Assembly (NCBI RefSeq): GCF_009937955.1
Contig: NZ_AP018439.1
Coordinates: 2,170,001-2,234,000 of the forward strand
Length of the DNA: 64,000 nucleotides
Direction: 5' to 3'
Source of the DNA: Undibacterium sp. KW1
GTDB lineage: Bacteria; Pseudomonadota; Gammaproteobacteria; Burkholderiales; Burkholderiaceae_D
Under the pieces are notes generated by a model. It ran no database searches, was not told where the DNA came from, and saw only the letters and a program-made list of their open reading frames with translations. Positions 1-64,000 of the stretch are shown in pieces. Every line of letters starts with the position of its first letter. Within the stretch, counting starts at the first letter, position 1. The translations under genes were made by a program, and so were the position numbers.

Positions 1-1
1 A

Positions 2-796
2 GACGTAGAAAACATCATCCAGAAATTGCTGCAAAATTGCAATTATGAGGTTGAACGCGCACAAAAAGGTATCGTCTATATCGATGAAATCGACAAGATT
101 TCCCGTAAGTCTGATAATCCTTCGATTACCCGCGATGTGTCCGGTGAGGGTGTGCAACAGGCTTTGCTGAAACTGGTTGAAGGTACCATGGCGTCAGTGC
201 CACCTCAAGGTGGCCGCAAGCATCCTAACCAGGATTTCATACAGATAGACACGACCAATATCATGTTCATCTGTGGTGGCGCATTTGATGGCCTGGCCAA
301 GATCATTTCTGACCGTTCAGAGCGCAGTAGCATAGGTTTCTCTGCCAGCGTCAAGAGCCAGACTGAAAAGAGCGCCAGCGAGGTTATGCAGGATGCTGAG
401 CCACAAGATCTGATCAAGTTCGGTCTCATTCCTGAACTGGTAGGTCGTTTGCCTGTGATTGCTACGCTGAATGAGCTGGATGAAGCAGCGCTGATACAAA
501 TTCTGGTAGAGCCTAAAAATGCCCTGATCAAGCAATATGCAAAATTGCTTGAGATGGAAGGTACTGAACTGGATATCCGCCCTGCAGCCTTGCAAGCGAT
601 TGCCAAGAAGGCCATTGCGCGTAAAACCGGTGCCCGTGGCCTGCGTTCCATCCTTGAGCATGCTCTGCTGGATGTCATGTATGACTTGCCTAGCCATCAA
701 AATGTGGAAAAAGTTGTTATTGATGAAAATACCATTACCAATGGCGCCAAACCCTTGCTGATTTACCATGAGCAGCCAAAAGTATCTGGTGCCTGA
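2..796 (+). CDS. clpX: ATP-dependent Clp protease ATP-binding subunit ClpX (3' part)
   Basis: Only the C-terminal part (about 264 residues) is in the window; the gene is open at the left edge, where the frame already reads [10 protein letters not shown]. ClpX is the hexameric AAA+ unfoldase that recognises tagged substrates and feeds them to ClpP in the cytoplasm. Visible ClpX signatures are the Walker B stretch [10 protein letters not shown], the [14 protein letters not shown] segment, the RKH pore loop in GGRKHP, the sensor region ICGGAF and the arginine-rich C-terminal small domain with RKTGARGLR. It lies directly upstream of lon, the usual proteobacterial clpP-clpX-lon order, and is followed by its own terminator. 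Identity is very secure; only the N-terminal zinc-binding domain and Walker A lie outside the window. Confidence 0.97.
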
Positions 797-819
797 TGGC
801 ATTGTTTGCTGCGAAGTAA

Positions 820-850
820 CAAAAATGGGGACTTAGCTCCCCATTTTTAT
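820..850 (+). terminator. Rho-independent terminator of clpX
   Basis: A hairpin with arms AAAAATGGGG and CCCCATTTTT around the loop ACTTAGCT, followed by a T-rich tract, 25 bases after the clpX stop. Confidence 0.85.
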
Positions 851-1033
851 TTATTTTGCCTTGTTTTAATTTGATTCGAAGTACAATGGTTTAACCAAAC
901 GATTCTGGCTTCAATCGTAAAGCTACCCGGAGAAGCTCTCTGAGTGGCTTTTTTTATTGTTTTTTTCCAGAATGGGCTTGTGTTTCCGCCCAGTGCGCCA
1001 ACATTGTTAACCAGTATTTATGAAAGGTGCGCC

Positions 1034-3454
1034 ATGACGACTACTCTGATTACCGAACAAACCCAATTGCCGTTGTTGCCACTGCGTGATGTCGTTGTAT
1101 TCCCGCACATGGTAATCCCCCTGTTTGTGGGCCGCCCCAAATCCATTAAAGCCCTGGAAGCCGCTATGGATCAGGGTAAAAGCATCATGCTTGCTGCCCA
1201 GAAAGCTGCTGCCAAGGATGAACCTTCGGCAGATGATATCTATGAAATTGGCTGTATCGCCAATATTCTGCAAATGCTGAAATTGCCAGACGGCACTGTC
1301 AAGGTGCTGGTCGAAGGTGCGCAACGTGCGCGGATCAGCAAGATCCATGATTCTGAATCGCATTTCTTTGCCGATTTGACACCGATCGCCGTCGATGAAG
1401 GTGACGAGTCAGAAGTGGAGGCCATGCGCCGTACTATCGTTCAGCAATTTGACCAGTACGTCAAACTGAACAAAAAAATTCCACCAGAAATCCTGGCTTC
1501 GTTGTCTGGCATTGATGACGCTGGTCGCCTGGCTGATACCATCGCCGCGCACCTGCCTCTGAAGCTGGAACAAAAACAAGTCATCCTGGAAATTTTCAGT
1601 GTGGCAAAACGTCTTGAGCATTTGCTCGGTCAACTCGAAGGTGAGCTTGATATCCTGCAAGTTGAGAAACGTATCCGTGGTCGCGTCAAGCGCCAGATGG
1701 AAAAATCCCAGCGTGAGTATTACCTGAACGAACAAGTCAAGGCGATACAGAAAGAGCTGGGCGAGGGTGAGGAAGGCGCGGATATTGACGAGCTGGAGAA
1801 AAAAATCCTGGCCGCCAAGATGCCTAAAGAAGCCCGCGACAAAGCACAGAATGAGTTGAAAAAGCTCAAGATGATGTCCCCGATGTCGGCAGAAGCGACT
1901 GTCGTGCGTAATTACATCGACACTATCGTCAATTTGCCATGGAAGAAAAAATCCAAGGTCAATAATGATTTGACGAATGCTGAAAAAGTATTGGAGGACG
2001 AACACTTTGGCCTCGATAAGGTCAAGGAACGCATCCTGGAATATCTTGCAGTACAACAGCGCGTCGACAAGTTGAAAGCGCCTATCCTGTGTCTGGTAGG
2101 TCCTCCAGGTGTGGGTAAAACCTCGCTGGGGCAATCCATCGCCCGCGCTACGAACCGCAAGTTTGTGCGTATGGCTCTGGGTGGTGTGCGTGATGAAGCA
2201 GAAATTCGCGGTCATCGCCGTACTTACATAGGCTCCATGCCAGGCAAGATTTTGCAAAGCCTGTCCAAGGTCGGTGTACGTAATCCATTATTCCTGCTGG
2301 ATGAAGTCGACAAGATGGGTGCCGACTTCCGTGGTGATCCTTCATCGGCTTTGCTGGAGGTATTGGACCCTGAGCAAAATCACACTTTCTCGGATCACTA
2401 TATCGAAGTCGATTTCGATTTGTCCGATGTGATGTTTGTAGCGACGTCCAACTCTTACAATATTCCGCCAGCATTGCTGGACAGGATGGAAGTGATACGT
2501 CTGTCGGGTTATACCGAAGATGAAAAGACCAGCATTGCCCAGCGTTATCTGTTGCCTAAACAAATCAAGAACAATGGTTTGAAAGAAGGCGAAATCACCG
2601 TTGCTGAAAGTGCAATACGCGACATTATTCGCTATTACACCCGAGAAGCAGGTGTGCGTTCGCTGGAAAGGGAAATCTCCAAAATTTGCCGCAAGGTAGT
2701 GAAAATGCTCTTGTTGAAAAAGACCGAGAAAAAAGCCACGGTCAATTCAAAAAATCTGGATAAATACCTGGGCGTACGTCGTTATGACTTTGGCGTTGCC
2801 GTTAAAGATAACCAGATTGGTCAGGTTGTCGGTCTGGCCTGGACTGAAGTGGGTGGCGATTTGCTGACCATAGAAGCCGTCGCCATGCCAGGTAAAGGTG
2901 GCGTCATCCGCACAGGTACACTGGGCGATGTCATGAAAGAATCCATCGAAGCAGCCCGCACAGTGGTACGCAGCCGCGCCAAACGTCTGGGTATCAAGGC
3001 GGATGTGTTCGAGAAGAGCGACATCCATATCCACGTACCAGAAGGTGCAACACCGAAAGATGGGCCATCTGCCGGTATTGCCATGACCACGGCTCTGGTG
3101 TCAGTATTTACTGGCATCCCGGTCCGTGCTGATGTTGCCATGACAGGTGAAATCACCTTGCGTGGTGAAGTATTGCCTATCGGTGGCCTAAAAGAGAAAT
3201 TGCTGGCTGCTCATCGTGGTGGCATCAAAACAGTATTGATACCTGAGGAAAATGCCAAGGATCTGGCTGAGATCCCGGATAATGTCAAAAACAAACTGGA
3301 AATCATCCCGGTACGCTGGATAGACAAGGTCCTGGAAATTGCACTGGAAACTCAGCCTGTTCCTTTGGTGGATGAGCCTGTTTCTGTGGCGGCTGCAACG
3401 CCGGCTACAGCGCCGACGGAAACTCCTGCAGACACGACGGTTGTTAAGCACTAA
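1034..3454 (+). CDS. lon: ATP-dependent endopeptidase La (Lon)
   Basis: An 806-residue Lon protease: a homohexameric cytoplasmic AAA+ protease that degrades misfolded and regulatory proteins. The N-terminal LON substrate domain is followed by a coiled-coil region, the AAA+ module with Walker A GPPGVGKT (Lys362), and the C-terminal peptidase domain with catalytic Ser679 in PKDGPSAG; both positions match E. coli Lon exactly, which supports the chosen start. That ATG is preceded by GAAAGG; the open frame extends 30 codons further upstream (to 944), but that extension is hydrophobic, unlike Lon N-termini, and lacks a good ribosome-binding site. The Ala/Thr/Pro-rich tail after about residue 785 is longer than in E. 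coli. Flanked by clpX upstream and a strong terminator downstream, so probably a single-gene unit. Heat-shock control is typical of the family but I did not identify a convincing sigma-32 promoter. Confidence 0.97.
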
Positions 3455-3486
3455 GTTTTTGAAGTAACAGCTCGTTGCTCTGAAAT

Positions 3487-3519
3487 GAAAAACGTCCGGG
3501 ACATCCGGACGTTTTTTTA
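3487..3519 (+). terminator. Rho-independent terminator of lon
   Basis: Perfect 9-bp stem AACGTCCGG/CCGGACGTT followed by a run of Ts, 33 bases after the lon stop. Confidence 0.9.
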
Positions 3520-3637
3520 TGCCTGCTGCTTTTTAATCATTCATGGTGTGTACGCTTATTGGTAAAGGCTGGGAAAGCAGAGAGTGACTTACCAGCAGGC
3601 AGAAACAAATAAGCTTGAGAAATAAGCTTGAGATTCT

Positions 3638-3680
3638 GCCCGGGCGTGAAGTAAACGAGAGGGTAAAATCACGCCCGGGC
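3638..3680 (-). terminator. Hairpin downstream of lexA
   Basis: Perfect 12-bp inverted repeat (GCCCGGGCGTGA and its complement, 3638-3649 and 3669-3680) just past the lexA stop. It lacks a long T tract on the minus strand, so it may be a weak terminator or an mRNA 3'-end stabiliser. A short direct repeat containing AATAAGCTTGAG lies next to it at about 3608-3633. Confidence 0.5.
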
Positions 3681-3685
3681 TGACC

Positions 3686-4342
3686 TCAAACCCAGTTGCG
3701 CATGAGGCCGACAGCCAGACCTTCCAGCGCGAAATCTTCTTCCGAGTCGCCAATCTTGATGACAGGATAATCCGGGTTCTCTGGCATCAGTTCTATCAGG
3801 CTGCCAGTTTTTTTATAGCGCTTGACGGTCACATCATCACCCAGGCGCGCAACCACGATCTGGCCATTGCGGGCACTGTCAGCCTTTTTGACGGCCAGCA
3901 AGTCACCGTCAAATATGCCAGCATCGCGCATGGACATGCCGCGCACCTTCAGTAAAAAATCTGGCTTGGCAGAAAACAGGGCAGGATCTACGTGGTAAGT
4001 GGATTCTATATGTTCACTGGCCAGTATCGGGGAGCCAGCGGCAACGCGGCCAACCAGTGGCAGGGCAAGTTGCAATAGAGCGGGGTGAGGCAAGGCCAGT
4101 TGCTTGCCTGTGATATGGCTGGACAACTCTGACTCCAGCAGGCGTATGCCGCGTGAAGTACCTGCCGCAATTTCTATGACGCCTTTTCGTGCCAGAGCTT
4201 GCAGATGTTCTTCTGCCGCATTGGTGGAGCGAAACCCCAGTTCTGTCGCAATCTCGGCCCGGGTAGGGGGAAATCCCGTGTTTTGAATGGCGTCTTTGAT
4301 CAGGTTCAGGATTTGTTCCTGGCGGGAAGTGAGTTTGAGCAT
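3686..4342 (-). CDS. lexA: SOS response repressor LexA
   Basis: A 218-residue LexA: dimeric repressor of DNA-damage genes that cleaves itself when bound to activated RecA. The N-terminal winged helix (about residues 1-65) starts [10 protein letters not shown] and has the recognition region [12 protein letters not shown]. The self-cleavage site is Ala102-Gly103 (VAAGSP), and the serine-lysine dyad is Ser137 (GMSMRD) and Lys174 (TVKRYKK). I chose the ATG at 4342 because it gives the canonical MLKLT start; the open frame continues 39 codons further upstream but would run through the LexA operators. Two LexA boxes lie directly upstream, so the gene is autoregulated, and they predict the same control of umuDC in the island. 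Transcribed alone, divergent from the rpsF operon. Confidence 0.97.
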
Positions 4343-4364
4343 GGCGTTTTCTAGTGTTAAGGTG

Positions 4365-4397
4365 CTGTATATACAAGCAGTCTGTATTTTTATACAG
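4365..4397 (-). promoter_or_regulatory. Two abutting LexA (SOS) boxes controlling lexA
   Basis: CTGTATATACAAGCAG (4365-4380) and CTGTATTTTTATACAG (4382-4397), both of the CTG-N10-CAG form of the proteobacterial SOS box, separated by one base and 22 bases upstream of the lexA start. The distal box is the closer match to the palindromic consensus. Two dimers side by side suggest tight, possibly cooperative autorepression. Confidence 0.9.
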
Positions 4398-4550
4398 TAA
4401 AGCTGAATATGCAAGTCAAAATGACCGTAATTACTGAGAAATCTGAAAAAATACCTCACTTACGATGAGGAATTGGCAGATAAATTGCCTAAGTCACTGA
4501 TCTAATTGATCAATATGAAAAACTGGGTTATTATTATCGGCTTTCCTCTT

Positions 4551-4578
4551 CCCGCACTCGTCTTGACGCCGAGGCGGG
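4551..4578 (+). promoter_or_regulatory. Possible leader hairpin of the rpsF operon
   Basis: CCCGC (4551-4555) can pair with GCGGG (4574-4578) in the untranslated leader about 30 bases before rpsF, and the enclosed sequence has a GCCGA element. Many bacteria carry an S6:S18-binding autoregulatory hairpin with a CCG bulge here; whether this is that motif is an inference. Confidence 0.3.
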
Positions 4579-4606
4579 CTATTTTTATTGTCCACAAGGA
4601 GAATAT

Positions 4607-4975
4607 ATGCGTCATTATGAAATCGTATTTATCGTACATCCAGATCAGAGCGAGCAAGTTCCTGCAATGATCGAGCGCTACAAGGCAAGTGTTGTAGCCC
4701 GTGGTGGTCAAATCCACCGCGTTGAAGACTGGGGCCGTCGTCAACTGGCTTACATGATTCAAAAACTGGCGAAAGCGCACTACGTTTGCATGAACATCGA
4801 ATGCGATGCTGAAACTCTGCTCGAGTTGGAAACAGCATTCAAATTCAATGATGCTGTCTTGCGTCACCTGACAGTCAAATTGAAAAAAGCAGAAACAACA
4901 CCTTCTCCTATGATGAAAGCTGTTCAGAAAGAAGATGCTGCAAAAGCGCAACGTGTTGAAGCACCTGCTGCTTAA
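4607..4975 (+). CDS. rpsF: 30S ribosomal protein S6
   Basis: A 122-residue S6, which binds the central domain of 16S rRNA together with S18. It starts with the family's [15 protein letters not shown] and contains the conserved DWGRRQLAY segment; the last ~25 residues are a charged/Ala-rich tail. The ATG is preceded by AAGGAG (4596-4601). First gene of rpsF-priB-rpsR-rplI. Confidence 0.97.
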
Positions 4976-5002
4976 TAATTGACAAAGGTCGCGTAAAAAA
5001 TA

Positions 5003-5302
5003 GTGAATCAGCTGAAGCTCGTAGCCCGGATTGTGGAAAAAAGCGCATTGCGCTACACCCCGGCCGGTATTCCGATAGCTTCTGCTACCTTGATGCATAG
5101 TTCAGAAACTCGTGAGGCGAACACTGTCCGCCAGGTCGAGTTTGAGATTTCTGCGATGGCTGCTGGTGAAATATCCCGGCGTTTTACAGAAATTGCCCTG
5201 GAACAGCCCATGGAATTCACCGGTTTTTTAGCGCGCAAAAATCGCAATAGCAAAAGTCTCGTTTTTCATATCACTGAATTCGGGACACATTTACTAGATT
5301 AG
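5003..5302 (+). CDS. priB: Primosomal replication protein N (PriB)
   Basis: A 99-residue single-OB-fold protein that helps reload DnaB at collapsed replication forks through PriA. The sequence starts MNQLKLVARIVEK and has the SSB-like pattern (GIPIASATLMH, FEISAMAAGEI, GFLARKN). Translation starts at GTG 5003, 27 bases after rpsF; no in-frame ATG exists near. Its position between rpsF and rpsR is characteristic, and dnaB, its functional partner, follows the operon. Confidence 0.93.
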   Translation: MNQLKLVARIVEKSALRYTPAGIPIASATLMHSSETREANTVRQVEFEISAMAAGEISRRFTEIALEQPMEFTGFLARKNRNSKSLVFHITEFGTHLLD

Positions 5303-5311
5303 GAGCCAAAA

Positions 5312-5596
5312 ATGGCATTCGGTAAAAAATTCGACAAAAGCAAATTGAAGCAAAAGCGTCAACAACAAAACCCTTTGTTCAAGCGCAAAAAATTCTGCCG
5401 CTTCACAGCAGCACATGTAGAAAAAGTTGACTACAAAGACATCGACACACTGAAAGATTTCGTGCAAGAAAACGGCAAAATCATGCCAGCACGTTTGACC
5501 GGTACAAAAGCGCTGTATCAACGTCAAGTTGACACTGCAATCAAACGTGCACGTTACCTCGCGTTGCTGCCATACACTGATTTGCACACAGCGTAA
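5312..5596 (+). CDS. rpsR: 30S ribosomal protein S18
   Basis: A 94-residue S18, the S6 partner in the small subunit. The core ([11 protein letters not shown], then the DIDTLKDFV and [11 protein letters not shown] segments) is typical; an extra ~20 basic residues at the N-terminus make it longer than the E. coli protein (75), as in other betaproteobacteria. GGAG upstream of the ATG. Third gene of the operon. Confidence 0.96.
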
Positions 5597-5622
5597 TTGA
5601 CGACAAGGTAAAGGAGAAAAAT

Positions 5623-6075
5623 ATGCAAGTTATTCTGTTGGATAAAGTCGTTAATCTCGGCAATCTGGGTGATGTAGTTCGCGTAAAAGACGGCTATGCA
5701 CGTAACTTTTTGATTCCACAACGTATGGCTCGTCGTGCTACGACAGCTGCAGTTGCTGAATTCGAAGCTAAACGCGCTGAACTGGAAAAAGCAGCAGCAG
5801 CCAAATTGGCAGCAGCTCAAGCTCAAGGCGAAAAACTGTCCGGTCTGACCGTGCAAATCACACAAAAAGCGGGTGTAGATGGCCGTTTGTTTGGTTCAGT
5901 TACTAATGCTGATATCGCTGAAGCCCTGACTAAACAAGGTTTTGCGGTAGAAAAAGCACAAGTGCGTTTGCCACAAGGTCCATTGAAGATCGCTGGCGAT
6001 CACAGTGTTTCCGTTGCTCTGCACACTGATGTAGTAGTTGACGTTATCGTTGCTGTATTGGGCGAACACGCTTAA
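5623..6075 (+). CDS. rplI: 50S ribosomal protein L9
   Basis: A 150-residue L9 of usual length. The N-terminal domain starts [13 protein letters not shown] with the YARNFLIP motif, then the long connecting helix (about residues 42-75) and the C-terminal rRNA-binding domain with [18 protein letters not shown] precedes the ATG. Last gene of the rpsF operon, closed by a strong terminator. Confidence 0.97.
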
Positions 6076-6094
6076 TTTGCTTTCTTGGCAAATT

Positions 6095-6125
6095 CAAAAA
6101 AGCCGGGTTTTCCCGGCTTTTTTTA
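6095..6125 (+). terminator. Terminator of the rpsF-rplI operon
   Basis: A-tract, stem AGCCGGG/CCCGGCT with a TTTT loop, then seven Ts, 20 bases after the rplI stop. Confidence 0.92.
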
Positions 6126-6205
6126 TGTGGATGGCCGAATTTTGAGCGATTTCGCTATTTGTCACAAACTTGTCACAAACTGGTTCATTTCTCCATGCTG
6201 GGACG

Positions 6206-6234
6206 TTCTGATAGTCTGATTTAACGGTTATAAT
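6206..6234 (+). promoter_or_regulatory. Candidate dnaB promoter
   Basis: A perfect -10 hexamer TATAAT at 6229-6234 with a weak -35 (TTCTGA, 6206-6211, 17-bp spacing). Transcription would start close to 6241, almost at the ATG at 6242, implying a leaderless or near-leaderless mRNA. Confidence 0.5.
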
Positions 6235-6241
6235 GCGCGCC

Positions 6242-7630
6242 ATGAAAGCTGGTTCTGATCCTCAACTTGATGCCTTGCGTGTCCCCCCTCATTCCATAGA
6301 AGCAGAGCAATCTGTTCTCGGAGGTTTGCTGCTTGATAATGCCGCCTGGGATCGTATCGCTGACTTCATCAACGAAGAAGATTTTTATCGTTATGACCAC
6401 AGGATTATTTTCCAGTGCATGGTCAAATTGATCAATTCTTCCCGTCCTGCTGACGTCATCACTGTGTATGAAGCCCTGAATGGCATGGGCAAGGCAGAAG
6501 ACGCCGGTGGCCTTACCTACCTCAACGCGCTCGCGCAGAATACGCCTTCGGCTGCGAATATACGCCGCTATGCAGAGATCGTGCGTGACCGTGGTGTCTT
6601 GCGCAAGCTGATTACCGTGGCAGATGAGATCTCAGGGGACGCCTTTAACCCGCAAGGGAAAGAGGTCAAGCAAATGCTGGACGCGGCGGAATCCAAGATT
6701 TTTGCCATCGCCGAAGAGGGCGCGCGTGGAGCACAAGGTTTCCAGGCCATCCAGCCCTTGCTGACACAAGTCGTTGAACGCATTGATGAATTGTACAACC
6801 GCGACAACCAGAACGATATTACCGGTGTGCCTACCGGTTTTGTTGATCTGGACAAAATGACTTCAGGTTTGCAGCCAGGTGATCTGATCATTGTGGCGGG
6901 ACGTCCATCCATGGGTAAAACTGCCTTCTCGCTGAATATAGGTGAGAACGTGGCCATAGACAGTGGCTTGCCAGTCGCCGTGTTCTCCATGGAGATGGGT
7001 GGCGCCCAGTTGGCCATGCGTATGCTGGGTTCGGTAGGTCGTCTGGATCAAAGCCGCCTGCGGGTCGGCAAGCTGACTGATGAAGACTGGCCCCGCCTGA
7101 CGCATGCGATACAAAAAATGAATGATGCGCAGTTGTACATTGATGAAACACCAGCGTTGAGTTCTATTGAATTGCGTGCCCGATCACGCCGCCTGGCGCG
7201 CCAGTGTGGCAAACTGGGTTTGGTGATAGTCGATTACTTGCAATTGATGTCAGCCAATAATGCCGGTGAAAACCGTGCGACCGAGATTTCTGAAATTTCC
7301 CGTAACTTGAAGGGCTTGGCAAAAGAACTGCATTGTCCAGTGATTGCCTTATCCCAGTTGAACCGCTCCCTGGAACAAAGGCCAAATAAACGTCCTGTCA
7401 TGTCTGACTTGCGTGAATCTGGTGCGATTGAACAGGATGCTGACGTCATCATCTTTTTGTATCGTGACCAGGTATACAACCCGGATTCACCGGACAAGGG
7501 GACGGCAGAAATCATTATTGGTAAGCAGCGTAACGGCCCCATTGGTAGCGTGCGTCTGACTTTTCTGGGTGAATACACCAAATTCGATAACTATGTCGGT
7601 CATTTGTCCGTGTTTGGTGATAACGAATAA
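6242..7630 (+). CDS. dnaB: Replicative DNA helicase DnaB
   Basis: About 462 residues. Hexameric 5'-3' helicase that drives the replication fork and recruits primase. N-terminal domain begins at VPPHSIEAEQSVLGG; the RecA-like C-terminal domain carries Walker A GRPSMGKTAF (Lys226), VIVDYLQLM (Walker B), SQLNRSLEQR and the DLRESGAIEQDAD arginine-finger region. Two starts are possible: ATG 6233 overlaps the TATAAT of the likely promoter, so I prefer ATG 6242. Neither has a ribosome-binding site. It follows the rpsF-priB-rpsR-rplI operon after a terminator, which ties it to PriB functionally but gives it its own promoter. Confidence 0.96.
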   Translation: MKAGSDPQLDALRVPPHSIEAEQSVLGGLLLDNAAWDRIADFINEEDFYRYDHRIIFQCMVKLINSSRPADVITVYEALNGMGKAEDAGGLTYLNALAQNTPSAANIRRYAEIVRDRGVLRKLITVADEISGDAFNPQGKEVKQMLDAAESKIFAIAEEGARGAQGFQAIQPLLTQVVERIDELYNRDNQNDITGVPTGFVDLDKMTSGLQPGDLIIVAGRPSMGKTAFSLNIGENVAIDSGLPVAVFSMEMGGAQLAMRMLGSVGRLDQSRLRVGKLTDEDWPRLTHAIQKMNDAQLYIDETPALSSIELRARSRRLARQCGKLGLVIVDYLQLMSANNAGENRATEISEISRNLKGLAKELHCPVIALSQLNRSLEQRPNKRPVMSDLRESGAIEQDADVIIFLYRDQVYNPDSPDKGTAEIIIGKQRNGPIGSVRLTFLGEYTKFDNYVGHLSVFGDNE

Positions 7631-7781
7631 TATTGAAAAAAGTATGAACTGATATTGATTGCTTGGTAGAGACGAAGTGGTGTTGTAAAGACTTAAAAGT
7701 AGAACAGTGTTGCCAGGCATGTTTGTATGCATGCACTTTCCTGGACAATTCTAGAAATCTTATATTTTCAGTGAGAATAAA

Positions 7782-8408
7782 ATGTTTGGACGCTTGATGC
7801 CCACCGAGGGCAAATTTTTTGAACTCTTCAATCAACATGCTGAGTTATGTGTCAAAGGCTCCAAGGAAATGGTTGCCCTGATGACGAACTTTGATGACCT
7901 GGAGATCCGTGTTCACGCGATAGAGAGCATAGAAAAACAGGCTGATACTGTCACTTACAACACGATAGAATTGTTGCACAAAACCTTCATCACACCACTG
8001 GACCGTGATGACATCCACAAACTGATCACACGGATGGATGATATTCTGGATTTGCTGGAAGATGCGGGCCAGACCATCTCCCTGTACGATATCCGTGAAA
8101 TCACACCAGAAGCCAAGCGCCTTGCTGAACTTTGCCTGGGTTGTGCCGAGAAAGTGAAGGCAGCCGTAGCCTTGCTGCACAACATGGATAATTCCCGCGA
8201 AATTCTGGCACTGTGCGAAGAAATCGACCGCCTGGAATCAGACGCTGACCATGTCATGCGCGCTGCCATGTCCAAACTGTTCCGCGATGAACCTGATGTC
8301 CGCAATCTGATTAAACTCAAAGCGATTTACGAAATTCTGGAAACAGTAACGGATCGTTGTGAGGATGTCGCCAATATCATAGAAGGCATTATTGTTGAGA
8401 ACGCTTAA
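7782..8408 (+). CDS. DUF47 family (PhoU-like) phosphate-transport accessory protein
   Basis: A 208-residue all-helical protein of the DUF47/PhoU-like family. Features are the MFGRLMPTEGKFFELF start, HAIESIEKQADTVTYNTIELLHKTFITPLDRDDIH, which is the family's best-conserved stretch (metal-binding E/D pattern), and the C-terminal KLKAIYEILETVTDRCEDVANIIEGI. Members are normally encoded next to a Pit transporter and are thought to modulate it; that is the arrangement here, with pit beginning 84 bases downstream. Precise biochemical role not established from sequence. Confidence 0.88.
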   Translation: MFGRLMPTEGKFFELFNQHAELCVKGSKEMVALMTNFDDLEIRVHAIESIEKQADTVTYNTIELLHKTFITPLDRDDIHKLITRMDDILDLLEDAGQTISLYDIREITPEAKRLAELCLGCAEKVKAAVALLHNMDNSREILALCEEIDRLESDADHVMRAAMSKLFRDEPDVRNLIKLKAIYEILETVTDRCEDVANIIEGIIVENA

Positions 8409-8492
8409 GCGTCTGACTTTTTTATTTTGACGCTTAATTGACGCTTAACAGTTCTCTGTCAATGCAGAGAGCGAACAAGGGAATTCACTTTT

Positions 8493-9503
8493 ATGCAATC
8501 CTTTCATATGAGCCTGTATGTCATCATCTTATTGGTGGTACTGGCATTGTTATTCGATTTCATGAACGGCTTCCATGATGCCGCCAATGCGATCGCAACC
8601 GTTGTATCGACGGGAGTATTGAAGCCTAGCCAGGCTGTAGCCATGGCTGCCTTATTCAATGTATTTGCTTTTTTTGTTTTTAACCTGTCAGTTGCCAAGA
8701 CCATAGGCAAAGGTACGATTGATCCTGTCATTGTTGATCACTATGTCATCTTTGGTGCCCTGGTCGGGGCGATATTCTGGAATCTGGTGACCTGGTATTT
8801 CGGTATCCCGTCCTCGTCTTCACACGCCCTGATTGGTGGCCTGATAGGCGCTGCAGTGGCGAAAGAAGGTACTGGGGCCCTGATTGCTGCTGGTCTGTAC
8901 AAGATCATCCTGTTTATCGTCTTGTCACCCTTGCTGGGCTTTGTGCTGGGTTCCGTGATGATGCTGATTGTCTCCTGGCTGTTCGTTAAGTCGACACCAA
9001 GGAAAGTGGATAAATGGTTCCGTCGCCTGCAACTGGTATCAGCTTCTGTCTTCAGTCTGGGACATGGTGGTAATGATGCTCAGAAGACCATGGGCATCAT
9101 CTGGATGTTGTTGATTGCTGCCGGTTATTCCAGTGAGGCTGATAAAGGCCCGCCGAGCTGGGTAGTGTATTCCTGCTATGCAGCCATAGGCCTGGGTACC
9201 TTGTTTGGTGGCTGGCGTATCGTGAAAACCATGGGTCAGAAAATCACCAAACTCAAACCAGTAGGCGGTTTTTGTGCTGAAACCGGTGGTGCCATCACCC
9301 TGATCATGGCAACGGTACTGGGCATTCCTGTATCGACAACGCACACCATTACTGGTGCGATCGTTGGTGTAGGTTCAGCGCAAAAAATGTCTGCAGTGCG
9401 CTGGGGTGTTGCTGGCAATATCGTCTGGGCATGGATTTTGACAATCCCGGCTTCTGCATTTGTGGCAGCCATAGCCTGGTGGATAGGTAAACACATCCTG
9501 TAG
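8493..9503 (+). CDS. pit: Inorganic phosphate transporter, PiT family
   Basis: A 336-residue inner-membrane low-affinity phosphate (metal-phosphate)/H+ symporter. Both PiT signature repeats are visible: FDFMNGFHDAANAIATVVSTG near the N-terminus and GHGGNDAQKTMGI in the second half, with the paired GIPSSSSHALIGGLIG and GIPVSTTHTITGAIVG motifs. About ten hydrophobic segments. AAGGGA at 8477-8482 supports ATG 8493 over the ATG five codons later. Forms an operon with the DUF47 protein and ends at a strong terminator. Confidence 0.93.
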   Translation: MQSFHMSLYVIILLVVLALLFDFMNGFHDAANAIATVVSTGVLKPSQAVAMAALFNVFAFFVFNLSVAKTIGKGTIDPVIVDHYVIFGALVGAIFWNLVTWYFGIPSSSSHALIGGLIGAAVAKEGTGALIAAGLYKIILFIVLSPLLGFVLGSVMMLIVSWLFVKSTPRKVDKWFRRLQLVSASVFSLGHGGNDAQKTMGIIWMLLIAAGYSSEADKGPPSWVVYSCYAAIGLGTLFGGWRIVKTMGQKITKLKPVGGFCAETGGAITLIMATVLGIPVSTTHTITGAIVGVGSAQKMSAVRWGVAGNIVWAWILTIPASAFVAAIAWWIGKHIL

Positions 9504-9521
9504 GGAAAAATACTGATGCAT

Positions 9522-9563
9522 AAAAAAGCGCCTCAGTTCACACGAACTGAGGCGCTTTTTCTT
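9522..9563. terminator. Bidirectional terminator between pit and the LytTR regulator
   Basis: A-tract, 13-bp stem AGCGCCTCAGTTC/GAACTGAGGCGCT around a short loop, then a T-tract. Lies between convergent genes, 18 bases after pit and 12 before the stop of the minus-strand regulator, so it can serve both. Confidence 0.9.
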
Positions 9564-9575
9564 GGACGCTTGCGC

Positions 9576-10334
9576 TCACATCTGTTTGAACAAATGCACG
9601 AAACTGCGGCTGACTTCCAGCTTTTCTGTCAGCCCTTTGATTTGCACGAGATGGCGGCCACGCAGGTCGCGCACTACACCTGAAATAGCTTTGGCGTTCA
9701 CCAGTGTCGATCTGTGGATTTGCCAGAACAGGGCGGGGTCGAGTTCATCTGCCAGATCGCGCACAGGTTTGCGTATCAGCGCTTCGTAAGTGGCGGTCTG
9801 TACCCGCGTGTATTTTTCGTCAGACTGGAAGAACAGAATTTCTTCTACTGGTATCAGTCGCAGTTCCTGGCCTATCGATGCCTGTATCCATTGCAGGTAA
9901 TTGGGCTTGGGTGCTATCCCCATCTGTTTTGCCAGTTGTGACAGCATGGTGCTCATGTCATTTGGCTGGCTCTGGGCAGTTAACCTCGCCTGGAGTCTTT
10001 CTACCGTGCGCGTCAGCCTCTCTACGTCGGCGGGCTTGAGTACATAATCAACTGCACCATGATCAAAAGCCTGTATCGCATATTGATCGTAAGCTGTGAT
10101 GAAAACGATATGCGCCTTGTTGCCTATGTCCTTGGCCGCTTCCAGCCCGGTTTTGACCGGCATGCGTATGTCCAGGAAAACCAGGTCTGGTTTGTGTGTT
10201 TCGACCAGGGCGACAGCTTCCTCGCCATTTTTTGCTTCATCCAGAATTTCCAGCTCGGGCCAGACCTGTTCCAGGCGCGACTTTAACTGGTCGCGCATCA
10301 GTCTTTCATCATCAGCAATTATGGCAGTAGGCAT
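9576..10334 (-). CDS. LytTR-family response regulator
   Basis: A 252-residue two-component regulator. The receiver domain (about 1-120) has acidic residues Asp8-Asp9, the phosphoacceptor Asp55 in LVFLDIRMP and Lys in YVLKPA; the C-terminal LytTR DNA-binding domain spans about 150-250 (IPVEEILFFQSDEKYTRV, FWQIHRSTLVNAKAI, LEVSRSFVHLFKQ). It is the AlgR/LytR type. Encoded 18 bases downstream of a matching LytS-type kinase, so the two are almost certainly one operon and signalling pair. Target genes are not evident. Confidence 0.92.
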   Translation of the reverse strand: MPTAIIADDERLMRDQLKSRLEQVWPELEILDEAKNGEEAVALVETHKPDLVFLDIRMPVKTGLEAAKDIGNKAHIVFITAYDQYAIQAFDHGAVDYVLKPADVERLTRTVERLQARLTAQSQPNDMSTMLSQLAKQMGIAPKPNYLQWIQASIGQELRLIPVEEILFFQSDEKYTRVQTATYEALIRKPVRDLADELDPALFWQIHRSTLVNAKAISGVVRDLRGRHLVQIKGLTEKLEVSRSFVHLFKQM

Positions 10335-10352
10335 GGTCAGCGTAATTGAAAT

Positions 10353-11684
10353 CTAGTTGGCTAATTCGTAAGGGATTTCTATAGTAACGCAAACTCCACT
10401 AGGTTGATTAGGGGTAATGATCATTTGACCCTTTTCTTTGTAAATCAATTTCAGGCGTTCACGTATATTTTGTAGTCCCAGTCCGGTACCGTTGCTGGGC
10501 ATGGCGCCAAACCCCAGTCCATCGTCCGTCACTGAAACACGCAATTTGTTATGCGCAACCTCGGCATGGAAGCGTATGGTGCCACCTTCTGCCTTGCATT
10601 CCAGGCCATGCTTGATGGCATTTTCTACCAGGGATTGCAACATCATCGGCGGGAAAGACGCGCTGCGCAAACCCTCAGGCATGATGAAATCGACATTCAG
10701 TCTTTCTTCCATGCGCATTTTCAGTAACTCCAGATAGGATTTGATCATATCTGCTTCACGTCCGAGATTGGTCACGCTGGCATTTTCACGCATTTGTGGC
10801 AGGACAGCACGCAAATAGGCGATCAGGCTGCGCTGCATGGCAGCGGCACGTGGAGGATCGGTTTCTATCAAATGCTCGACCGAGGCCAGGGTATTGAACA
10901 GAAAATGTGGCTCTACCTGCGCTTGCATCATTTGCATCTGCGCTTCGCTGACCTGACGCAACAGCGATTCGCGCTCGGCTGCCATGCCCGCTTCCTTGGC
11001 CTTTTCTTCGGCACGGACTTTGCCGCTCATCAGGGCTTTCATGCCAAACAGGCCAAATACCAGCAAGACCACGAAGTTGACAAACCATTTGGAGGAGGTG
11101 CGTTTATAGCTTCGTACTTCTTCGTCGGCAGCATCGGCAACTGCATTATTGATTTCTTCGCTGATTTCCTTGGCTATTTCAGCAGGCAGCTTGATGTGGA
11201 TATCGTCATTCTCTGAGATTGACGGCGGGCTAGGAGGTGTTGGTGGTGCGGGAGGTGCAACTGTACCAGGGGCGGCTGGTGCTGACGGCGGAGCAGGGGG
11301 AGTAATGCCGCTGTCCTTGCTGATGTGGACACCGTTCTCATCAATCTCTATCTGCTTGCCCTTGCCGTCGATATTGTTTTTACGGATATGCAGGCCAGTA
11401 TTGTCTATTTCTATACTGGTATCACCATCGCTGATCTTGCTGGTTTTTTTTGCCTTGCTGGATTTGCCAGATGGGCTGCTTTTTGTGACAACCACCTTTT
11501 CTTCCGATGTGAACAGCATGTCCTGCAGCATGCTGCCTGCAGTGATGGTGATAATGGCAAACAAGAAAAACTTCCACCAGGATAATTTGGTCACCCAGGC
11601 TGCCGTTGTGTCAAAGCTTTTGCTGAGCCAGGCCATCAGGTCGGCGATAAGCTGCTTGATCGTATCTGCATTGGTATTATTCAT
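10353..11684 (-). CDS. LytS/AlgZ-type sensor histidine kinase
   Basis: A 443-residue membrane kinase. TM1 about 35-52, a ~145-residue extracytoplasmic region with two similar Ile/Asp/Gly-rich repeats (SIEIDNTGLHI and QIEIDENGVHI), a proline/alanine stretch (129-155), TM2 about 200-218, then the His_kinase domain with phospho-His260 in QVEPHFLFNTL and a HATPase domain with N-box VENAIKHG (Asn354) and G-box GTGLGLQNIRERL. Paired with the LytTR regulator downstream. The sensor part does not resemble a known input domain to me; the two short repeats look like the beta-repeat type seen in some adhesin-like segments. Confidence 0.9.
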   Translation of the reverse strand: MNNTNADTIKQLIADLMAWLSKSFDTTAAWVTKLSWWKFFLFAIITITAGSMLQDMLFTSEEKVVVTKSSPSGKSSKAKKTSKISDGDTSIEIDNTGLHIRKNNIDGKGKQIEIDENGVHISKDSGITPPAPPSAPAAPGTVAPPAPPTPPSPPSISENDDIHIKLPAEIAKEISEEINNAVADAADEEVRSYKRTSSKWFVNFVVLLVFGLFGMKALMSGKVRAEEKAKEAGMAAERESLLRQVSEAQMQMMQAQVEPHFLFNTLASVEHLIETDPPRAAAMQRSLIAYLRAVLPQMRENASVTNLGREADMIKSYLELLKMRMEERLNVDFIMPEGLRSASFPPMMLQSLVENAIKHGLECKAEGGTIRFHAEVAHNKLRVSVTDDGLGFGAMPSNGTGLGLQNIRERLKLIYKEKGQMIITPNQPSGVCVTIEIPYELAN

Positions 11685-11900
11685 GATGCTTCTCTTTTAA
11701 CGGTTGTCCCTGACATTTCAGCCTCGTGTCATGCACGGGCTGTTAGCGACTTTTCAGTCCATGTTGATACTGTAGGGAAATCGTGCTGGCTTTGATAGTG
11801 ACTTGCGACAGTCTGCAAAAAATGCAGGACAGAATGGAAAATGCCACATTTAGTATGCATGGTTACTGACGCAAGGAGTAGCAAGATTGGTGTCTGGTTG

Positions 11901-11936
11901 CACGCGTCAGACCGGAAAATCCGGCCTGACGCGTGC
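11901..11936. terminator. Hairpin downstream of the REC-GGDEF-EAL gene
   Basis: Near-perfect 15-bp stem (CACGCGTCAGACCGG against CCGGCCTGACGCGTG, one mismatch) around AAAAT, 8 bases past the stop of the minus-strand gene. No strong T tract. The rest of the interval 11685-11900 shows nothing I recognise. Confidence 0.55.
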
Positions 11937-11943
11937 GGTGGGA

Positions 11944-14184
11944 TTATCTGCTTGCCAGCCAGGCATGCAAATCATCGCGGGTCAGGGGTTTGGAATACAG
12001 ATAGCCCTGGGCGATATGGCAATCGTAAGAAAGCAGGGTGTTTGCCTGCATTTCACTTTCCACGCCTTCGGCGATGATGGACAGCCCGAGGTTTTTGCCA
12101 AGTTGAACAATCATTTTGGCAATGCTGCCCTCGTTAGGATTTTTTTGGATTTCATTGACAAAGGCCCTGTCAATTTTTAATTTATCTACATCGAGTTTTT
12201 GCAGATGACTCAGTGAAGAGAAGCCGGTGCCAAAGTCGTCGATAGAGATACTCATGCCCAGTTGCTTGATCTGATGCAGGGTCTTGATCAGCAATTCCGG
12301 ATCTTTCATGGCCATGGATTCGGTAATTTCCAGTTCCACATATTGCGGTGGCACCTGGGTATCTGCTAATGCCTTGTTCAGTGATTGCATGAACAAGGGA
12401 TGTGAAAACTGTGCCTGCGACACATTGATCGCCATCTGGAAATTGGTATAGCCAAGGCTGCGCAAGTGCATCAGTTCAAGACAGGCAGTGCGCAAGACCC
12501 ATTCACCTATATCGACAATCAGGCCAGAATACTCGGCGATGGGAATAAACTGATCGGGCGGGATGAATTTGCCTTCGTCGGTTTTCCAGCGCAACAAAGC
12601 TTCTGCCCCGAGCACGCGGCCATCACGCATATCGATCTGCGGTTGGAAAACCAGAAATAATTTTTTTTGCTCAAATGCTGCACGCAGGGCATGCATGAGC
12701 AAGACGCGCTCACGTATTTCCACACCCATGTTGCGAGTGAAGTATTCATAGCCGCCCCGACGGTTCATCTTGGCGCGCTTCAGGGCAATATTGGTGTCTT
12801 TCAGGGCTTCTGAACCATCGCTTTCATAGTCATCAAGCTTGATCAGGCCTATGGTTGCCGACAGTTGCACGTCTTGCTGATCGACGTCGAAGGGGGAGTT
12901 GAACAAAGCCAGGATCTTATCCGGGCATACCAGACCTTCGTCGCCCAGCAGGGCGAATGTATCGCTGCCAACTCTTGCCAGTTGGCAATGGTCACCAAAA
13001 TTGGCGACAAGTCTTTGTGCAACGGAATACAGGAGCTGGTCACCAAACTGATGGCCAAGTGCATCATTGGTCTCGGCAAAATGGTCTATGTCTATGAGCG
13101 ACAGTGAGCTGTGGTTCTTGAGTGAGGTCATCAGTGTCTCATTCAAGGTCTGCAGCAGCTTGAGGCGGTTTGCCAGGCCTGTCAGCGGGTCGTAGAAGGC
13201 GTAGTTATGCAAACGTGAAGTCAGCATGACATTATCCAGGCCTACCGATACATTGCCGCAGAACACACCCAGCAGACGCTTGTCCATCTCGTTCAGATGC
13301 AGGCCAGTATTGAGGTAGAGCGTGAAATCCTTTTGTGCGACATTGTTGAAGTACAGCGCGGTGGAATCTGCTTCAAACACGCTCTGGCGGGCTTCCAGCG
13401 AGCGTTTGACGATATCGCCGGTTGCATGGTTACCTAATTTTTCCAGTGGCTTGTTGAGGCTGCCCAGGTACATATTGGTGGCGGCGATAATGTACAGGTC
13501 ATCACTTTCTTCCTGCAACTCCACAGGTACCTGCCGGGCGCACACGAATCCTTCTGTATTGAGTCCCAGCAAGCCTGCAATCTGTACCAGCACTCCGGCT
13601 GCAAAATTCTGCAGGCCCTGTAGTGCCATCAATTCAGTGCTGGCATGAATAATCATTTCCAGGCCGCGACGGCTGGCACTGATGGCGCAAATCTGCTCGT
13701 AAGAGCGGATGGCTGAGGTGACGGCGGTATACAGCTTGGTGCGGGTCAGTTCTGATTTGGTTTTGTAATCATTGATGTCGTAATCGCGTATCGCATCGAT
13801 TTCTGGAGCATAACCTGGCTGGCCGGTACGCAGGATGATCCTGACATCAGTGAGGCCCAGGGTCTTGCGGATATGGCTGACCAGTTGCAGGCCGGCGTCC
13901 TCCTGTTCCATGACCACATCCAGCAGGATAATGGCAATATCGGTTTCATTTTTCAGGATGTCGCGGGCTTCTGCGGCGGAATACGCGTGCAGGAAACTCA
14001 GGGCGCGGTGCTGGATCTCCAGGCTGCCCAACGCAAAGGTTGTGGCGGAGTGGACATCCGGATCATCATCAATAATCATGATCCGCCAAGTCTGCGCAGG
14101 CCGCGACGCCGCCGCAGTTTCATCGCTGTCTGGTTCATCCAGGAAAACCAGATCATCTTCAGAAGAGTGGATCGTTGAATTCAT
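11944..14184 (-). CDS. Response regulator with DUF3369, degenerate GGDEF and EAL domains
   Basis: A 746-residue cytoplasmic signalling protein. The receiver domain (about 33-160) has DDD at 40-42 and phosphoacceptor Asp89 (IILLDVV); a DUF3369 domain (about 175-320) follows, then a GGDEF domain whose signature is changed to GSDTF, so it is probably not a diguanylate cyclase. The C-terminal EAL domain keeps the catalytic set (EALLRW, INVSQ, EITES, IDDFGTG, KIDRAF, AEGVE), so c-di-GMP hydrolysis is predicted. The architecture suggests a phosphorylation-controlled phosphodiesterase. Monocistronic, divergent from aroC; no cognate kinase is adjacent, although the LytS-type pair is next door. Confidence 0.92.
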   Translation of the reverse strand: MNSTIHSSEDDLVFLDEPDSDETAAASRPAQTWRIMIIDDDPDVHSATTFALGSLEIQHRALSFLHAYSAAEARDILKNETDIAIILLDVVMEQEDAGLQLVSHIRKTLGLTDVRIILRTGQPGYAPEIDAIRDYDINDYKTKSELTRTKLYTAVTSAIRSYEQICAISASRRGLEMIIHASTELMALQGLQNFAAGVLVQIAGLLGLNTEGFVCARQVPVELQEESDDLYIIAATNMYLGSLNKPLEKLGNHATGDIVKRSLEARQSVFEADSTALYFNNVAQKDFTLYLNTGLHLNEMDKRLLGVFCGNVSVGLDNVMLTSRLHNYAFYDPLTGLANRLKLLQTLNETLMTSLKNHSSLSLIDIDHFAETNDALGHQFGDQLLYSVAQRLVANFGDHCQLARVGSDTFALLGDEGLVCPDKILALFNSPFDVDQQDVQLSATIGLIKLDDYESDGSEALKDTNIALKRAKMNRRGGYEYFTRNMGVEIRERVLLMHALRAAFEQKKLFLVFQPQIDMRDGRVLGAEALLRWKTDEGKFIPPDQFIPIAEYSGLIVDIGEWVLRTACLELMHLRSLGYTNFQMAINVSQAQFSHPLFMQSLNKALADTQVPPQYVELEITESMAMKDPELLIKTLHQIKQLGMSISIDDFGTGFSSLSHLQKLDVDKLKIDRAFVNEIQKNPNEGSIAKMIVQLGKNLGLSIIAEGVESEMQANTLLSYDCHIAQGYLYSKPLTRDDLHAWLASR

Positions 14185-14472
14185 CTGTAATGCGGCTCCA
14201 TGCTTGGCATATCGTATGGTAAGGGCACTGCAAAATTGGTTCCTTGCGGAACTATGACATTAAAAGTATCGGGAGCCAAGCTTCAAATATTTATCATTGG
14301 TAAGAATAAAACAAGATTCACCCGAGCGGGGATAAAAATGCCCTGAATTTGACTGGAATGTGCGAAAAATAGTGAAATCTTTTGCTACATCATACAGAGG
14401 CTAAATTCTGTACTGGGCGCTTCACTGGTAAAATGGAATTTATTCTGTCTAACCTCTCATTTTCGAAATAAT

Positions 14473-15555
14473 ATGTCCGGTAATACTTTTGGCACCTTGT
14501 TTACTGTTACAACCTTCGGCGAATCCCACGGTCCAGCTATCGGATGCGTGATTGATGGCTGCCCGCCGGGCATGGAATTGTCTGAAGCAGACATACAGCC
14601 AGAACTTGACCGCCGCCGCCCCGGCACGTCCCGCCATGTGACCCAGCGCCAGGAGCCTGATACGGTGGAAATTCTGTCCGGTGTATATCAGGGCAAGACA
14701 ACAGGTACGCCGATAGGTCTGCTGATCCGCAACCAGGACCAGCGCAGTAAAGATTATGGCAACATCACCGAAACTTTTCGACCAGGGCATGCCGATTTCA
14801 CTTATTGGAATAAATACGGCATTCGCGACCCGCGTGGTGGTGGGCGCTCTTCTGCGCGTTTGACTGCGCCCGTTGTTGGTGCCGCAGCAATCGCAAAAAA
14901 GTGGTTGAATCAGCAATATGGGACGGTGTTCCACGGCGGTATGAGTCAGTTGGGTGAAATTGTCATTCCATTTCAAGCCTGGGAGCATGCTGCAACTAAC
15001 CCGTTCTTTGCGCCAACTACTGATGTTGCGCTGATACAGCAACTTGAAGATTACATGGATGCCTTGCGCAAGGATGGTGACTCCATCGGTGCCAAAATCG
15101 ATGTCGTTGCCTCCAATGTGCCAGTTGGTCTGGGCGAACCTATCTATGACAAACTTGATGCAGAAATTGCTTATGCCATGATGGGGATTAATGCAGTCAA
15201 AGGAGTGGAAATCGGCGCTGGCTTCCGCTCAGTTGCACAACGCGGTTCTGAACATGGTGACGAACTGACACCTGAGGGTTTTGTTGGCAATAATGCCGGT
15301 GGCATACTGGGGGGTATTTCTACTGGTCAGGATATTACGGTTTCGATTGCGATCAAACCTACCTCCTCAATACGTACGCCAAGAAGATCAGTCGATAAAG
15401 ATGGTAATCCTGTCATGGTGGAAACCTTTGGACGTCATGATCCCTGTGTCGGCATCCGCGCCACACCAATCGCTGAAGCCATGCTGGCGCTGGTCCTGAT
15501 GGATCATGCACTACGCCACAGGGCGCAATGTGGTGATGTCAAGTCTGGTACCTGA
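14473..15555 (+). CDS. aroC: Chorismate synthase
   Basis: A 360-residue enzyme that converts EPSP to chorismate using reduced FMN, last step of the shikimate pathway. Conserved signatures visible are [33 protein letters not shown], the [15 protein letters not shown] block, and [15 protein letters not shown] near the C-terminus. Length is normal. Weak ribosome-binding site; ATG 14473 gives the standard MSGNTFG start. Confidence 0.97.
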
Positions 15556-15561
15556 TGTCAG

Positions 15562-15612
15562 GCATGATCCTGCTTCCATTCTTGGTCGTTCAGAGGCGGG
15601 GCAGGATCATGC
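15562..15612. terminator. Long hairpin after aroC
   Basis: Perfect 12-bp inverted repeat GCATGATCCTGC (15562-15573) / GCAGGATCATGC (15601-15612) separated by 27 bases, directly after the aroC stop. No T tract, so function as a terminator is uncertain. Confidence 0.4.
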
Positions 15613-15945
15613 TACACTGAGGGCAATTGTTTCTGTGGCTTCTGTGCCGTAACTTGACTGGCCGCTTGCCGGCCAACGCATTTCTCTCCTGCTGGCACTG
15701 TTCTGAGTGCCACGTCGCTGAATCTGCTCCAGAATATTCACTGGCAATTTTCCAGATTCCCCTCAAAATCCAGATGAAAATTTGGCGATTTTCATCAAAC
15801 TCATGCATTTATATTGAAATTTTCATGCACCATTTTGGCGTGAGGGTTGGTTTTGCGTTGCACAATTGTGGCATAATCAAATGCGAAAAAAAGATGCAGT
15901 ACAGGATGTAGCAAGAACCAATGACTTATTTCCAGGCTTCAGATT
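15613..15945. other. Intergenic region before leuC, nothing recognised
   Basis: About 330 bases with no convincing gene. A 94-codon open frame at 15627-15911 lacks a ribosome-binding site and is rich in Cys/Trp/His, unlike real proteins here. The region may hold the leuC promoter/leader. Confidence 0.5.
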
Positions 15946-17349
15946 ATGCTTAAAACGCTTTACGATAAATTATGGGAATCCCATGTAGTCCATTCAGAAG
16001 ACGATGGCACGGCAATTCTCTATATAGACCGCCATTTGTTGCATGAGGTGACCAGTCCGCAGGCTTTCGAAGGTCTGAAGCTGGCTGGACGTCAGCCATG
16101 GCGACTATCCGCTAATCTGGTCGTGGCAGATCACAATGTGCCAACCACAAACCGCATCGATGGTATCGATGATCCGATTTCCCGCTTGCAGGTAGAAACA
16201 CTGGATGCCAATGCCAAGGAATATGGTTTAACCTATTTTGGCATGGCAGACAAACGCCAGGGCATCGTTCACGTAATAGGCCCTGAGCAAGGCGCAACCT
16301 TGCCGGGCATGACTGTCGTTTGTGGTGATTCGCATACATCGACTCATGGCGCTTTTGCCTGCTTGGCGCATGGCATTGGTACATCTGAAGTTGAGCATGT
16401 GCTGGCGACACAGACTCTGATCGCCAAAAAATCCAAATCCATGCTGGTGCAAGTCGATGGTGCCATGCCTGTCGGCGTGACAGCAAAAGATATCGTGCTG
16501 GCAGTGATAGGCAAGATTGGTACCGCAGGCGGCACCGGTTACGCGATTGAGTTTGCCGGTTCAACCATCCGCAATCTGTCTATGGAAGGGCGCATGACCG
16601 TCTGCAATATGGCGATTGAAGCTGGTGCGCGTGCTGGCATGGTGGCAGTGGACCAGACTACCATCGACTATGTTAAAGGCCGCCCCTTGTCACCCGTTGG
16701 CCCGCACTGGGACAGGGCTGTTGAATACTGGAGCACACTGCATACCGATGTTGGTGCCAAATTCGACATGGTAGTGACGCTCAATGCCGCAGAAATCAAG
16801 CCACAGGTTACCTGGGGTACCTCGCCCGAAATGGTGGTGGCGATAGATAGCCGCGTACCTGACCCTGAGCAGGAAAAAGATGCTGTTAAACGTGATGCCA
16901 TAGAAAAAGCATTGATCTATATGGCGCTGGAGCCGAATACGGCCATTTCTGATATCCGTATTGATAAAGTCTTTATCGGCTCCTGCACTAATTCGCGCAT
17001 AGAAGATTTGCGTGCTGCGGCAGCTGTGGTGCGTGGCAAATACCGCGCGTCAAACGTCAAGCTGGCGATGGTCGTGCCAGGTTCTGGCCTGGTCAAAGAA
17101 CAGGCTGAGCGTGAAGGCCTGGATCAGATATTTAAAGCCGCAGGTTTTGAATGGCGTGAGCCAGGTTGCTCGATGTGCCTGGCAATGAATGCCGACAGGC
17201 TGGAACCGGGTGAGCGTTGTGCTTCCACTTCCAACCGTAACTTTGAGGGCCGTCAGGGCCAGGGTGGCCGCACCCACCTGGTGTCACCTGCCATGGCTGC
17301 AGCAGCTGGTGTGGCAGGACATTTTGTCGATGTACGTGGATTATCTTAA
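15946..17349 (+). CDS. leuC: 3-isopropylmalate dehydratase large subunit
   Basis: A 467-residue aconitase-family protein; with LeuD it isomerises 2- to 3-isopropylmalate in leucine synthesis. The [4Fe-4S] ligands are Cys347 (GSCTNSR), Cys408 and Cys411 (GCSMC), and the substrate/cluster region [12 protein letters not shown] is intact. Normal length and start ([15 protein letters not shown]). First gene of the leuC-(lipoprotein)-leuD-leuB cluster. Confidence 0.97.
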
Positions 17350-17367
17350 TTTACCAGGAGAGATGAC

Positions 17368-17490
17368 ATGAAAAAGATATTTGTATTGGCGATGTGCACA
17401 CTGGTACTGACAGCATGCAATACCGTACAGGGCATAGGTAAAGACGTTAAAAAGGCTGGTGAAGCAGTCGAGAATGTAGGTAAAAAATAA
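17368..17490 (+). CDS. Entericidin A/B-type small lipoprotein
   Basis: A 40-codon gene preceded by AGGAGAG. Signal peptide [14 protein letters not shown] with lipobox LTAC (lipidated Cys17), followed by [23 protein letters not shown], the amphipathic Gly/Lys/Ala pattern of entericidin A/B family lipoproteins. It sits 18 bases after leuC and 8 bases before leuD, an arrangement seen in many Burkholderiales. The role is uncertain; family members are linked to envelope stress or toxicity in E. coli. Its presence inside a leucine operon means it would be co-transcribed with leuCD. Confidence 0.88.
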
Positions 17491-17498
17491 GCACGGGT

Positions 17499-18146
17499 AT
17501 GGAAAAATTTACTTTATTGGATGGCTTGGTTGCGCCCATGGACCGGGCTAATGTGGATACCGATGCCATCATCCCCAAGCAGTTCCTGAAATCCATCAAA
17601 CGCAGTGGCTTTGGTCCCAATTTGTTTGATGAGTGGCGCTATCTCGATCACGGCGAACCTGGCATGGACAATAGCAAGCGCCCTGTGAATCCGGAATTTG
17701 TATTGAATCAAGCACGCTACCAGGGTGCTTCGATTTTGCTCGCACGTAAAAATTTTGGTTGCGGTTCTTCGCGTGAGCATGCGCCCTGGGCTCTGGAGCA
17801 ATTTGGTTTTCGCGCCATTATCGCCCCGAGTTTTGCCGACATCTTCTTTAATAACTGCTATAAAAATGGTGTGCTGCCTATCGTCCTGGGCGAGGCTCAG
17901 GTCGATGCATTGTTCAATGAAGTCAAGGCTTTTCCTGGCTATCGCCTGATCGTTGATCTGGAGCAGCAAGTCGTGCGCACCACGAATGGCAGTGCCAGCT
18001 ATGGTTTTGATATTGACGCGTTCCGCAAATACTGCATGCTCAATGGTCTCGACGATATTGGCCTGACGCTGCGCCAGTCTGACAAGATACGCGCCTTTGA
18101 AGAGCGCCACTTGGCGGCACAGCCTTGGCTTGCCAATACCATCTAA
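17499..18146 (+). CDS. leuD: 3-isopropylmalate dehydratase small subunit
   Basis: A 215-residue LeuD, the swivelling domain that completes the LeuC active site. Signatures are [18 protein letters not shown], the [15 protein letters not shown] loop and [16 protein letters not shown]. Normal length. Eight bases after the lipoprotein gene, hence same operon. Confidence 0.97.
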
Positions 18147-18211
18147 GTCATTTGAATACCTTACTTGAATCAGCTACCTGTATCAGCCATCTAAATTAAT
18201 TTGTTGAGAAT

Positions 18212-19282
18212 ATGAAAATTGCTATTTTGCCGGGTGACGGCATAGGTCCGGAAATTGTTGAGCAGGCAGTCAAGGTGTTGAATGCGCTGGGCGAGTCTTT
18301 TGAAATGGAAACCGCACCAGTAGGTGGTGCAGGCTACGAAGCGTCTGGTCATCCTTTGCCAGAAGCAACCTTGAAACTGGCGCTGGAAGCGGATGCGGTG
18401 TTGTTTGGCGCAGTCGGTGACTGGAAGTATGACACCCTGGATCGTCCACTGCGTCCTGAACAGGCCATCCTTGGTTTGCGTAAAAACCTGAAGTTGTTTG
18501 CCAATCTGCGCCCGGCCATCATGTATCCGGAGCTGGCAGGTGCATCGACATTAAAACCAGAGGTGGTTTCAGGCCTGGATATATTGATTATCCGTGAGCT
18601 GACAGGTGATATTTATTTTGGTCAGCCACGCGGTATTCGCGTTTGTCCTGACGGCCCTTTCAAAGGCGAGCGCGAAGGTTTCGATACCATGCGTTATGCA
18701 GAATCTGAAATTCGTCGCATAGCCCACGTCGCCTTTCAGGCTGCGCAAAAACGCGACAAGCGCCTGACTAGCGTTGATAAGGCCAACGTGCTGGAAACTT
18801 TCCAGTTCTGGAAAGAAATCGTTACGGATGTACATAAAGAATACCCGGATGTAGCGCTGGACCACATGTATGTCGATAATGCCGCCATGCAACTGGTACG
18901 TGCACCCAAGAAATTTGATGTCATTGTCACCGGCAATATGTTTGGCGATATCTTGTCAGACCAGGCATCCATGCTGACCGGCTCCATAGGCATGCTGCCA
19001 TCGGCTTCGCTGGATGCAAATAACAAGGGCCTGTATGAACCTTCACATGGTTCAGCTCCAGATATCGCTGGCAAAGGCGTAGCGAATCCGCTGGCAACCA
19101 TCCTGTCTGCTGCCATGATGTTGCGTTACTCGCTGAACAAGGCCGAGCAGGCAGACCGCATAGAGAATGCGGTCAAGAAAGTTCTGGCGCAGGGGTTGCG
19201 TACTCCTGATATCTATGAAGCTGGTACCACCAAGGTTGGTACTGGCGAGATGGGGCAGGCTGTGTTGCAGGCATTGAGTTAA
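18212..19282 (+). CDS. leuB: 3-isopropylmalate dehydrogenase
   Basis: A 356-residue NAD-dependent oxidative decarboxylase, the third step of the leucine branch. It begins [15 protein letters not shown], has the [13 protein letters not shown] substrate loop, [10 protein letters not shown], the [14 protein letters not shown] lysine region and the family signature [25 protein letters not shown]. 65 bases after leuD; a palindromic repeat separates it from asd. Confidence 0.97.
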
Positions 19283-19285
19283 TTT

Positions 19286-19386
19286 AGTCCTTACGCAAAA
19301 CCGCCCCAGCTGCGTTGCAGCGACTAGTCGTACTAAAGTACTGTCTTCGTCGCTACGCCTTGCTGGGACAATTTTGTATAAGTCCT
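19286..19386. repeat. ~100-bp imperfect palindromic intergenic element
   Basis: The outer arms (CTTACGCAAAA..CCCAGC on the left, GCTGGGACAATTTTGTATAAG on the right, imperfectly complementary) enclose AGCGAC...GTCGCT and an inner GTACTAAAGTAC hairpin. The whole space between leuB and asd can fold into one cruciform. It looks like a dispersed palindromic repeat or non-autonomous element; no second copy is in the window. Confidence 0.6.
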
Positions 19387-19432
19387 ATTTGTTCATGAAG
19401 GGCAGGGACGTCCTGCAAAATTTTAGGGAAAA

Positions 19433-20560
19433 ATGATGAAACTGGTAGGTCTGGTAGGTTGGCGCGGTATGGTGGGTTCTGTCCTGATGCAACGCATGCA
19501 GGAAGAAGGTGATTTCGATCATATTGAACCCGTGTTCTTTTCAACGTCCAATACAGGTGGCGCGGCCCCTGCAATGGCGAAGAATGAAAAGACCTTGCAA
19601 GACGCAAATAATATTGATGCGCTCAAGAAGTGCGAAATTATTATTACCTGCCAGGGTGGTGATTACACCAATGAAATTTACCCTAAATTGCGCGCTAGTG
19701 GCTGGAACGGCCACTGGATAGATGCCGCATCCAGTCTGCGCATGAATGAAAACGCAGTCATCGTGCTGGACCCGGTCAACCTGCCTGTGATCAAGCAAGC
19801 TCTTGTCAATGGTCAAAAAGACTGGATAGGTGGTAATTGCACAGTCAGCTGCATGCTCATGGGTGTTGGTGCTTTGTACAAGGCAGGCCTGGTCGAATGG
19901 ATGAGTACGCAAACTTACCAGGCCGCGTCTGGTGGCGGTGCTCAGCACATGCGTGAATTGTTAACGCAATACGGCACCTTAAATGCCGAAGTGAAGTCTT
20001 TGCTGGATGACCCGAAAAGCGCAATTCTGGAAATCGACCGTAAAATCATTGCCAAACAACGTTCTTTGACTGCCGACGAAACTGCCAATTTTGGCGTACC
20101 ACTGGGTGGTTCGCTGATCCCATGGATAGACAAGGATCTCGGCGACGGCATGTCCAAGGAAGAATGGAAAGGCATGGCCGAGACCAACAAGATACTGGGG
20201 CAGGGTGCAGGTTTTGGTACGGCAGCTGTGCCAGTCGATGGTTTCTGCGTACGTATCGGTGCGATGCGCTGCCACAGCCAGGCTTTGACATTCAAGCTGA
20301 AAAAAGACGTGCCACTGGCAGATATCGAAGCCATGATCGCTGCTGACAATGAATGGGTAAAAGTGGTACCAAATACCCGCGAAGCCAGTATTCGTGACCT
20401 GACACCGGTTGCCGTCACTGGCACCATGACTATTCCGGTTGGCCGTATCCGCAAATTGGCAATGGGCCCGGAATATGTCGGCGCCTTCACTGTGGGTGAC
20501 CAGTTATTGTGGGGTGCAGCAGAGCCACTGCGCCGTATGCTGCGTATCCTGATTGATTAA
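19433..20560 (+). CDS. asd: Aspartate-semialdehyde dehydrogenase
   Basis: A 375-residue NADPH-dependent enzyme converting beta-aspartyl phosphate to the semialdehyde, for Lys, Met, Thr and diaminopimelate synthesis. N-terminal Rossmann motif [13 protein letters not shown], active-site Cys in [10 protein letters not shown] and the [15 protein letters not shown] segment identify the proteobacterial type. ATG 19433 and 19436 are both possible. Its position between leuB and fimV is conserved in betaproteobacteria. Confidence 0.96.
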
Positions 20561-20614
20561 AAACTCAGCAAAGCCTGATGTTTTAAAGTAATTGTTAAAA
20601 CTTGTTGTAGAATA

Positions 20615-20646
20615 TAGGGGGGCGTTTGACGCCCCCTTGTTGTTTT
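20615..20646 (+). terminator. Terminator after asd
   Basis: Stem GGGGGCG/CGCCCCC with a TTTGA loop, followed by TTGTTGTTTTT, 55 bases past asd. The remaining ~280 bases to fimV contain no gene I can support and presumably hold the fimV promoter. Confidence 0.8.
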
Positions 20647-20928
20647 TGAAACTCTTTGAGTGCCGGATTGATGTGCTGCCGGACTTCTGGAATTAATTTT
20701 AATAAATAAACAATTGGGTTTTTGGCGATAATCTTTTCACTTGTCATTTGGCAACAACATTTATGCGATATCCTTGCACTTCAGGGTTCTTAATGTATTT
20801 ACCACTGTGATAAATCGCGTTAAGCTTGCGGGGCAATGTTTGTAATGTTAATGTGAAACATTAGGACGCGTCGCTAAGCAATATGTAAAGCGTCACCCAG
20901 CGGACTTTGTTCGCCAAAAATTCCCAAT

Positions 20929-23778
20929 ATGTCTGACAAAATGCATAATCAAAAAAAATCGTCTGTGATTACCGTGGGACGCAAGGCGTTAAGTGTTGCT
21001 GTAGCCTCGTCCTTGTTCATGTTGTCCAGTGCGCATGCTACCGGTCTCGGTAAGCTGACCGTGCTCTCCGCTCTTGGGCAGCCCTTGCGCGCAGAGGTAG
21101 AACTGACTTCTCCTGCCAAGGAGGAGATCGATTCCCTGGTGCCCAAACTGGCATCCCAGGAAGCTTTCAAACAGGCGAACATAGACTTTAATGTCGCATT
21201 ATTGTCACTGCGTTTTGCAGTTGAGCAGCGCGGCGCAAATTATGTCATTCGCATCAGCTCATCCCAGGCAATGAACGAGCCTTTCGTTGATATGCTGCTG
21301 GAGTTAAACTCCGCCAATGGTAAGCTGCTGAGAGAATACACCTTCTTGCTGGACCCCGCTGAATTGCGAAACAGTCAATCCGTGCAAGTCAGTAATCCCG
21401 TCGTTGTTGCTAACCAGCCACAAAATACATCTGCATCTAATGCAGCCAAAAACACCCGTGCAAATACGGTTGCAAATAATCCCGGTTTGAGAAATGACAG
21501 GTCACCAGCACCAAAAAACGCTGAAGCCGGCAAGGAAATCAAATCTGCCGGCGAATATCAGGTCAAGGCTGGTGATACTTTAAGCAAGATAGCCGGTAGT
21601 TACCGCGCTGAGGGCGTTTCCCTTGATCAAATGCTGGTCAGTATTTACCGTGCCAATCCACAGGCTTTTGCCGGCAATAACATGAATCGCCTGAAGTCCG
21701 GCCAGATTCTGAACGTGCCGGATGCTGAGTCTGCCAATGCAAGTGCCGGAAGCAGCACTGAAGCTCATTCTGTTGTGGTCGCGCACGCCGCTGATTTCAA
21801 TGCATACCGCAACAAGCTGGCAGGTCAGGTAGCAGAGGCTCCAGCAGAAAAAACACCTGCCACCAAGCAAAGTGGTGCCGGCAAGATCACTGCCAAGGTA
21901 AAAGAAGTACCAAATGCAACGACTGATTCGCCAGATAAACTGAAGTTGTCCAAGGCAGGACCAGCGTCGGCACGCGCCTCAGGCAAGGGCGGTGAAGAAG
22001 ACAAGCTTGCCAGGGAAAGGGCAACGCAAGAAGCCAATGCGCGCGTCAAGGAACTTGAGAAAAACGTCAGCGACCTCAAGGGCTTGCTCGAAGCACAGAA
22101 GATAGAAATCAAGAACAAGGAACTGGCAGCCAAGCAGGCAGAGCTGGCCAAGGCTAAACCTGAAGCCAAGGCAAGTGCTCCTGCATCAACGCCAGCGCCA
22201 GCGGTTGCAAGTGTAGCGTCTGCTCCTGCGCCCGCACCAGCTTCAGTACCAGCGCCAGCGTCTGCTCCGGCATCTGTTTCTGCCCAGGCAAGTGTGCCAG
22301 CACCAGCTAGCACGCCAGCCGCTGCAGCGTCCGCAGCTTCTGTTGCTACGCCAAAACCACCGGTCAAGCGCAAGATAACTGCGCCACCTCCGCCGCCACC
22401 TCCTGAGCCAAGTTTCTTCGACAGCATTTCTGACTACCTGTTGCCAGGTGGTATTGCATTGCTGGCTATCCTGGGTGGCGTTGGCATCTGGACCAGCCAG
22501 CGCAAGAAAAAATTACAGCAGTTTGAAGACAGTATCCTGACCGGTTCAAGCATGAAGGCCAACTCCATGTTTGGCTCTACAGGTGGTCAGAGTGTTGATA
22601 CGAATAACAGCGTATTTAATTCCAATTTTGCGCCATCTGCCAGCCAGCTGGATGCCAATGAAGTTGATCCGGTCGCGGAAGCCGACGTATATATCGCCTA
22701 TGGCCGTGACTCTCAGGCAGAAGAAATCCTGAAAGAAGCATTGCGTACTCAGCCAGACCGTCATGCGGTAAGGGTCAAATTGCTGGAAATTTATTTTGGT
22801 CGTAAGGATGCCAAAACCTTTGAGCGTCTGGCCAGTGAATTGTATGGCATGACCAGTGGCGAGGGCGATGATTGGGCGCAAGCTGCCTCCATGGGTATTG
22901 TGCTTGAGCCAGGCAATCCTTTGTATGCCGGTGGCAAAGCCAAGGCTGACATGGCCGCAGCATCTGGTCTGGGTTCTGGTACCCAACCATTGGAAGATCT
23001 TGATCCGGAGGCGCTGCTGGCCAATTCCTTGTCCCAGGACATGCTGGAAGCGATCAGTATCATCGATACAGCCCAGCGTGATGGTGGTGCTGCAAAAGCC
23101 AGTGCCGCTCCAGAAGATGCAGCGATGGATGAGCATGCCCTGGATTTTGATCTCGATATCTCGGCCATTCCTGAGCCAGAAGTACCAAAAATTCCTGAGC
23201 CTGTTGCCCATGCTGCGCCTGCCGCAGAACCTGCTGCAGCACCAGAAGTCGATTTTGGTACGATAGACTTTGATTTTGGCAGCAAGGATGATGTGCCTGC
23301 TCATGTGGCGGCAGAGGCGGCCCCCGTCGTTGCAGCAGAGCCAGAAGCTGAGAAGTTCGAGCTGGATTTGGGTCATATAGATTTCGCGTCAGACAAACCT
23401 GCAGCAGATCATTTGTCTCTGGATATCTTGCCGCCGGATGAAAAACTGGATGAAAATCTGCTGGCAGCATCCCTGGCTGAAGAATCAGCAGAGGCTCCAT
23501 TGCCTGAATTGACAGCGCAAAAAGCGGAAGCTGATGCCATGTCAGCCTTTGAATTTGATCTGTCCGGCATTGATCTTGATCTGGACCCGGGCGCAGCACC
23601 GGCAGTAGAGGAGGCACCAGCGCACAATGCTGAAATGGCAACCAAGCTGGATCTGGCAGTTGCCTATCATGAAATAGGTGATAAAGAAGGTGCCCGCGAA
23701 TTGCTGGATGAAGTACTCAAAGGCGGTACTACTGATCAGGTAGAAAGAGCCAAGTCCATGATAGCTCAAATGGCTTAA
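20929..23778 (+). CDS. fimV: FimV-family pilus assembly/polarity protein
   Basis: A 949-residue inner-membrane peptidoglycan-binding protein of the FimV/TspA type, needed for type IV pilus assembly and cell-pole organisation in other species. A signal peptide (hydrophobic about 20-37, ending SSAHA) is followed by the FimV N-terminal domain (GLGKLTVLSALGQPLRAEVEL), a LysM domain (about 208-256), a Lys/Glu coiled coil (about 355-405), a Pro/Ala/Ser linker, a single TM helix (about 504-523) and a long acidic cytoplasmic part rich in repeated DFDLD/FELDL-type stretches, ending in the FimV C-terminal TPR-like domain (about 897-949, LDLAVAYHEIGDKEGARELLDEVL). The repetitive linker is prone to length variation. 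Conserved asd-fimV-truA neighbourhood. Confidence 0.93.
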   Translation: MSDKMHNQKKSSVITVGRKALSVAVASSLFMLSSAHATGLGKLTVLSALGQPLRAEVELTSPAKEEIDSLVPKLASQEAFKQANIDFNVALLSLRFAVEQRGANYVIRISSSQAMNEPFVDMLLELNSANGKLLREYTFLLDPAELRNSQSVQVSNPVVVANQPQNTSASNAAKNTRANTVANNPGLRNDRSPAPKNAEAGKEIKSAGEYQVKAGDTLSKIAGSYRAEGVSLDQMLVSIYRANPQAFAGNNMNRLKSGQILNVPDAESANASAGSSTEAHSVVVAHAADFNAYRNKLAGQVAEAPAEKTPATKQSGAGKITAKVKEVPNATTDSPDKLKLSKAGPASARASGKGGEEDKLARERATQEANARVKELEKNVSDLKGLLEAQKIEIKNKELAAKQAELAKAKPEAKASAPASTPAPAVASVASAPAPAPASVPAPASAPASVSAQASVPAPASTPAAAASAASVATPKPPVKRKITAPPPPPPPEPSFFDSISDYLLPGGIALLAILGGVGIWTSQRKKKLQQFEDSILTGSSMKANSMFGSTGGQSVDTNNSVFNSNFAPSASQLDANEVDPVAEADVYIAYGRDSQAEEILKEALRTQPDRHAVRVKLLEIYFGRKDAKTFERLASELYGMTSGEGDDWAQAASMGIVLEPGNPLYAGGKAKADMAAASGLGSGTQPLEDLDPEALLANSLSQDMLEAISIIDTAQRDGGAAKASAAPEDAAMDEHALDFDLDISAIPEPEVPKIPEPVAHAAPAAEPAAAPEVDFGTIDFDFGSKDDVPAHVAAEAAPVVAAEPEAEKFELDLGHIDFASDKPAADHLSLDILPPDEKLDENLLAASLAEESAEAPLPELTAQKAEADAMSAFEFDLSGIDLDLDPGAAPAVEEAPAHNAEMATKLDLAVAYHEIGDKEGARELLDEVLKGGTTDQVERAKSMIAQMA

Positions 23779-23796
23779 TGGTCTTGTCGTAGTCAT

Positions 23797-23837
23797 AACG
23801 GGCGCAGCGTATGCTGGCGCCCGTTTTTGTTTTTTTG
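23797..23837 (+). terminator. Terminator after fimV
   Basis: Stem AACGGGCGC/GCGCCCGTT around ~13 bases, then T5 and a further T-rich tract, just before the truA start. Confidence 0.8.
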
Positions 23838-23848
23838 GAAATCGCATT

Positions 23849-24667
23849 GTGTTGAAAAGATTAGTTTTAGGTGTGCAGTACGACGGCAACTCTTGGCAGG
23901 GCTGGCAAACGCAGCCTTCCGGTAATACCGTGCAAGACGTGTTGGAACGGGCCTTGCAACAATTTACCAAAAGTGACATCAAAACCGCTTGCGCCGGGCG
24001 CACTGACGCTGGCGTACATGGTATAGAGCAGGTCGTCCATTTTGATACCGAACTGGCGCGCGAGCCTTATTCGTGGGTAAATGGTGTAAATGCCTTTTTG
24101 CCCCCCAGCGTGGCTGTGCAATGGGCCAAGGAATTGCCTCTGGCCCCTGAGTCTGAAGACAATTTCCATGCGCGTTTTAGTGCCCGCGCCCGTACTTATC
24201 ATTATATTTTGCATAATGCCGCCATCCGTTCGCCCATGTGGCATGGCCGGGCAGGCTGGACTTTTCGGCCACTTGATGTCGAGCGTATGTGCGCCGCTGC
24301 TTCGCATTTGTTGGGCGAGCATGATTTTTCTGCTTTCCGTGCCTCTGGCTGCCAGGCTAAAACCCCGGTCAAGCACATGTATGAGATACGGATACAGCGC
24401 CAGGGTGAAATGATTATCTTCACTCTGCGCGCCAGCGCCTTTCTGCATCACATGGTCAGAAATATCGTTGGTTCCCTGATCTTTGTCGGCACTGGCAAAA
24501 GAGAGCCGGAATGGATGGGCGAGGTGTTGCTCAGTAAGAACCGTGAAATTGCTGCGCCTACCTTCATGCCTGATGGTTTGTACCTGGCCAGGATAGACTA
24601 TGAAGATAAATGGGGCTTGCCGCAAAGGGATTTAGTGGAATCCCTGGCTTTCTTGTCTTTTTTGTAG
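23849..24667 (+). CDS. truA: tRNA pseudouridine(38-40) synthase
   Basis: A 272-residue TruA modifying the anticodon arm of many tRNAs. It starts at GTG (then TTG) with KRLVLGVQYDGNSWQGWQTQP; the catalytic Asp lies in AGRTDAGVHG; RARTYHYIL and FLHHMVRNIVGSL are typical. Length matches E. coli (270). The start lies just beyond the T tract of the fimV terminator, so it needs read-through or a promoter inside that region. trpF, the usual next gene in many relatives, is absent; lepA follows instead. Confidence 0.95.
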   Translation: MLKRLVLGVQYDGNSWQGWQTQPSGNTVQDVLERALQQFTKSDIKTACAGRTDAGVHGIEQVVHFDTELAREPYSWVNGVNAFLPPSVAVQWAKELPLAPESEDNFHARFSARARTYHYILHNAAIRSPMWHGRAGWTFRPLDVERMCAAASHLLGEHDFSAFRASGCQAKTPVKHMYEIRIQRQGEMIIFTLRASAFLHHMVRNIVGSLIFVGTGKREPEWMGEVLLSKNREIAAPTFMPDGLYLARIDYEDKWGLPQRDLVESLAFLSFL

Positions 24668-24750
24668 TGATCAACTGACATCATGCCGACGATTTCTCGG
24701 CTTTCCGGGGTGAAATCCGGTAAAATGGCGTTTTGCAAAACCCAAACTGA

Positions 24751-24796
24751 AGGCGCTCGCCTGGGGAAACTTGCCCAGCTCAGAGCGCTTTTTTTA
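24751..24796 (+). terminator. Hairpin plus T-tract upstream of lepA
   Basis: GGCGCTCGCCTGGG can pair with CCCAG..AGCGCT across GAAACTTG, followed by seven Ts; 84 bases after truA and 42 bases before lepA. It could terminate truA or act as an attenuator for lepA. Confidence 0.5.
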
Positions 24797-24837
24797 TAGC
24801 CGGTATTCGCTTCACCTTTGTTTTTTTCGTAATTTCA

Positions 24838-26631
24838 ATGAATAACATCCGCAATTTTTCAATTATTGCCCATATTGACCACGGCAAATCCACGCTGGCA
24901 GATCGTATCATCCAGCTTTGTGGCGGCCTTTCCGACCGCGAGATGGAAGCGCAAGTGCTTGATTCCATGGATATTGAGCGTGAACGTGGTATCACGATCA
25001 AGGCTCAGACAGCGGCATTGCATTACAAGGCACGCGACGGTCAGATATACAACCTGAACCTGATCGATACTCCCGGTCACGTCGATTTCAGTTATGAAGT
25101 CAGCCGTTCCCTGTCTGCATGTGAAGGCGCATTGCTGGTTGTCGATGCATCACAAGGTGTAGAAGCACAGACTGTAGCCAACTGCTATACCGCCATAGAA
25201 CTGGGTGTAGAAGTTGTACCTGTCCTCAACAAGATTGATTTGCCTTCAGCCGACCCTGACAATGCCTGCAAGGAAATCGAAGAAGTCATAGGCATAGATG
25301 CTTCAGACGCGGTGCATTGCTCCGCTAAAACCGGTCTGGGTGTTGAAGATGTCTTGGAGTCCCTGATTGTTAAGGTACCACCTCCGCAAGGCGATCCAAC
25401 TGCGCCTTTGCAAGCGCTGATTGTCGATTCCTGGTTTGATAATTACGTCGGCGTTGTCATGCTGGTGCGTATCAAAAATGGTACTTTGCGCCCGAAAGAC
25501 AAGATTTTGTTCATGGCGACAGAAGCACAGCATCTGGTCGAAAGTGTAGGCGTATTCACACCCAAGTCCTTGAGCCGTACTGAGTTGACGGCAGGCCAGG
25601 TAGGCTTCGTGATCGCTGGCATCAAAGAATTGAAATCGGCCAAAGTCGGCGACACGATTACGGTTGCCAACAAACCTGCTGCAGCACCTTTGCCGGGCTT
25701 TAAAGAAGTGCAGCCGCAAGTGTTTGCCGGTCTGTTCCCGGTTGAGGCTAATCAATACGATGCCTTGCGTGATTCTCTGGAGAAACTCAAGCTCAACGAT
25801 GCCGCCCTGATGTACGAACCTGAGGTGTCACAGGCGCTGGGCTTTGGCTTCCGCTGTGGTTTCCTTGGTTTGCTGCACATGGAAATCGTCCAGGAACGCC
25901 TGGAACGTGAATTCGACATGGACCTCATCACCACTGCCCCAACCGTGGTGTATGAAGTGGTCATGGCTGATGGCACCATCCTGATGGTGGATAATCCTTC
26001 CAAGATGCCTGAACCATCCAAGATAGAAGAGATACGCGAACCTATCGTCACCGTCAATCTCTACATGCCGCAAGAGTATGTGGGCTCGGTGATTACCCTT
26101 TGCACCCAGAAACGCGGTGTGCAGATGGACATGAATTACCACGGTCGCCAGGTCAAGCTGACCTATGAAATGCCGATGGCAGAAATCGTGCTGGATTTCT
26201 TTGATCGCCTGAAATCCACCTCGCGTGGCTATGCCTCCATGGACTATGAGTTCAAGGAAAACCGCGCATCTGACGTCGTCAAGGTCGATATGCTGATCAA
26301 TAGCGAGAAAGTAGATGCGCTGGCGATTATTGTCCATAGAGCAAACAGCCATTTCCGTGGTCGCGCTGTTGCTGCCAAGATGCGCGAACTGATCCCGCGC
26401 CAGATGTTTGATGTGGCTATCCAGGCGGCAATTGGCTCCAACATTATCTCGCGTGAAAACGTCAAGGCCTTGCGTAAAAACGTTTTGGCCAAATGTTATG
26501 GTGGTGATATCAGCCGTAAGCGCAAATTGCTGGAAAAACAAAAAGCAGGTAAGAAACGCATGAAGCAGGTCGGCTCGGTAGAGATCCCGCAAGAAGCGTT
26601 TTTGGCGATTTTACAAGTGGATGAAAAATGA
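24838..26631 (+). CDS. lepA: Elongation factor 4 (LepA)
   Basis: A 597-residue translational GTPase that back-translocates or remodels stalled ribosomes. G1 [10 protein letters not shown]3 DTPGHVD, G4 NKIDLP and the LepA-specific C-terminal domain ([29 protein letters not shown]) are all present; full length. It overlaps lepB by 4 bases (ATGA), so the two are translationally coupled. Confidence 0.98.
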
Positions 26632-27536
26632 GTTTCCAATCAATCCTGGGCAATTTCGCCCTGATCCTGTTTGTCCTGACCATAGTAACGGGTGTTATCT
26701 GGTTTCTGGATGTTTTTGTCTTTGCCAAGCAGCGCCGCCAGAATGCTGACAAAGCCCTTGCCGAATATGATGCGCGCCGTGCCAAGCTGTCCGCTGAGGG
26801 CATACGCCTGGAAGAAAATACCCGTCATGACATAGAAGCCAGTCTGCTCAGACAACCAGTCTGGATAGAATATTCTGGCAGTTTCTTCCCAGTCATTGCC
26901 CTGGTATTTTTCTTGCGCTCTTTCTTGTTTGAGCCTTTTAAAATCCCCTCCAGCTCAATGTTACCGACATTGTATGTTGGTGATTTGATACTGGTGAATA
27001 AATTTACTTACGGCATACGTTTGCCAGTGATTAATAAAAAAATCATCTCAATCAATGATCCACAAAGAGGGGATGTCATGGTATTTAAATACCCTGAAGA
27101 CCCCAGCGTGGACTATATTAAACGTGTGGTCGGTGTGCCTGGTGATAAAATTGTGTATAAAAACAAACGTTTATCAGTGAATGGTAAAGAAGTTTCATAT
27201 ACGGATATGCCTGACTTCCGTGATAATCTTAATTATCTGAAACAATACAAAGAGCAGTTGACTGACGCTACTCATAACATTCTTGTCAATGAGCAAAAAC
27301 CGGTTTACGACAGAGGCCAGGTGCTCGATTTTAAGGACAAAGAGTCTTGCTCTTATGAAATTGACGGTTTTAGCTGTACTGTTCCACAGAATCGCTATTT
27401 CATGATGGGTGATAACCGTGACAATAGTGCTGACAGCCGCTACTGGGGTTTTGTGCCAGATGAAAATATTGTTGGAAAAGCATTTTTCATCTGGATGAAT
27501 TTTGGTGATATCGAACGCATTGGTAGTTTTCATTAA
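26628..27536 (+). CDS. lepB: Signal peptidase I
   Basis: A 302-residue inner-membrane protease that removes Sec/Tat signal peptides. TM helices at about 8-32 and 84-103, catalytic Ser110 ([10 protein letters not shown]) and Lys165 ([12 protein letters not shown]), and the [17 protein letters not shown] box near the C-terminus. Coupled to lepA (ATGA overlap) and followed 26 bases later by the DUF4845 gene. Confidence 0.97.
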
Positions 27537-27562
27537 ATTTCAGTTTTAATCAGGAAAAATCT

Positions 27563-27967
27563 ATGTCAAATATTCAATATTCCGCATTAAAAAAACAAAA
27601 AGGTATCACCCTGATTGGCTTGATCATGGCGATTGCCGTCATCATTGTTGTTGCTATGGTTGCAATGAAAGTGGTGCCTACCGCGATTGAATATAATTCC
27701 ATCAATAAAGCGATGAATAACGTCAAGAATGGAACCAGTCCAAGGGAAATACAGATCGCCTTTGATAAGCAAAGGGAAGTTGGTTATTTTGATGCAGTAA
27801 CAGGCAAGGACCTCCTTATCATCAAAAACAACGAGGGTGGATATGACCTGCATTTTTCTTACTCCAAAAAAATTCCCCTGGTTGGTCCAGCCAGCATATT
27901 GATGGAGTACTCGAACACTACTGCAAAGAACGGTGTCGTCATTACAAAACCTGCCAAGGCAGAATAA
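27563..27967 (+). CDS. DUF4845 small membrane protein
   Basis: A 134-residue protein: basic N-terminus with KKQKGITLIGLI resembling a type IV pilin-like or single-anchor start, one TM helix (about 15-37), then a ~95-residue soluble domain. DUF4845 members are regularly found between lepB and rnc in beta/gammaproteobacteria, exactly as here. Function unknown. Confidence 0.85.
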   Translation: MSNIQYSALKKQKGITLIGLIMAIAVIIVVAMVAMKVVPTAIEYNSINKAMNNVKNGTSPREIQIAFDKQREVGYFDAVTGKDLLIIKNNEGGYDLHFSYSKKIPLVGPASILMEYSNTTAKNGVVITKPAKAE

Positions 27968-27976
27968 GCTACGCGT

Positions 27977-28902
27977 ATGAATCAACAACTATTGCAGAAA
28001 AGGCTGGGGCACCAGTTTAGCAACCCCGCTTTGTTGCAGCAGGCTTTGACACATCGTAGTCATAGTGTTTTGCATAATGAACGTCTGGAATTTCTTGGTG
28101 ACTCAGTCTTGAATTGCGTGGTCGCTTCCCTGTTGTTTGACAGTTTTGCCAATATTGATGAAGGTGATTTGTCGCGTGTACGTGCCAATCTGGTCAAACA
28201 ACAATCGCTGTACGAAATCGCCCAGAGAATAGAATTGTCGCAATTCTTGCGCCTGGGGAGGGTGAATTGAAATCCGGTGGATTCCGTCGCCCATCCATTC
28301 TCGCTGATACGCTGGAAGCCTTGTTTGGCGCGATTTTCCTTGATGCAGGTTTTGATGCGGCACGTGAAGTGATACGTGCGCTGTATGCACCTGTGCTGGC
28401 CAGTGTTGATCCTACTACTCTGGGCAAGGATGCCAAGACCCTGCTGCAAGAATTCTTGCAAAGTAAAAAAATCGCTTTGCCGCAATATAATGTAGTGGCA
28501 ACCCATGGTGCTGCACATAACCAGGAATTTGAAATTGAGTGTCTGGTCCCCAAACTTGAAATTCAAGTATTTGGTACGGGTGGTAGCCGCCGTGCAGGCG
28601 AGCAGGCAGCCGCCAAACTGGCACTGGAAACTGCCCTGGCTATGCTGGTGCGTTCACCTGCAGCGAAAAAAGCCAAGCCACGCGCATCCCAGCTCAAACT
28701 GGCGGGCATAGCGACTGTGCAAGGTGATGCGGCCGTGGCCGAGACCAAACCGCAATCAGCCAGACAAAAAAGCCTGTTGGATGCAGAAACACCCAAGGCC
28801 GAGAAGACAAAAGCCAGCAATAGTGCCGCTAACAGTGAGGCTGCAGCAGATGAAGTGCTGGCCCATGATGTCCACCCCGAGACTCACCCTAAGACTGCCT
28901 GA
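27977..28902 (+). pseudogene. rnc: Ribonuclease III, frame interrupted by a one-base G loss
   Basis: RNase III processes rRNA precursors and structured mRNAs. The first frame (27977-28270) has the signature [12 protein letters not shown] and the helical part of the catalytic domain, then reads LRLGRVN and stops; the second frame picks up at 28264-28269 with the continuation [19 protein letters not shown], the second half of the active site ([15 protein letters not shown]) and the dsRNA-binding domain. Adding one G to the GGGG at 28255-28258 restores [10 protein letters not shown], the family consensus, and a 308-residue protein. The C-terminal ~80 residues after the dsRBD are an Ala/Lys-rich tail. 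Either a sequencing error or a real inactivating mutation; because the gene is so conserved and uvrC shows the same defect, an error is my preferred reading. Confidence 0.9.
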
Positions 28903-28908
28903 CGACGC

Positions 28909-29811
28909 ATGACTGAATTAATAGACAATCCTGATTTCCGCTGTGGTTATATCGCCATCGTCGGGCGGCCTAATGTCGGTAAATCGACCCTGATGAACGC
29001 CCTGATCGGCGCCAAGGTCAGTATTACCTCGCGCAAGGCTCAAACCACGCGCCATCGCATTACCGGCATACAGACCAAAGACAATACCCAGTTTGTTTAT
29101 ATTGATACACCGGGTTTCCAGACCCGCCATTCAAATGCGCTGAACCGCACGCTGAACCGTACTGTTACCACGACGCTGACAGCCGCAGACGTGATTTTGT
29201 ACATCATAGAAGCAGGCACATTTGGCCCGGCAGATCAACAAGTGATCGATTTGCTGCCCAAAAATGTGCCGTGTATCCTCGTCATCAATAAATCCGACCG
29301 CGTCAAAGACAAGGCCGTGATGATGCCGTTTGCCCAAAAGGTGGCAGCATTGCATAATTTCGCTGCGATCGTGCCAGTGTCTGCGACCTTGCGCTTCCAG
29401 CTGGAAAACCTTGAAGGCGAAATCCGCAAATACCTGCCGCTGAACCCGCCTATGTTTGGCGAGGATGACATCACCGACCGCAGTGAGAAATTTCTTGCCG
29501 CAGAAATCGTCCGTGAAAAACTGTTCCGCTTCGTTGGTGATGAACTGCCTTACACCAGCACTGTCCTGATAGAAAAGTTTGAGCAAGAGGGTAATCTGCG
29601 CCGTGTCTTTGTTGCCATCCTGGTCGATAGGGATGGTCATAAATCCATGGTTATAGGCAACAAGGGCGCGCGCCTGAAAGATATTTCCACCCAGTCACGC
29701 CAGGATATGGAAAAGCTGTTTGGCGGCCCTGTGTATCTGGAAATCTGGGTCAAGGTCAAATCTGGCTGGGCAGACAATGAAGCCGGTTTGCGTGCCTACG
29801 GTTACGAGTAA
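28909..29811 (+). CDS. era: GTPase Era
   Basis: A 300-residue ribosome-assembly GTPase binding the 3' end of 16S rRNA. G1 [10 protein letters not shown]2 region TRHRITGI, G3 DTPGFQ, G4 NKSDRV and the C-terminal KH domain ([21 protein letters not shown]) are complete. Follows rnc by 6 bases in the usual rnc-era-recO order, so any polarity from an rnc defect would matter. Confidence 0.97.
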
Positions 29812-29819
29812 AACCATCC

Positions 29820-30698
29820 ATGGATGAGCAGGCAGTCGCCGTGCAGGAAGACAGCGCCGTAACAGATGCGGCGGCTGTCCCACCAGCGCCACCTGCTGCC
29901 AAAAAAACTGCTGCAAGACCACGCGCACCTAAAGCAAGCGCGGCAAGTTCAGCGACCTCACGTGTTGCCAGCAAATCCCCGGCCAAAGATTTGCGCATAC
30001 TGGAGCAGCCAGGTTTTGTCCTGCATTCCTGGCCCTACAAAGAAACCAGCCTCATCATCGATGTATTGACGCGCGACCATGGACGCGTCGCCCTGGTTGC
30101 CAAGGGGGCAAAACGCCCGCATTCGCAATTACGCAGTGTCTTGCAAACTTTCCAGCCCTTGCAACTGGGCTGGACAGGCAAGGGCGAGATACGCACGCTG
30201 ACGACAGCAGACTGGGTGGGCGGCATGCTGCCGCTGGAAAAATCAGCCTTGCTCTGCGGTTTTTATCTCAATGAATTACTGGTCAAGTTTCTCATGCGCG
30301 ATGAAGCGCACCCCGACTTGTTTGACCTGTATGTTTCCACCTTAAATCAACTCGCGCATGATGAGCCTGCCACTATCGTCCTGCGCCGCTTTGAACTCGC
30401 ACTATTGCGCGAATCCGGTTTGCTGGGTGACCTGACACGCTGCACTCAAGAGCGAGAACGCGTGCAGGCAGAGCAGTTCTATGTGCTTGACCCGGAACGC
30501 GGCCCCAGGCCAGCCATGTCCTCAGACAATGTACCCAGGGTCAGTGGCAAGACATTGCTGGCCATGCAGCGCGGCGACTATACTGAGCAAAGCACACAAC
30601 TGCAAAGCAAGTTGCTGATGCGTTTTTTGCTTGCGCATCACCTGCACGGTGCAGCGCTGAATACCCGGCAAATACTGATTGATTTGCAAAATCTATGA
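29820..30698 (+). CDS. recO: DNA repair protein RecO
   Basis: A 292-residue RecO, which loads RecA on SSB-coated DNA with RecR. The OB-fold domain starts at about residue 63 ([26 protein letters not shown]), then a helical domain. The first ~55 residues are a low-complexity Ala/Pro/Lys extension absent from E. coli RecO but common in Burkholderiales. An alternative start inside this extension is not obvious. It overlaps pdxJ by 4 bases. Confidence 0.93.
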
Positions 30699-31465
30699 AT
30701 ATCCATCAACAAAGCCAGTTGATAGAACTGGGCATCAATATCGACCACGTTGCCACCCTGCGTAATGCGCGCGGTACGACTTATCCAGATCCCTTGCAAG
30801 CCGCCTTGCTGGCAGAAGAGGCAGGCGCAGATTGCATCACCCTGCATCTGCGTGAAGACCGCCGCCACATCCGCGATGCAGACGTAGAACAATTGCGCCC
30901 GCGCATCTTGACGCGCATGAACCTGGAAACTGCCGTCAATAATGAAATGCTGGACCTGGCTTGCCGCATTCTGCCGCAAGACGTTTGCCTGGTGCCGGAA
31001 CGCCGTGAAGAAGTCACAACTGAAGGTGGCCTTGATGTTGCCCGTGATTTTGCCAAAGTGCAGGCCGCAGTCCGGCAATTGCAGGCGGCAGGTATACGCG
31101 TGTCATTATTCATCAATGCGGATGAACAGCAGATACAGGCCAGCTCAGAAGCTGGCGCAAGCGTCATAGAAATTCACACAGGTCGCTATGCTGATGCGGC
31201 TGATCCAGCGTTGCAGGTGAAAGAACTGGCGCGCATATCACAAGCCGCTATCGCTGGCATACGCCATGGTTTGAAAGTGAATGCCGGACATGGATTGCAC
31301 ATGACTAATACTGCCGCAATCGCTGCCATCCCTGAAATTTCAGAATTAAATATAGGCCATGCCATCGTCGCCCAAGCCCTGTTCGTAGGCTGGCAAAAAT
31401 CCATCAGCGATATGAAGGCCTTGATGGTCAAAGCCCGCCTGGCAAGCTTGCATAAAGTGGCCTGA
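30695..31465 (+). CDS. pdxJ: Pyridoxine 5'-phosphate synthase
   Basis: A 256-residue TIM-barrel enzyme that joins 1-deoxyxylulose 5-phosphate and 3-amino-2-oxopropyl phosphate in vitamin B6 synthesis. [41 protein letters not shown] and [13 protein letters not shown] are the family signatures. Translationally coupled to recO (ATGA) and one base before acpS. Confidence 0.97.
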
Positions 31466-31466
31466 G

Positions 31467-31868
31467 ATGATTTACGGCATAGGCACCGACATCGTACAAA
31501 TCTCACGCATGCAAGAAGCCATTACGCGTAACGGTGATCGCTTTGCTGAAAAAATCCTGGGGCCAGAAGAGCTGGTGATTTATCGCGAACGTAAAGCTCT
31601 GGTTGAAGCACGCGGCCTGCGTTATCTGGCCACCCGGTTTGCCGCAAAAGAAGCTTTCTCCAAAGCCGTTGGCATGGGCATGCGTGACCCCATGAACTGG
31701 CATGCCATGCAAACACTGAATAACGACCAGGGCCAGCCCGTCGTGCAGGCAAATGGCAATATGTTGCAATGGATGCAGGAGCGCAGCCTGAAGGCGAGTA
31801 TCTCCGTCAGCGATGAAACTGATTATGCCATCGCCTTCGTCATCATCGAACTGAACAATCCCTGCTAA
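31467..31868 (+). CDS. acpS: Holo-[acyl-carrier-protein] synthase
   Basis: A 133-residue phosphopantetheinyl transferase that activates ACP. Metal ligands sit in [11 protein letters not shown] and [10 protein letters not shown]. The ATG follows the pdxJ stop by one base; typical pdxJ-acpS pair. Confidence 0.97.
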
Positions 31869-31913
31869 AGTAGCGGCTTCTACCTCCTACCAGCGCCGCA
31901 GATTGATTGCATC

Positions 31914-33790
31914 ATGACCGAACCAAATATCTCAGAAGCACGCCAGCAGGTGCTCGATCTGGTTGCCAAATTACCCAACCTACCGGGTGTATATCGCTAT
32001 TTCGATAGCAATGACCAGGTGCTGTACGTCGGCAAGGCGCGTGATTTAAAAAAACGTGTTTCCAGCTATTTTCTCAAAAACTCTCCCCCGCGCATTGCGA
32101 TGATGGTAGAGAAAATCGCCAGGCTCGAAACTACGGTCACCCGTAGCGAAGCTGAGGCACTGATCCTTGAAAACAATCTCATCAAGGCTTTAAAGCCGCG
32201 CTATAACATCCTGTTTCGTGATGATAAGTCTTATCCATACCTGAAAATCACCACAGAAAAAACGCCACGCATGATGTATTACCGTGGTGCGATCGATAAG
32301 AAACACCAATACTTCGGGCCGTTTCCGTCCAGTTGGGCTGTCAAGGAGTCGATGCAGATTTTGCAGAAAGTCTTTTTGCTGCGCAGTTGCGAAGACAGTG
32401 TATTCGCCAACCGTACCCGCCCATGTCTGCTGCACCAGATCGGCCGTTGCAGTGCGCCTTGCGTCAAGATTATTACGCCAGAAGACTACCAGCAAGACGT
32501 CAATAATGCCGCTGACTTTTTGCGTGGCCGCCAGTTGGAAGTCATGCAGACTCTGGAAAAAAAGATGCTGGATTTTTCCATGGAACTCAAATTCGAGCAG
32601 GCCGCCGCAGTGCGCAATCAAATGCAGGCCCTTTCTAAAGTCTTGCATCAGCAAAGCATGGAAACCGCAGGCGATGTTGATATCGATATTCTCGCTGTGG
32701 TAGTGGAGGGTGGTCGTGCCTGCGTCAACCTGGCCATGGTCAGGGGCGGGCGGCATCTGGGTGACCGGGCTTATTTCCCCACGCATGTCGATGATGCCCT
32801 CAGCGTCGCAGAAAATGAAATCGAGGTTGAGGTCATCTCGGCCTTTCTGGCACAACATTATGTTGATCAATTCATCCCAGCGACACTCGTCATGAATGTG
32901 GAACTCGATGCACCTGATTTGATACTGGCACTGGCCGAGCAATGCGGTCATCGTATTCACTTGTCATTTCAGCCGCAAGAGCAACGCCGTGCCTGGCTGG
33001 ACATGGCCGTCAAGGGGGCCAGACTGGCGCTGGCGCGTATGCTGTCAGAGCAGGGCTCGCAGCAGGCCCGCACGCGCGCCCTGGCAAGCGTGCTGGAGCT
33101 CGATGTAGAAAACCTTGAAGAATTGCGCGTGGAGTGTTTTGATATCAGCCACACCCAGGGCGAAGCCACCCAGGCATCCTGCGTGGTGTTCCACCACCAT
33201 GCCATGCAAAACAGTGAATACCGCCGCTTCAATATCAAGGATATTACTGGGGCGACGATTACGCTGCCATGCGCCAGGTGCTGTTCCGCCGCTATGAAAA
33301 AGTCGCTAGTGGTGACGCCAGCGGTGAAGAGACTAATGCGCGCCGCATGCCAGACATCGTCCTGATTGACGGTGGCAAAGGTCAGGTGGAAATTGCACGC
33401 CAAGTTTTTGTTGAGCTTGGCCTTGATATCAGCCTCATCGTCGGCGTCGCCAAAGGCGAGGGCCGCAAGGTCGGCCTTGAGACCCTGGTGTTCGTTGATG
33501 GCCGTGCAGAAAAGGAGCTGGGTAAAGAATCTGCTGCCCTCATGCTGATCGCCCAGATCCGCGACGAGGCGCACCGCTTTGCCATCACAGGCATGCGTGC
33601 CAAGCGCGACAAGGCCAGACAGACCTCGCAACTGGAAGAGATAGAGGGCATAGGCCCCAAGCGCCGCCAGCGCCTGCTGGTACGTTTTGGAGGTTTAAAG
33701 GGGGTCAGCGATGCCAGCGTCGCCGATTTGGCCAGTGTCGAAGGTATTTCCCGCCAATTGGCAGAAGAAATTTACAAGCGGCTGCGATAG
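31914..33790 (+). pseudogene. uvrC: Excinuclease ABC subunit C, frame interrupted by a one-base G loss
   Basis: UvrC makes both incisions in nucleotide excision repair. The first frame (to 33365) contains the GIY-YIG nuclease ([21 protein letters not shown]), the UvrB-interacting UVR motif (about 200-235) and the start of the RNase H-like domain, ending in [11 protein letters not shown] then out-of-frame sequence. The second frame carries the correct continuation ([24 protein letters not shown], and the C-terminal HhH motif [14 protein letters not shown]). Adding one G to the GGGG at 33249-33252 yields ITGGDDYAAM, the family sequence, and a 625-residue protein. Same kind of lesion as in rnc 5 kb upstream. 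Confidence 0.92.
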
Positions 33791-33867
33791 GGAAATATAA
33801 TTGCGTCAGATGCTGGCATTGTAGTCAGCGAGCCTGATGCATAAACCGAATAAAAACCAAAAAAGAC

Positions 33868-34452
33868 ATGCCTTTCAATTTTCCTATCCTGCTGACCTGG
33901 CTACGTGTCGCGTTGATACCGCTGGTGGTTGGTGTTTTTTACCTGCCCGAAGTCTGGCTGACCCGGTTTGAGCAAGGCGTCGTTGCTACTGCGATTTTTA
34001 TAGTTGCGGCGGTAACCGACTGGTTTGACGGTTTCCTGGCAAGGCGGTGGAACCAGACTTCCTCATTTGGTGCCTTCCTTGACCCGGTGGCAGACAAACT
34101 GATGGTGGCAGGTGCATTGCTGGCACTGGTTCAGCTGGATCGCGTCAATACTGTTTTCGCTTTCATTATCATAGGCCGTGAAATCACTATCTCTGCGCTG
34201 CGTGAATGGATGGCGCTGATTGGCGCCTCCAAGTCAGTCGCAGTCAGCTCTCTTGGCAAAATCAAGACAGCGGCACAAATGACCGCGATACCTATGCTGT
34301 TATTTAACGATGTCTTGTTCGGAGTAATCGATACCAGCTTCTTTGGCTCATGGTTATTGATTATTGCCGCCATCCTCACAGTCTGGTCTATGTTCTATTA
34401 TCTGCGCAAGGCATGGCCTTTAATCAAGGAAACTACCGACAAAATGGGATAA
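33868..34452 (+). CDS. pgsA: CDP-diacylglycerol-glycerol-3-phosphate 3-phosphatidyltransferase
   Basis: A 194-residue inner-membrane enzyme making phosphatidylglycerophosphate. The CDP-alcohol phosphotransferase motif DG-AR-G-D-D is visible as TDWFDGFLARRWNQTSSFGAFLDPVADK. Four to five hydrophobic segments. Follows uvrC, as in many proteobacteria, and precedes the tRNA-Gly cluster. Confidence 0.95.
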   Translation: MPFNFPILLTWLRVALIPLVVGVFYLPEVWLTRFEQGVVATAIFIVAAVTDWFDGFLARRWNQTSSFGAFLDPVADKLMVAGALLALVQLDRVNTVFAFIIIGREITISALREWMALIGASKSVAVSSLGKIKTAAQMTAIPMLLFNDVLFGVIDTSFFGSWLLIIAAILTVWSMFYYLRKAWPLIKETTDKMG

Positions 34453-34500
34453 GCATGGAATGATCGTTGAATAAGCGCGCAGTGATCTTGGAATGGGTGG

Positions 34501-34528
34501 TTGACAGAATGGCTGGATGATATATAAT
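34501..34528 (+). promoter_or_regulatory. Promoter of the tRNA-Gly cluster
   Basis: Perfect sigma-70 hexamers TTGACA (34501-34506) and TATAAT (34523-34528) with a 16-bp spacer; the start point would be about 10 bases before the first tRNA. Confidence 0.85.
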
Positions 34529-34543
34529 TCTGGTCTTCGCGAT

Positions 34544-34619
34544 GCGGGAGTAGCTCAGTTGGTAGAGCGCAACCTTGCCAAGGTTGAGGTCGAGAGTTCG
34601 AGACTCTTCTCCCGCTCCA
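34544..34619 (+). tRNA. tRNA-Gly(GCC), copy 1
   Basis: A 76-base cloverleaf with encoded CCA; acceptor arms GCGGGAG/CTCCCGC, anticodon GCC in CTTGCCAAG, T-loop TTCGAGA. Copies 1-3 are identical. Confidence 0.97.
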
Positions 34620-34670
34620 AAGTTTTTGGAATGGCAGCGAAAAGCAGTAAAGTAGCACGGTAGTAAAAAT

Positions 34671-34746
34671 GCGGGAGTAGCTCAGTTGGTAGAGCGCAAC
34701 CTTGCCAAGGTTGAGGTCGAGAGTTCGAGACTCTTCTCCCGCTCCA
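34671..34746 (+). tRNA. tRNA-Gly(GCC), copy 2
   Basis: Identical to copy 1, 51 bases downstream; includes CCA. Confidence 0.97.
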
Positions 34747-34782
34747 AAATGGCGTAGTACCTGAAGTATCAGCAGTACATCT

Positions 34783-34858
34783 GCGGGAGTAGCTCAGTTG
34801 GTAGAGCGCAACCTTGCCAAGGTTGAGGTCGAGAGTTCGAGACTCTTCTCCCGCTCCA
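34783..34858 (+). tRNA. tRNA-Gly(GCC), copy 3
   Basis: Identical to copies 1 and 2, 36 bases downstream of copy 2; includes CCA. The exact triplication suggests recent duplication or gene conversion. Confidence 0.97.
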
Positions 34859-34865
34859 GATTCTG

Positions 34866-34890
34866 AAGGGAAGCAAAGCTTCCCTTTTTT
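34866..34890 (+). terminator. Terminator of the tRNA-Gly cluster
   Basis: AAGGGAAGC/GCTTCCCTT stem around AAA, then Ts, directly after the third tRNA. Confidence 0.85.
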
Positions 34891-34967
34891 GTTCAAGTTG
34901 CACCGCATTTCAGCAATCATCAAGCGTGATAAAATCACATTAGACGATCAGCAGAGATAGCACCCCT

Positions 34968-35041
34968 GGCGGGGTAGCAAAGTGGTTATGCAGCGGCCTG
35001 CAAAGCCGTAGACGCCGGTTCGATCCCGACCCCCGCCTCCA
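34968..35041 (+). tRNA. tRNA-Cys(GCA)
   Basis: A 74-base cloverleaf with CCA; acceptor arms GGCGGGG/CCCCGCC, anticodon GCA in CTGCAAA, T-loop TTCGATC. Confidence 0.96.
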
Positions 35042-35046
35042 AATAC

Positions 35047-35074
35047 AAAAAGCGCTTTTAGAGCGCTTTTTTTT
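35047..35074 (+). terminator. Terminator after tRNA-Cys
   Basis: Stem AAAAGCGC(T)/(A)GCGCTTTT with a short loop and a T8 tract. Confidence 0.85.
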
Positions 35075-35118
35075 CCAGAACCCGACTTAGCGTTTCGCTA
35101 AGCAGGTTGTAGTAGTGG

Positions 35119-35211
35119 GCCCGAGTGGTGAAACTGGTAGACACATCGGACTTAAAATCCGCCGCTTCGTTAATAGCGGGCGTGCCGGTTCGATTCCGGC
35201 CTCGGGCACCA
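35119..35211 (+). tRNA. tRNA-Leu(UAA), integration target
   Basis: A 93-base class II tRNA with encoded CCA; acceptor arms GCCCGAG/CTCGGGC, anticodon TAA in CTTAAAA, long variable arm (CCGCTTCGTTAATAGCGG region). Its last ~19 bases plus the following 9 recur exactly at 49005-49032, marking it as the attachment site of an integrative element; the gene itself is intact. Confidence 0.96.
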
Positions 35212-35220
35212 CGTACTTAC
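35193..35220. other. attL: 28-bp core in the 3' end of tRNA-Leu
   Basis: Exact match to 49005-49032, covering the T-arm/acceptor 3' end, CCA and 9 downstream bases (CGTACTTAC). After the exact core, about 110 bases on both sides remain recognisably similar, including a shared terminator hairpin. Confidence 0.88.
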
Positions 35221-35235
35221 ATCACATATCATCAT

Positions 35236-35279
35236 AAAACCCGCAAAGCCAATGAAATCAAGGCTCTGCGGGGTTTTTT
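35236..35279 (+). terminator. Terminator of tRNA-Leu (attL copy)
   Basis: CCCGCAAAGCC pairs imperfectly with GGCTCTGCGGGG, then T6. A near copy lies at the other attachment site (49048-49089). Confidence 0.7.
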
Positions 35280-35334
35280 GTTGGTTTCGCAAATGCGCAA
35301 ATTGCCGCTTTAAACCACTATTTTCTGTTTCCAA

Positions 35335-35365
35335 CTCCCCACAATTCCCCCACAAACTCCCCACG
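35335..35365. repeat. Three CCCCAC repeats near attL, candidate integrase arm-type sites
   Basis: CTCCCCAC (35335-35342), TTCCCCCAC (about 35345-35353) and CTCCCCAC (35357-35364) spaced about one helical turn apart between the att core and the integrase gene, where arm-type binding sites of tRNA-integrating tyrosine recombinases usually lie. Functional role is inferred. Confidence 0.4.
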
Positions 35366-35408
35366 ACAGTTTACTATTCGCCAATTCATTTTAATTGCGG
35401 GTGTTATT

Positions 35409-35990
35409 TTGGCATCGTTTACGAAAATGGCGAATGGCTGGCGGGCGCAGATCAATATCAAGGGCCATCGTGAGTCATTGGTGCGCCCGACAAAGGCGCA
35501 GGCCGTGGCCTGGGCTACTGAGCGTGAATCTGCAATACGCAATCACGTCGATACCGGCATTCTCAAAGGAAAAACTTTTGAAGATGCCTGTCGCCGTTAC
35601 GAGCTGGAGGTATCAAAGCACAAACGGGGGTATCGATGGGAGGCGCTGCGCCTTAATGCCCTGGTCGAATTTGTGATGGATGGTAAGCGGCTGGGCGACA
35701 TCGAGCTGGTAGATATGTCATCTGATCTGATTGGCCGGTGGCGTGACCTACGCATGAAAGGCACGGAAGAAACAAAAGGTGTTTCAGGCTCGACAATTAA
35801 CAGAATTTTAAATCTGTGGTCCCACGTCCTTAGCACTGCTGCAACAGAATGGAAGTGGATATCGCACAGTCCGACCAAGGACGTGCGCAGGCCGAAAGAA
35901 TCCCCGCATCGGGATCGTAGGCCAACACAGGACGAAATCGACAGGATCAAGCTATATTGCGGGTTTAATGATGAGCCTAGCGTAAACCAA
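35409..35990 (+). pseudogene. Tyrosine integrase, N-terminal fragment
   Basis: About 194 codons from a TTG start (MASFTKMANGWRAQINIKGH; an ATG lies at 35427). It contains the arm-binding N-terminus and the SAM-like core-binding domain and ends at the inter-domain linker (RRPTQDEIDRIKLYCGFNDE). From 35991 the frame runs into an unrelated protein. The catalytic half lies on the other strand at 36547-36990, cut at the matching position. Location directly after attL is the normal place for the element's integrase. No catalytic residues are present here, so this piece alone is inactive. Confidence 0.85.
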
Positions 35991-36281
35991 TACTGCCTGG
36001 ATGAAATCGGTGACGAAGACGACCAATTTAACACCGTGCTTGCAATGGCGAGGGCCGAAGGCATCGACCCCGACCAGGTACGTGCCGAACTGGAGACACC
36101 CGTCGAGCCTGAACCAGCACCAGAGCCAGTGCAAAAACCTGCGAAGCGTGGTCGCAAGCCAAAAACTGAGAAGCCAGCCGACGCAGCCCTGCCGGAAAAA
36201 ACCGAGACAGAAAAAGAGGCAGAAGCAGTATTACAAAAAATTGCCCCCTGGCCATACCCAACATCTAAAGGTGCAGCATGA
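35988..36281 (+). pseudogene. ParB-like protein, C-terminal fragment (fused in frame to the integrase fragment)
   Basis: About 97 codons in frame with the integrase N-terminus: an acidic segment with LAMARAEGIDPDQVRAELE followed by a Pro/Glu/Lys-rich linker (contains KPAKRGRKPKTEK) and a short tail. It reads as the continuation of the minus-strand fragment at 36988-37228; joining the two at the inversion breakpoint gives LGESLIQYCLDEIGDED. The ParB-like call is from memory of island ParB C-termini and is tentative. It overlaps the next gene by 4 bases (ATGA). Confidence 0.55.
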
Positions 36282-36550
36282 GCGACACAGACATCATCCA
36301 GAAAATCGCTGCCGCTGTTGTGGCACAGATAAAGCCAGCAATACCGCTATCGATTGACCTGTGGGATATTTCAACAATCGCACAGTTTCTGAAGCGCAAT
36401 GAATCGGTGGTAAGAGAAAGGATCGCTTGTAAACCTGACTTTCCACCAGCAATACGCCTGCCGACTGAAACAGGCAAACGTGGCCACCCGCTATACAAGG
36501 CCAAGGATGTCATCCAGTGGGCAGAGAAATACACGGAGCGCCGCGCTTAA
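36278..36550 (+). CDS. Small helix-turn-helix protein (AlpA/excisionase-like)
   Basis: A 90-residue protein; a central MerR/AlpA-like helix-turn-helix region with DISTIAQFLKRNESVVRERIACKPDFPPAIR, the 'fixed residue, then proline' pattern typical of AlpA/excisionase proteins. It starts within the upstream frame (ATGA) and its stop overlaps the stop of the integrase C-terminal fragment on the opposite strand. Before the inversion it would have been convergent with the integrase. Likely regulator of excision or gene expression; not proven. Confidence 0.65.
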   Translation: MSDTDIIQKIAAAVVAQIKPAIPLSIDLWDISTIAQFLKRNESVVRERIACKPDFPPAIRLPTETGKRGHPLYKAKDVIQWAEKYTERRA

Positions 36551-36990
36551 TCCAGTCTCGATGCCATCTCTGCTGCAGACTCGTTGTAATAGACCTGCAG
36601 CATTCTCAAGTCCCTATGTCCCACCATACGCGCCAGGTCAAGAACATTAAGCTTCTTGGCCAGGCGCGTAATCGCTTCATGGCGCGAATCATGAAACGTC
36701 AAATCCTCAATTAAACAGGCTTTAGTGGCCTTCCTGAACAAAGTGCTTAGACTATCTGCCGACAGCATAAATAAATTGTCCTCGGCCCTTTCCGGCTTTG
36801 GTAGGTAGCTTAAAAGCTTCAGCGCTTGCTTTGACAAAGGGACGTCGCGCTTCATTCCATTTTTTGTTTTTGGCAAGTGGGCCACGTTGCCGGTGATATG
36901 TGCTTCAAGTAGGCCGCAGATTTCCCCTTGGCGCATGGCCGTCTCGATTGCAAACAGATACGCCACCGCGACTGCCTGCGTCTTGCTTTG
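36547..36990 (-). pseudogene. Tyrosine integrase, C-terminal catalytic fragment
   Basis: About 146 codons with the full catalytic set of a tyrosine recombinase: Arg in AMRQGEICGL, beta-hairpin Lys in KTKNGMKRDVPL, HxxR in FHDSRHEA, His in GHRDLRML and the nucleophile Tyr in QVYYN. It begins SKTQAVAVAYLFAIETAM, exactly what should follow the N-terminal fragment at 35409-35990. In its present orientation it is fused in frame to a ParB-like fragment and lacks the DNA-binding half. Confidence 0.88.
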
Positions 36991-37228
36991 GATAAGTGAT
37001 TCACCAAGAACCAGATCGACGAGCAGGATTTGCACTTCTTCAATGGATGCCTGGTCAATGTATTGACACACGGTTTCGTCAGCGCCACCTTCAAACGGAT
37101 ATAGATCACCGAGTAGATCATCCGGCAGAGAAAAATCATTGCGGTAATCAGTGACCATTGCTTTGACAAATTCGCGCAATGACTGCAGGCTGAATCCGCC
37201 AAACCTGCGCTGGCGGAGCCGCTTGTAG
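36988..37228 (-). pseudogene. ParB-like protein, internal fragment
   Basis: Minus-strand reading SLREFVKAMVTDYRNDF ... LYPFEGGADETVCQYID ... VQILLVDLVLGESLIQ, now running into the integrase catalytic fragment. Its N-terminal part is lost at about 37229, where plus-strand terminase sequence begins; upstream codons to 37407 are merely antisense to that gene. Its C-terminal part is at 35988-36281 beyond the inversion. Confidence 0.5.
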
Positions 37229-38065
37229 AGTGCTATCCCGCCTGAAAATGGCGCTGAACCAGGCAAGTACAGTAGTGACCGGACACCATACGCTGAAGAA
37301 GTAATGCAGTGCCTGTCGCCTGAGCATCCGTGCCGTCGTGTCGTAGCTAAGGTGGCGTCCCAACTGATGAAAACGCAGGTTGCTTTGAACTGGATATGCG
37401 GAAGCATTCACCAGGCCCCCGGCAATATGCTGGTGTTGCTGCCATCTCTTAGCCTGGCCAAGCGTGTCAGTGGTCGTATCGATAAGACGATCAATGCCGT
37501 GCCGGTGGTCAACGAATGTGTGGCTGCACCAAGAAGCCGTGACAGCCGAAACACCATCGATACCAAAGAATTCAAGGGCGGCACTGATACAGCAAAGGAC
37601 TGGATATATAACCGCATCAAGTTTGATAGTGGACCAGGCGCCATTCATTTCAGCGAAGATTTATCCGCTGATTACTATGAGCAAATGACTGCCGAACGCA
37701 AGCTGACCAGGTATGTCAAAGGTTTCAAGCGGACAGAGTGGGTAAAAGCCAAAGCTGCCCGGAATGAAGCATGGGATTTGATGGTGTACAACCTGGCTGC
37801 AGCGCATTTTTTAGGCTTGCATCGCTGGCGCGAGGCAGATTGGGAGCGTAAGAAACTCCGGGTTGATCCGGATCAGCAAGACATTTTCGCACCTCCGGTT
37901 CCCAAAATTGCCACGGTCGAAGACCAGGAAGAACAGCAGCCGGTTAAACCCCAAGCAAGGCCGAGAGAAAACCCCAAAGTTTCGGCACCACGACCAACAC
38001 CTACACAGCAAAGTCCCGGCCAAGAGTCGGGATTTGTCGTTTACCACTCTACGGATTATGAATAA
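37229..38065 (+). pseudogene. Phage terminase large subunit (GpA type), truncated and internally deleted
   Basis: Open from 37229. It reads GAEPGKYSSDRTPYAEEVMQCLSP, the usual GpA N-terminal region, then MLVLLPSLSLAKRVSGRI and SRDSRNTIDTKEFKGGT, where it jumps (about 37583) to the C-terminal nuclease-side sequence DTAKDWIYNRI ... GPGAIHFSEDL ... KRTEWVKAKAARNEAWDLMVYNLAAAHFLG. The family is normally over 600 residues; here roughly 280 codons remain, so the Walker B/ATPase core and most of the nuclease are missing although the frame stays open. The last ~65 residues are a Pro/Gln-rich tail. Not functional for packaging. Confidence 0.8.
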
Positions 38066-38292
38066 TGGCTGATCTCGCAAAACTACAAGCTTACTTGTCC
38101 GGCGCAGAGGATGCGCTCAACAAACTGATGACCGGGACGCAAGTTGTCGAGTTTGACCGCTCAGGTACGAAGATTCGATACACACCGGCGCAAGTACCAG
38201 CGTTGCAAACGTATATCGCCCAGCTCAAGAGCCAGATTGCTGCGTTAGGTGGCGGTGGCAATTCACGTCGCGTTATCTATCAATACTTCTGA
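38065..38292 (+). CDS. gpW-like head-tail joining protein
   Basis: A 75-residue protein overlapping the terminase stop by one base (TAATG). The pattern LQAYLSGAEDALNKLMTGTQVVEFDRSGTKIRYTPAQVPALQTYIAQL is that of lambda gpW, which sits at the head-tail connector. It is followed, as in lambdoid phages, by the portal gene (fragment). Intact but orphaned in a decayed prophage. Confidence 0.75.
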   Translation: MADLAKLQAYLSGAEDALNKLMTGTQVVEFDRSGTKIRYTPAQVPALQTYIAQLKSQIAALGGGGNSRRVIYQYF

Positions 38293-38294
38293 TC

Positions 38295-38492
38295 ATGAAA
38301 AGACGACAAAAGAAACCGTACGTTCGTGCGGCGGATACTGCATTGCCCAGAGCGACAGCAGCTTTCCCCGCGCATGATGGCGCATCGCGCAGCAGTCAGC
38401 AGCTAGGATCATGGCAACCGTTCGCAGGATCTGCCGACACCGATACATTGCTGGATCTACCGTATCAAGGCCGGTTCCTTCGTTCTGGATGA
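38295..38492 (+). pseudogene. Phage portal protein, N-terminal fragment
   Basis: About 65 codons starting MKRRQKKPYVRAADT with SWQPFAGSADTDTL, resembling the start of lambda-type portal proteins, then a foreign junction and stop. Position after gpW supports the call. Confidence 0.55.
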
Positions 38493-38622
38493 TGGCAGCG
38501 TCAAATATCCAGGCGAAGAAATCGAACTGCCGGACGATGTTGCCCGCACCCATGCGGCCCTGTTAGAGGCCCCTGAGGATGAGCAAGTAGCATCAGAGTC
38601 CAACTATGACACCCATCAGTAA
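38455..38622 (+). pseudogene. Unidentified phage gene, C-terminal fragment
   Basis: In another frame: GSFVLDDGSVKYPGEEIELPDD then an acidic tail ending in a stop at 38622. No start. A scar between the portal and Dam fragments. Confidence 0.4.
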
Positions 38623-39003
38623 CCAGAGGAAAACATCTCTGCAGCGCACCTCCGCCTGGCTTCTGCTTTCATTGAAAACATGGACTGGCACAAGCTTATG
38701 CTGCGCTATGACAGACCACACACATTCTTTTACCTGGACCCGCCATATTGGGAAACGGAAGGCTACGGTGTGGATTTTGGGATCGAGCAATATGAGCTGA
38801 TGGCCGACACGCTCAAGAAGTTAAAAGGCAAGGCCATCATCAGCTTGAACGACCACCCGGATATCCGGCGAATCTTTGCAGGCTTCGAGATCGATACAGT
38901 GCCGATAAAGTACAGCGTCGGGGGTGGTGGCAAGACCGTGGACAGAATGGAGGTGATAATCTATTCATGGGACCGGGCAAGTGACCCGGTTGGGTTGTTC
39001 TAG
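38623..39003 (+). pseudogene. Phage-type DNA adenine methylase, C-terminal fragment
   Basis: Continuous reading NISAAHLRLASAFIENMDWH then FYLDPPYWETEGYGVDF: the DPPY catalytic motif and C-terminal region of Dam-type N6-adenine methyltransferases. The N-terminal half with the AdoMet-binding FxGxG motif is missing, so it should be inactive; an ATG at 38680 could still start 107 codons. Confidence 0.75.
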
Positions 39004-39010
39004 CAGAATG

Positions 39011-39042
39011 AAAAATGGGCCAGAATTTCTGGCCCATTTTTT
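39011..39042. terminator. Bidirectional terminator at the end of the prophage remnant
   Basis: AAAAATGGGCCAG/CTGGCCCATTTTT perfect 13-bp stem with AATTT loop; A and T tracts on both sides serve the Dam fragment and the convergent minus-strand gene. Confidence 0.9.
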
Positions 39043-39058
39043 AACAATACACTATCAA

Positions 39059-39274
39059 TTAATTTGCTACATGCGTCATTATTCCGACTATTTCATTTAT
39101 ATCAATATAGCTGTAGTACGTTGTATTTTTCAAAACGATCACTTCGTCTGAAACTATACCGTCTATCATTCCTATGACTTCCTTGCCGCTGCGAAGAATA
39201 ATAGTAACGTTTCTAGTATCTTCGTCTACTGCGCTATTTAATTTTTTTAAAAGTTTATGTATTTGGGCGTTCAT
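39059..39274 (-). CDS. Small Sm-like-patterned protein
   Basis: A 71-residue protein from ATG 39274. Pattern: helix (IHKLLKKLNSAVDED) then alternating strands NVTIILRSGKEVIGMIDGIVSDEVIVLKN and YSYIDINEIVGI, the strand-Gly-strand layout of Sm/Hfq-type or similar small beta-barrel folds. A second protein of the same pattern is at 53805-54038. No ribosome-binding site is evident. Function unknown; a nucleic-acid-binding role is only an idea. Confidence 0.5.
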   Translation of the reverse strand: MNAQIHKLLKKLNSAVDEDTRNVTIILRSGKEVIGMIDGIVSDEVIVLKNTTYYSYIDINEIVGIMTHVAN

Positions 39275-39311
39275 TTTTAGGCCGTATAAGTTTATCAGTG
39301 TTGATTTGATT

Positions 39312-39554
39312 TCAATCTTCCCAGATTGTGGTCGCACCGCGATTTACCCAGATGCGCTTTGAATCGTTTTCTGCACTGAGCTCCTGGACCCATTCGCCGG
39401 CAACAGCATTTTTACCAAACTTGCTGGAAGTGTAGTAGCTGATCCCCTTGTATACAATTGAAACCGCTTGGCCGTTATGAAAATCTACTTCTGCGGTTTG
39501 ATGGCCGATACTTCTGCCATTTAAATCGAATGCTGGGGCGGTAATATGTTGCAT
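39312..39554 (-). CDS. Hypothetical 80-residue protein
   Basis: Starts at ATG 39554 with AAAGGAACC upstream. Predicted mostly beta (AEVDFHNGQAVSIVYKGISYYTSS). No family recognised. Its leader carries the operator/hairpin module shared with the gene at 40264, so the two are probably co-regulated. Confidence 0.6.
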   Translation of the reverse strand: MQHITAPAFDLNGRSIGHQTAEVDFHNGQAVSIVYKGISYYTSSKFGKNAVAGEWVQELSAENDSKRIWVNRGATTIWED

Positions 39555-39559
39555 CGTTT

Positions 39560-39649
39560 GGTTCCTTTCGTTTGAGACCGATTCGTCGGTTGGCGCTAAA
39601 CAGTGTTGTGCTGTCTATGTGTTAATAATAGTCTCAATTTGAGACTATT
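39560..39649 (-). promoter_or_regulatory. Operator-leader module, copy 1
   Basis: Palindrome 39627-39649 with two 11-base arms AATAGTCTCAA around a single T, overlapping a TATTAT -10 box on the minus strand; downstream, a 5'-UTR hairpin ACCGACGAATCGGT (39577-39590 on the minus strand) and the ribosome-binding site. The same arrangement occurs at 40501-40591. Confidence 0.75.
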
Positions 39650-39668
39650 GCAAGCGGGTAAAGAAAAT

Positions 39669-39857
39669 TTATTTTTCCTCTGTCCACGGCGCAAGACCGT
39701 TTGCAATCGCGGCGCATGCCAGGCCAATGTGAAAAGGGATGCTGCTGCCAGCGATATACCTGGCGTAAGTGGCTCGACTGACTCCCAGGGCCTTTGCGGC
39801 GCTATCATAGGTTAGCTTCATTGTGGCCTGCCAGGCGATTAAGTCTTTAGTCTTCAT
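39669..39857 (-). CDS. Small Cro/CI-like helix-turn-helix protein
   Basis: A 62-residue protein: MTYDS-type helix then AAKALGVSRATYARYIAGSSIP, a classic helix-turn-helix, followed by a short tail ending WTEEK. Overlaps the upstream gene by 11 bases (same operon). It is adjacent to a TAGTCTCA palindrome and is the best local candidate for the protein that binds it. Confidence 0.65.
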   Translation of the reverse strand: MKTKDLIAWQATMKLTYDSAAKALGVSRATYARYIAGSSIPFHIGLACAAIANGLAPWTEEK

Positions 39858-40233
39858 CGTCCCCCCCTAATAGTCCCATAGCGTCATCTCTCAGCAGACG
39901 GTTAATGATCGCGTCATCGCATGCCTTTCTAAGCGTTTCCGGTTCTGGTTTGGGATCGAGCCAAACAAAATCGGACATGGCCACGCCATGAGTCTGGCAC
40001 ACATATATTTCTTTTAATCCATCTGGCATTAAGCCAACGGTGCTAACTAGAGGTATTTCGTTTTTGTGACCGTCAGCAGGATGGTTATCTTGTCTCAGTC
40101 GGCAGATGAACCGAGGGTAACGGGTATGAGTTAGAAATTCGTCCGTGCCAAGACAAACATCACTTTCATCGGAAGTGGCCGTACCCCAAATGAATTGGGG
40201 TAGCTTGTTGAATGCTGAATTTTTAGATGACAT
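39847..40233 (-). CDS. Hypothetical 128-residue protein
   Basis: Starts at ATG 40233. Contains a Cys/Arg segment (YPRFICRLRQDNHPADGHKNE) and an acidic C-terminus. No family recognised. Overlaps the downstream HTH gene and lies 31 bases after the gene at 40264-40500, so all three minus-strand genes probably form one transcript from the promoter near 40580. Confidence 0.5.
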   Translation of the reverse strand: MSSKNSAFNKLPQFIWGTATSDESDVCLGTDEFLTHTRYPRFICRLRQDNHPADGHKNEIPLVSTVGLMPDGLKEIYVCQTHGVAMSDFVWLDPKPEPETLRKACDDAIINRLLRDDAMGLLGGDDED

Positions 40234-40263
40234 GGTGTATGGCCCCGTTTCGGGGCCAGGTGG

Positions 40264-40500
40264 TTAATTGACTAACAGGGAGGAAAAAGATGGCTGCGTA
40301 ACGTTAAAACCGACTTGCCTTAGTTGCGCTGCCGCTGTTTGGGCTAATGCCGCACAATAGTCTCTGTGCAAGTTCTCATTGAATTCTATGGCGCCATCTT
40401 CAATACGAACGATCCAATCTAGCGCTGCAACACCTAGTTTCCATTGGGGTAATTCATAAACATCTGGGATTGCATTAAAAATTTGTTGCTTGGTAATCAT
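40264..40500 (-). CDS. Hypothetical 78-residue protein
   Basis: ATG 40500 with GAAAGGAAAATC upstream, giving MITKQQIFNAIPDVYELPQW; an upstream extension of 14 codons is possible but runs into the leader hairpin. Mostly helical; no family recognised. First gene after operator-leader module 2. Confidence 0.6.
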   Translation of the reverse strand: MITKQQIFNAIPDVYELPQWKLGVAALDWIVRIEDGAIEFNENLHRDYCAALAQTAAAQLRQVGFNVTQPSFSSLLVN

Positions 40501-40591
40501 GATTTTCCTTTCGTTTGGGACCGAATCGTCGGTTGGCGTCAATCAGTACTTGGCAGTTAATTTTTTAGATTATAGTCTCAATATGAGACTA
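40501..40591 (-). promoter_or_regulatory. Operator-leader module, copy 2
   Basis: 19-bp palindrome TAGTCTCA-ATA-TGAGACTA (40573-40591) adjoining a perfect TATAAT -10 box on the minus strand, then the ACCGACGATTCGGT hairpin (40520-40533) and AAAGGA. It shares about 30 nearly identical leader bases with copy 1. Confidence 0.78.
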
Positions 40592-40912
40592 ATGGAAGCA
40601 AATTGATATTGTTCTTTGGTAATATTGACTGTTTTTTAAACTAGGCAAGGTGGTGTTCATTGGTAAGCATCGTTTTCGTTAATTCGATATGAACATGCAG
40701 CCGACATGCAATTTAGCTGCTTTTTGTGGATATAATTCGCGACCCCGATACACTCAATTCTTAGGTCTCGTGCATTCTAGAACACAGGCAAGCCTATTGG
40801 TGACCAAAGTCCCAACGATTTCCAACTGAAATCAAGGAGTAGTGGTGGGTTCGGGTGTTCGAATGTGAGAATTCAAAAATTATAATAGCTGTATCCAACA
40901 TGGAATATTAAG
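40592..40912. other. AT-rich intergenic region before the methyltransferase, nothing recognised
   Basis: About 320 bases without a supportable gene or hairpin; must contain the promoter of the restriction-modification operon. Confidence 0.5.
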
Positions 40913-42574
40913 ATGCCGACACTGACTTGGGTAGGAAAAGACAAGGTGGTTAATCACCATCATGAAGTACCATTTCGCGTGTTGAATAAGCAGTATAGTT
41001 TTAGTCAGCCTTCAAGCCATAAGGACCATCAGAAAGATCAGTTGCAGCTTTACAGCTCACCAAAATCTTCAAGCAATTCGCAAGCTAATTCTGTAAATAA
41101 CCGGATAATCCATGGCGACAATCTCGAAGCATTGAAGAGTTTGCTTCCCGAATTTGAAGGGAAAGTAGATTGTATTTACATTGATCCTCCGTACAACACC
41201 GGCAATGAGGCTTGGGTCTATAACGATGCTGTAAATGATCCGAAGATAAAGAAATGGTTGGGGCAAGTTGTAGGCAAGGAAGGAGAGGATCTATCAAGGC
41301 ATGATAAATGGCTGTGTATGATGTATCCGCGACTTAAGCTACTTCAGCGGTTGTTATCAAGTAATGGTTTTTTCTTTGTGAGTATTGATGCATTCGAATT
41401 CGGTCATTTAAAGGTATTGCTAGACGAGATCTTTGGTGTGCAGAATTTTCGAAATTGCATAGCCGTCCGCCGTGGTGTAAAAAATGTTCAGTCTCAATTC
41501 GATGAGTTGCAGGCACTTTCATTGGGGCATGAATATATTTTTCTATATTCAAAAAATACATCTTCAAAATTACCTAAGCTAACAAAAGCACACGATGAAG
41601 TTAAGGCGGGCAAGTGGGATACGTTCTGGAGAGGTACCGATCGGCCTACCATGCGCTACGAAATTTTTGGTGTAAATCCCCCTTCTGGTCAATGGCGATG
41701 GGAGAACGGAAGAACAAGCAGAGCAATAAATAACTACTTGGATTTCAAAGCCAACCACGCTCAACATATTTCAATAGATGATTTTTTCCTAGATCGCCTT
41801 CAAGCGACAAATGAGAAGTTGGATTTTGTTCGATTGAGCGAAAATGGAGTTGTTCAGTATTATGTGCCTCCGCAGGGAAGTAAGCTCGCTAATGACCAAT
41901 GGATGGATATTACGCTTTCAGGAGCATTTACTGATTTTGATACGGAAAAGAATGTTGAAGTCCTTGATCGTATTGTTGGATGGATCACTGGCGAGAATCC
42001 AAATGCAATCATTCTCGACTCATTCGCTGGGTCAGGTACCACTGCGCATGCGGTTCTGAATCTAAATGCAAAAGATGGCGGCAATCGTCGCTTTATCTTG
42101 GTTGAAACTATGGACTATGCGGAAACCATGACAGCACAACGTGTTCGACGCGTCATGACTGGCTACGGGGAAGGCAGTAAATCAGTACCTGGACTCGGTG
42201 GTAGTTTTGATTTTTACACCATTGGCGAACCAATTTTTCTAGATGATGACAATTTCAATGAGTCGATCGGCATTAGTGTAATTCGGGATTATGTTGCCTT
42301 CACTGAAGGGATCTTAGAATCTGACCGAGTAGGGCAAGACAATCCTTATTCACCACATCTGCTGGGCTTAAATAGTGAAATAGCTTGGTTGTTTAACTAT
42401 GAGTTGGATAAGGTTACAGTGCTCGATCTACATTATCTGGCAGGGATACGTTTCGGGTTAAAAAAGCCGCAGTTTTCCATCATTTATGCCGATCGTTGTC
42501 TATTGGACGAAGCATTCATGACCAAACATGGAATTAGTTTTAAAAAAATTCCACGCGACATTACACGATTTTAA
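40913..42574 (+). CDS. Type III restriction-modification DNA methyltransferase (Mod)
   Basis: A 553-residue beta-class N6-adenine methyltransferase: catalytic DPPY at 91-94 (YIDPPYNTGNEAW) precedes the AdoMet-binding FAGSGTT motif at 371-375, and the ~275-residue insert between them is the target recognition domain. In type III systems Mod recognises an asymmetric site and forms the complex with Res. The C-terminal ~130 residues are the usual Mod tail. The Res gene starts 9 bases downstream, so the two form an operon. AT-rich composition indicates acquired DNA. No repeat tract for phase variation is seen in the gene. Confidence 0.92.
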   Translation: MPTLTWVGKDKVVNHHHEVPFRVLNKQYSFSQPSSHKDHQKDQLQLYSSPKSSSNSQANSVNNRIIHGDNLEALKSLLPEFEGKVDCIYIDPPYNTGNEAWVYNDAVNDPKIKKWLGQVVGKEGEDLSRHDKWLCMMYPRLKLLQRLLSSNGFFFVSIDAFEFGHLKVLLDEIFGVQNFRNCIAVRRGVKNVQSQFDELQALSLGHEYIFLYSKNTSSKLPKLTKAHDEVKAGKWDTFWRGTDRPTMRYEIFGVNPPSGQWRWENGRTSRAINNYLDFKANHAQHISIDDFFLDRLQATNEKLDFVRLSENGVVQYYVPPQGSKLANDQWMDITLSGAFTDFDTEKNVEVLDRIVGWITGENPNAIILDSFAGSGTTAHAVLNLNAKDGGNRRFILVETMDYAETMTAQRVRRVMTGYGEGSKSVPGLGGSFDFYTIGEPIFLDDDNFNESIGISVIRDYVAFTEGILESDRVGQDNPYSPHLLGLNSEIAWLFNYELDKVTVLDLHYLAGIRFGLKKPQFSIIYADRCLLDEAFMTKHGISFKKIPRDITRF

Positions 42575-42583
42575 AAAGAGATA

Positions 42584-45274
42584 ATGATGGATCTTAAACC
42601 TTATCAACAACGTGTGATTGATGATTTATGCGCGTTCCTGGCAAAATTGGAATCGTCGCGTCGAATAGATCGTGCGTTTCATGAACTATGGTCGGAACGT
42701 GGCGTAACTGCTATGGAGCGATACAAAAACAATGTGGCTGGTGTACCGCATGTTTGCGCAAAGGTACCTACCGCCGGAGGTAAAACCTACATTGCGGTCA
42801 ATGCGCTAAAGCCAATATTTGAAGCATTTCGCCGCCATAACCCTAAACGCCCAACTTTCGTTGTGTGGCTGGTACCGTCATTAACTATCCTTGACCAAAC
42901 AGTTGGAGCTCTTTCAGATAAAGATCATCCATACCGCAAGCGCTTAAACGCACTATTTCGAAACAAAGTAGAAATTTACGAAAAAAAGGATTTACTGCAG
43001 GGAGCGGGGTTTTCTTTAGACACCGTCCGTGAGCAGTTGTCTATTGTAGTCATGAGTTTCGATTCACTTCGGGCAAAAAACAAAGAAGATAGAAAAATAT
43101 TTCAGGATAACGGCTATCTTGCATCATTTCTAAATGACGATGATGAGGCAAGTATGGATTTTCTTTTGCCGCAACACGACGCGTCTTCTTTGATTAATGT
43201 TATTCGTAGAATGAAGCCAGTAGTTGTCGTTGATGAGAGTCATAACGCCGAGACAAAGCTGTCGGTGGATATGCTTAACGACCTGAATCCACACTTTATA
43301 TTTGACCTCACAGCAACACCAAAAAATAATAGTAATATCATTAGCTTTGTCGATGCTATGCAGCTTAAAAAGTACAATATGGTGAAGTTGCCAGTAATTG
43401 TAGCGAACCGTAAAGACAAAAATGAAGTTATTGAAGCTGCATTGATACTTCGGCGGCAGTTGGAGTCGATTGCCATTGAAGAGGAGACGAAGGGCGGAAA
43501 AAAAATACGTCCGATAGTGCTATTTCAAGCGCAGCCGAAAACCGCAGACGACAACACCACGTTTGAAAAGATTAAGCAGACGTTAATTGATCTAAAAATA
43601 CCGGAAGAGCAAATTAAGATAAAGACGGCGAATGTCAATGAATTAAAAGCAATTGACTTGATGGCCGACGACTGTCAAGTTCGGTTCATTATCACCATTA
43701 ATGCCCTAAAAGAGGGGTGGGACTGTCCCAACGCTTATATTCTTGCCGCATTGGGTGATAAATCATCTGCAGTTGATGTCGAGCAAATCCTTGGGCGTAT
43801 CCTTCGAATGCCTCATGTGCGTAAACACGGTAACGATTTACTCAATATGAGTTATGTGTTCACAGCTAGCAATCGTTTTGCTGAGACACTTGATAATGTC
43901 GTTAAGGCTCTGAATCGATCTGGCTTCTCCGATAGAGATTATCGCTCTTTAAATATGGACGATGCAGCATCGAGAAACGATCTTCAATTGCCAGGACAAG
44001 GTCAAAAGCCAGACGATCTGTTTAGCCGAGAACATGCAGCAGCTCATACTAGTAATAAGGCACATGATGCTGAAAACGATACAGAAATCGACATTGCAAA
44101 AGTTGCTGCAACATTAAAGCAGGCTGAATTACAAGGTGATCTGTGCACTGATCAGGCTATTTCGACAAATGTAAATACTTTTGTGGATTCGATCACAGCG
44201 CAGGCCAGCGCCGAAAATCATGCGTATGAGGAAGCCGCAAAAGGTACTGAAACTGACAGCTTGCCTTTCGAACTGGAAACAAAAATGAATAAGCACCGTT
44301 TGAAGGACTTGTTCCGCGAAGATGCATTGAGTCTAAAACTTCCGCAGTTCTTTATTAAAGTGGAAACCGGCGGTTTTTTTAACGAGGACGAGGAATTTCA
44401 ACTGGTTGAACGAGATCATTTGTTGAAAGAGTTTAAGTTAAGCAATTTGGATGCAACTATAAATTTTGCTGGTGTAGATAGTGAAATGTATAAGGTTGAT
44501 CTAGAGCAAATTGGTGAGGAAGAATATGCTCCAAAGCCATTTAAGATTGATAAAAAAAATCGTCAGCGATTTAACGGAATCATCCTCTCTCAATCACGTG
44601 ATATGCAAATATTGAGTTTGACGAATCGACTGTTTGACCTAATTGGGAATCTTTATCCGATTGACGATAATGATGCCAAGCGATATCTGGCCCGTATAAT
44701 CGAGGAAATGGATGAGGAACAAATTAGAGATTGCCTCGACCGAGATGTGGCGTATGTTAAAAAAATTCGACAAAAAATTGATTCGCTTGCAAATGTTCAT
44801 GCAAAAAAACAATTCCATGATTTGTTAGATGTAGAGAAAATTTCTACGCGACCATATTACTCATTGCCAGATAGCATAGCGCCAAGCGCAAATGCGCCAG
44901 CAATTCCCAGAAGCCTGTATGTTACGGAAGCATCGATTGGTAATTTCGAGAGGCATATAATTAATGAAATAGCTGATCTAGAGAACATTCTCTGGTGGCA
45001 TCGTAATCTATCGAAAGGGAAAGGATTTCGTATCAACGGCTTCATCAATCACTACGCCGACTTTATTTTGAGGACGAAGTCAGGAAGAATCATCATTCTT
45101 GAGACGAAAGGTGACGATCGTGATAATTCCGACTCGGAATTTAAATTGGAGCTTGGAAAGCTTTGGGAAAGTAAGATTGGGGGCGCGTATAAATATATGA
45201 TGGTTTTTGAGACTAATCCTATCCCTGGTGCAGAAAATTTATCAGACGCACTTAAGAAACTTTCGCAGCTTTGA
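42584..45274 (+). CDS. Type III restriction endonuclease subunit (Res), helicase-nuclease
   Basis: An 896-residue SF2 helicase-nuclease. Walker A PTAGGKTY (Lys67), DExH-type box DESH (217-220), motif VI VEQILGRILRMP (Gln401) and LKEGWDCPNAY define the motor; the C-terminal endonuclease has D826 ... E840-T-K842 (ILETKGDD), a PD-(D/E)xK site. ATP-dependent translocation and cleavage require Mod. Full-length and apparently intact, so the system is expected to be active as anti-phage defence. Confidence 0.92.
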   Translation: MMDLKPYQQRVIDDLCAFLAKLESSRRIDRAFHELWSERGVTAMERYKNNVAGVPHVCAKVPTAGGKTYIAVNALKPIFEAFRRHNPKRPTFVVWLVPSLTILDQTVGALSDKDHPYRKRLNALFRNKVEIYEKKDLLQGAGFSLDTVREQLSIVVMSFDSLRAKNKEDRKIFQDNGYLASFLNDDDEASMDFLLPQHDASSLINVIRRMKPVVVVDESHNAETKLSVDMLNDLNPHFIFDLTATPKNNSNIISFVDAMQLKKYNMVKLPVIVANRKDKNEVIEAALILRRQLESIAIEEETKGGKKIRPIVLFQAQPKTADDNTTFEKIKQTLIDLKIPEEQIKIKTANVNELKAIDLMADDCQVRFIITINALKEGWDCPNAYILAALGDKSSAVDVEQILGRILRMPHVRKHGNDLLNMSYVFTASNRFAETLDNVVKALNRSGFSDRDYRSLNMDDAASRNDLQLPGQGQKPDDLFSREHAAAHTSNKAHDAENDTEIDIAKVAATLKQAELQGDLCTDQAISTNVNTFVDSITAQASAENHAYEEAAKGTETDSLPFELETKMNKHRLKDLFREDALSLKLPQFFIKVETGGFFNEDEEFQLVERDHLLKEFKLSNLDATINFAGVDSEMYKVDLEQIGEEEYAPKPFKIDKKNRQRFNGIILSQSRDMQILSLTNRLFDLIGNLYPIDDNDAKRYLARIIEEMDEEQIRDCLDRDVAYVKKIRQKIDSLANVHAKKQFHDLLDVEKISTRPYYSLPDSIAPSANAPAIPRSLYVTEASIGNFERHIINEIADLENILWWHRNLSKGKGFRINGFINHYADFILRTKSGRIIILETKGDDRDNSDSEFKLELGKLWESKIGGAYKYMMVFETNPIPGAENLSDALKKLSQL

Positions 45275-45322
45275 TTTTATTGAATTAAAAAAAAACTGCG
45301 AGGTGTATCTGTTTCGCAAGAA

Positions 45323-46594
45323 CTACCTGCAAACCGGAAAGTCATCCCAAGTCGTCGTATAGGACGGCGACTTGGCCTCCATCCTCATTTTCCACGAATG
45401 CCTACTACCATCCTGGCTTAGCTTCAAAGTACCTTTACCATATCGCCTGTTGACCTGATCCAGCACGTCCATTAGTTCAGGTTTTTCCTTCGCCTCAGAA
45501 AACATGTCGCCCTGGTACGTCGTTGTCGGGGAAATTTCACTTAGGATCACCCCAGCCTTTTTGTACTCGTATCCTTGCTTGAAAATACTGTTCAGTGCAG
45601 CCATTGCATAGCGTTGCAGCGTGATGGTGTTGCAAGTTGGCTGAACCAATGGAACAGCAATACATGGGTTGTATTGCGGCAGCTCGGTTCTGAAACGGTT
45701 GGTCTGTATGAATACCTGCAACATGCCAGCTATGGAGTCTTGGTCCCGCAGCTTGCGGGCAGCGTTGCTGACGAAGTGGGCGAGGGCGTCCTGTAGATCT
45801 TCGATTGCTGTGACGTTCTTGCCAAAGCTGCGGCTGTTGATGATTTGTTTCTTCGCTGGTGCGGCCTCGTCCAGCTCAATGCATGTCTCCCCCCGTAGTT
45901 CTCTGATCGTCTTTTCCATCACGACTCCAAACTTATTGCGCAGGCTGGCCACGTCACTATCCCGAAGCTGCAACACGGTATCGATGCCGTAGGCGCTCAA
46001 GGATGCAGTCAGCTTGCGACCTATGCCCCAAACTTCTTCTACCGGGAGATTTTTAAGTACGCTGTCCACCTGGTTCGATGAAAGCAGATTGAAATTAAAA
46101 ACACCGGCAGACCGTGGATGCCGCTTCGCCATGAAGTTCGCCAGCTTTGCCAGGGTTTTGGATTGCCCCACACCCACGCAAACCGGGATGCCGGTGTCTG
46201 TCATGACCTTCTGACGCATCGCTCTTGTGCGCGCCACGATGTCATCAAAGCCAGTCAGGTCCAGAAACGACTCATCAATACTATAGACCTCATGGACTGG
46301 CGAGTATTCTGCCAATATGGACATCACCCGGTTACTCAAATCAGCGTACAGGGCATAGTTGCTGCTGAATACCGCGATGTTATGCTTCTTGACCAGGTCA
46401 GCCACTTCAAAGATCGGGCCACCCATCTTGATACCGAGGGCCTTCGCCTCCTGGCTGCGACTTACGGCACACCCGTCATTATTGCTGAGCACGACCACAG
46501 GCCGGTTCAACAGATCCGGGCGAAACAGGCGCTCACAGGAAACATAGAAATTATTGCAGTCAATGAGGGCAATGCTGCGCGGCCCGGCATCCAT
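45323..46594 (-). CDS. umuC: DNA polymerase V catalytic subunit (UmuC)
   Basis: A 423-residue Y-family translesion polymerase. [17 protein letters not shown] and [10 protein letters not shown] carry the catalytic acidic residues, followed by the helix-hairpin-helix region ([12 protein letters not shown]) and the little-finger domain; the C-terminal DUF4113-like region ends [17 protein letters not shown]. Start 10 bases after umuD; operon under a LexA box. A decayed second copy of its 3' half is at 51266-51951. Confidence 0.95.
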
Positions 46595-46603
46595 GCTTAA
46601 TCC

Positions 46604-47029
46604 TCAGATGTTGGTAAGCCGGTGCAGGTTAAAAGTAACCACACCCCAGATCCGCAGCTCCTGCCCGTCCTTAAACAAGATTTCAGGGAAAGCAGGATTC
46701 TCTGCAAGCAGCTTGATGACCTGGCCGCGCTTGTACAAACGCTTTACGCAAAATTCTTCATCGACAATTGCCAGCACAATCTGATTGTGCGCCGGCACAA
46801 TCGAGCGGTCCACAATCAGGGTGTCACCGTCATAAATCCCAATATCCCGCATCGATTCGCCGCTTACCCTAAACAGAAAGCTGGCATTCTCATTGAGCAG
46901 CAAATGCTCATTCAGATTGATTCGACCCTGGGCGTAGTCAGCCGCAGGGGAGGGGAAGCCAGCCTGCACGGATGTACCGAATAGGGTTAATGGCGTTGCA
47001 ATCGTTGAAATGGAGAGAGGTGCGTTCAT
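46604..47029 (-). CDS. umuD: Polymerase V accessory protein UmuD
   Basis: A 141-residue LexA-like self-cleaving protein; cleavage site Ala23-Gly24 (VQAGFPSP), catalytic Ser59 (SGESMRD) and Lys96 (FCVKRLYKR). RecA-stimulated cleavage to UmuD' activates polymerase V. First gene of the island's umuDC operon. Confidence 0.94.
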   Translation of the reverse strand: MNAPLSISTIATPLTLFGTSVQAGFPSPAADYAQGRINLNEHLLLNENASFLFRVSGESMRDIGIYDGDTLIVDRSIVPAHNQIVLAIVDEEFCVKRLYKRGQVIKLLAENPAFPEILFKDGQELRIWGVVTFNLHRLTNI

Positions 47030-47038
47030 GAATTTATG

Positions 47039-47054
47039 CTGTATATGTAATCAG
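47039..47054 (-). promoter_or_regulatory. LexA box of umuDC
   Basis: CTGTATATGTAATCAG, 9 bases upstream of umuD, close to the chromosomal lexA boxes; predicts control of the island operon by the host LexA. Confidence 0.85.
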
Positions 47055-47099
47055 TATAAATAGCATGTTAGGTAAGAGCAAGGGGATATTGGCCTGAAA

Positions 47100-47300
47100 A
47101 TGAGGTTGATACTTAAGCAAGGTATCGATGAGCGTCACCCAGCGATTGTGGACATGCTCAATGAGTTCAAATCGCGCTACACTTTGTTAGACAACATGAG
47201 TCGTAAAACTGCTGAGGCGGTGATAGTCATCACGATCGCTTTGCTAGCGTATTCTGTTGCATTTTTATTTGAATTCGCGATAGATGAGGCAATCGATTGA
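47100..47300 (+). CDS. Small single-pass membrane protein upstream of the nuclease-helicase
   Basis: A 66-residue protein: soluble, charged N-terminus (about 1-40, LKQGIDERHPAIVDMLNEF), one TM helix (about 42-62, AVIVITIALLAYSVAFLF) and a short acidic tail. AGGGGA precedes the ATG. Its stop overlaps the TTG start of the next gene (TTGA), so the two are translationally coupled, suggesting a joint function. It is transcribed divergently from umuDC, with the LexA box in the shared interval, so SOS influence on this gene is possible. Confidence 0.65.
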   Translation: MRLILKQGIDERHPAIVDMLNEFKSRYTLLDNMSRKTAEAVIVITIALLAYSVAFLFEFAIDEAID

Positions 47301-48769
47301 AAAAAACAAACATACTTTCTTTAGTTCAAGCTAACAGATCGTTGAAGAAAGAGACTTTTGACAGTTACTTGAAACATTACGGAATAGCAATGAAGGCTGC
47401 CGAATTAGAAGACCTCGAAAGTTTTATTGGGGTTTTAACTGTGGAGGGGATCAGCCTAAATATTTTCGATTGTTTTTATGTTGGCTTCACAATACCTCAG
47501 ATCGGAAAAGAATTTGATTTGTTGCGCTTTGGTGCGGAATATGTCATCAATATTGAGTTAAAAAAAATAAGTACTGAAGAGAAAATACAGAAACAGCTAG
47601 TCAGAAATAGATACTATTTGGGCAATCTTTGTAAGAAGGTATATAACTTTTCATTTATTGCAGAAAGCAAAAGTCTATTTATTCTTACTGATAATGATGA
47701 CCTAGAAATGGTGGGTTTCGATTATCTGATTGGACTGCTAAAAGACCAGAAGGTTGATGATATTCAAAATGTTGAAGACCTATTTAATCCTTCCGATTTT
47801 TTAGTTTCCCCTTTTAACTCTACTCAAAAATTCTTAAACAAACAGTATTTCCTGACGCAGCAGCAAGAAGATATAAAAACTAAAATTATCAATTCAATAA
47901 GTATTGGCAAGACTGCCAATTTTGTATCTGTTGTAGGGGGGGCTGGTACTGGAAAGACTTTATTGATTTATGATCTGGTTAAAGAACTAAGGGAGCAAGG
48001 CAAAGATGTATTAATTTTGCACTGTGGATATCTAAATGCAGGGCAAGAAATGCTGAGGCAGCTTGGATGGCAGATAAGTCAAATAAAATACTTATCCTCA
48101 CATGATCTTTCTAATTTTGATGTGGTAGTCATTGATGAGGCTCAGCGTATATATCCTGTGCAATTGGATCAAATAGTTAATACTTTAACTATGTCTAATG
48201 GTAATTGTATCTTCTCTTATGACAAGCGCCAAACGCTTGCTAAATCGGAGGAGGCGCACGACATTGACGGTAAAATAAGTAATATTAATTCGCTCACTAA
48301 GTATAAGCTCACAGAAAAGATCCGAACAAATAAAGAGATCGCTCTTTTTATTAAAATGCTTTTCAATAACCAACAAGCAATCAATGGAACTGTTCATGGA
48401 AGTGTTGAAGTCAACTATTTTCAAAATGTTGATGACGCGAAGCGCTATTTGGAATCAATAGATACAAGTAGATGGGAGGTGCTTAGGTTTACTCCGTCTC
48501 AATTTAATAGAGAACATCATGATCAGTACTCTGAAATTTCCGCGAAGACATCGCATAAAGTAATCGGGCAGGAGTTTGATGGTGTCGTTGTAACCATTGA
48601 CAGGTATTTTACCTATAACCAAGATGGCGAATTAACCTATCTTGCTAAAGCTTATTACTATCCGGTCAAAATGCTCTTTCAGAACATGACTCGTGCAAGA
48701 AAAAGAATAAATTTGGTAATAATAAATAATGAAGAATTATTAAATAGATGTATAGCTATTTTGCAATAA
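47297..48769 (+). CDS. Nuclease-helicase fusion (NERD-like nuclease plus DUF2075/SF1 ATPase)
   Basis: A 490-residue protein from a TTG start. The N-terminal ~170 residues contain EFDLLRF (D74) ... NIELKK (E87-x-K89), the D...ExK layout of NERD/PD-(D/E)xK nucleases. The C-terminal part is a DUF2075-type SF1 helicase/ATPase: Walker A GGAGTGKT (Lys220), Walker B VVVIDEAQRI (Asp280-Glu281), FSYDKRQTL, GQEFDGVVV and NMTRARKRINLV (motif VI). AT-rich. Such fusions occur in anti-phage systems, and the neighbours (type III R-M, DUF4062) point the same way. I do not recognise it as a named system. Both halves look intact. Confidence 0.82.
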   Translation: MKKTNILSLVQANRSLKKETFDSYLKHYGIAMKAAELEDLESFIGVLTVEGISLNIFDCFYVGFTIPQIGKEFDLLRFGAEYVINIELKKISTEEKIQKQLVRNRYYLGNLCKKVYNFSFIAESKSLFILTDNDDLEMVGFDYLIGLLKDQKVDDIQNVEDLFNPSDFLVSPFNSTQKFLNKQYFLTQQQEDIKTKIINSISIGKTANFVSVVGGAGTGKTLLIYDLVKELREQGKDVLILHCGYLNAGQEMLRQLGWQISQIKYLSSHDLSNFDVVVIDEAQRIYPVQLDQIVNTLTMSNGNCIFSYDKRQTLAKSEEAHDIDGKISNINSLTKYKLTEKIRTNKEIALFIKMLFNNQQAINGTVHGSVEVNYFQNVDDAKRYLESIDTSRWEVLRFTPSQFNREHHDQYSEISAKTSHKVIGQEFDGVVVTIDRYFTYNQDGELTYLAKAYYYPVKMLFQNMTRARKRINLVIINNEELLNRCIAILQ

Positions 48770-48860
48770 TTCTTAACCGATGCGAAAAAGGAGAATGGCA
48801 TGGAAGCGTCGGTCATGGCGGATAGAACTGCCGTATTAAACGATTCATGTTTTTGTTAGC
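48770..48860 (+). pseudogene. Remnant gene start resembling the Sm-like gene leader
   Basis: The stretch around 48775-48813 (CGAAAAAGGAGAATGGCATGGAA) closely resembles the leader and start of the Sm-like gene at about 53780-53812, but after the ATG (48800) only 19 codons remain before a stop. Probably a decayed relative; the ~145 bases on to the att site hold nothing else. Confidence 0.35.
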
Positions 48861-49004
48861 TCCAGGCCTCTAAGCACAATAAAAGTGGGCAAAAAAATAC
48901 TTCACATCAATCGAAAGACAAATTGCAAGTCTTTGAAATTTAAAAATCAACTACGCACTATTTACGCATTTAAATTTTAAGTAATTGATTTTAAAAGAAT
49001 CACT

Positions 49005-49032
49005 ATTCCGGCCTCGGGCACCACGTACTTAC
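49005..49032. other. attR of element I / attL of element II
   Basis: Exact 28-bp copy of the tRNA-Leu 3' end and 9 following bases (35193-35220). Only the 3' fragment of the tRNA is present here, as expected for the distal junction. Confidence 0.88.
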
Positions 49033-49047
49033 TTCGCATATCATTGT

Positions 49048-49089
49048 AAAACCCCGCAAAGCCAATGAAATCAAGGCTCTGCGGGGTTT
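49048..49089 (+). terminator. Terminator-like hairpin, second copy
   Basis: CCCCGCAAAGCC / GGCTCTGCGGGG with a short T tract; copy of 35236-35279. Confidence 0.6.
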
Positions 49090-49209
49090 GTTGTTGGTTT
49101 TACGAATACGCAATTTGCCGCCTTAAACCACAATTTTCTGTTTCTCATTACGCCATTTTTACACCATAATTACGCCACTCAATCTTGGCAGATGTGAAAA
49201 TGGCAAATA

Positions 49210-50244
49210 TTAGTAAGCGTCCAATCTCTTGATTGCAACTATTTTTGTTAAATATTGGTCACCATATTTAGTCAGCGTCCAATACGGTGATTGGAGAGAG
49301 TCGAAATATATTTTCTCACTTTTACAAATTAAGTTGAGTGCTCGGAGTTGTATTTTGATGGAAGAGAAACTTGTTTCATCAATCTTAAAACAGTCTAACT
49401 TGCTAAACTCCATCTTCGGACCTCGATCACAGTATTCAAGAGTTTTAATAAAATCTGTCAATTTATCTTGCATAGTATCCTCACTCGTATCGACAATTAA
49501 GTGAGGTGCGATTACTGAAAATATCTTGTTCCATGAAAAACTGCAGCTACTTCGAATGTCTCTAGTCGTTATATAGTCGTCATCCCACTCTCTGTAGGTG
49601 TAACCAATTTTGAATTTGTCTTCGCCTTGTGCTAAATCTGCTGTTGGCTCCATAATCTCTTCTTTTGTTTTTGCCAATTCCTCCTTTAAAGCATCAATAT
49701 GTCTTCGTAAATTTAATATTTCTATATTTGCTTCCATTGTTGGAACATCGGAGCCTCGAACCCAACCTGCGCCAGGAGCTTTGGTCATTTGTATAGATAG
49801 GCCCCGACTAACAATCGATCCGAGCTCTAACGCATTTTCCCAGTACTTGCAGTGCTTGCCTTGTACTTTGTGGCGAAAGTCCCTAAGTTTATGAGTGGAC
49901 TCACTAATTTTCTCAGTTTTCCCTGCGGGAATTTTTTCAGGGTCCTTATGTAAAAAGGCTAAAATTGGTATTTGCCTTGATACTGCATAATCGTATTCCA
50001 TTTCAGTATAGCTTTTGCCTTCTGGTCCGATCGATCCGTATCGACCGCCGAGAATCAACACGTAGTAATCGCAATCGTTTATAACGTTCCTAATTAAATC
50101 CCATTGATCTTCATCTGCAGCCGGAAATAGCTCCATTCCGGCAGGCATTACATCTAGCTCTAGTAATGCCTTCATAACTTCCTTCCTTTCGTCTTCAAGG
50201 TCGGTAAAAGTACTACTTATAAATACTTGATATTTTTTTTTCAC
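49210..50244 (-). CDS. DUF4062 domain protein
   Basis: A 344-residue protein. The N-terminal DUF4062 domain (about 1-95) has VFISSTFTDLEDER, AGMELFP, DYYVLILGGRYGS and YTEMEYDYA, all typical; the fold is TIR/flavodoxin-like and often found as the sensor or effector part of defence and signalling proteins. The middle is helical (about 170-205 coiled coil, LRRHIDALKEELAKTKEEIM) and the C-terminal ~110 residues look like a winged-helix-type module. The gene ends exactly where the integrase remnant begins, so it defines the junction of element II. Biological role is unknown; defence is inferred from context. Confidence 0.75.
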   Translation of the reverse strand: MKKKYQVFISSTFTDLEDERKEVMKALLELDVMPAGMELFPAADEDQWDLIRNVINDCDYYVLILGGRYGSIGPEGKSYTEMEYDYAVSRQIPILAFLHKDPEKIPAGKTEKISESTHKLRDFRHKVQGKHCKYWENALELGSIVSRGLSIQMTKAPGAGWVRGSDVPTMEANIEILNLRRHIDALKEELAKTKEEIMEPTADLAQGEDKFKIGYTYREWDDDYITTRDIRSSCSFSWNKIFSVIAPHLIVDTSEDTMQDKLTDFIKTLEYCDRGPKMEFSKLDCFKIDETSFSSIKIQLRALNLICKSEKIYFDSLQSPYWTLTKYGDQYLTKIVAIKRLDAY

Positions 50245-50335
50245 GATTACTCCCTTGGCGGTGTCATTTGTATTGGATGAAGATCTCGGTAATTGATTAG
50301 AGGGACATCTGCGAAAATTTTTTTTTAGTTTCTCG

Positions 50336-51184
50336 TTACATCCGTGGAGGCGGCGATACTTGTTTGCATTTTAAAAACAAGTTTTTAATCCATTTATCAT
50401 GTTCTGCCTTTATTTCATGAATTATTTTTTCTCGGACATTGGTCGAAATTTTATAAGTGTCTGGTGGAGGTCTGAGCTCAGGTACAGAAAGTATTAAGCT
50501 AATTTCGTTAATCTTTGTTCTTGGAATTATTGTTGTTTGTGCTGTTTCATAATTCCATAAAAACACATAATCGGTTGATGCACCTAGCATTGCATGACAT
50601 TTATATGTTTGATCGATCGTTCTAATATCGTATCTGCTGGCTATACCTTGCTTGATATCGTGAGAATGGCTTACCATTGCCGAAGGCAGGCTTACCAATG
50701 AAAGAACAATTAAAGTAGGCGGCGCAAAAATGATGAAAAATCGAATCAGCTGCCCGTAAATGAATTCAAATATTTTTTCCAAAATTGATGGCCGTTTATT
50801 TGGGCGTTTTTTTTCTATTTTATCTTTTTGAATTTCTACCACTGACGGCGCCGTCACTTTTTCCTTGTTTTTTTGAATTGCCCCAAAACATATTATGAAC
50901 AATGCAATGAAAAATATGCAACTTCCCGCTATTTTCCAGGCTTGGTTAGAGAATGCAGGCTTATATATATCCAAAAAACTTGAAAAATATGTGATTTCTA
51001 TTCCAAATTCTTGATAAAACGAAATGCTTAAAAATAGGCATAAACCAGTAAATACAGTGGCGAATGATGCCGCTAGAGAAGTGTAATGGTCTTTTAGAAA
51101 GGCAAGAAGATACGATAGGTAACCAAGTTTCTTTTCTGAATCCTTATCAGGAGTTCCATTTGGCGGTTTATCTGAAGCTATCAT
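50336..51184 (-). CDS. Membrane protein of unknown function
   Basis: A 282-residue protein: N-terminal 35 residues cytoplasmic, TM segments at about 36-57, 84-105 and 150-175 (FFIIFAPPTLIVLSLVSLPS), then a ~100-residue soluble domain. No family recognised. Same strand and 91 bases upstream of the DUF4062 gene, so they may form a two-gene unit. Confidence 0.6.
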   Translation of the reverse strand: MIASDKPPNGTPDKDSEKKLGYLSYLLAFLKDHYTSLAASFATVFTGLCLFLSISFYQEFGIEITYFSSFLDIYKPAFSNQAWKIAGSCIFFIALFIICFGAIQKNKEKVTAPSVVEIQKDKIEKKRPNKRPSILEKIFEFIYGQLIRFFIIFAPPTLIVLSLVSLPSAMVSHSHDIKQGIASRYDIRTIDQTYKCHAMLGASTDYVFLWNYETAQTTIIPRTKINEISLILSVPELRPPPDTYKISTNVREKIIHEIKAEHDKWIKNLFLKCKQVSPPPRM

Positions 51185-51265
51185 TTTTTATGAAAATATT
51201 AGGGAGTTGTTATTTTGATTCTAATAAATGAATCATACTTGATTATCTTCATTCTGACTGTTGCA

Positions 51266-51951
51266 TTACCTGCAAGTTGGAAACTCATCCCATGCCGTCG
51301 TATAGCATGGTGACTTGACTTCCATCCTCATCTTCCACGAATGCCTGCTGCCATCCTGGCTTAGCTTCAACGTACCTTTACCGTATCGCCTGTTGACCTG
51401 ATCCAGCACGTCCATTAACTCAGGCTTTTCCTTGGTGTCAGAAAACATGTCGCCTTGGTATGTCGATGCTGGGGAAATTTCACTCAGGATCACTCCTGCC
51501 TTTTTGTATTCATATTCAGATTTAAAAATGCTGTTTAGTACAGCCATTGCATAGCGCTGCAGCGTGATGGTGTTGCACGTTGGTTGGATCAGTGGCACGG
51601 CGATACAAGGGTTGTATTGCGGTAGCTCGGTTCTGAAGCGGTTGGTCTGGATAAAAACTTGTAGCATCCCAGCGATAGAATTTTGGTCCCGCAGCTTGCG
51701 GGCGGCATTGCTGACAAAGTGGGCGAGGGCATCCTGCAGGTCTTCAATTGCGGTAACGTTCTTGTCAAAGCTGCGGCTGTTGATGATTTGTTTCTTCGCT
51801 GGTGCGGCCTCATCCAGCTCAATGCATGCCTCCTCCGTAGTTCCCGGATCGTCTTTCCATCACGACCCCAAACTTGTTGCGCAGGCTGGCCACGTTACTA
51901 TCCCGAAGCTGCGGCACTGTGTCGATGTTATAGGCGCTCAAGGATATATTT
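51266..51951 (-). pseudogene. umuC remnant (3' part, second copy)
   Basis: Nearly collinear with 45323-46004 of the intact umuC, including the C-terminal [20 protein letters not shown] and SWKMRMEVKSPCY stretches. A one-base deletion near 51832 breaks the frame, and homology stops at about 51951, 67 bases before an insertion sequence. No umuD copy is left. Confidence 0.88.
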
Positions 51952-52018
51952 GGCTATGCTGCATAGCCCTCTATGAAGTTCCGTAACACCTTGCTTGTAA
52001 GCTTTCGTCTGCTGACTA

Positions 52019-52869
52019 GGGCGTGTTGACATATCTATTTTGCATGAGGGCTGTTAACTTTTCCGAAAATGTGTTTACATCCTTGAATTTGGGCGAATCA
52101 AGGATGTCGAGAATGTTGTTGCGTGACGATCAATGGGCAAGAATAGAGAGGCTGTTGCCTGGACGAACAGGAGGCGGAGGCAGGGCTGGTGGAAATGACA
52201 GGCTGTTTATTGAAGCAGTGTTGTGGATAGCCCGCACAGGTAGTCCGTGGCGAGATTTGCCGGTTGAGTTTGGCTACTGGAACACGGTCTATACGCGCTT
52301 TGCGCGGTGGTCTGAGCGAGATAGTTGGCAAAGTATTTTTTCTGTGTTGCGAGAAGAAGCTGATTTTGAAGAGGTGTACCTTGATAGCACAGTGGTGAGA
52401 GCACACCAACACGCAGCGGGCGCTGCCAAAAAAAAGGAGAGCAAGCTCTTGGCCGTTCTCGCGGGGATTGACTACTAAAATTCATGTATGTGTGGAAGGC
52501 TTGGGGCAAGCAGCCCGTTTCCTGCTTACTGGGGGTCATTGTCATGATGTGACGCAAGCAGAGGCATTACTCAAAGACCTACAGCCAGGAGCAGTACTGG
52601 CAGACAAGGCTTACGATGCCAATGCTTTGATTGCGCGCATTCAAGAGAGAAATGCGAAGGTTGTGATCCCGTCAAAATCGAACCGGAAAGAGCCAAGAGA
52701 AATTGATGCTTTTCAGTATCGCAACCGCAATGTAATCGAACGGTTTTTTGCGAGAATCAAACAATTCAGACGAATTGCAACACGCTATGACAAGTTGGCT
52801 TCTCGCTTCGCCTCATTCTTCGCTATTGTGGCTTCTTTTGAATGGCTAAAATGATATGTCAACACGCCC
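52019..52869. mobile_element. IS5-family (IS427-type) insertion sequence, 851 bp
   Basis: Perfect 17-bp terminal inverted repeats GGGCGTGTTGACATATC (52019-52035 and 52853-52869 complement), flanked by TA on both sides within CTAG, the usual target of this group. Size fits. Carries one two-part DDE transposase gene. Confidence 0.93.
52104..52854 (+). pseudogene. IS5-family transposase (two-part, frame further broken)
   Basis: The first part (ATG 52104, MSRMLLRDDQWARIERLLPG) contains the first catalytic Asp in EVYLDSTVVRAHQH and runs to an A8 tract at 52428-52435, the typical -1 slippage site of IS427-type elements. After a -1 shift the frame reads GEQALGRSRG and then stops; the rest (TTKIHVCVEGLG, second Asp in LADKAYDA, Glu in NVIERFFARIKQF) lies in yet another frame from 52468. 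Restoring one G in GGGG 52463-52466 rejoins it (GRSRGGLTTKIH). So the shift at A8 is normal, the G loss is not. Confidence 0.88.
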
Positions 52870-52987
52870 TAGCGAAATGAATGGGCGTAAAAAAATGCAT
52901 TTGTTTATTCGAATGCATTACAGTAAGTGTTTTTAACATAACGTATGAGTCAACCTTTATATGTCTGAGTGAGTCAAAGTTGGTGAT

Positions 52988-53668
52988 GTGTATCTTGAAT
53001 TACCCAAGGGATTTCCGAAGGCACCAATACGCACATTGGCAGAGAAACCCGAAAAGCCAGAAGCACTTGAAGTTCCTGCGTTTGTGCATATCCGTAACGA
53101 TCCCGTTCAGGATTATCTTGACGGCTCAAACCGGGCTTCTCCCATTGAAAAGACCAATCAAGTTTCAGCAAAAGCTCCAGATATCATGGCAGAGTGGATT
53201 GCATTTTGCGGCGAGAAGAGTCGCCTTCCTGGATATTGGCTTCAATATCAAAAACAGGAGTCGAAGGACTGTGGCTACAATGTATATGCTTCACTGTTTG
53301 GACTGCAGTGGTTCTTTGTCAATAAGATGTATGTGAATGGAATTATCTCGTTATTTGTTGAGTTCGGACCTTTATTTGCCTACCTGGTCGCAACCTCATC
53401 CTTGAGTAATGACCATTGGATCAATGGCAGGGCAGGCATGGCAATGCTTCTTTGTGCTAGTTTACTAATGCGTATCGCTATTGGATTTTGGGCAAATATC
53501 GCCGTTTACAAACGTGCAAATGCAGAGATATCAAGAATTCGTGCTTTTAATCTGGATTCTGAAATGCATCTCTCACTTATTCGCAGTGCTGGAGCGCCGG
53601 CCTTAATGCCCGTCATATTACTTAACGTCTGCGTTGTAATCATTAAAGTGATGAGTTTGCGCCCGTAG
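52988..53668 (+). CDS. DUF2628-like membrane protein
   Basis: A 226-residue protein: soluble N-terminus (about 1-100), then YASLFGLQWFFVNKMYVNG, close to the 'F..FWFFYRKMY' signature of DUF2628 proteins, and three to four TM segments (about 110-130, 145-168, 198-218). Function unknown. It begins 118 bases past the IS right end; an overlapping frame at 52881-53336 is a shadow. Confidence 0.6.
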   Translation: MYLELPKGFPKAPIRTLAEKPEKPEALEVPAFVHIRNDPVQDYLDGSNRASPIEKTNQVSAKAPDIMAEWIAFCGEKSRLPGYWLQYQKQESKDCGYNVYASLFGLQWFFVNKMYVNGIISLFVEFGPLFAYLVATSSLSNDHWINGRAGMAMLLCASLLMRIAIGFWANIAVYKRANAEISRIRAFNLDSEMHLSLIRSAGAPALMPVILLNVCVVIIKVMSLRP

Positions 53669-53804
53669 TATGCGACGATCTTGGATATCATCCTTCAGAC
53701 CTATTGTAGGCCAACTACTTTCTTGCGATTTCATTGTGTTTTATGGAATTAACATTACACTATGTGACGAGCAATCCTAAACTGATACGAAAAAGGTGAT
53801 AGAC

Positions 53805-54038
53805 ATGGAATCTATGTATGAAGTTTTGACGTTAAATTTTAAATCCTCGACCGACGACAAAAAAAATGCGGTGACAATCCACATGAAAAGCGGTGTATCC
53901 CATTTTGGCTACGTCAGAGAAATAAGTGAAGCGTCGAAAATTGTAAAAATTCGCTTAGTTACTCCGAGTGGGAAATCATTTCAAGATGCCTATCTCGACA
54001 TCGGCAGCATTGAATCGATCTTAGCTACCTCCGTCTGA
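53805..54038 (+). CDS. Small Sm-like-patterned protein 2
   Basis: A 77-residue protein; ATG 53805 has AAGG 8 bases upstream, better than the GTG at 53796. Layout NAVTIHMKSGVSHFGYVREISE ... IVKIRLVTPSG ... DAYLDIGSIESI parallels the protein at 39059-39274 (strand, SG turn, G, then Y-x-DI-x-I at the end). Sequence similarity is modest but the pattern is the same. Function unknown. Confidence 0.5.
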   Translation: MESMYEVLTLNFKSSTDDKKNAVTIHMKSGVSHFGYVREISEASKIVKIRLVTPSGKSFQDAYLDIGSIESILATSV

Positions 54039-54241
54039 CTGTTATCCCGGCGTGGGAGTGCAAGCAAGTTTCCTGATTTTTGCCAGCCGGTCATGTTTGC
54101 GGATGGCGAAACCGGCCTTGCTGCTCTGATTCGCGTGATTCCCGGTTTGCATATCCTTTTCCCTGATCCTAAAATGGTGTGCGCGATATAGACTAAACAA
54201 GTCTGTCGTTGTGCTGATCTACCCACTTTTAGGAGAGCGTG

Positions 54242-54607
54242 ATGAATGTCAAGAAATCTGCATTACTGTTTTCGCTGGCAATACTGACACTGTGTTTTTC
54301 ATCTTCGGCTTTTGCAGAACTTTGTACGGTGGGGCGAGCGACGCAGGTGCTGTGGAAAGGTGATTGGTACAAGGCAACGATTACCGAGGCTTCGTCTGAC
54401 AAGTGTAAGATTACTTATATTGGTTATACCGCCGACGATGATGAGTGGGTGGGGCCAGAGAGGCTCAAAATCAAGGTGCTGTGGAAGGGTGACTGGTATC
54501 CGGGCCGTGTGATAAAGAAAGAAGGGGCCAACTATCTGATAGGCTATGACGGCTATTCCAGCGATGACAATGAGATTGTTCCCCTGTCACGCATACAGGT
54601 ACGCTAG
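54242..54607 (+). CDS. Secreted protein with two Tudor-like repeats
   Basis: A 121-residue protein with AGGAG before the ATG and a signal peptide (about 1-26, ending SSAFA). The mature part is two repeats, VLWKGDWYKATITEASSDK ... IGYTADDDEWV and VLWKGDWYPGRVIKKEGAN ... DGYSSDDNEIV, each with the Tudor/agenet pattern (V-W-x-G-xWY-x-A/G-x-I ... Y-x-GY-x-DDxE). Chromatin-type Tudor folds in a periplasmic bacterial protein are uncommon; ligand unknown. Confidence 0.7.
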   Translation: MNVKKSALLFSLAILTLCFSSSAFAELCTVGRATQVLWKGDWYKATITEASSDKCKITYIGYTADDDEWVGPERLKIKVLWKGDWYPGRVIKKEGANYLIGYDGYSSDDNEIVPLSRIQVR

Positions 54608-54631
54608 TTTTAACCTCGCCACAAACATGAT

Positions 54632-55735
54632 TCAATTTATCTGGGCCCGTTGACTTGGGCCCGGATACCACTTTGCCCGTATTTGCATGAATGGCGTCTC
54701 CACCAGGCAATACAGCAACCACCCGCCAAAGATACCCGCAGCAGTGACCAGAATAATAGTCAGTGGTGCTTCCGCGTCTATATGTCGTTTACCCAATTCC
54801 ACAGCTATCAGCATGAACACAGGTTTATGCACCAGATAGACCGCGTATGACCACAACGCCAGTTGTGCGGCTCCGGGCAGGCGCAGGCGGTGCAGATAGC
54901 TGCTGGGGCTGAGGGCTGCCAGGGTGAGGATAGCGAAACTCATGGCTATCAGTGAAAAGCCCAGTGAGTTGACGATCATCAGCTTGTTGTAGTCGTCGCT
55001 GTTGATGCAGTACAGCACGCCGCCAGCGGCCAGCAGGCCGGTGAAGAGCAGGGCCTGGCCGTGGCGCATGAGTCTGTCATATAAGCCTGGGTGAAAATTC
55101 TTGAGCATGGCGATGGCAACGCCGGGGAGTAGTTCATCAAAGCGGCCAAAGCTGGAGTAGTAAACTTGCGCATCAAATGCAGGATGTCCATCCATAAATG
55201 CCATGCCGCGAAACAGCATGCCGCCGCCTATTGCTGCAATGAGCAGGCACCAGGCCAGCCATAGTGGGCTCTTGAGTCTGATCAGGAAGAGGCTGACTAT
55301 GGGTAGTATCAGGTAAAACTGTTCTTCTATGCATAGCGACCAGGAGTGGGTGAAGGTTTGTCCGTATTCCAGCCCTATGTTTTGGGTGAATGTGAGGAAC
55401 TGCCATAGCGGCGAGGTACTGCGCCCGGCCAGCGCAACGGGAAAAATAAAGTATGCAGCCAGCACGACGTAGTAGTTGGGCAGGGTGCGCAGCAGGCGTC
55501 TGGCGAAAAAATTCTTTAGCGACAGTGCTTGCCCATTGGCAGCGGCAGACATGATCTGGTTGCCTATCAGGTAGCCACTCAGCACAAAAAATAAATCCAC
55601 ACCTGCCCAGCCTATGTCTCCCGCAAAACCAAAGGTTTGGTGTTTGCTGACAAAGCCGCAGTAGTGTGACATGAGTACCAATAATATGGCGAGGGCGCGC
55701 AGGGTGTCGAGGCCATTGATTCTTTTGTGGGGCAT
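54632..55735 (-). CDS. Acyltransferase 3 family (OafA/YrhL type) membrane protein
   Basis: A 367-residue integral membrane O-acyltransferase with about ten TM helices. It starts NGLDTLRALAILLVLMSHY (catalytic-type His in the first TM region), then GWAGVDLFFVLSGYLIG and the SWSLCIEEQFYLILP motif of the family. Such enzymes acylate surface polysaccharides or other envelope glycans. No polysaccharide genes are adjacent, so the substrate cannot be guessed. Confidence 0.88.
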   Translation of the reverse strand: MPHKRINGLDTLRALAILLVLMSHYCGFVSKHQTFGFAGDIGWAGVDLFFVLSGYLIGNQIMSAAANGQALSLKNFFARRLLRTLPNYYVVLAAYFIFPVALAGRSTSPLWQFLTFTQNIGLEYGQTFTHSWSLCIEEQFYLILPIVSLFLIRLKSPLWLAWCLLIAAIGGGMLFRGMAFMDGHPAFDAQVYYSSFGRFDELLPGVAIAMLKNFHPGLYDRLMRHGQALLFTGLLAAGGVLYCINSDDYNKLMIVNSLGFSLIAMSFAILTLAALSPSSYLHRLRLPGAAQLALWSYAVYLVHKPVFMLIAVELGKRHIDAEAPLTIILVTAAGIFGGWLLYCLVETPFMQIRAKWYPGPSQRAQIN

Positions 55736-56280
55736 TATTGTGTCGTTGATGCGGGAATAGTGTGAGGCCGGGTTTTGATGTTGCGCTATGACTTGTCAGA
55801 CTCGCGGGTATCAATTGACAGGAATGGTTTTAATCATGGAGTGGTATGCAATCTTGAACTTGGCCAAGTGTGAAGCTTGATGCCAGGCCGGTTAGTGTCG
55901 CTGAATGTGTCATCACCTGCAAGGGGTTTTGGTGTCAACATTCCGGGTTTTTGTACCTGCATTTTGTAACAGATCGATCTCACATCATTAGCCAGTAGCC
56001 CAGTTTGAGACGGGCAGATATTTTTCTGCATTGTTCAATATGGTTTCGGGTTTGATACTGCTTGGACAGGGCCGCCCGTGATCTGAGTGAAATGTGCCCG
56101 TCAATGGCAGTGCTACGAAGTCACTGCCCGATCTTATGTCTGTAAATCCACAGATTTCAAGGAACTTAAATGCTGTTGCCAGCAAATATGGTTTTTGTGC
56201 AATAAACAAGTGTAAACTTCTGACGATGAGAAATTGTCTGTTGAATTCACACCTGACTTTACCTGTATAAGCCTTAAGGC
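55736..56280. other. 545-base intergenic region, nothing recognised
   Basis: Only short shadow frames on the minus strand; no hairpin with T tract, no tRNA. Presumably contains the divergent promoters of the acyltransferase and the cyclase operon. Confidence 0.5.
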
Positions 56281-58170
56281 ATGTTGAAAATTCTGTTCCC
56301 TTTCATTCAAAGCGCAACCATACGCTGGTATGCCGCGCTGACGCTATTGCTGTTGCTGGCAATGGCAGGGGAGCTGTTTGGCCTGCATTTGCTGGCGACG
56401 ACAGAGTCGCGCCTGGGGGATGTGTATTTGCGGCACCATGCACCGAGCTATCAGCCTGACCCTGATATTGTGGTGGTGGATATTGATGACCCCAGCATGT
56501 TGGCCATGCAAAAAATTGCTGGCCTGTGGGTATGGAAGCGGGAGATACATGGTTTTTTGCTGGAGGCACTCGCTGGTTTTGCTCCTAAAGCGATAGCGTT
56601 CGATATCAGCTTTCAGGAACGTGATTTGGGTTCACCAAAAAGTGATACGTTTTTATCGGATCAGATTCGGGAATTTCCGCATGCTTATCAACAAAGCTTG
56701 CTGTTGGACGATGCGAATAGCGCCGACGCTATCGCCTTGGCTGATTTAAAGGATGCTTTTGCCATCAAAAATCAGGGTAAGGCAAACGCCAAGGTCAGTA
56801 TGCAACTGCCATTGGCGACAGAGCGTAGTGCCTGGCGTCTGGGTCTGGTGAATAGTTTGGTCGATGCTGATGGTGTGGTCCGGCGTTATCGCCTGTATGC
56901 GGACGTGGCTGGCTGGCATCTGCCGTCACTGCCTGCACGGGTTGTACAGGACCTGGGCTTTACTTTGCCGCAAGGCGCTGATTTTCAGATGTTCTGGCCT
57001 GCGCAGGGACACAAGCGTTTTGCCTATGCCGATTTGTTTAAAACACTCACAGAAGAACGACAGTATTTAGCGCCGGGGGCAGAAGCTGCTCTTGACCAGC
57101 TCTTTCGCAACAAGATTATTATCATAGGTTCTTCGGCTCCCGGGCTATTTGACCATCATTTAACGCCACTAGCGCCTGGTTATCCGGGGGCCGATATTCT
57201 GGCTGTTGCGATGGATAATTTAAAAAATGGGCGCAGCATACGTCAGGTTCCTCCCCAATGGCCTTTTGCTGCCGGGTTTGGGCTGATTGCCTTGCTGGTG
57301 CTGGCATTCCGGCAGCGTCTGCATCCGGGCATCACTGGCGGTGCTTTGCTGATATTGTCACTGGCAGCCGTTTATCTGGCAGACCAGATGGTAGCCCATC
57401 ACTGGATGTTGCCGGTAGTGACTCCCCTCATCTTTGCCTGGGCCTGGTTTGTGTCGGCGGCACTTGCCGGGTATCTGCGTGAGCGGCGCACCCGTGACCG
57501 CACAGTGTCACTGTTTGGCCGCTTCCTTAATCCCCAGGTGGTACGCAAGATCGTGGATCACGGCGAGACGGTAGAAAGTCTCTCTGGTCAGATGCGTCTT
57601 ATTACCGTGCTGTTTTCTGACATACGTGGTTTCACCACGCTGGCAGAAAGCAAAGCTCCACAAGATGTCGTGAATATTCTCAACCGTTATTTTGAACGCC
57701 AGGTAGAAGTCGTCTGGAAGCATGGTGGTACGCTGGATAAATACATAGGTGACTGCATCATGGCTTTTTGGGGCGCGCCCATGGATGACCCCGAGCATGC
57801 CTCCCATGCTGTAGCCGCCGCCCTGGAAATGCAGGATAACTTGCTTGCCTTCAGGCAAGAGCTGCTTGCGGAAGAAGATTCAGACCTGGCTGACTTTGAC
57901 GTGGGCATCGGTGTACACACAGGAACTGCTGTGGTAGGCTTTATTGGTGCCAAACGCAAGCTTGATTACACCGCTATTGGCGACAACGTCAATCTCGCCA
58001 GCCGGGTAGAGGGCCTGACCAAGGGCATTGCCAGAGCCCTGGTAACCAAGGAAACCATGTTGGCCTGCGGCGACAATGCCGATATCACTTTTAGTTTGCG
58101 TGGCTCATTTGCCGTCAAGGGCAGGGCTGCAGAAGTTGAATTGTACGAACCTCTGAGGAAAATCCCATGA
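56281..58170 (+). CDS. Adenylate cyclase with CHASE2 sensor domain
   Basis: A 629-residue inner-membrane class III cyclase. N-terminal TM, periplasmic CHASE2 domain (about 30-300; starts ESRLGDVYLRHHAPS, contains PDIVVVDIDDPSM), then three TM helices (about 320-395) and the catalytic domain (about 435-620). Metal-binding Asp447 (LFSDIRGFTTL) and Asp491 (KYIGDCIMAFWG) and the adenine-selecting Lys/Asp (DKYIGD, LDYTAIGD) are all present, so cAMP production is predicted. First of three genes, with a 4-base overlap (ATGA) to the next. Confidence 0.9.
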   Translation: MLKILFPFIQSATIRWYAALTLLLLLAMAGELFGLHLLATTESRLGDVYLRHHAPSYQPDPDIVVVDIDDPSMLAMQKIAGLWVWKREIHGFLLEALAGFAPKAIAFDISFQERDLGSPKSDTFLSDQIREFPHAYQQSLLLDDANSADAIALADLKDAFAIKNQGKANAKVSMQLPLATERSAWRLGLVNSLVDADGVVRRYRLYADVAGWHLPSLPARVVQDLGFTLPQGADFQMFWPAQGHKRFAYADLFKTLTEERQYLAPGAEAALDQLFRNKIIIIGSSAPGLFDHHLTPLAPGYPGADILAVAMDNLKNGRSIRQVPPQWPFAAGFGLIALLVLAFRQRLHPGITGGALLILSLAAVYLADQMVAHHWMLPVVTPLIFAWAWFVSAALAGYLRERRTRDRTVSLFGRFLNPQVVRKIVDHGETVESLSGQMRLITVLFSDIRGFTTLAESKAPQDVVNILNRYFERQVEVVWKHGGTLDKYIGDCIMAFWGAPMDDPEHASHAVAAALEMQDNLLAFRQELLAEEDSDLADFDVGIGVHTGTAVVGFIGAKRKLDYTAIGDNVNLASRVEGLTKGIARALVTKETMLACGDNADITFSLRGSFAVKGRAAEVELYEPLRKIP

Positions 58171-58724
58171 AGATACCGATTTTAATTGCGGCAGTCATGC
58201 TGACTGGCAATGCGTTAGCCGAGTCTGCAACCACCTCCAAATCTACCGAGTTAATGGACAAGGCCAGCGCCGATGCTGCTGTTATTGCTACCCTGGCAAA
58301 CCAGACCAGAGTGGATGTCATGCAACGCAGTGGTGCCTGGACTCAAGTAAAAACTTCTGCCGGGCAAGCTGGCTGGGTGAGAATGACAGCCTTGCGCCTG
58401 GATGCAAGCGCCAACAGCAATGCTGCGCCTGCTTCGGGCGGTAATGTACTGGGCTCCCTGATGACCAGTGGCCGCACGTCGAATACTGGTACGGTTGGTA
58501 ATGGTGTCAAAGGTCTGGATAAAGAGGATATACGCAGAGCCTCACCGAATTATGCCGAACTGCAGAAAATGCAGAAATTTACAGCCGATAAAAACAGCGC
58601 CCAGGCGTTTGCTCAGCGTTCACCACTCGTGGCAAGCAATGTCGAATATTCAAGCCAGGATAAAGCTGGAAAACGGGGGGCAATTAAATGCGTACATTAC
58701 AAAAACTTGCGATTGCCGGACTGA
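58167..58724 (+). CDS. Secreted SH3-domain protein
   Basis: A 185-residue protein: signal peptide about 1-19 (MLTGNALAES), then an SH3b-like domain about 28-78 (VIATLANQTRVDVMQRSGAWTQVKTSAGQAGWVRM), then a Gly/Ser/Asn-rich linker and a conserved-looking C-terminus (GLDKEDIRRASPNYAELQKM). The last ~10 codons (after KAGKRG) overlap the M48 gene by 37 bases and may be an artefact: a seventh G in the G6 run at 58675-58680 would end the gene at a TAA just before the M48 ATG. Partner of the M48 protease by synteny. Confidence 0.75.
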   Translation: MKIPILIAAVMLTGNALAESATTSKSTELMDKASADAAVIATLANQTRVDVMQRSGAWTQVKTSAGQAGWVRMTALRLDASANSNAAPASGGNVLGSLMTSGRTSNTGTVGNGVKGLDKEDIRRASPNYAELQKMQKFTADKNSAQAFAQRSPLVASNVEYSSQDKAGKRGAIKCVHYKNLRLPD

Positions 58725-59563
58725 CTTTGGTGCTATGCGGTTCTGCAATTGCGCAGGGTGGTATTTTCGGCCAGATTCTCGACGCCACGAGAGGCAAAAC
58801 GGGTGTTGCAGGTGACTTACTGGATAAAGCCAAGCCTATCATTGAAAATTCAGGGATAGATGAACCAAGAGAAATAGAAATAGGTAATGAATTTGCCGCT
58901 GTCTTGTTGGGGGCGAAACCTTTGCTGAATGATCCAGCTTTGCAGCGCTACGTAAATACTCTGGGGCGCTGGTTGGCATCGCAAACCGAGAGACCTGATT
59001 TGCCATGGACTTTTGGTGTGCTGGATGATGTGGGCTTCAATGCTTTTGCTACACCAGGTGGCAAGATTTTTGTCACCAAAGGGTTGCTGGCGCGCATGCG
59101 TAATGAAGCTGAATTGGTGGGCGTGCTATCGCACGAAATTGCTCACGTCGTATTGAAACATCATGTGAATGCCATGCAGTCAAAAGCATGGACAGATGTT
59201 TTCGGTGATGTCGCTGGCAGTAAACTCAAAGGTAATTTTGCAGAAGTTAGAGGTATGGTGGTCAATTTAGGTAAAGATATGTTAACCAAAGGTCTTGATA
59301 AGGGGGATGAATATGCCGCCGATCGTGTGGGTGTGGTAATTGCTGCTCGCGCAGGTTTTGACCCCTATGGATTGCCAGCTGTATTGCAAACTTTACAGTC
59401 ACAAAATGCGCAGGATGGTAATTTCAGTTTGTTGTTTGAAACGCACCCGTCCCCAACTGACCGTCTTGATAATCTGGACAAAGTCATGCGTAACCGCTTT
59501 GAATCCACCAATGGTTCTCAGGGGCGTTCGTTTAACGACAGGTTCAAAGAATTCAGCCGTTGA
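58688..59563 (+). CDS. M48-family zinc metalloprotease
   Basis: A 291-residue secreted or periplasmic peptidase. Signal peptide about 1-22, active site HEIAH (His149, Glu150, His153) with third ligand Glu208 in DEYAADRVGV; C-terminal THPSPTDRLDNLDKV motif is typical of the BepA/LoiP/YcaL-like group that trims outer-membrane proteins. Last gene of the cyclase-SH3-M48 cluster, ended by a strong terminator. Confidence 0.9.
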   Translation: MRTLQKLAIAGLTLVLCGSAIAQGGIFGQILDATRGKTGVAGDLLDKAKPIIENSGIDEPREIEIGNEFAAVLLGAKPLLNDPALQRYVNTLGRWLASQTERPDLPWTFGVLDDVGFNAFATPGGKIFVTKGLLARMRNEAELVGVLSHEIAHVVLKHHVNAMQSKAWTDVFGDVAGSKLKGNFAEVRGMVVNLGKDMLTKGLDKGDEYAADRVGVVIAARAGFDPYGLPAVLQTLQSQNAQDGNFSLLFETHPSPTDRLDNLDKVMRNRFESTNGSQGRSFNDRFKEFSR

Positions 59564-59581
59564 TGAGTTCAGATTTTGAAT

Positions 59582-59622
59582 AAAAAACGCCGCACCAGTT
59601 GTTGAATGGTGCGGCGTTTTTC
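59582..59622 (+). terminator. Terminator of the cyclase-SH3-M48 operon
   Basis: AAAAACGCCGCACCA/TGGTGCGGCGTTTTT stem, short loop, then T-rich tract. Confidence 0.92.
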
Positions 59623-59655
59623 ATTCATGATGACACTGCGTTTACTACGCCATTC

Positions 59656-60462
59656 CTAGTAAAACTTCGCCAGCAATTTAGACAGTTTCCCATTCGCCGT
59701 TCCCTTGCGTATGACGACATTCAATTTTTCCATTTCTGCTTCATATCTGCCATTGGCTGCGGCGAAATGGGTGGTGTCGTAAAACACGGGTTTGGCTGAG
59801 ACATAGAAGGTCTTGCCTGTCAGCTCTGGGTCATTGAAGCTGGGGATTAGCTGGTCGCGCAGGTAGGCTTCTACCTGGCTGGACCGCTGCAATTGGCGCA
59901 CAGGCCAGAGCATGATGTCGCTGCGGCGGTTCATGAGTTTTTTAAAGCGAGCGGCTGATGAGGCGGAGTCTTCCTGCACCTGGAAGACGACATTCTTTGC
60001 TTTCTCAAAATCCATGCCGTGGCTGAAGCCGCGGCCAATGCTGACGGTTTTGCCACGCAGGTCTTCCATGGACTGGAAGTTGGGGCGAGGGTCGCCATAG
60101 GTAATCGCCCAGATTTTTTCACTGACAACCGGGGTGGAAAAGTGATACAGCTTCAGGCGTTCTGGTGATTTGGAAATACCAAAGATAATGCCTTCGCCAT
60201 TTTGCGCCATCAGTTGCGCACGGTTCCAGGGTAATAACAGCTTGTCAAAACGGATGCCTGATTCACGTTCAAAATAGATGAGTATGGCTTCCAGGCCGCG
60301 GTCCAGTGGCAATTGCCTTCCATGGATGTCCAGGCTCTCTTGCAGGAAGAGTTTGATGAGGGGCTTGTCCTGCCCAGGTTTTACCGTGCTGGCAAACGCA
60401 GGCGTGAGTGCGAATAAAGAGAGTGATACAAGACAGGCAAACTGTTTGAAGCGGTGCAGCAT
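59656..60462 (-). CDS. Periplasmic amino-acid-type substrate-binding protein
   Basis: A 268-residue SBP_bac_3-like protein. ATG 60462 with GAG at proper distance gives MLHRFKQFACLVSLSLFALTPAFA, a clear signal peptide; the longer frame starts 10 codons earlier. Fold markers: IRFDKLLLPWNRAQLMAQNGEG, the GKTVSIGRGFS segment and VIRKGTANGKLSKLLAKF. There is no permease or ATPase gene nearby, so it may serve in sensing rather than uptake. Confidence 0.78.
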   Translation of the reverse strand: MLHRFKQFACLVSLSLFALTPAFASTVKPGQDKPLIKLFLQESLDIHGRQLPLDRGLEAILIYFERESGIRFDKLLLPWNRAQLMAQNGEGIIFGISKSPERLKLYHFSTPVVSEKIWAITYGDPRPNFQSMEDLRGKTVSIGRGFSHGMDFEKAKNVVFQVQEDSASSAARFKKLMNRRSDIMLWPVRQLQRSSQVEAYLRDQLIPSFNDPELTGKTFYVSAKPVFYDTTHFAAANGRYEAEMEKLNVVIRKGTANGKLSKLLAKFY

Positions 60463-60793
60463 AGGTATTCTCGACGACAGCTTGACTGTCAAATGGTATT
60501 TCTAAAATGTGGTGCAATGAGGCAGCATTACAAATTCATTGCAATTTCATCGCAACTGAATATGCAGCTTGATTTTTTGTGAAGACATCATGGCATCAGC
60601 TTGCGCAATGGCGATGAGTATCAGGGTGTGGTCTCAAAATTGCAGTTTTAATCCGCGCTGATTGTAGTCCGCAATTGCCCGAATTTTGTGCGTTCTTGGG
60701 ATAGGAAAACTTTGTTTGCATTCTTATTCTTGTGCCAAGTTAAAACCGGATAGAATTTGGTTTGATAACCAAAATAACGAGCAGGCCTTCATT

Positions 60794-61402
60794 ATGTCCA
60801 GAAAATCCAATACCGAGCAGCGCCGCAAGGAGATTGTTTTTGCCCTGCTGTCTGTCATGGCAGAGCACGGTTATGAAAAGGCCACTATCCTTGCCATTGC
60901 CAGGCAGGCTGGCCTGGCTCCGGGTTTGATTCATTATCATTTCAAGAGCAAGGGCGAGATTCTGCTTTATCTGGTCAAGTTGCTGGCTGATCTGTCGCGT
61001 ACCCGCTATGAAGTGATGGCTGCAGCGGCCAGTACGCCACAAGACAAACTGCTGGCCTATATCAATGCCCGTCTGGCCAAAGGCGAGGGTGCCTTACCGG
61101 AGGCGGTTTCTGCCTGGGTGGTGATAGGTGCCGAGGCAGTGAGGCAGCCTGAGGTGCGGGCAGTGTTTCAAGAGGCCATTGCTGCCGAACTGGAATTGAT
61201 ACAGGCTTTGTTGACAGCATGTCTGCATCAGCAAAAGAGGCGCATAGATCGCGTTGCTGAGCTGGCCGCTGGTTTGCTGGCGTTCATGGAGGGGGCATTT
61301 CAACTCGCCAGTGCTGCCGGGGATATCATGCCGCAGGGCTATGCGGCAGTGACAGCAAGCGCATTCATAGAAAACAGCATGGCGGCACAGGCATCTGTCT
61401 AA
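60794..61402 (+). CDS. TetR-family regulator (BetI-like)
   Basis: A 202-residue regulator. ATG 60794 gives MSRKSNTEQRRKEIVFALLSVMAEHGYEKATILAIARQAGLAPGLIHYHFKSKGEIL, a textbook TetR helix-turn-helix; upstream codons to 60686 are not plausible. The C-terminal ligand domain is BetI/TetR_C-like. Monocistronic; target unknown. Confidence 0.88.
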   Translation: MSRKSNTEQRRKEIVFALLSVMAEHGYEKATILAIARQAGLAPGLIHYHFKSKGEILLYLVKLLADLSRTRYEVMAAAASTPQDKLLAYINARLAKGEGALPEAVSAWVVIGAEAVRQPEVRAVFQEAIAAELELIQALLTACLHQQKRRIDRVAELAAGLLAFMEGAFQLASAAGDIMPQGYAAVTASAFIENSMAAQASV

Positions 61403-61433
61403 ATAGTGTTAAGGCCGCAGCTATACAAACAGG

Positions 61434-61994
61434 CTACTCTTTCCAGCCATTCTCCATCATATTGAACAAGGTGTGCAGCGAAGCTTTTGGGTTTTCTGCA
61501 TCTTTTGATCGATGAAATGCATCGAGAATAAAATGGGCGAGGGCTTCAGCCTCAGCTTTTTCGAGCTTGTTTTTGGTTTCTTGCTGTAGCGCCGCAGCGA
61601 GTGACTTTTCATAACGCATCCAGACCTGCTTTGCGTAAGCATATAGATCTGGCGTGGAATAGATCAAATTCCTGAAGGCGTTGACTTCTTTCTTTTTCTT
61701 TTCATCAAAAGCCATATAGCTTGAGAAATACTCAAGCAAGGAGTCAAGTATGGAAACACCTGCTTTTCTGTCTGTAACGGCAGCAATCAGGCGTGCTTCG
61801 CGCTCATCTTCTTCGTCGAATACCAGAGTTTCTTTGGTCGGAAAATATTTGAACAGGGTAGGTACTGACACTTCAGCAAGGCGGGCAATTTCTGCCGTTG
61901 TTACCTGATCGTAACCTCTTTCTATGAACAAGCCAGTGGCCAGGTCAGAAATCATTTTCCTGGTTTTCGCTTTTTTTAATTCCCTCAGTCCCAT
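61434..61994 (-). CDS. TetR-family regulator next to the flavin monooxygenase
   Basis: A 186-residue regulator with KTRKMISDLATGLFIERGYDQVTTAEIARLAEVSVPTLFKYFPTKETLV at the N-terminus. Divergent from the FAD monooxygenase/MFS pair, the usual arrangement for a local repressor. The 310-base interval contains an inverted repeat TTAATTAT..ATAATTAA (62073-62097) that may be its operator. Confidence 0.88.
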   Translation of the reverse strand: MGLRELKKAKTRKMISDLATGLFIERGYDQVTTAEIARLAEVSVPTLFKYFPTKETLVFDEEDEREARLIAAVTDRKAGVSILDSLLEYFSSYMAFDEKKKKEVNAFRNLIYSTPDLYAYAKQVWMRYEKSLAAALQQETKNKLEKAEAEALAHFILDAFHRSKDAENPKASLHTLFNMMENGWKE

Positions 61995-62072
61995 TTCAGT
62001 TCCATCTCAGCTCAATTCCTTTTTTTATTTCGACTAAATACGACATTGTTCACTGCCTTCATTTTAACAGAA

Positions 62073-62097
62073 TTAATTATCTCAATAAAATAATTAA
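62073..62097. promoter_or_regulatory. Candidate operator between tetR and the monooxygenase
   Basis: Perfect 8-bp arms TTAATTAT/ATAATTAA with a 9-base spacer in the divergent control region. AT-rich palindromes arise easily by chance, so support is weak. Confidence 0.35.
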
Positions 62098-62304
62098 GTC
62101 ACTTTACTTTTTAATTTGGTTAACTTATGATGCAGATCAAGGCAAAATTCCGGGAAATGGTTTTGTGGGTAAAAAATCCTGAGCTCCCTGCAATATTTGC
62201 AATTTCAAAACGTCTATCCATTAAGCCGCAAGTTCAAGCCACAATACATGTATGTGGCCTGAGGTCGTGCGCAATGTGTGGATAAAAAAACCAGGATGAC
62301 CGCA

Positions 62305-63507
62305 ATGACTCAAATCCATCAACAAACTCCTGTACAAGACAAGCAAATCGCCATCATAGGTGCCGGACCAGGCGGGCTGACTCTGGCCAGACTGCTGCAG
62401 ATGCATGGTGCAAAAGTGAAGGTGTTTGAAAGGGATATCAACCAGTTTGCCAGAATGCAGGGTGCAACTTTGAATCTGAATGAGGATTCAGGCTTGGCAG
62501 CCTTGCGTGGTGCAGGTTTGATGGAAGCATTTGAGCATGCGTATCGTCCGGGTGCCGAAAAAATGCTGTTTGTGGATGCACAGGCAGCAGTCATTATCGA
62601 TGAGCTTGGTGCTGAGAGTAATGACAGGCCTGAGATAGACCGCGGCCCCTTGAGAAATCTGTTGCTGGCTTCGCTGGCTGAAGACACAGTAGTGTGGGAC
62701 GCCCGCTTCTCGTCTTTGCAGAGGACAGATGAATCAGTGAAGATTTCGTTTGAAAACGGCGATCAATTCACTGCTGATTTACTCATCGCAGCCGATGGGG
62801 CGAACTCGAAAATACGTCCCTATATCACACCGCTTGCACCAGAGTATTCTGGTGTGACTGTACTGGAAGGGAATGTCGCAGACGTAGCAAACACGATTCC
62901 TGAATTGTATGAATTGCTCGATGGTGGAAAAGTCTGTGTGCTTGATGATGAAAAGACTTTATTCATTGTATTGAAAGGCGACGGCAGCGTCGCTTTTTAC
63001 ACCGGGCATAAAGCTGATCAACAATGGAGTACGCAATGCGGTATCGATTTTTCTGACCGGGCGCAGGTATTGGCGTGGTTTCAGCAGGAATTCAAAGGCT
63101 GGAGCAATATATGGGCAGAGTTGTTCCGGCATGCCAGCCTGCCTTTCATGCCGCGCCCGCAATTTTGTGCGCCGCTTGATCAAAGCTGGCCATCTTTGCC
63201 TAACCTTACCATGCTTGGTGACGCTGCTCACGTCATGCCGCCGTATGCGGGCGAGGGTGTGAATATGGCGATGCAGGATGCCCTGGTGCTGGCTACGCAG
63301 TTGCTGAACCCTGATATGCCAGACATGCAAGCCGCCATTGCCGCCTATGAAATAGAAATGCGCACACGGAATGCTGCGACCGCAGCAGAGACCATGCAAT
63401 TTACCAGAGTCTTTCATTCCTATGAAGCCGTGCCGTTTTTCCGGGAATTCTTTACCGGGAACCAGGACGTGCTTTTACAAAACGATAGCTTCAGGAAAGC
63501 TGCCTAG
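62305..63507 (+). CDS. TetX-like FAD-dependent monooxygenase
   Basis: A 400-residue class A flavoprotein monooxygenase; CAGG lies 9 bases before ATG 62305 (GTG 62278 and ATG 62296 are weaker). GxGxxG at IIGAGPGGLTLARLLQ, the NADPH/FAD motif LLIAADGANSKIRP and the second FAD motif TMLGDAAHVMPPYAGEGVNMAMQDAL are intact. Closest in memory to the Tet(X) group that hydroxylates tetracyclines (NGxN/EINR-like PEIDRGPLRNLLL, GDAAHxMPPxxGxG). Adjacent TetR and MFS genes suggest an inducible detoxification or resistance module; the substrate is unproven. Confidence 0.85.
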   Translation: MTQIHQQTPVQDKQIAIIGAGPGGLTLARLLQMHGAKVKVFERDINQFARMQGATLNLNEDSGLAALRGAGLMEAFEHAYRPGAEKMLFVDAQAAVIIDELGAESNDRPEIDRGPLRNLLLASLAEDTVVWDARFSSLQRTDESVKISFENGDQFTADLLIAADGANSKIRPYITPLAPEYSGVTVLEGNVADVANTIPELYELLDGGKVCVLDDEKTLFIVLKGDGSVAFYTGHKADQQWSTQCGIDFSDRAQVLAWFQQEFKGWSNIWAELFRHASLPFMPRPQFCAPLDQSWPSLPNLTMLGDAAHVMPPYAGEGVNMAMQDALVLATQLLNPDMPDMQAAIAAYEIEMRTRNAATAAETMQFTRVFHSYEAVPFFREFFTGNQDVLLQNDSFRKAA

Positions 63508-63572
63508 ACTACATAAAAATATGAACTCAGGCCATAACCAGGCGCCTAAGTTTCATCCCAAAGAAAGAAAAT

Positions 63573-64000
63573 ATGAATCAAGCTATCTCTACCGAACCGC
63601 CAGCGAAGTTCACTGGCTACCAAAAATTTGTACTCGCTATATTGGCGTTCTTGCAGTTCACCATTATTCTCGATTTCATGATCATGTCGCCCCTTGGGGC
63701 GATTTTGATGCCGGCATTGAATATCACGCCTTCACAATTTGGTGTGGTGGTGTCGGCCTATGCCTTTAGCGCGGGTATTGCCGGGTTTGCGGCAGCGGGT
63801 TTTGCTGACCGTTTTGACCGCAAAAAACTGCTGCTGTTTTTTTACGTTGGTTTTATCCTTGGTACCTTCCTTTGCGGTATCGCTCCTAATTTCTATTTCC
63901 TCTTATTTGCCCGCATCATAACGGGCTTGTTTGGCGGTGTCATTGGCTCCATCGTGATGGCAATTACGACAGACTTGTTCCCATTTTCCATGCGTGGCAG
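63573..64000 (+). CDS. MFS transporter (5' part)
   Basis: First 142 codons of a major facilitator; runs off the right edge. Starts MNQAISTEPPAKFTGYQKFV with AAAGAAAG upstream. TM1 (FVLAILAFLQFTIILDFMIM), TM2-TM4 and the loop motif GFADRFDRKKLL are recognisable. Lies 65 bases after the monooxygenase, likely in the same operon. Sugar- or drug-efflux type cannot be decided from this part. Confidence 0.88.
   Translation, partial: MNQAISTEPPAKFTGYQKFVLAILAFLQFTIILDFMIMSPLGAILMPALNITPSQFGVVVSAYAFSAGIAGFAAAGFADRFDRKKLLLFFYVGFILGTFLCGIAPNFYFLLFARIITGLFGGVIGSIVMAITTDLFPFSMRG

Follow-up and report, generated by a model that had tools for sequence, protein, structure and literature searches.

In this study, the window, that is, the whole stretch of DNA analysed, comprised 64,000 nucleotides of Undibacterium sp. 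KW1 (G000:C1:2170001-2234000 of a 6.69 Mb genome in two contigs). Beside a tRNA-Leu gene in this window, a prophage integrase is split between residues 190 and 191, and its two halves lie on opposite strands. The question raised by this locus is whether the split is a switch that controls the excision of the prophage or a scar of its decay. A preliminary description attributed the split to one inversion, and offered both a reversible switch making excision phase-variable and a one-time event that locked the element. We consider it very probable that a single illegitimate inversion took place, and that it is one of several scars left by the decay of a tRNA-Leu prophage whose defence genes survive (Table 1).

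The arrangement of the integrase was established by comparison with an unsplit relative. A database search with either of the two hybrid proteins returned the same unsplit protein, P0002 (338 aa), which was 99% identical to both. In the hybrid plus-strand frame (35409-36281), an integrase beginning (phrog_1, residues 10-185) is joined to a different end, and the hybrid minus-strand frame (37407-36547) ends as PF00589. Together, the two halves differ from P0002 at 3 of 338 residues, with nothing left over between them, and one of the two differences in the N-terminal half is the start residue, read as L from TTG in the window. The N-terminal part and PF00589 of a tyrosine recombinase are therefore found in one chain in P0002 and not in the window. 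The PF00589 match begins at residue 190 of P0002 (profile position 19 of 172), and at profile position 26 in the minus-strand frame; by these profile matches, some 18-25 positions of the domain at most would sit on the other side of the cut, so that the minus-strand half, earlier called a complete catalytic part, may lack them. The cut is thus at the N-terminal edge of the catalytic domain, close to the inter-domain linker where it had been placed before. Among the matches listed, the closest named relatives of the C-terminal half were Undibacterium species, and such species were also among the closest named relatives of the ParB-like gene.

The second split gene gave the same result. P0178, a full-length ParB-like protein of 619 aa from Undibacterium sp. 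Di26W, accepts both ParB-like pieces of the window without a gap. P0179 (Undibacterium sp. Ji42W) was set aside as a reference, as it was less similar to the pieces (44/85 and 57/136 identical). Because the integrase fits P0002 and the ParB-like pieces fit P0178, both gapless, and because a ParB-like frame of the same genome (L005) agrees, with its first piece ending at 7080 and its second starting at 7084, one residue in, the flipped segment was defined as 35979-36993 (1,015 bp). The integrase and the ParB-like frame are cut by the same two breakpoints, 35978/35979 and 36993/36994, and the partner in DNA identity changes at about these places (integrase of L007, ParB-like gene of L005). The splits in the integrase and in the ParB-like frame, with the breakpoints that they have in common, are far beyond chance and are confirmed as present in the assembly. 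One inversion splitting both genes, as first proposed, therefore stands, and its ends have moved from 35990/35991 and 36987/36988.

With the new ends, the only bases common to both are the palindrome TA. CCAA, earlier named as the sequence shared by the breakpoints, lies inside the flipped segment, 9-12 bases (left) and 2-5 bases (right) from the breakpoints set by P0002 and P0178, and was excluded as the shared microhomology; its presence is coincidental. Flipping the segment back would give a whole integrase frame, of 338 residues as in P0002 instead of the 340 to which the halves first proposed add up. Both hybrid frames are open, as had been observed; since the two junctions have the same phase relation, this is a single coincidence (about 1 in 3) and not two.

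The gene order proposed to precede the inversion is supported by relatives. Integrase, a convergent HTH-like gene and a ParB-like gene follow each other in L007, L087 and L124, which may be one element seen three times, as their match values are identical; L007 has an extra gene between HTH and ParB. The HTH-like gene of the window had no match in NCBIfam or Pfam. It was thought that the flip would put this gene convergent with the integrase; in fact, the HTH-like gene and the C-terminal half of the integrase are both inside the flipped segment, so that they are convergent in either orientation.

If the split order were the old and normal architecture, with functional hybrid proteins, it should recur among relatives. 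Some of the 134 loci collected overlap with the window or with one another, or are repeats. In 121 loci, the integrase halves followed each other on a single strand, at most 120 bases apart; in 3 (L001, L086, L104), all of which are the window itself, they were on opposite strands. A further 3 had the C-terminal half only, with open frames of 218 aa (L077) and 198 aa (L079) upstream of the match and a frame closed 24 aa upstream in L085, and 7 had neither half. Viral contigs contributed 11 loci (best 76%), with contiguous halves in all. Among 272 proteins, both integrase halves were in one chain in 148 (94 without length change at the junction), and both ParB pieces in 89 (49 without length change, a few about 100 residues longer); 30 others matched one ParB piece, 1 matched one integrase half and 2 matched nothing. 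The only hybrids were P0001 and P0054, both from this genome, and the cluster of each hybrid holds 2 member sequences on 1 contig. These counts apply to relatives that share exact words with the query, as detected by the protein searches (best 120 of 2537 and best 120 of 1300), and to a genome collection with one genome per species. The literature matches listed, as far as their available text goes, described no integrase divided by an inversion of this kind.

In the six relatives of the genus whose matches were below 1e-50 (G002, G021, G022, G036, G037, G042), the integrase lies in open frames of 332-370 aa. The second integrase of the host (at 1841764, in L006) is also unsplit, with 338-339 aa and halves 54% and 66% identical to those of the window. 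Among the loci and proteins examined, neither the split order nor a hybrid, which had been named as findings against an inversion, was seen outside this genome. Although both hybrid frames are open, we regard an old, functional hybrid architecture as extremely unlikely. L006 (G000:C1:1836000-1850000) also has a convergent HTH gene beside its integrase; by eye, its reverse-transcriptase-like ORF (9155-10324) and repeated target-like ORFs recall a diversity-generating retroelement.

The ends of the segment bear on whether a host or phage recombinase could flip it and thereby control excision, by switching the integrase between an active and an inactive state. Invertons are described, in the available part of the source, as flanked by inverted repeats of 10-40 nt (PMC11892184). 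Here only TA is shared, and none of the 20 inverted pairs of at least 8 bp listed in 35900-37080 has its arms at the two breakpoints. Two imperfect inverted pairs sit 37-86 bases from the inversion ends: 36037-36056/36937-36956 (20 nt, 80%), inside the segment and 58 and 37 bases from its ends, and 35931-35940/37071-37080 (10 nt, 90%), outside it. Compared with 20,000 random pairs of places, the symmetry of the ends was somewhat above random: 5/12 at ±6 bp (16% of random pairs as good), 10/20 at ±10 bp (1.6%), 12/26 at ±13 bp (1.9%), 14/40 at ±20 bp (11%) and 20/60 at ±30 bp (9.6%), with the TA used to find the ends counted in every interval. A Pfam scan of the 15 larger ORFs of the region detected no other site-specific recombinase.

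A switch would agree with the clean breakpoints, the weak symmetry at ±10 and ±13 bp, the two imperfect pairs and the near-identical unsplit integrase in another genome. Moreover, both hybrid ORFs are uninterrupted and in frame, and the two integrase halves are almost unaltered, which would fit an event of recent date or even a reversible one. However, no other flipped copy was seen in the loci or proteins examined, and re-orientation would not restore ParB or the phage. We therefore judge a reversible switch to be quite improbable, and the proposal of phase-variable excision is not supported by ends that have no site-like repeat. Even less probable is a reversible lock on the defence-carrying prophage by a nearly repeat-free inversion, with one state in which a complete integrase would let the island leave, and another in which the island would be fixed and the HTH gene read from the side of the integrase. 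A one-time event, the other alternative offered at first, is favoured over a switch because there is no site-like repeat at the ends, no other flipped copy among the loci and proteins examined, heavy deletion of the element and no other site-specific recombinase among the ORFs scanned; that this event was illegitimate is favoured by ends that lack the repeats of invertons and by the decayed surroundings.

These surroundings contain further scars. P0178 residues 1-438, about 71% of 619, have no counterpart in the window. The ParB_N and HTH_ParB domains of P0178 are at residues 39-211, and the pieces in the window match only residues 439-619; accordingly, neither frame had a ParB match in Pfam. 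The flip had been expected to restore the ParB-like frame, but what it restores is a C-terminal fragment, the rest having been lost at the second scar. Because of these other deletions, the flip-back would yield a whole integrase frame, but neither a ParB gene nor a phage. The terminase has lost about 354 codons (about 1,062 bases) in frame relative to the copy in G017 (L142 1500-439). Phage genes are thus mostly lost or truncated, with fragments of integrase, ParB, terminase and methylase, and gpW. A further prophage remnant of the same genome (L005, G000:C1:3238000-3252000) contains a ParB-like frame that is truncated, and its methylase is similar by eye to the remnant at 38680-39003.

We also considered an assembly artefact, in which a chimeric or misjoined consensus would have created the inversion. 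In the same window, uvrC is read in two overlapping frames (31914-33365 and 33269-33790), apparently because one base present in L007 has been deleted. This is either a real mutation or a consensus error, and the frameshift may signal consensus errors. On the other side, no repeat at the breakpoints could mislead an assembler, the genome is in only two contigs, and other rearrangement scars adjoin the inversion. An artefact is therefore improbable, though somewhat less so than a switch.

The limits of the island were obtained from relatives that do not have it. In G021, window positions 34854-35241 and 53723 onward correspond to L155 bases 1-388 and 561 onward, with flanking matches 93-98% identical, and both flanks were also present in G042 (34997-35219 and from 53723 on). 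These island-free flanks indicate that some 18.5 kb are extra in the window, which are probably two tandem elements meeting at 49005. The first carries the type III restriction-modification system, the UmuC-like gene and the AbiO/Nhi-like gene. The interval 49005-53722, a possible second tandem remnant, has a 91% copy of the stretch that precedes the integrase, after which no integrase ORF was seen in this interval. The copy is followed by a DUF4062 gene, a fragment of a second umuC (86% identical to 45324-45623) and an IS4/5-type transposase. In a related genome (G025, L154), the tRNA-Leu site is retained at bases 19369-19851 together with 33 bases from the start of this integrase gene, and the remainder of the integrase was not found within 19.9 kb.

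Table 1. Features of the prophage and its inverted segment, in window positions.
Feature	Position	Strand	Evidence
tRNA-Leu (taa), integration target	35119..35211	+	ARAGORN; relative G021 has the flank without the island
Left attachment-site repeat (tRNA 3' end and downstream)	35193..35331	+	Direct repeats D2 and D5, 91-92% identical to 49005-49144
Integrase N-terminal half, residues 1-190	35409..35978	+	2 differences/190 vs P0002
Left inversion breakpoint (TA)	35978..35979	.	Zero-gap alignments to relatives
Inverted segment, 1,015 bp	35979..36993	.	Alignments to relatives
ParB-like C-terminal tail, fused to integrase N-terminal half (hybrid ORF 35409-36281)	35979..36281	+	79/100 identical to P0178 520-619
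Small HTH-like gene inside the flipped segment (phrog_4996; "HTH" is the label of the preliminary description)	36278..36550	+	82% identical neighbour of the integrase in L007, L087, L124
Integrase C-terminal half, most of PF00589	36547..36993	-	1 difference/148 vs P0002; PF00589 positions 26-170
Right inversion breakpoint (TA)	36993..36994	.	Zero-gap alignments to relatives
Remaining ParB-like piece upstream of the break, 5' two thirds missing	36994..37236	-	71/81 identical to P0178 439-519
Deletion scar, ParB-like fragment head to head with terminase fragment (approximate place)	37236..37240	.	Two similarities meet
Large terminase (GpA) remnant, 5' end missing and internal deletion	37240..38065	+	PF05876 and PF20454 pieces; vs G017 (L142)
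gpW head-tail gene	38065..38292	+	PF02831
D12 adenine methylase remnant	38680..39003	+	Pfam match below cutoff; by eye similar to a longer L005 ORF
Type III restriction-modification, mod and res	40913..45274	+	Pfam, PADLOC
UmuC-like (IMS family) polymerase	45323..46594	-	Pfam
AbiO/Nhi-like defence helicase	47297..48769	+	PADLOC E 5.5e-185 (AbiO), 7.5e-182 (Nhi)
Right attachment-site repeat, perhaps also left repeat of the second tandem remnant	49005..49144	+	Direct repeats; G021/G042 flanks

The following events very probably produced the present locus, presumably in this order. A temperate phage would have integrated at the tRNA-Leu gene of an Undibacterium-like host, where it underwent decay. 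The 1,015 bp were inverted, probably once and without return, by an illegitimate recombination between ends sharing only TA, possibly through microhomology or end joining of a double break. The inversion cut the integrase, which is presumably dead, and the ParB-like gene, which may have been truncated at that time or later. Separate deletions took away most of ParB together with the interval between ParB and terminase, the central part of the terminase, and the majority of the structural genes. Judged from the broken integrase and terminase sequences, the element is predicted to be unable to excise or to form particles. It is likely that self-excision was lost and that the defence cargo became fixed in the chromosome.

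If this single-inversion explanation holds, the locus is a well-resolved case of a prophage immobilised by inversion instead of a stop codon or a deletion, with breakpoints at base level and a near-identical unsplit integrase for comparison. If the switch were true, it would mean phase-variable excision of a defence island. The locus also calls for caution, as split integrases can be misread as switches unless an unsplit relative and the neighbouring scars are checked.

Three known systems can be compared with this locus. The integrases of Pseudomonas phage Turba and Acinetobacter phage TRS1 (PF00589; phrog_1) match P0002 over its full length with 47.3% and 45.7% identity, whereas the copy in the window is divided between the two strands. 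Invertons and gene-altering programmed inversions are similar in that a short segment flips and coding frames change at both ends; in contrast to them, the segment described here has no end repeats of 10-40 nt, and no recombinase was identified for it. The cryptic, or "grounded", prophage with an inactivated integrase is the closest likeness, since the element is anchored at a tRNA gene, has attachment repeats there, and combines phage remnants and deletions with surviving cargo. The integrase of a prophage is usually inactivated by a stop, a frameshift or a deletion. The integrase in this study, however, was broken by an inversion common to the neighbouring gene, and thus the element is a cryptic prophage of a known kind, in which inversion seems to be an uncommon way of losing the integrase.
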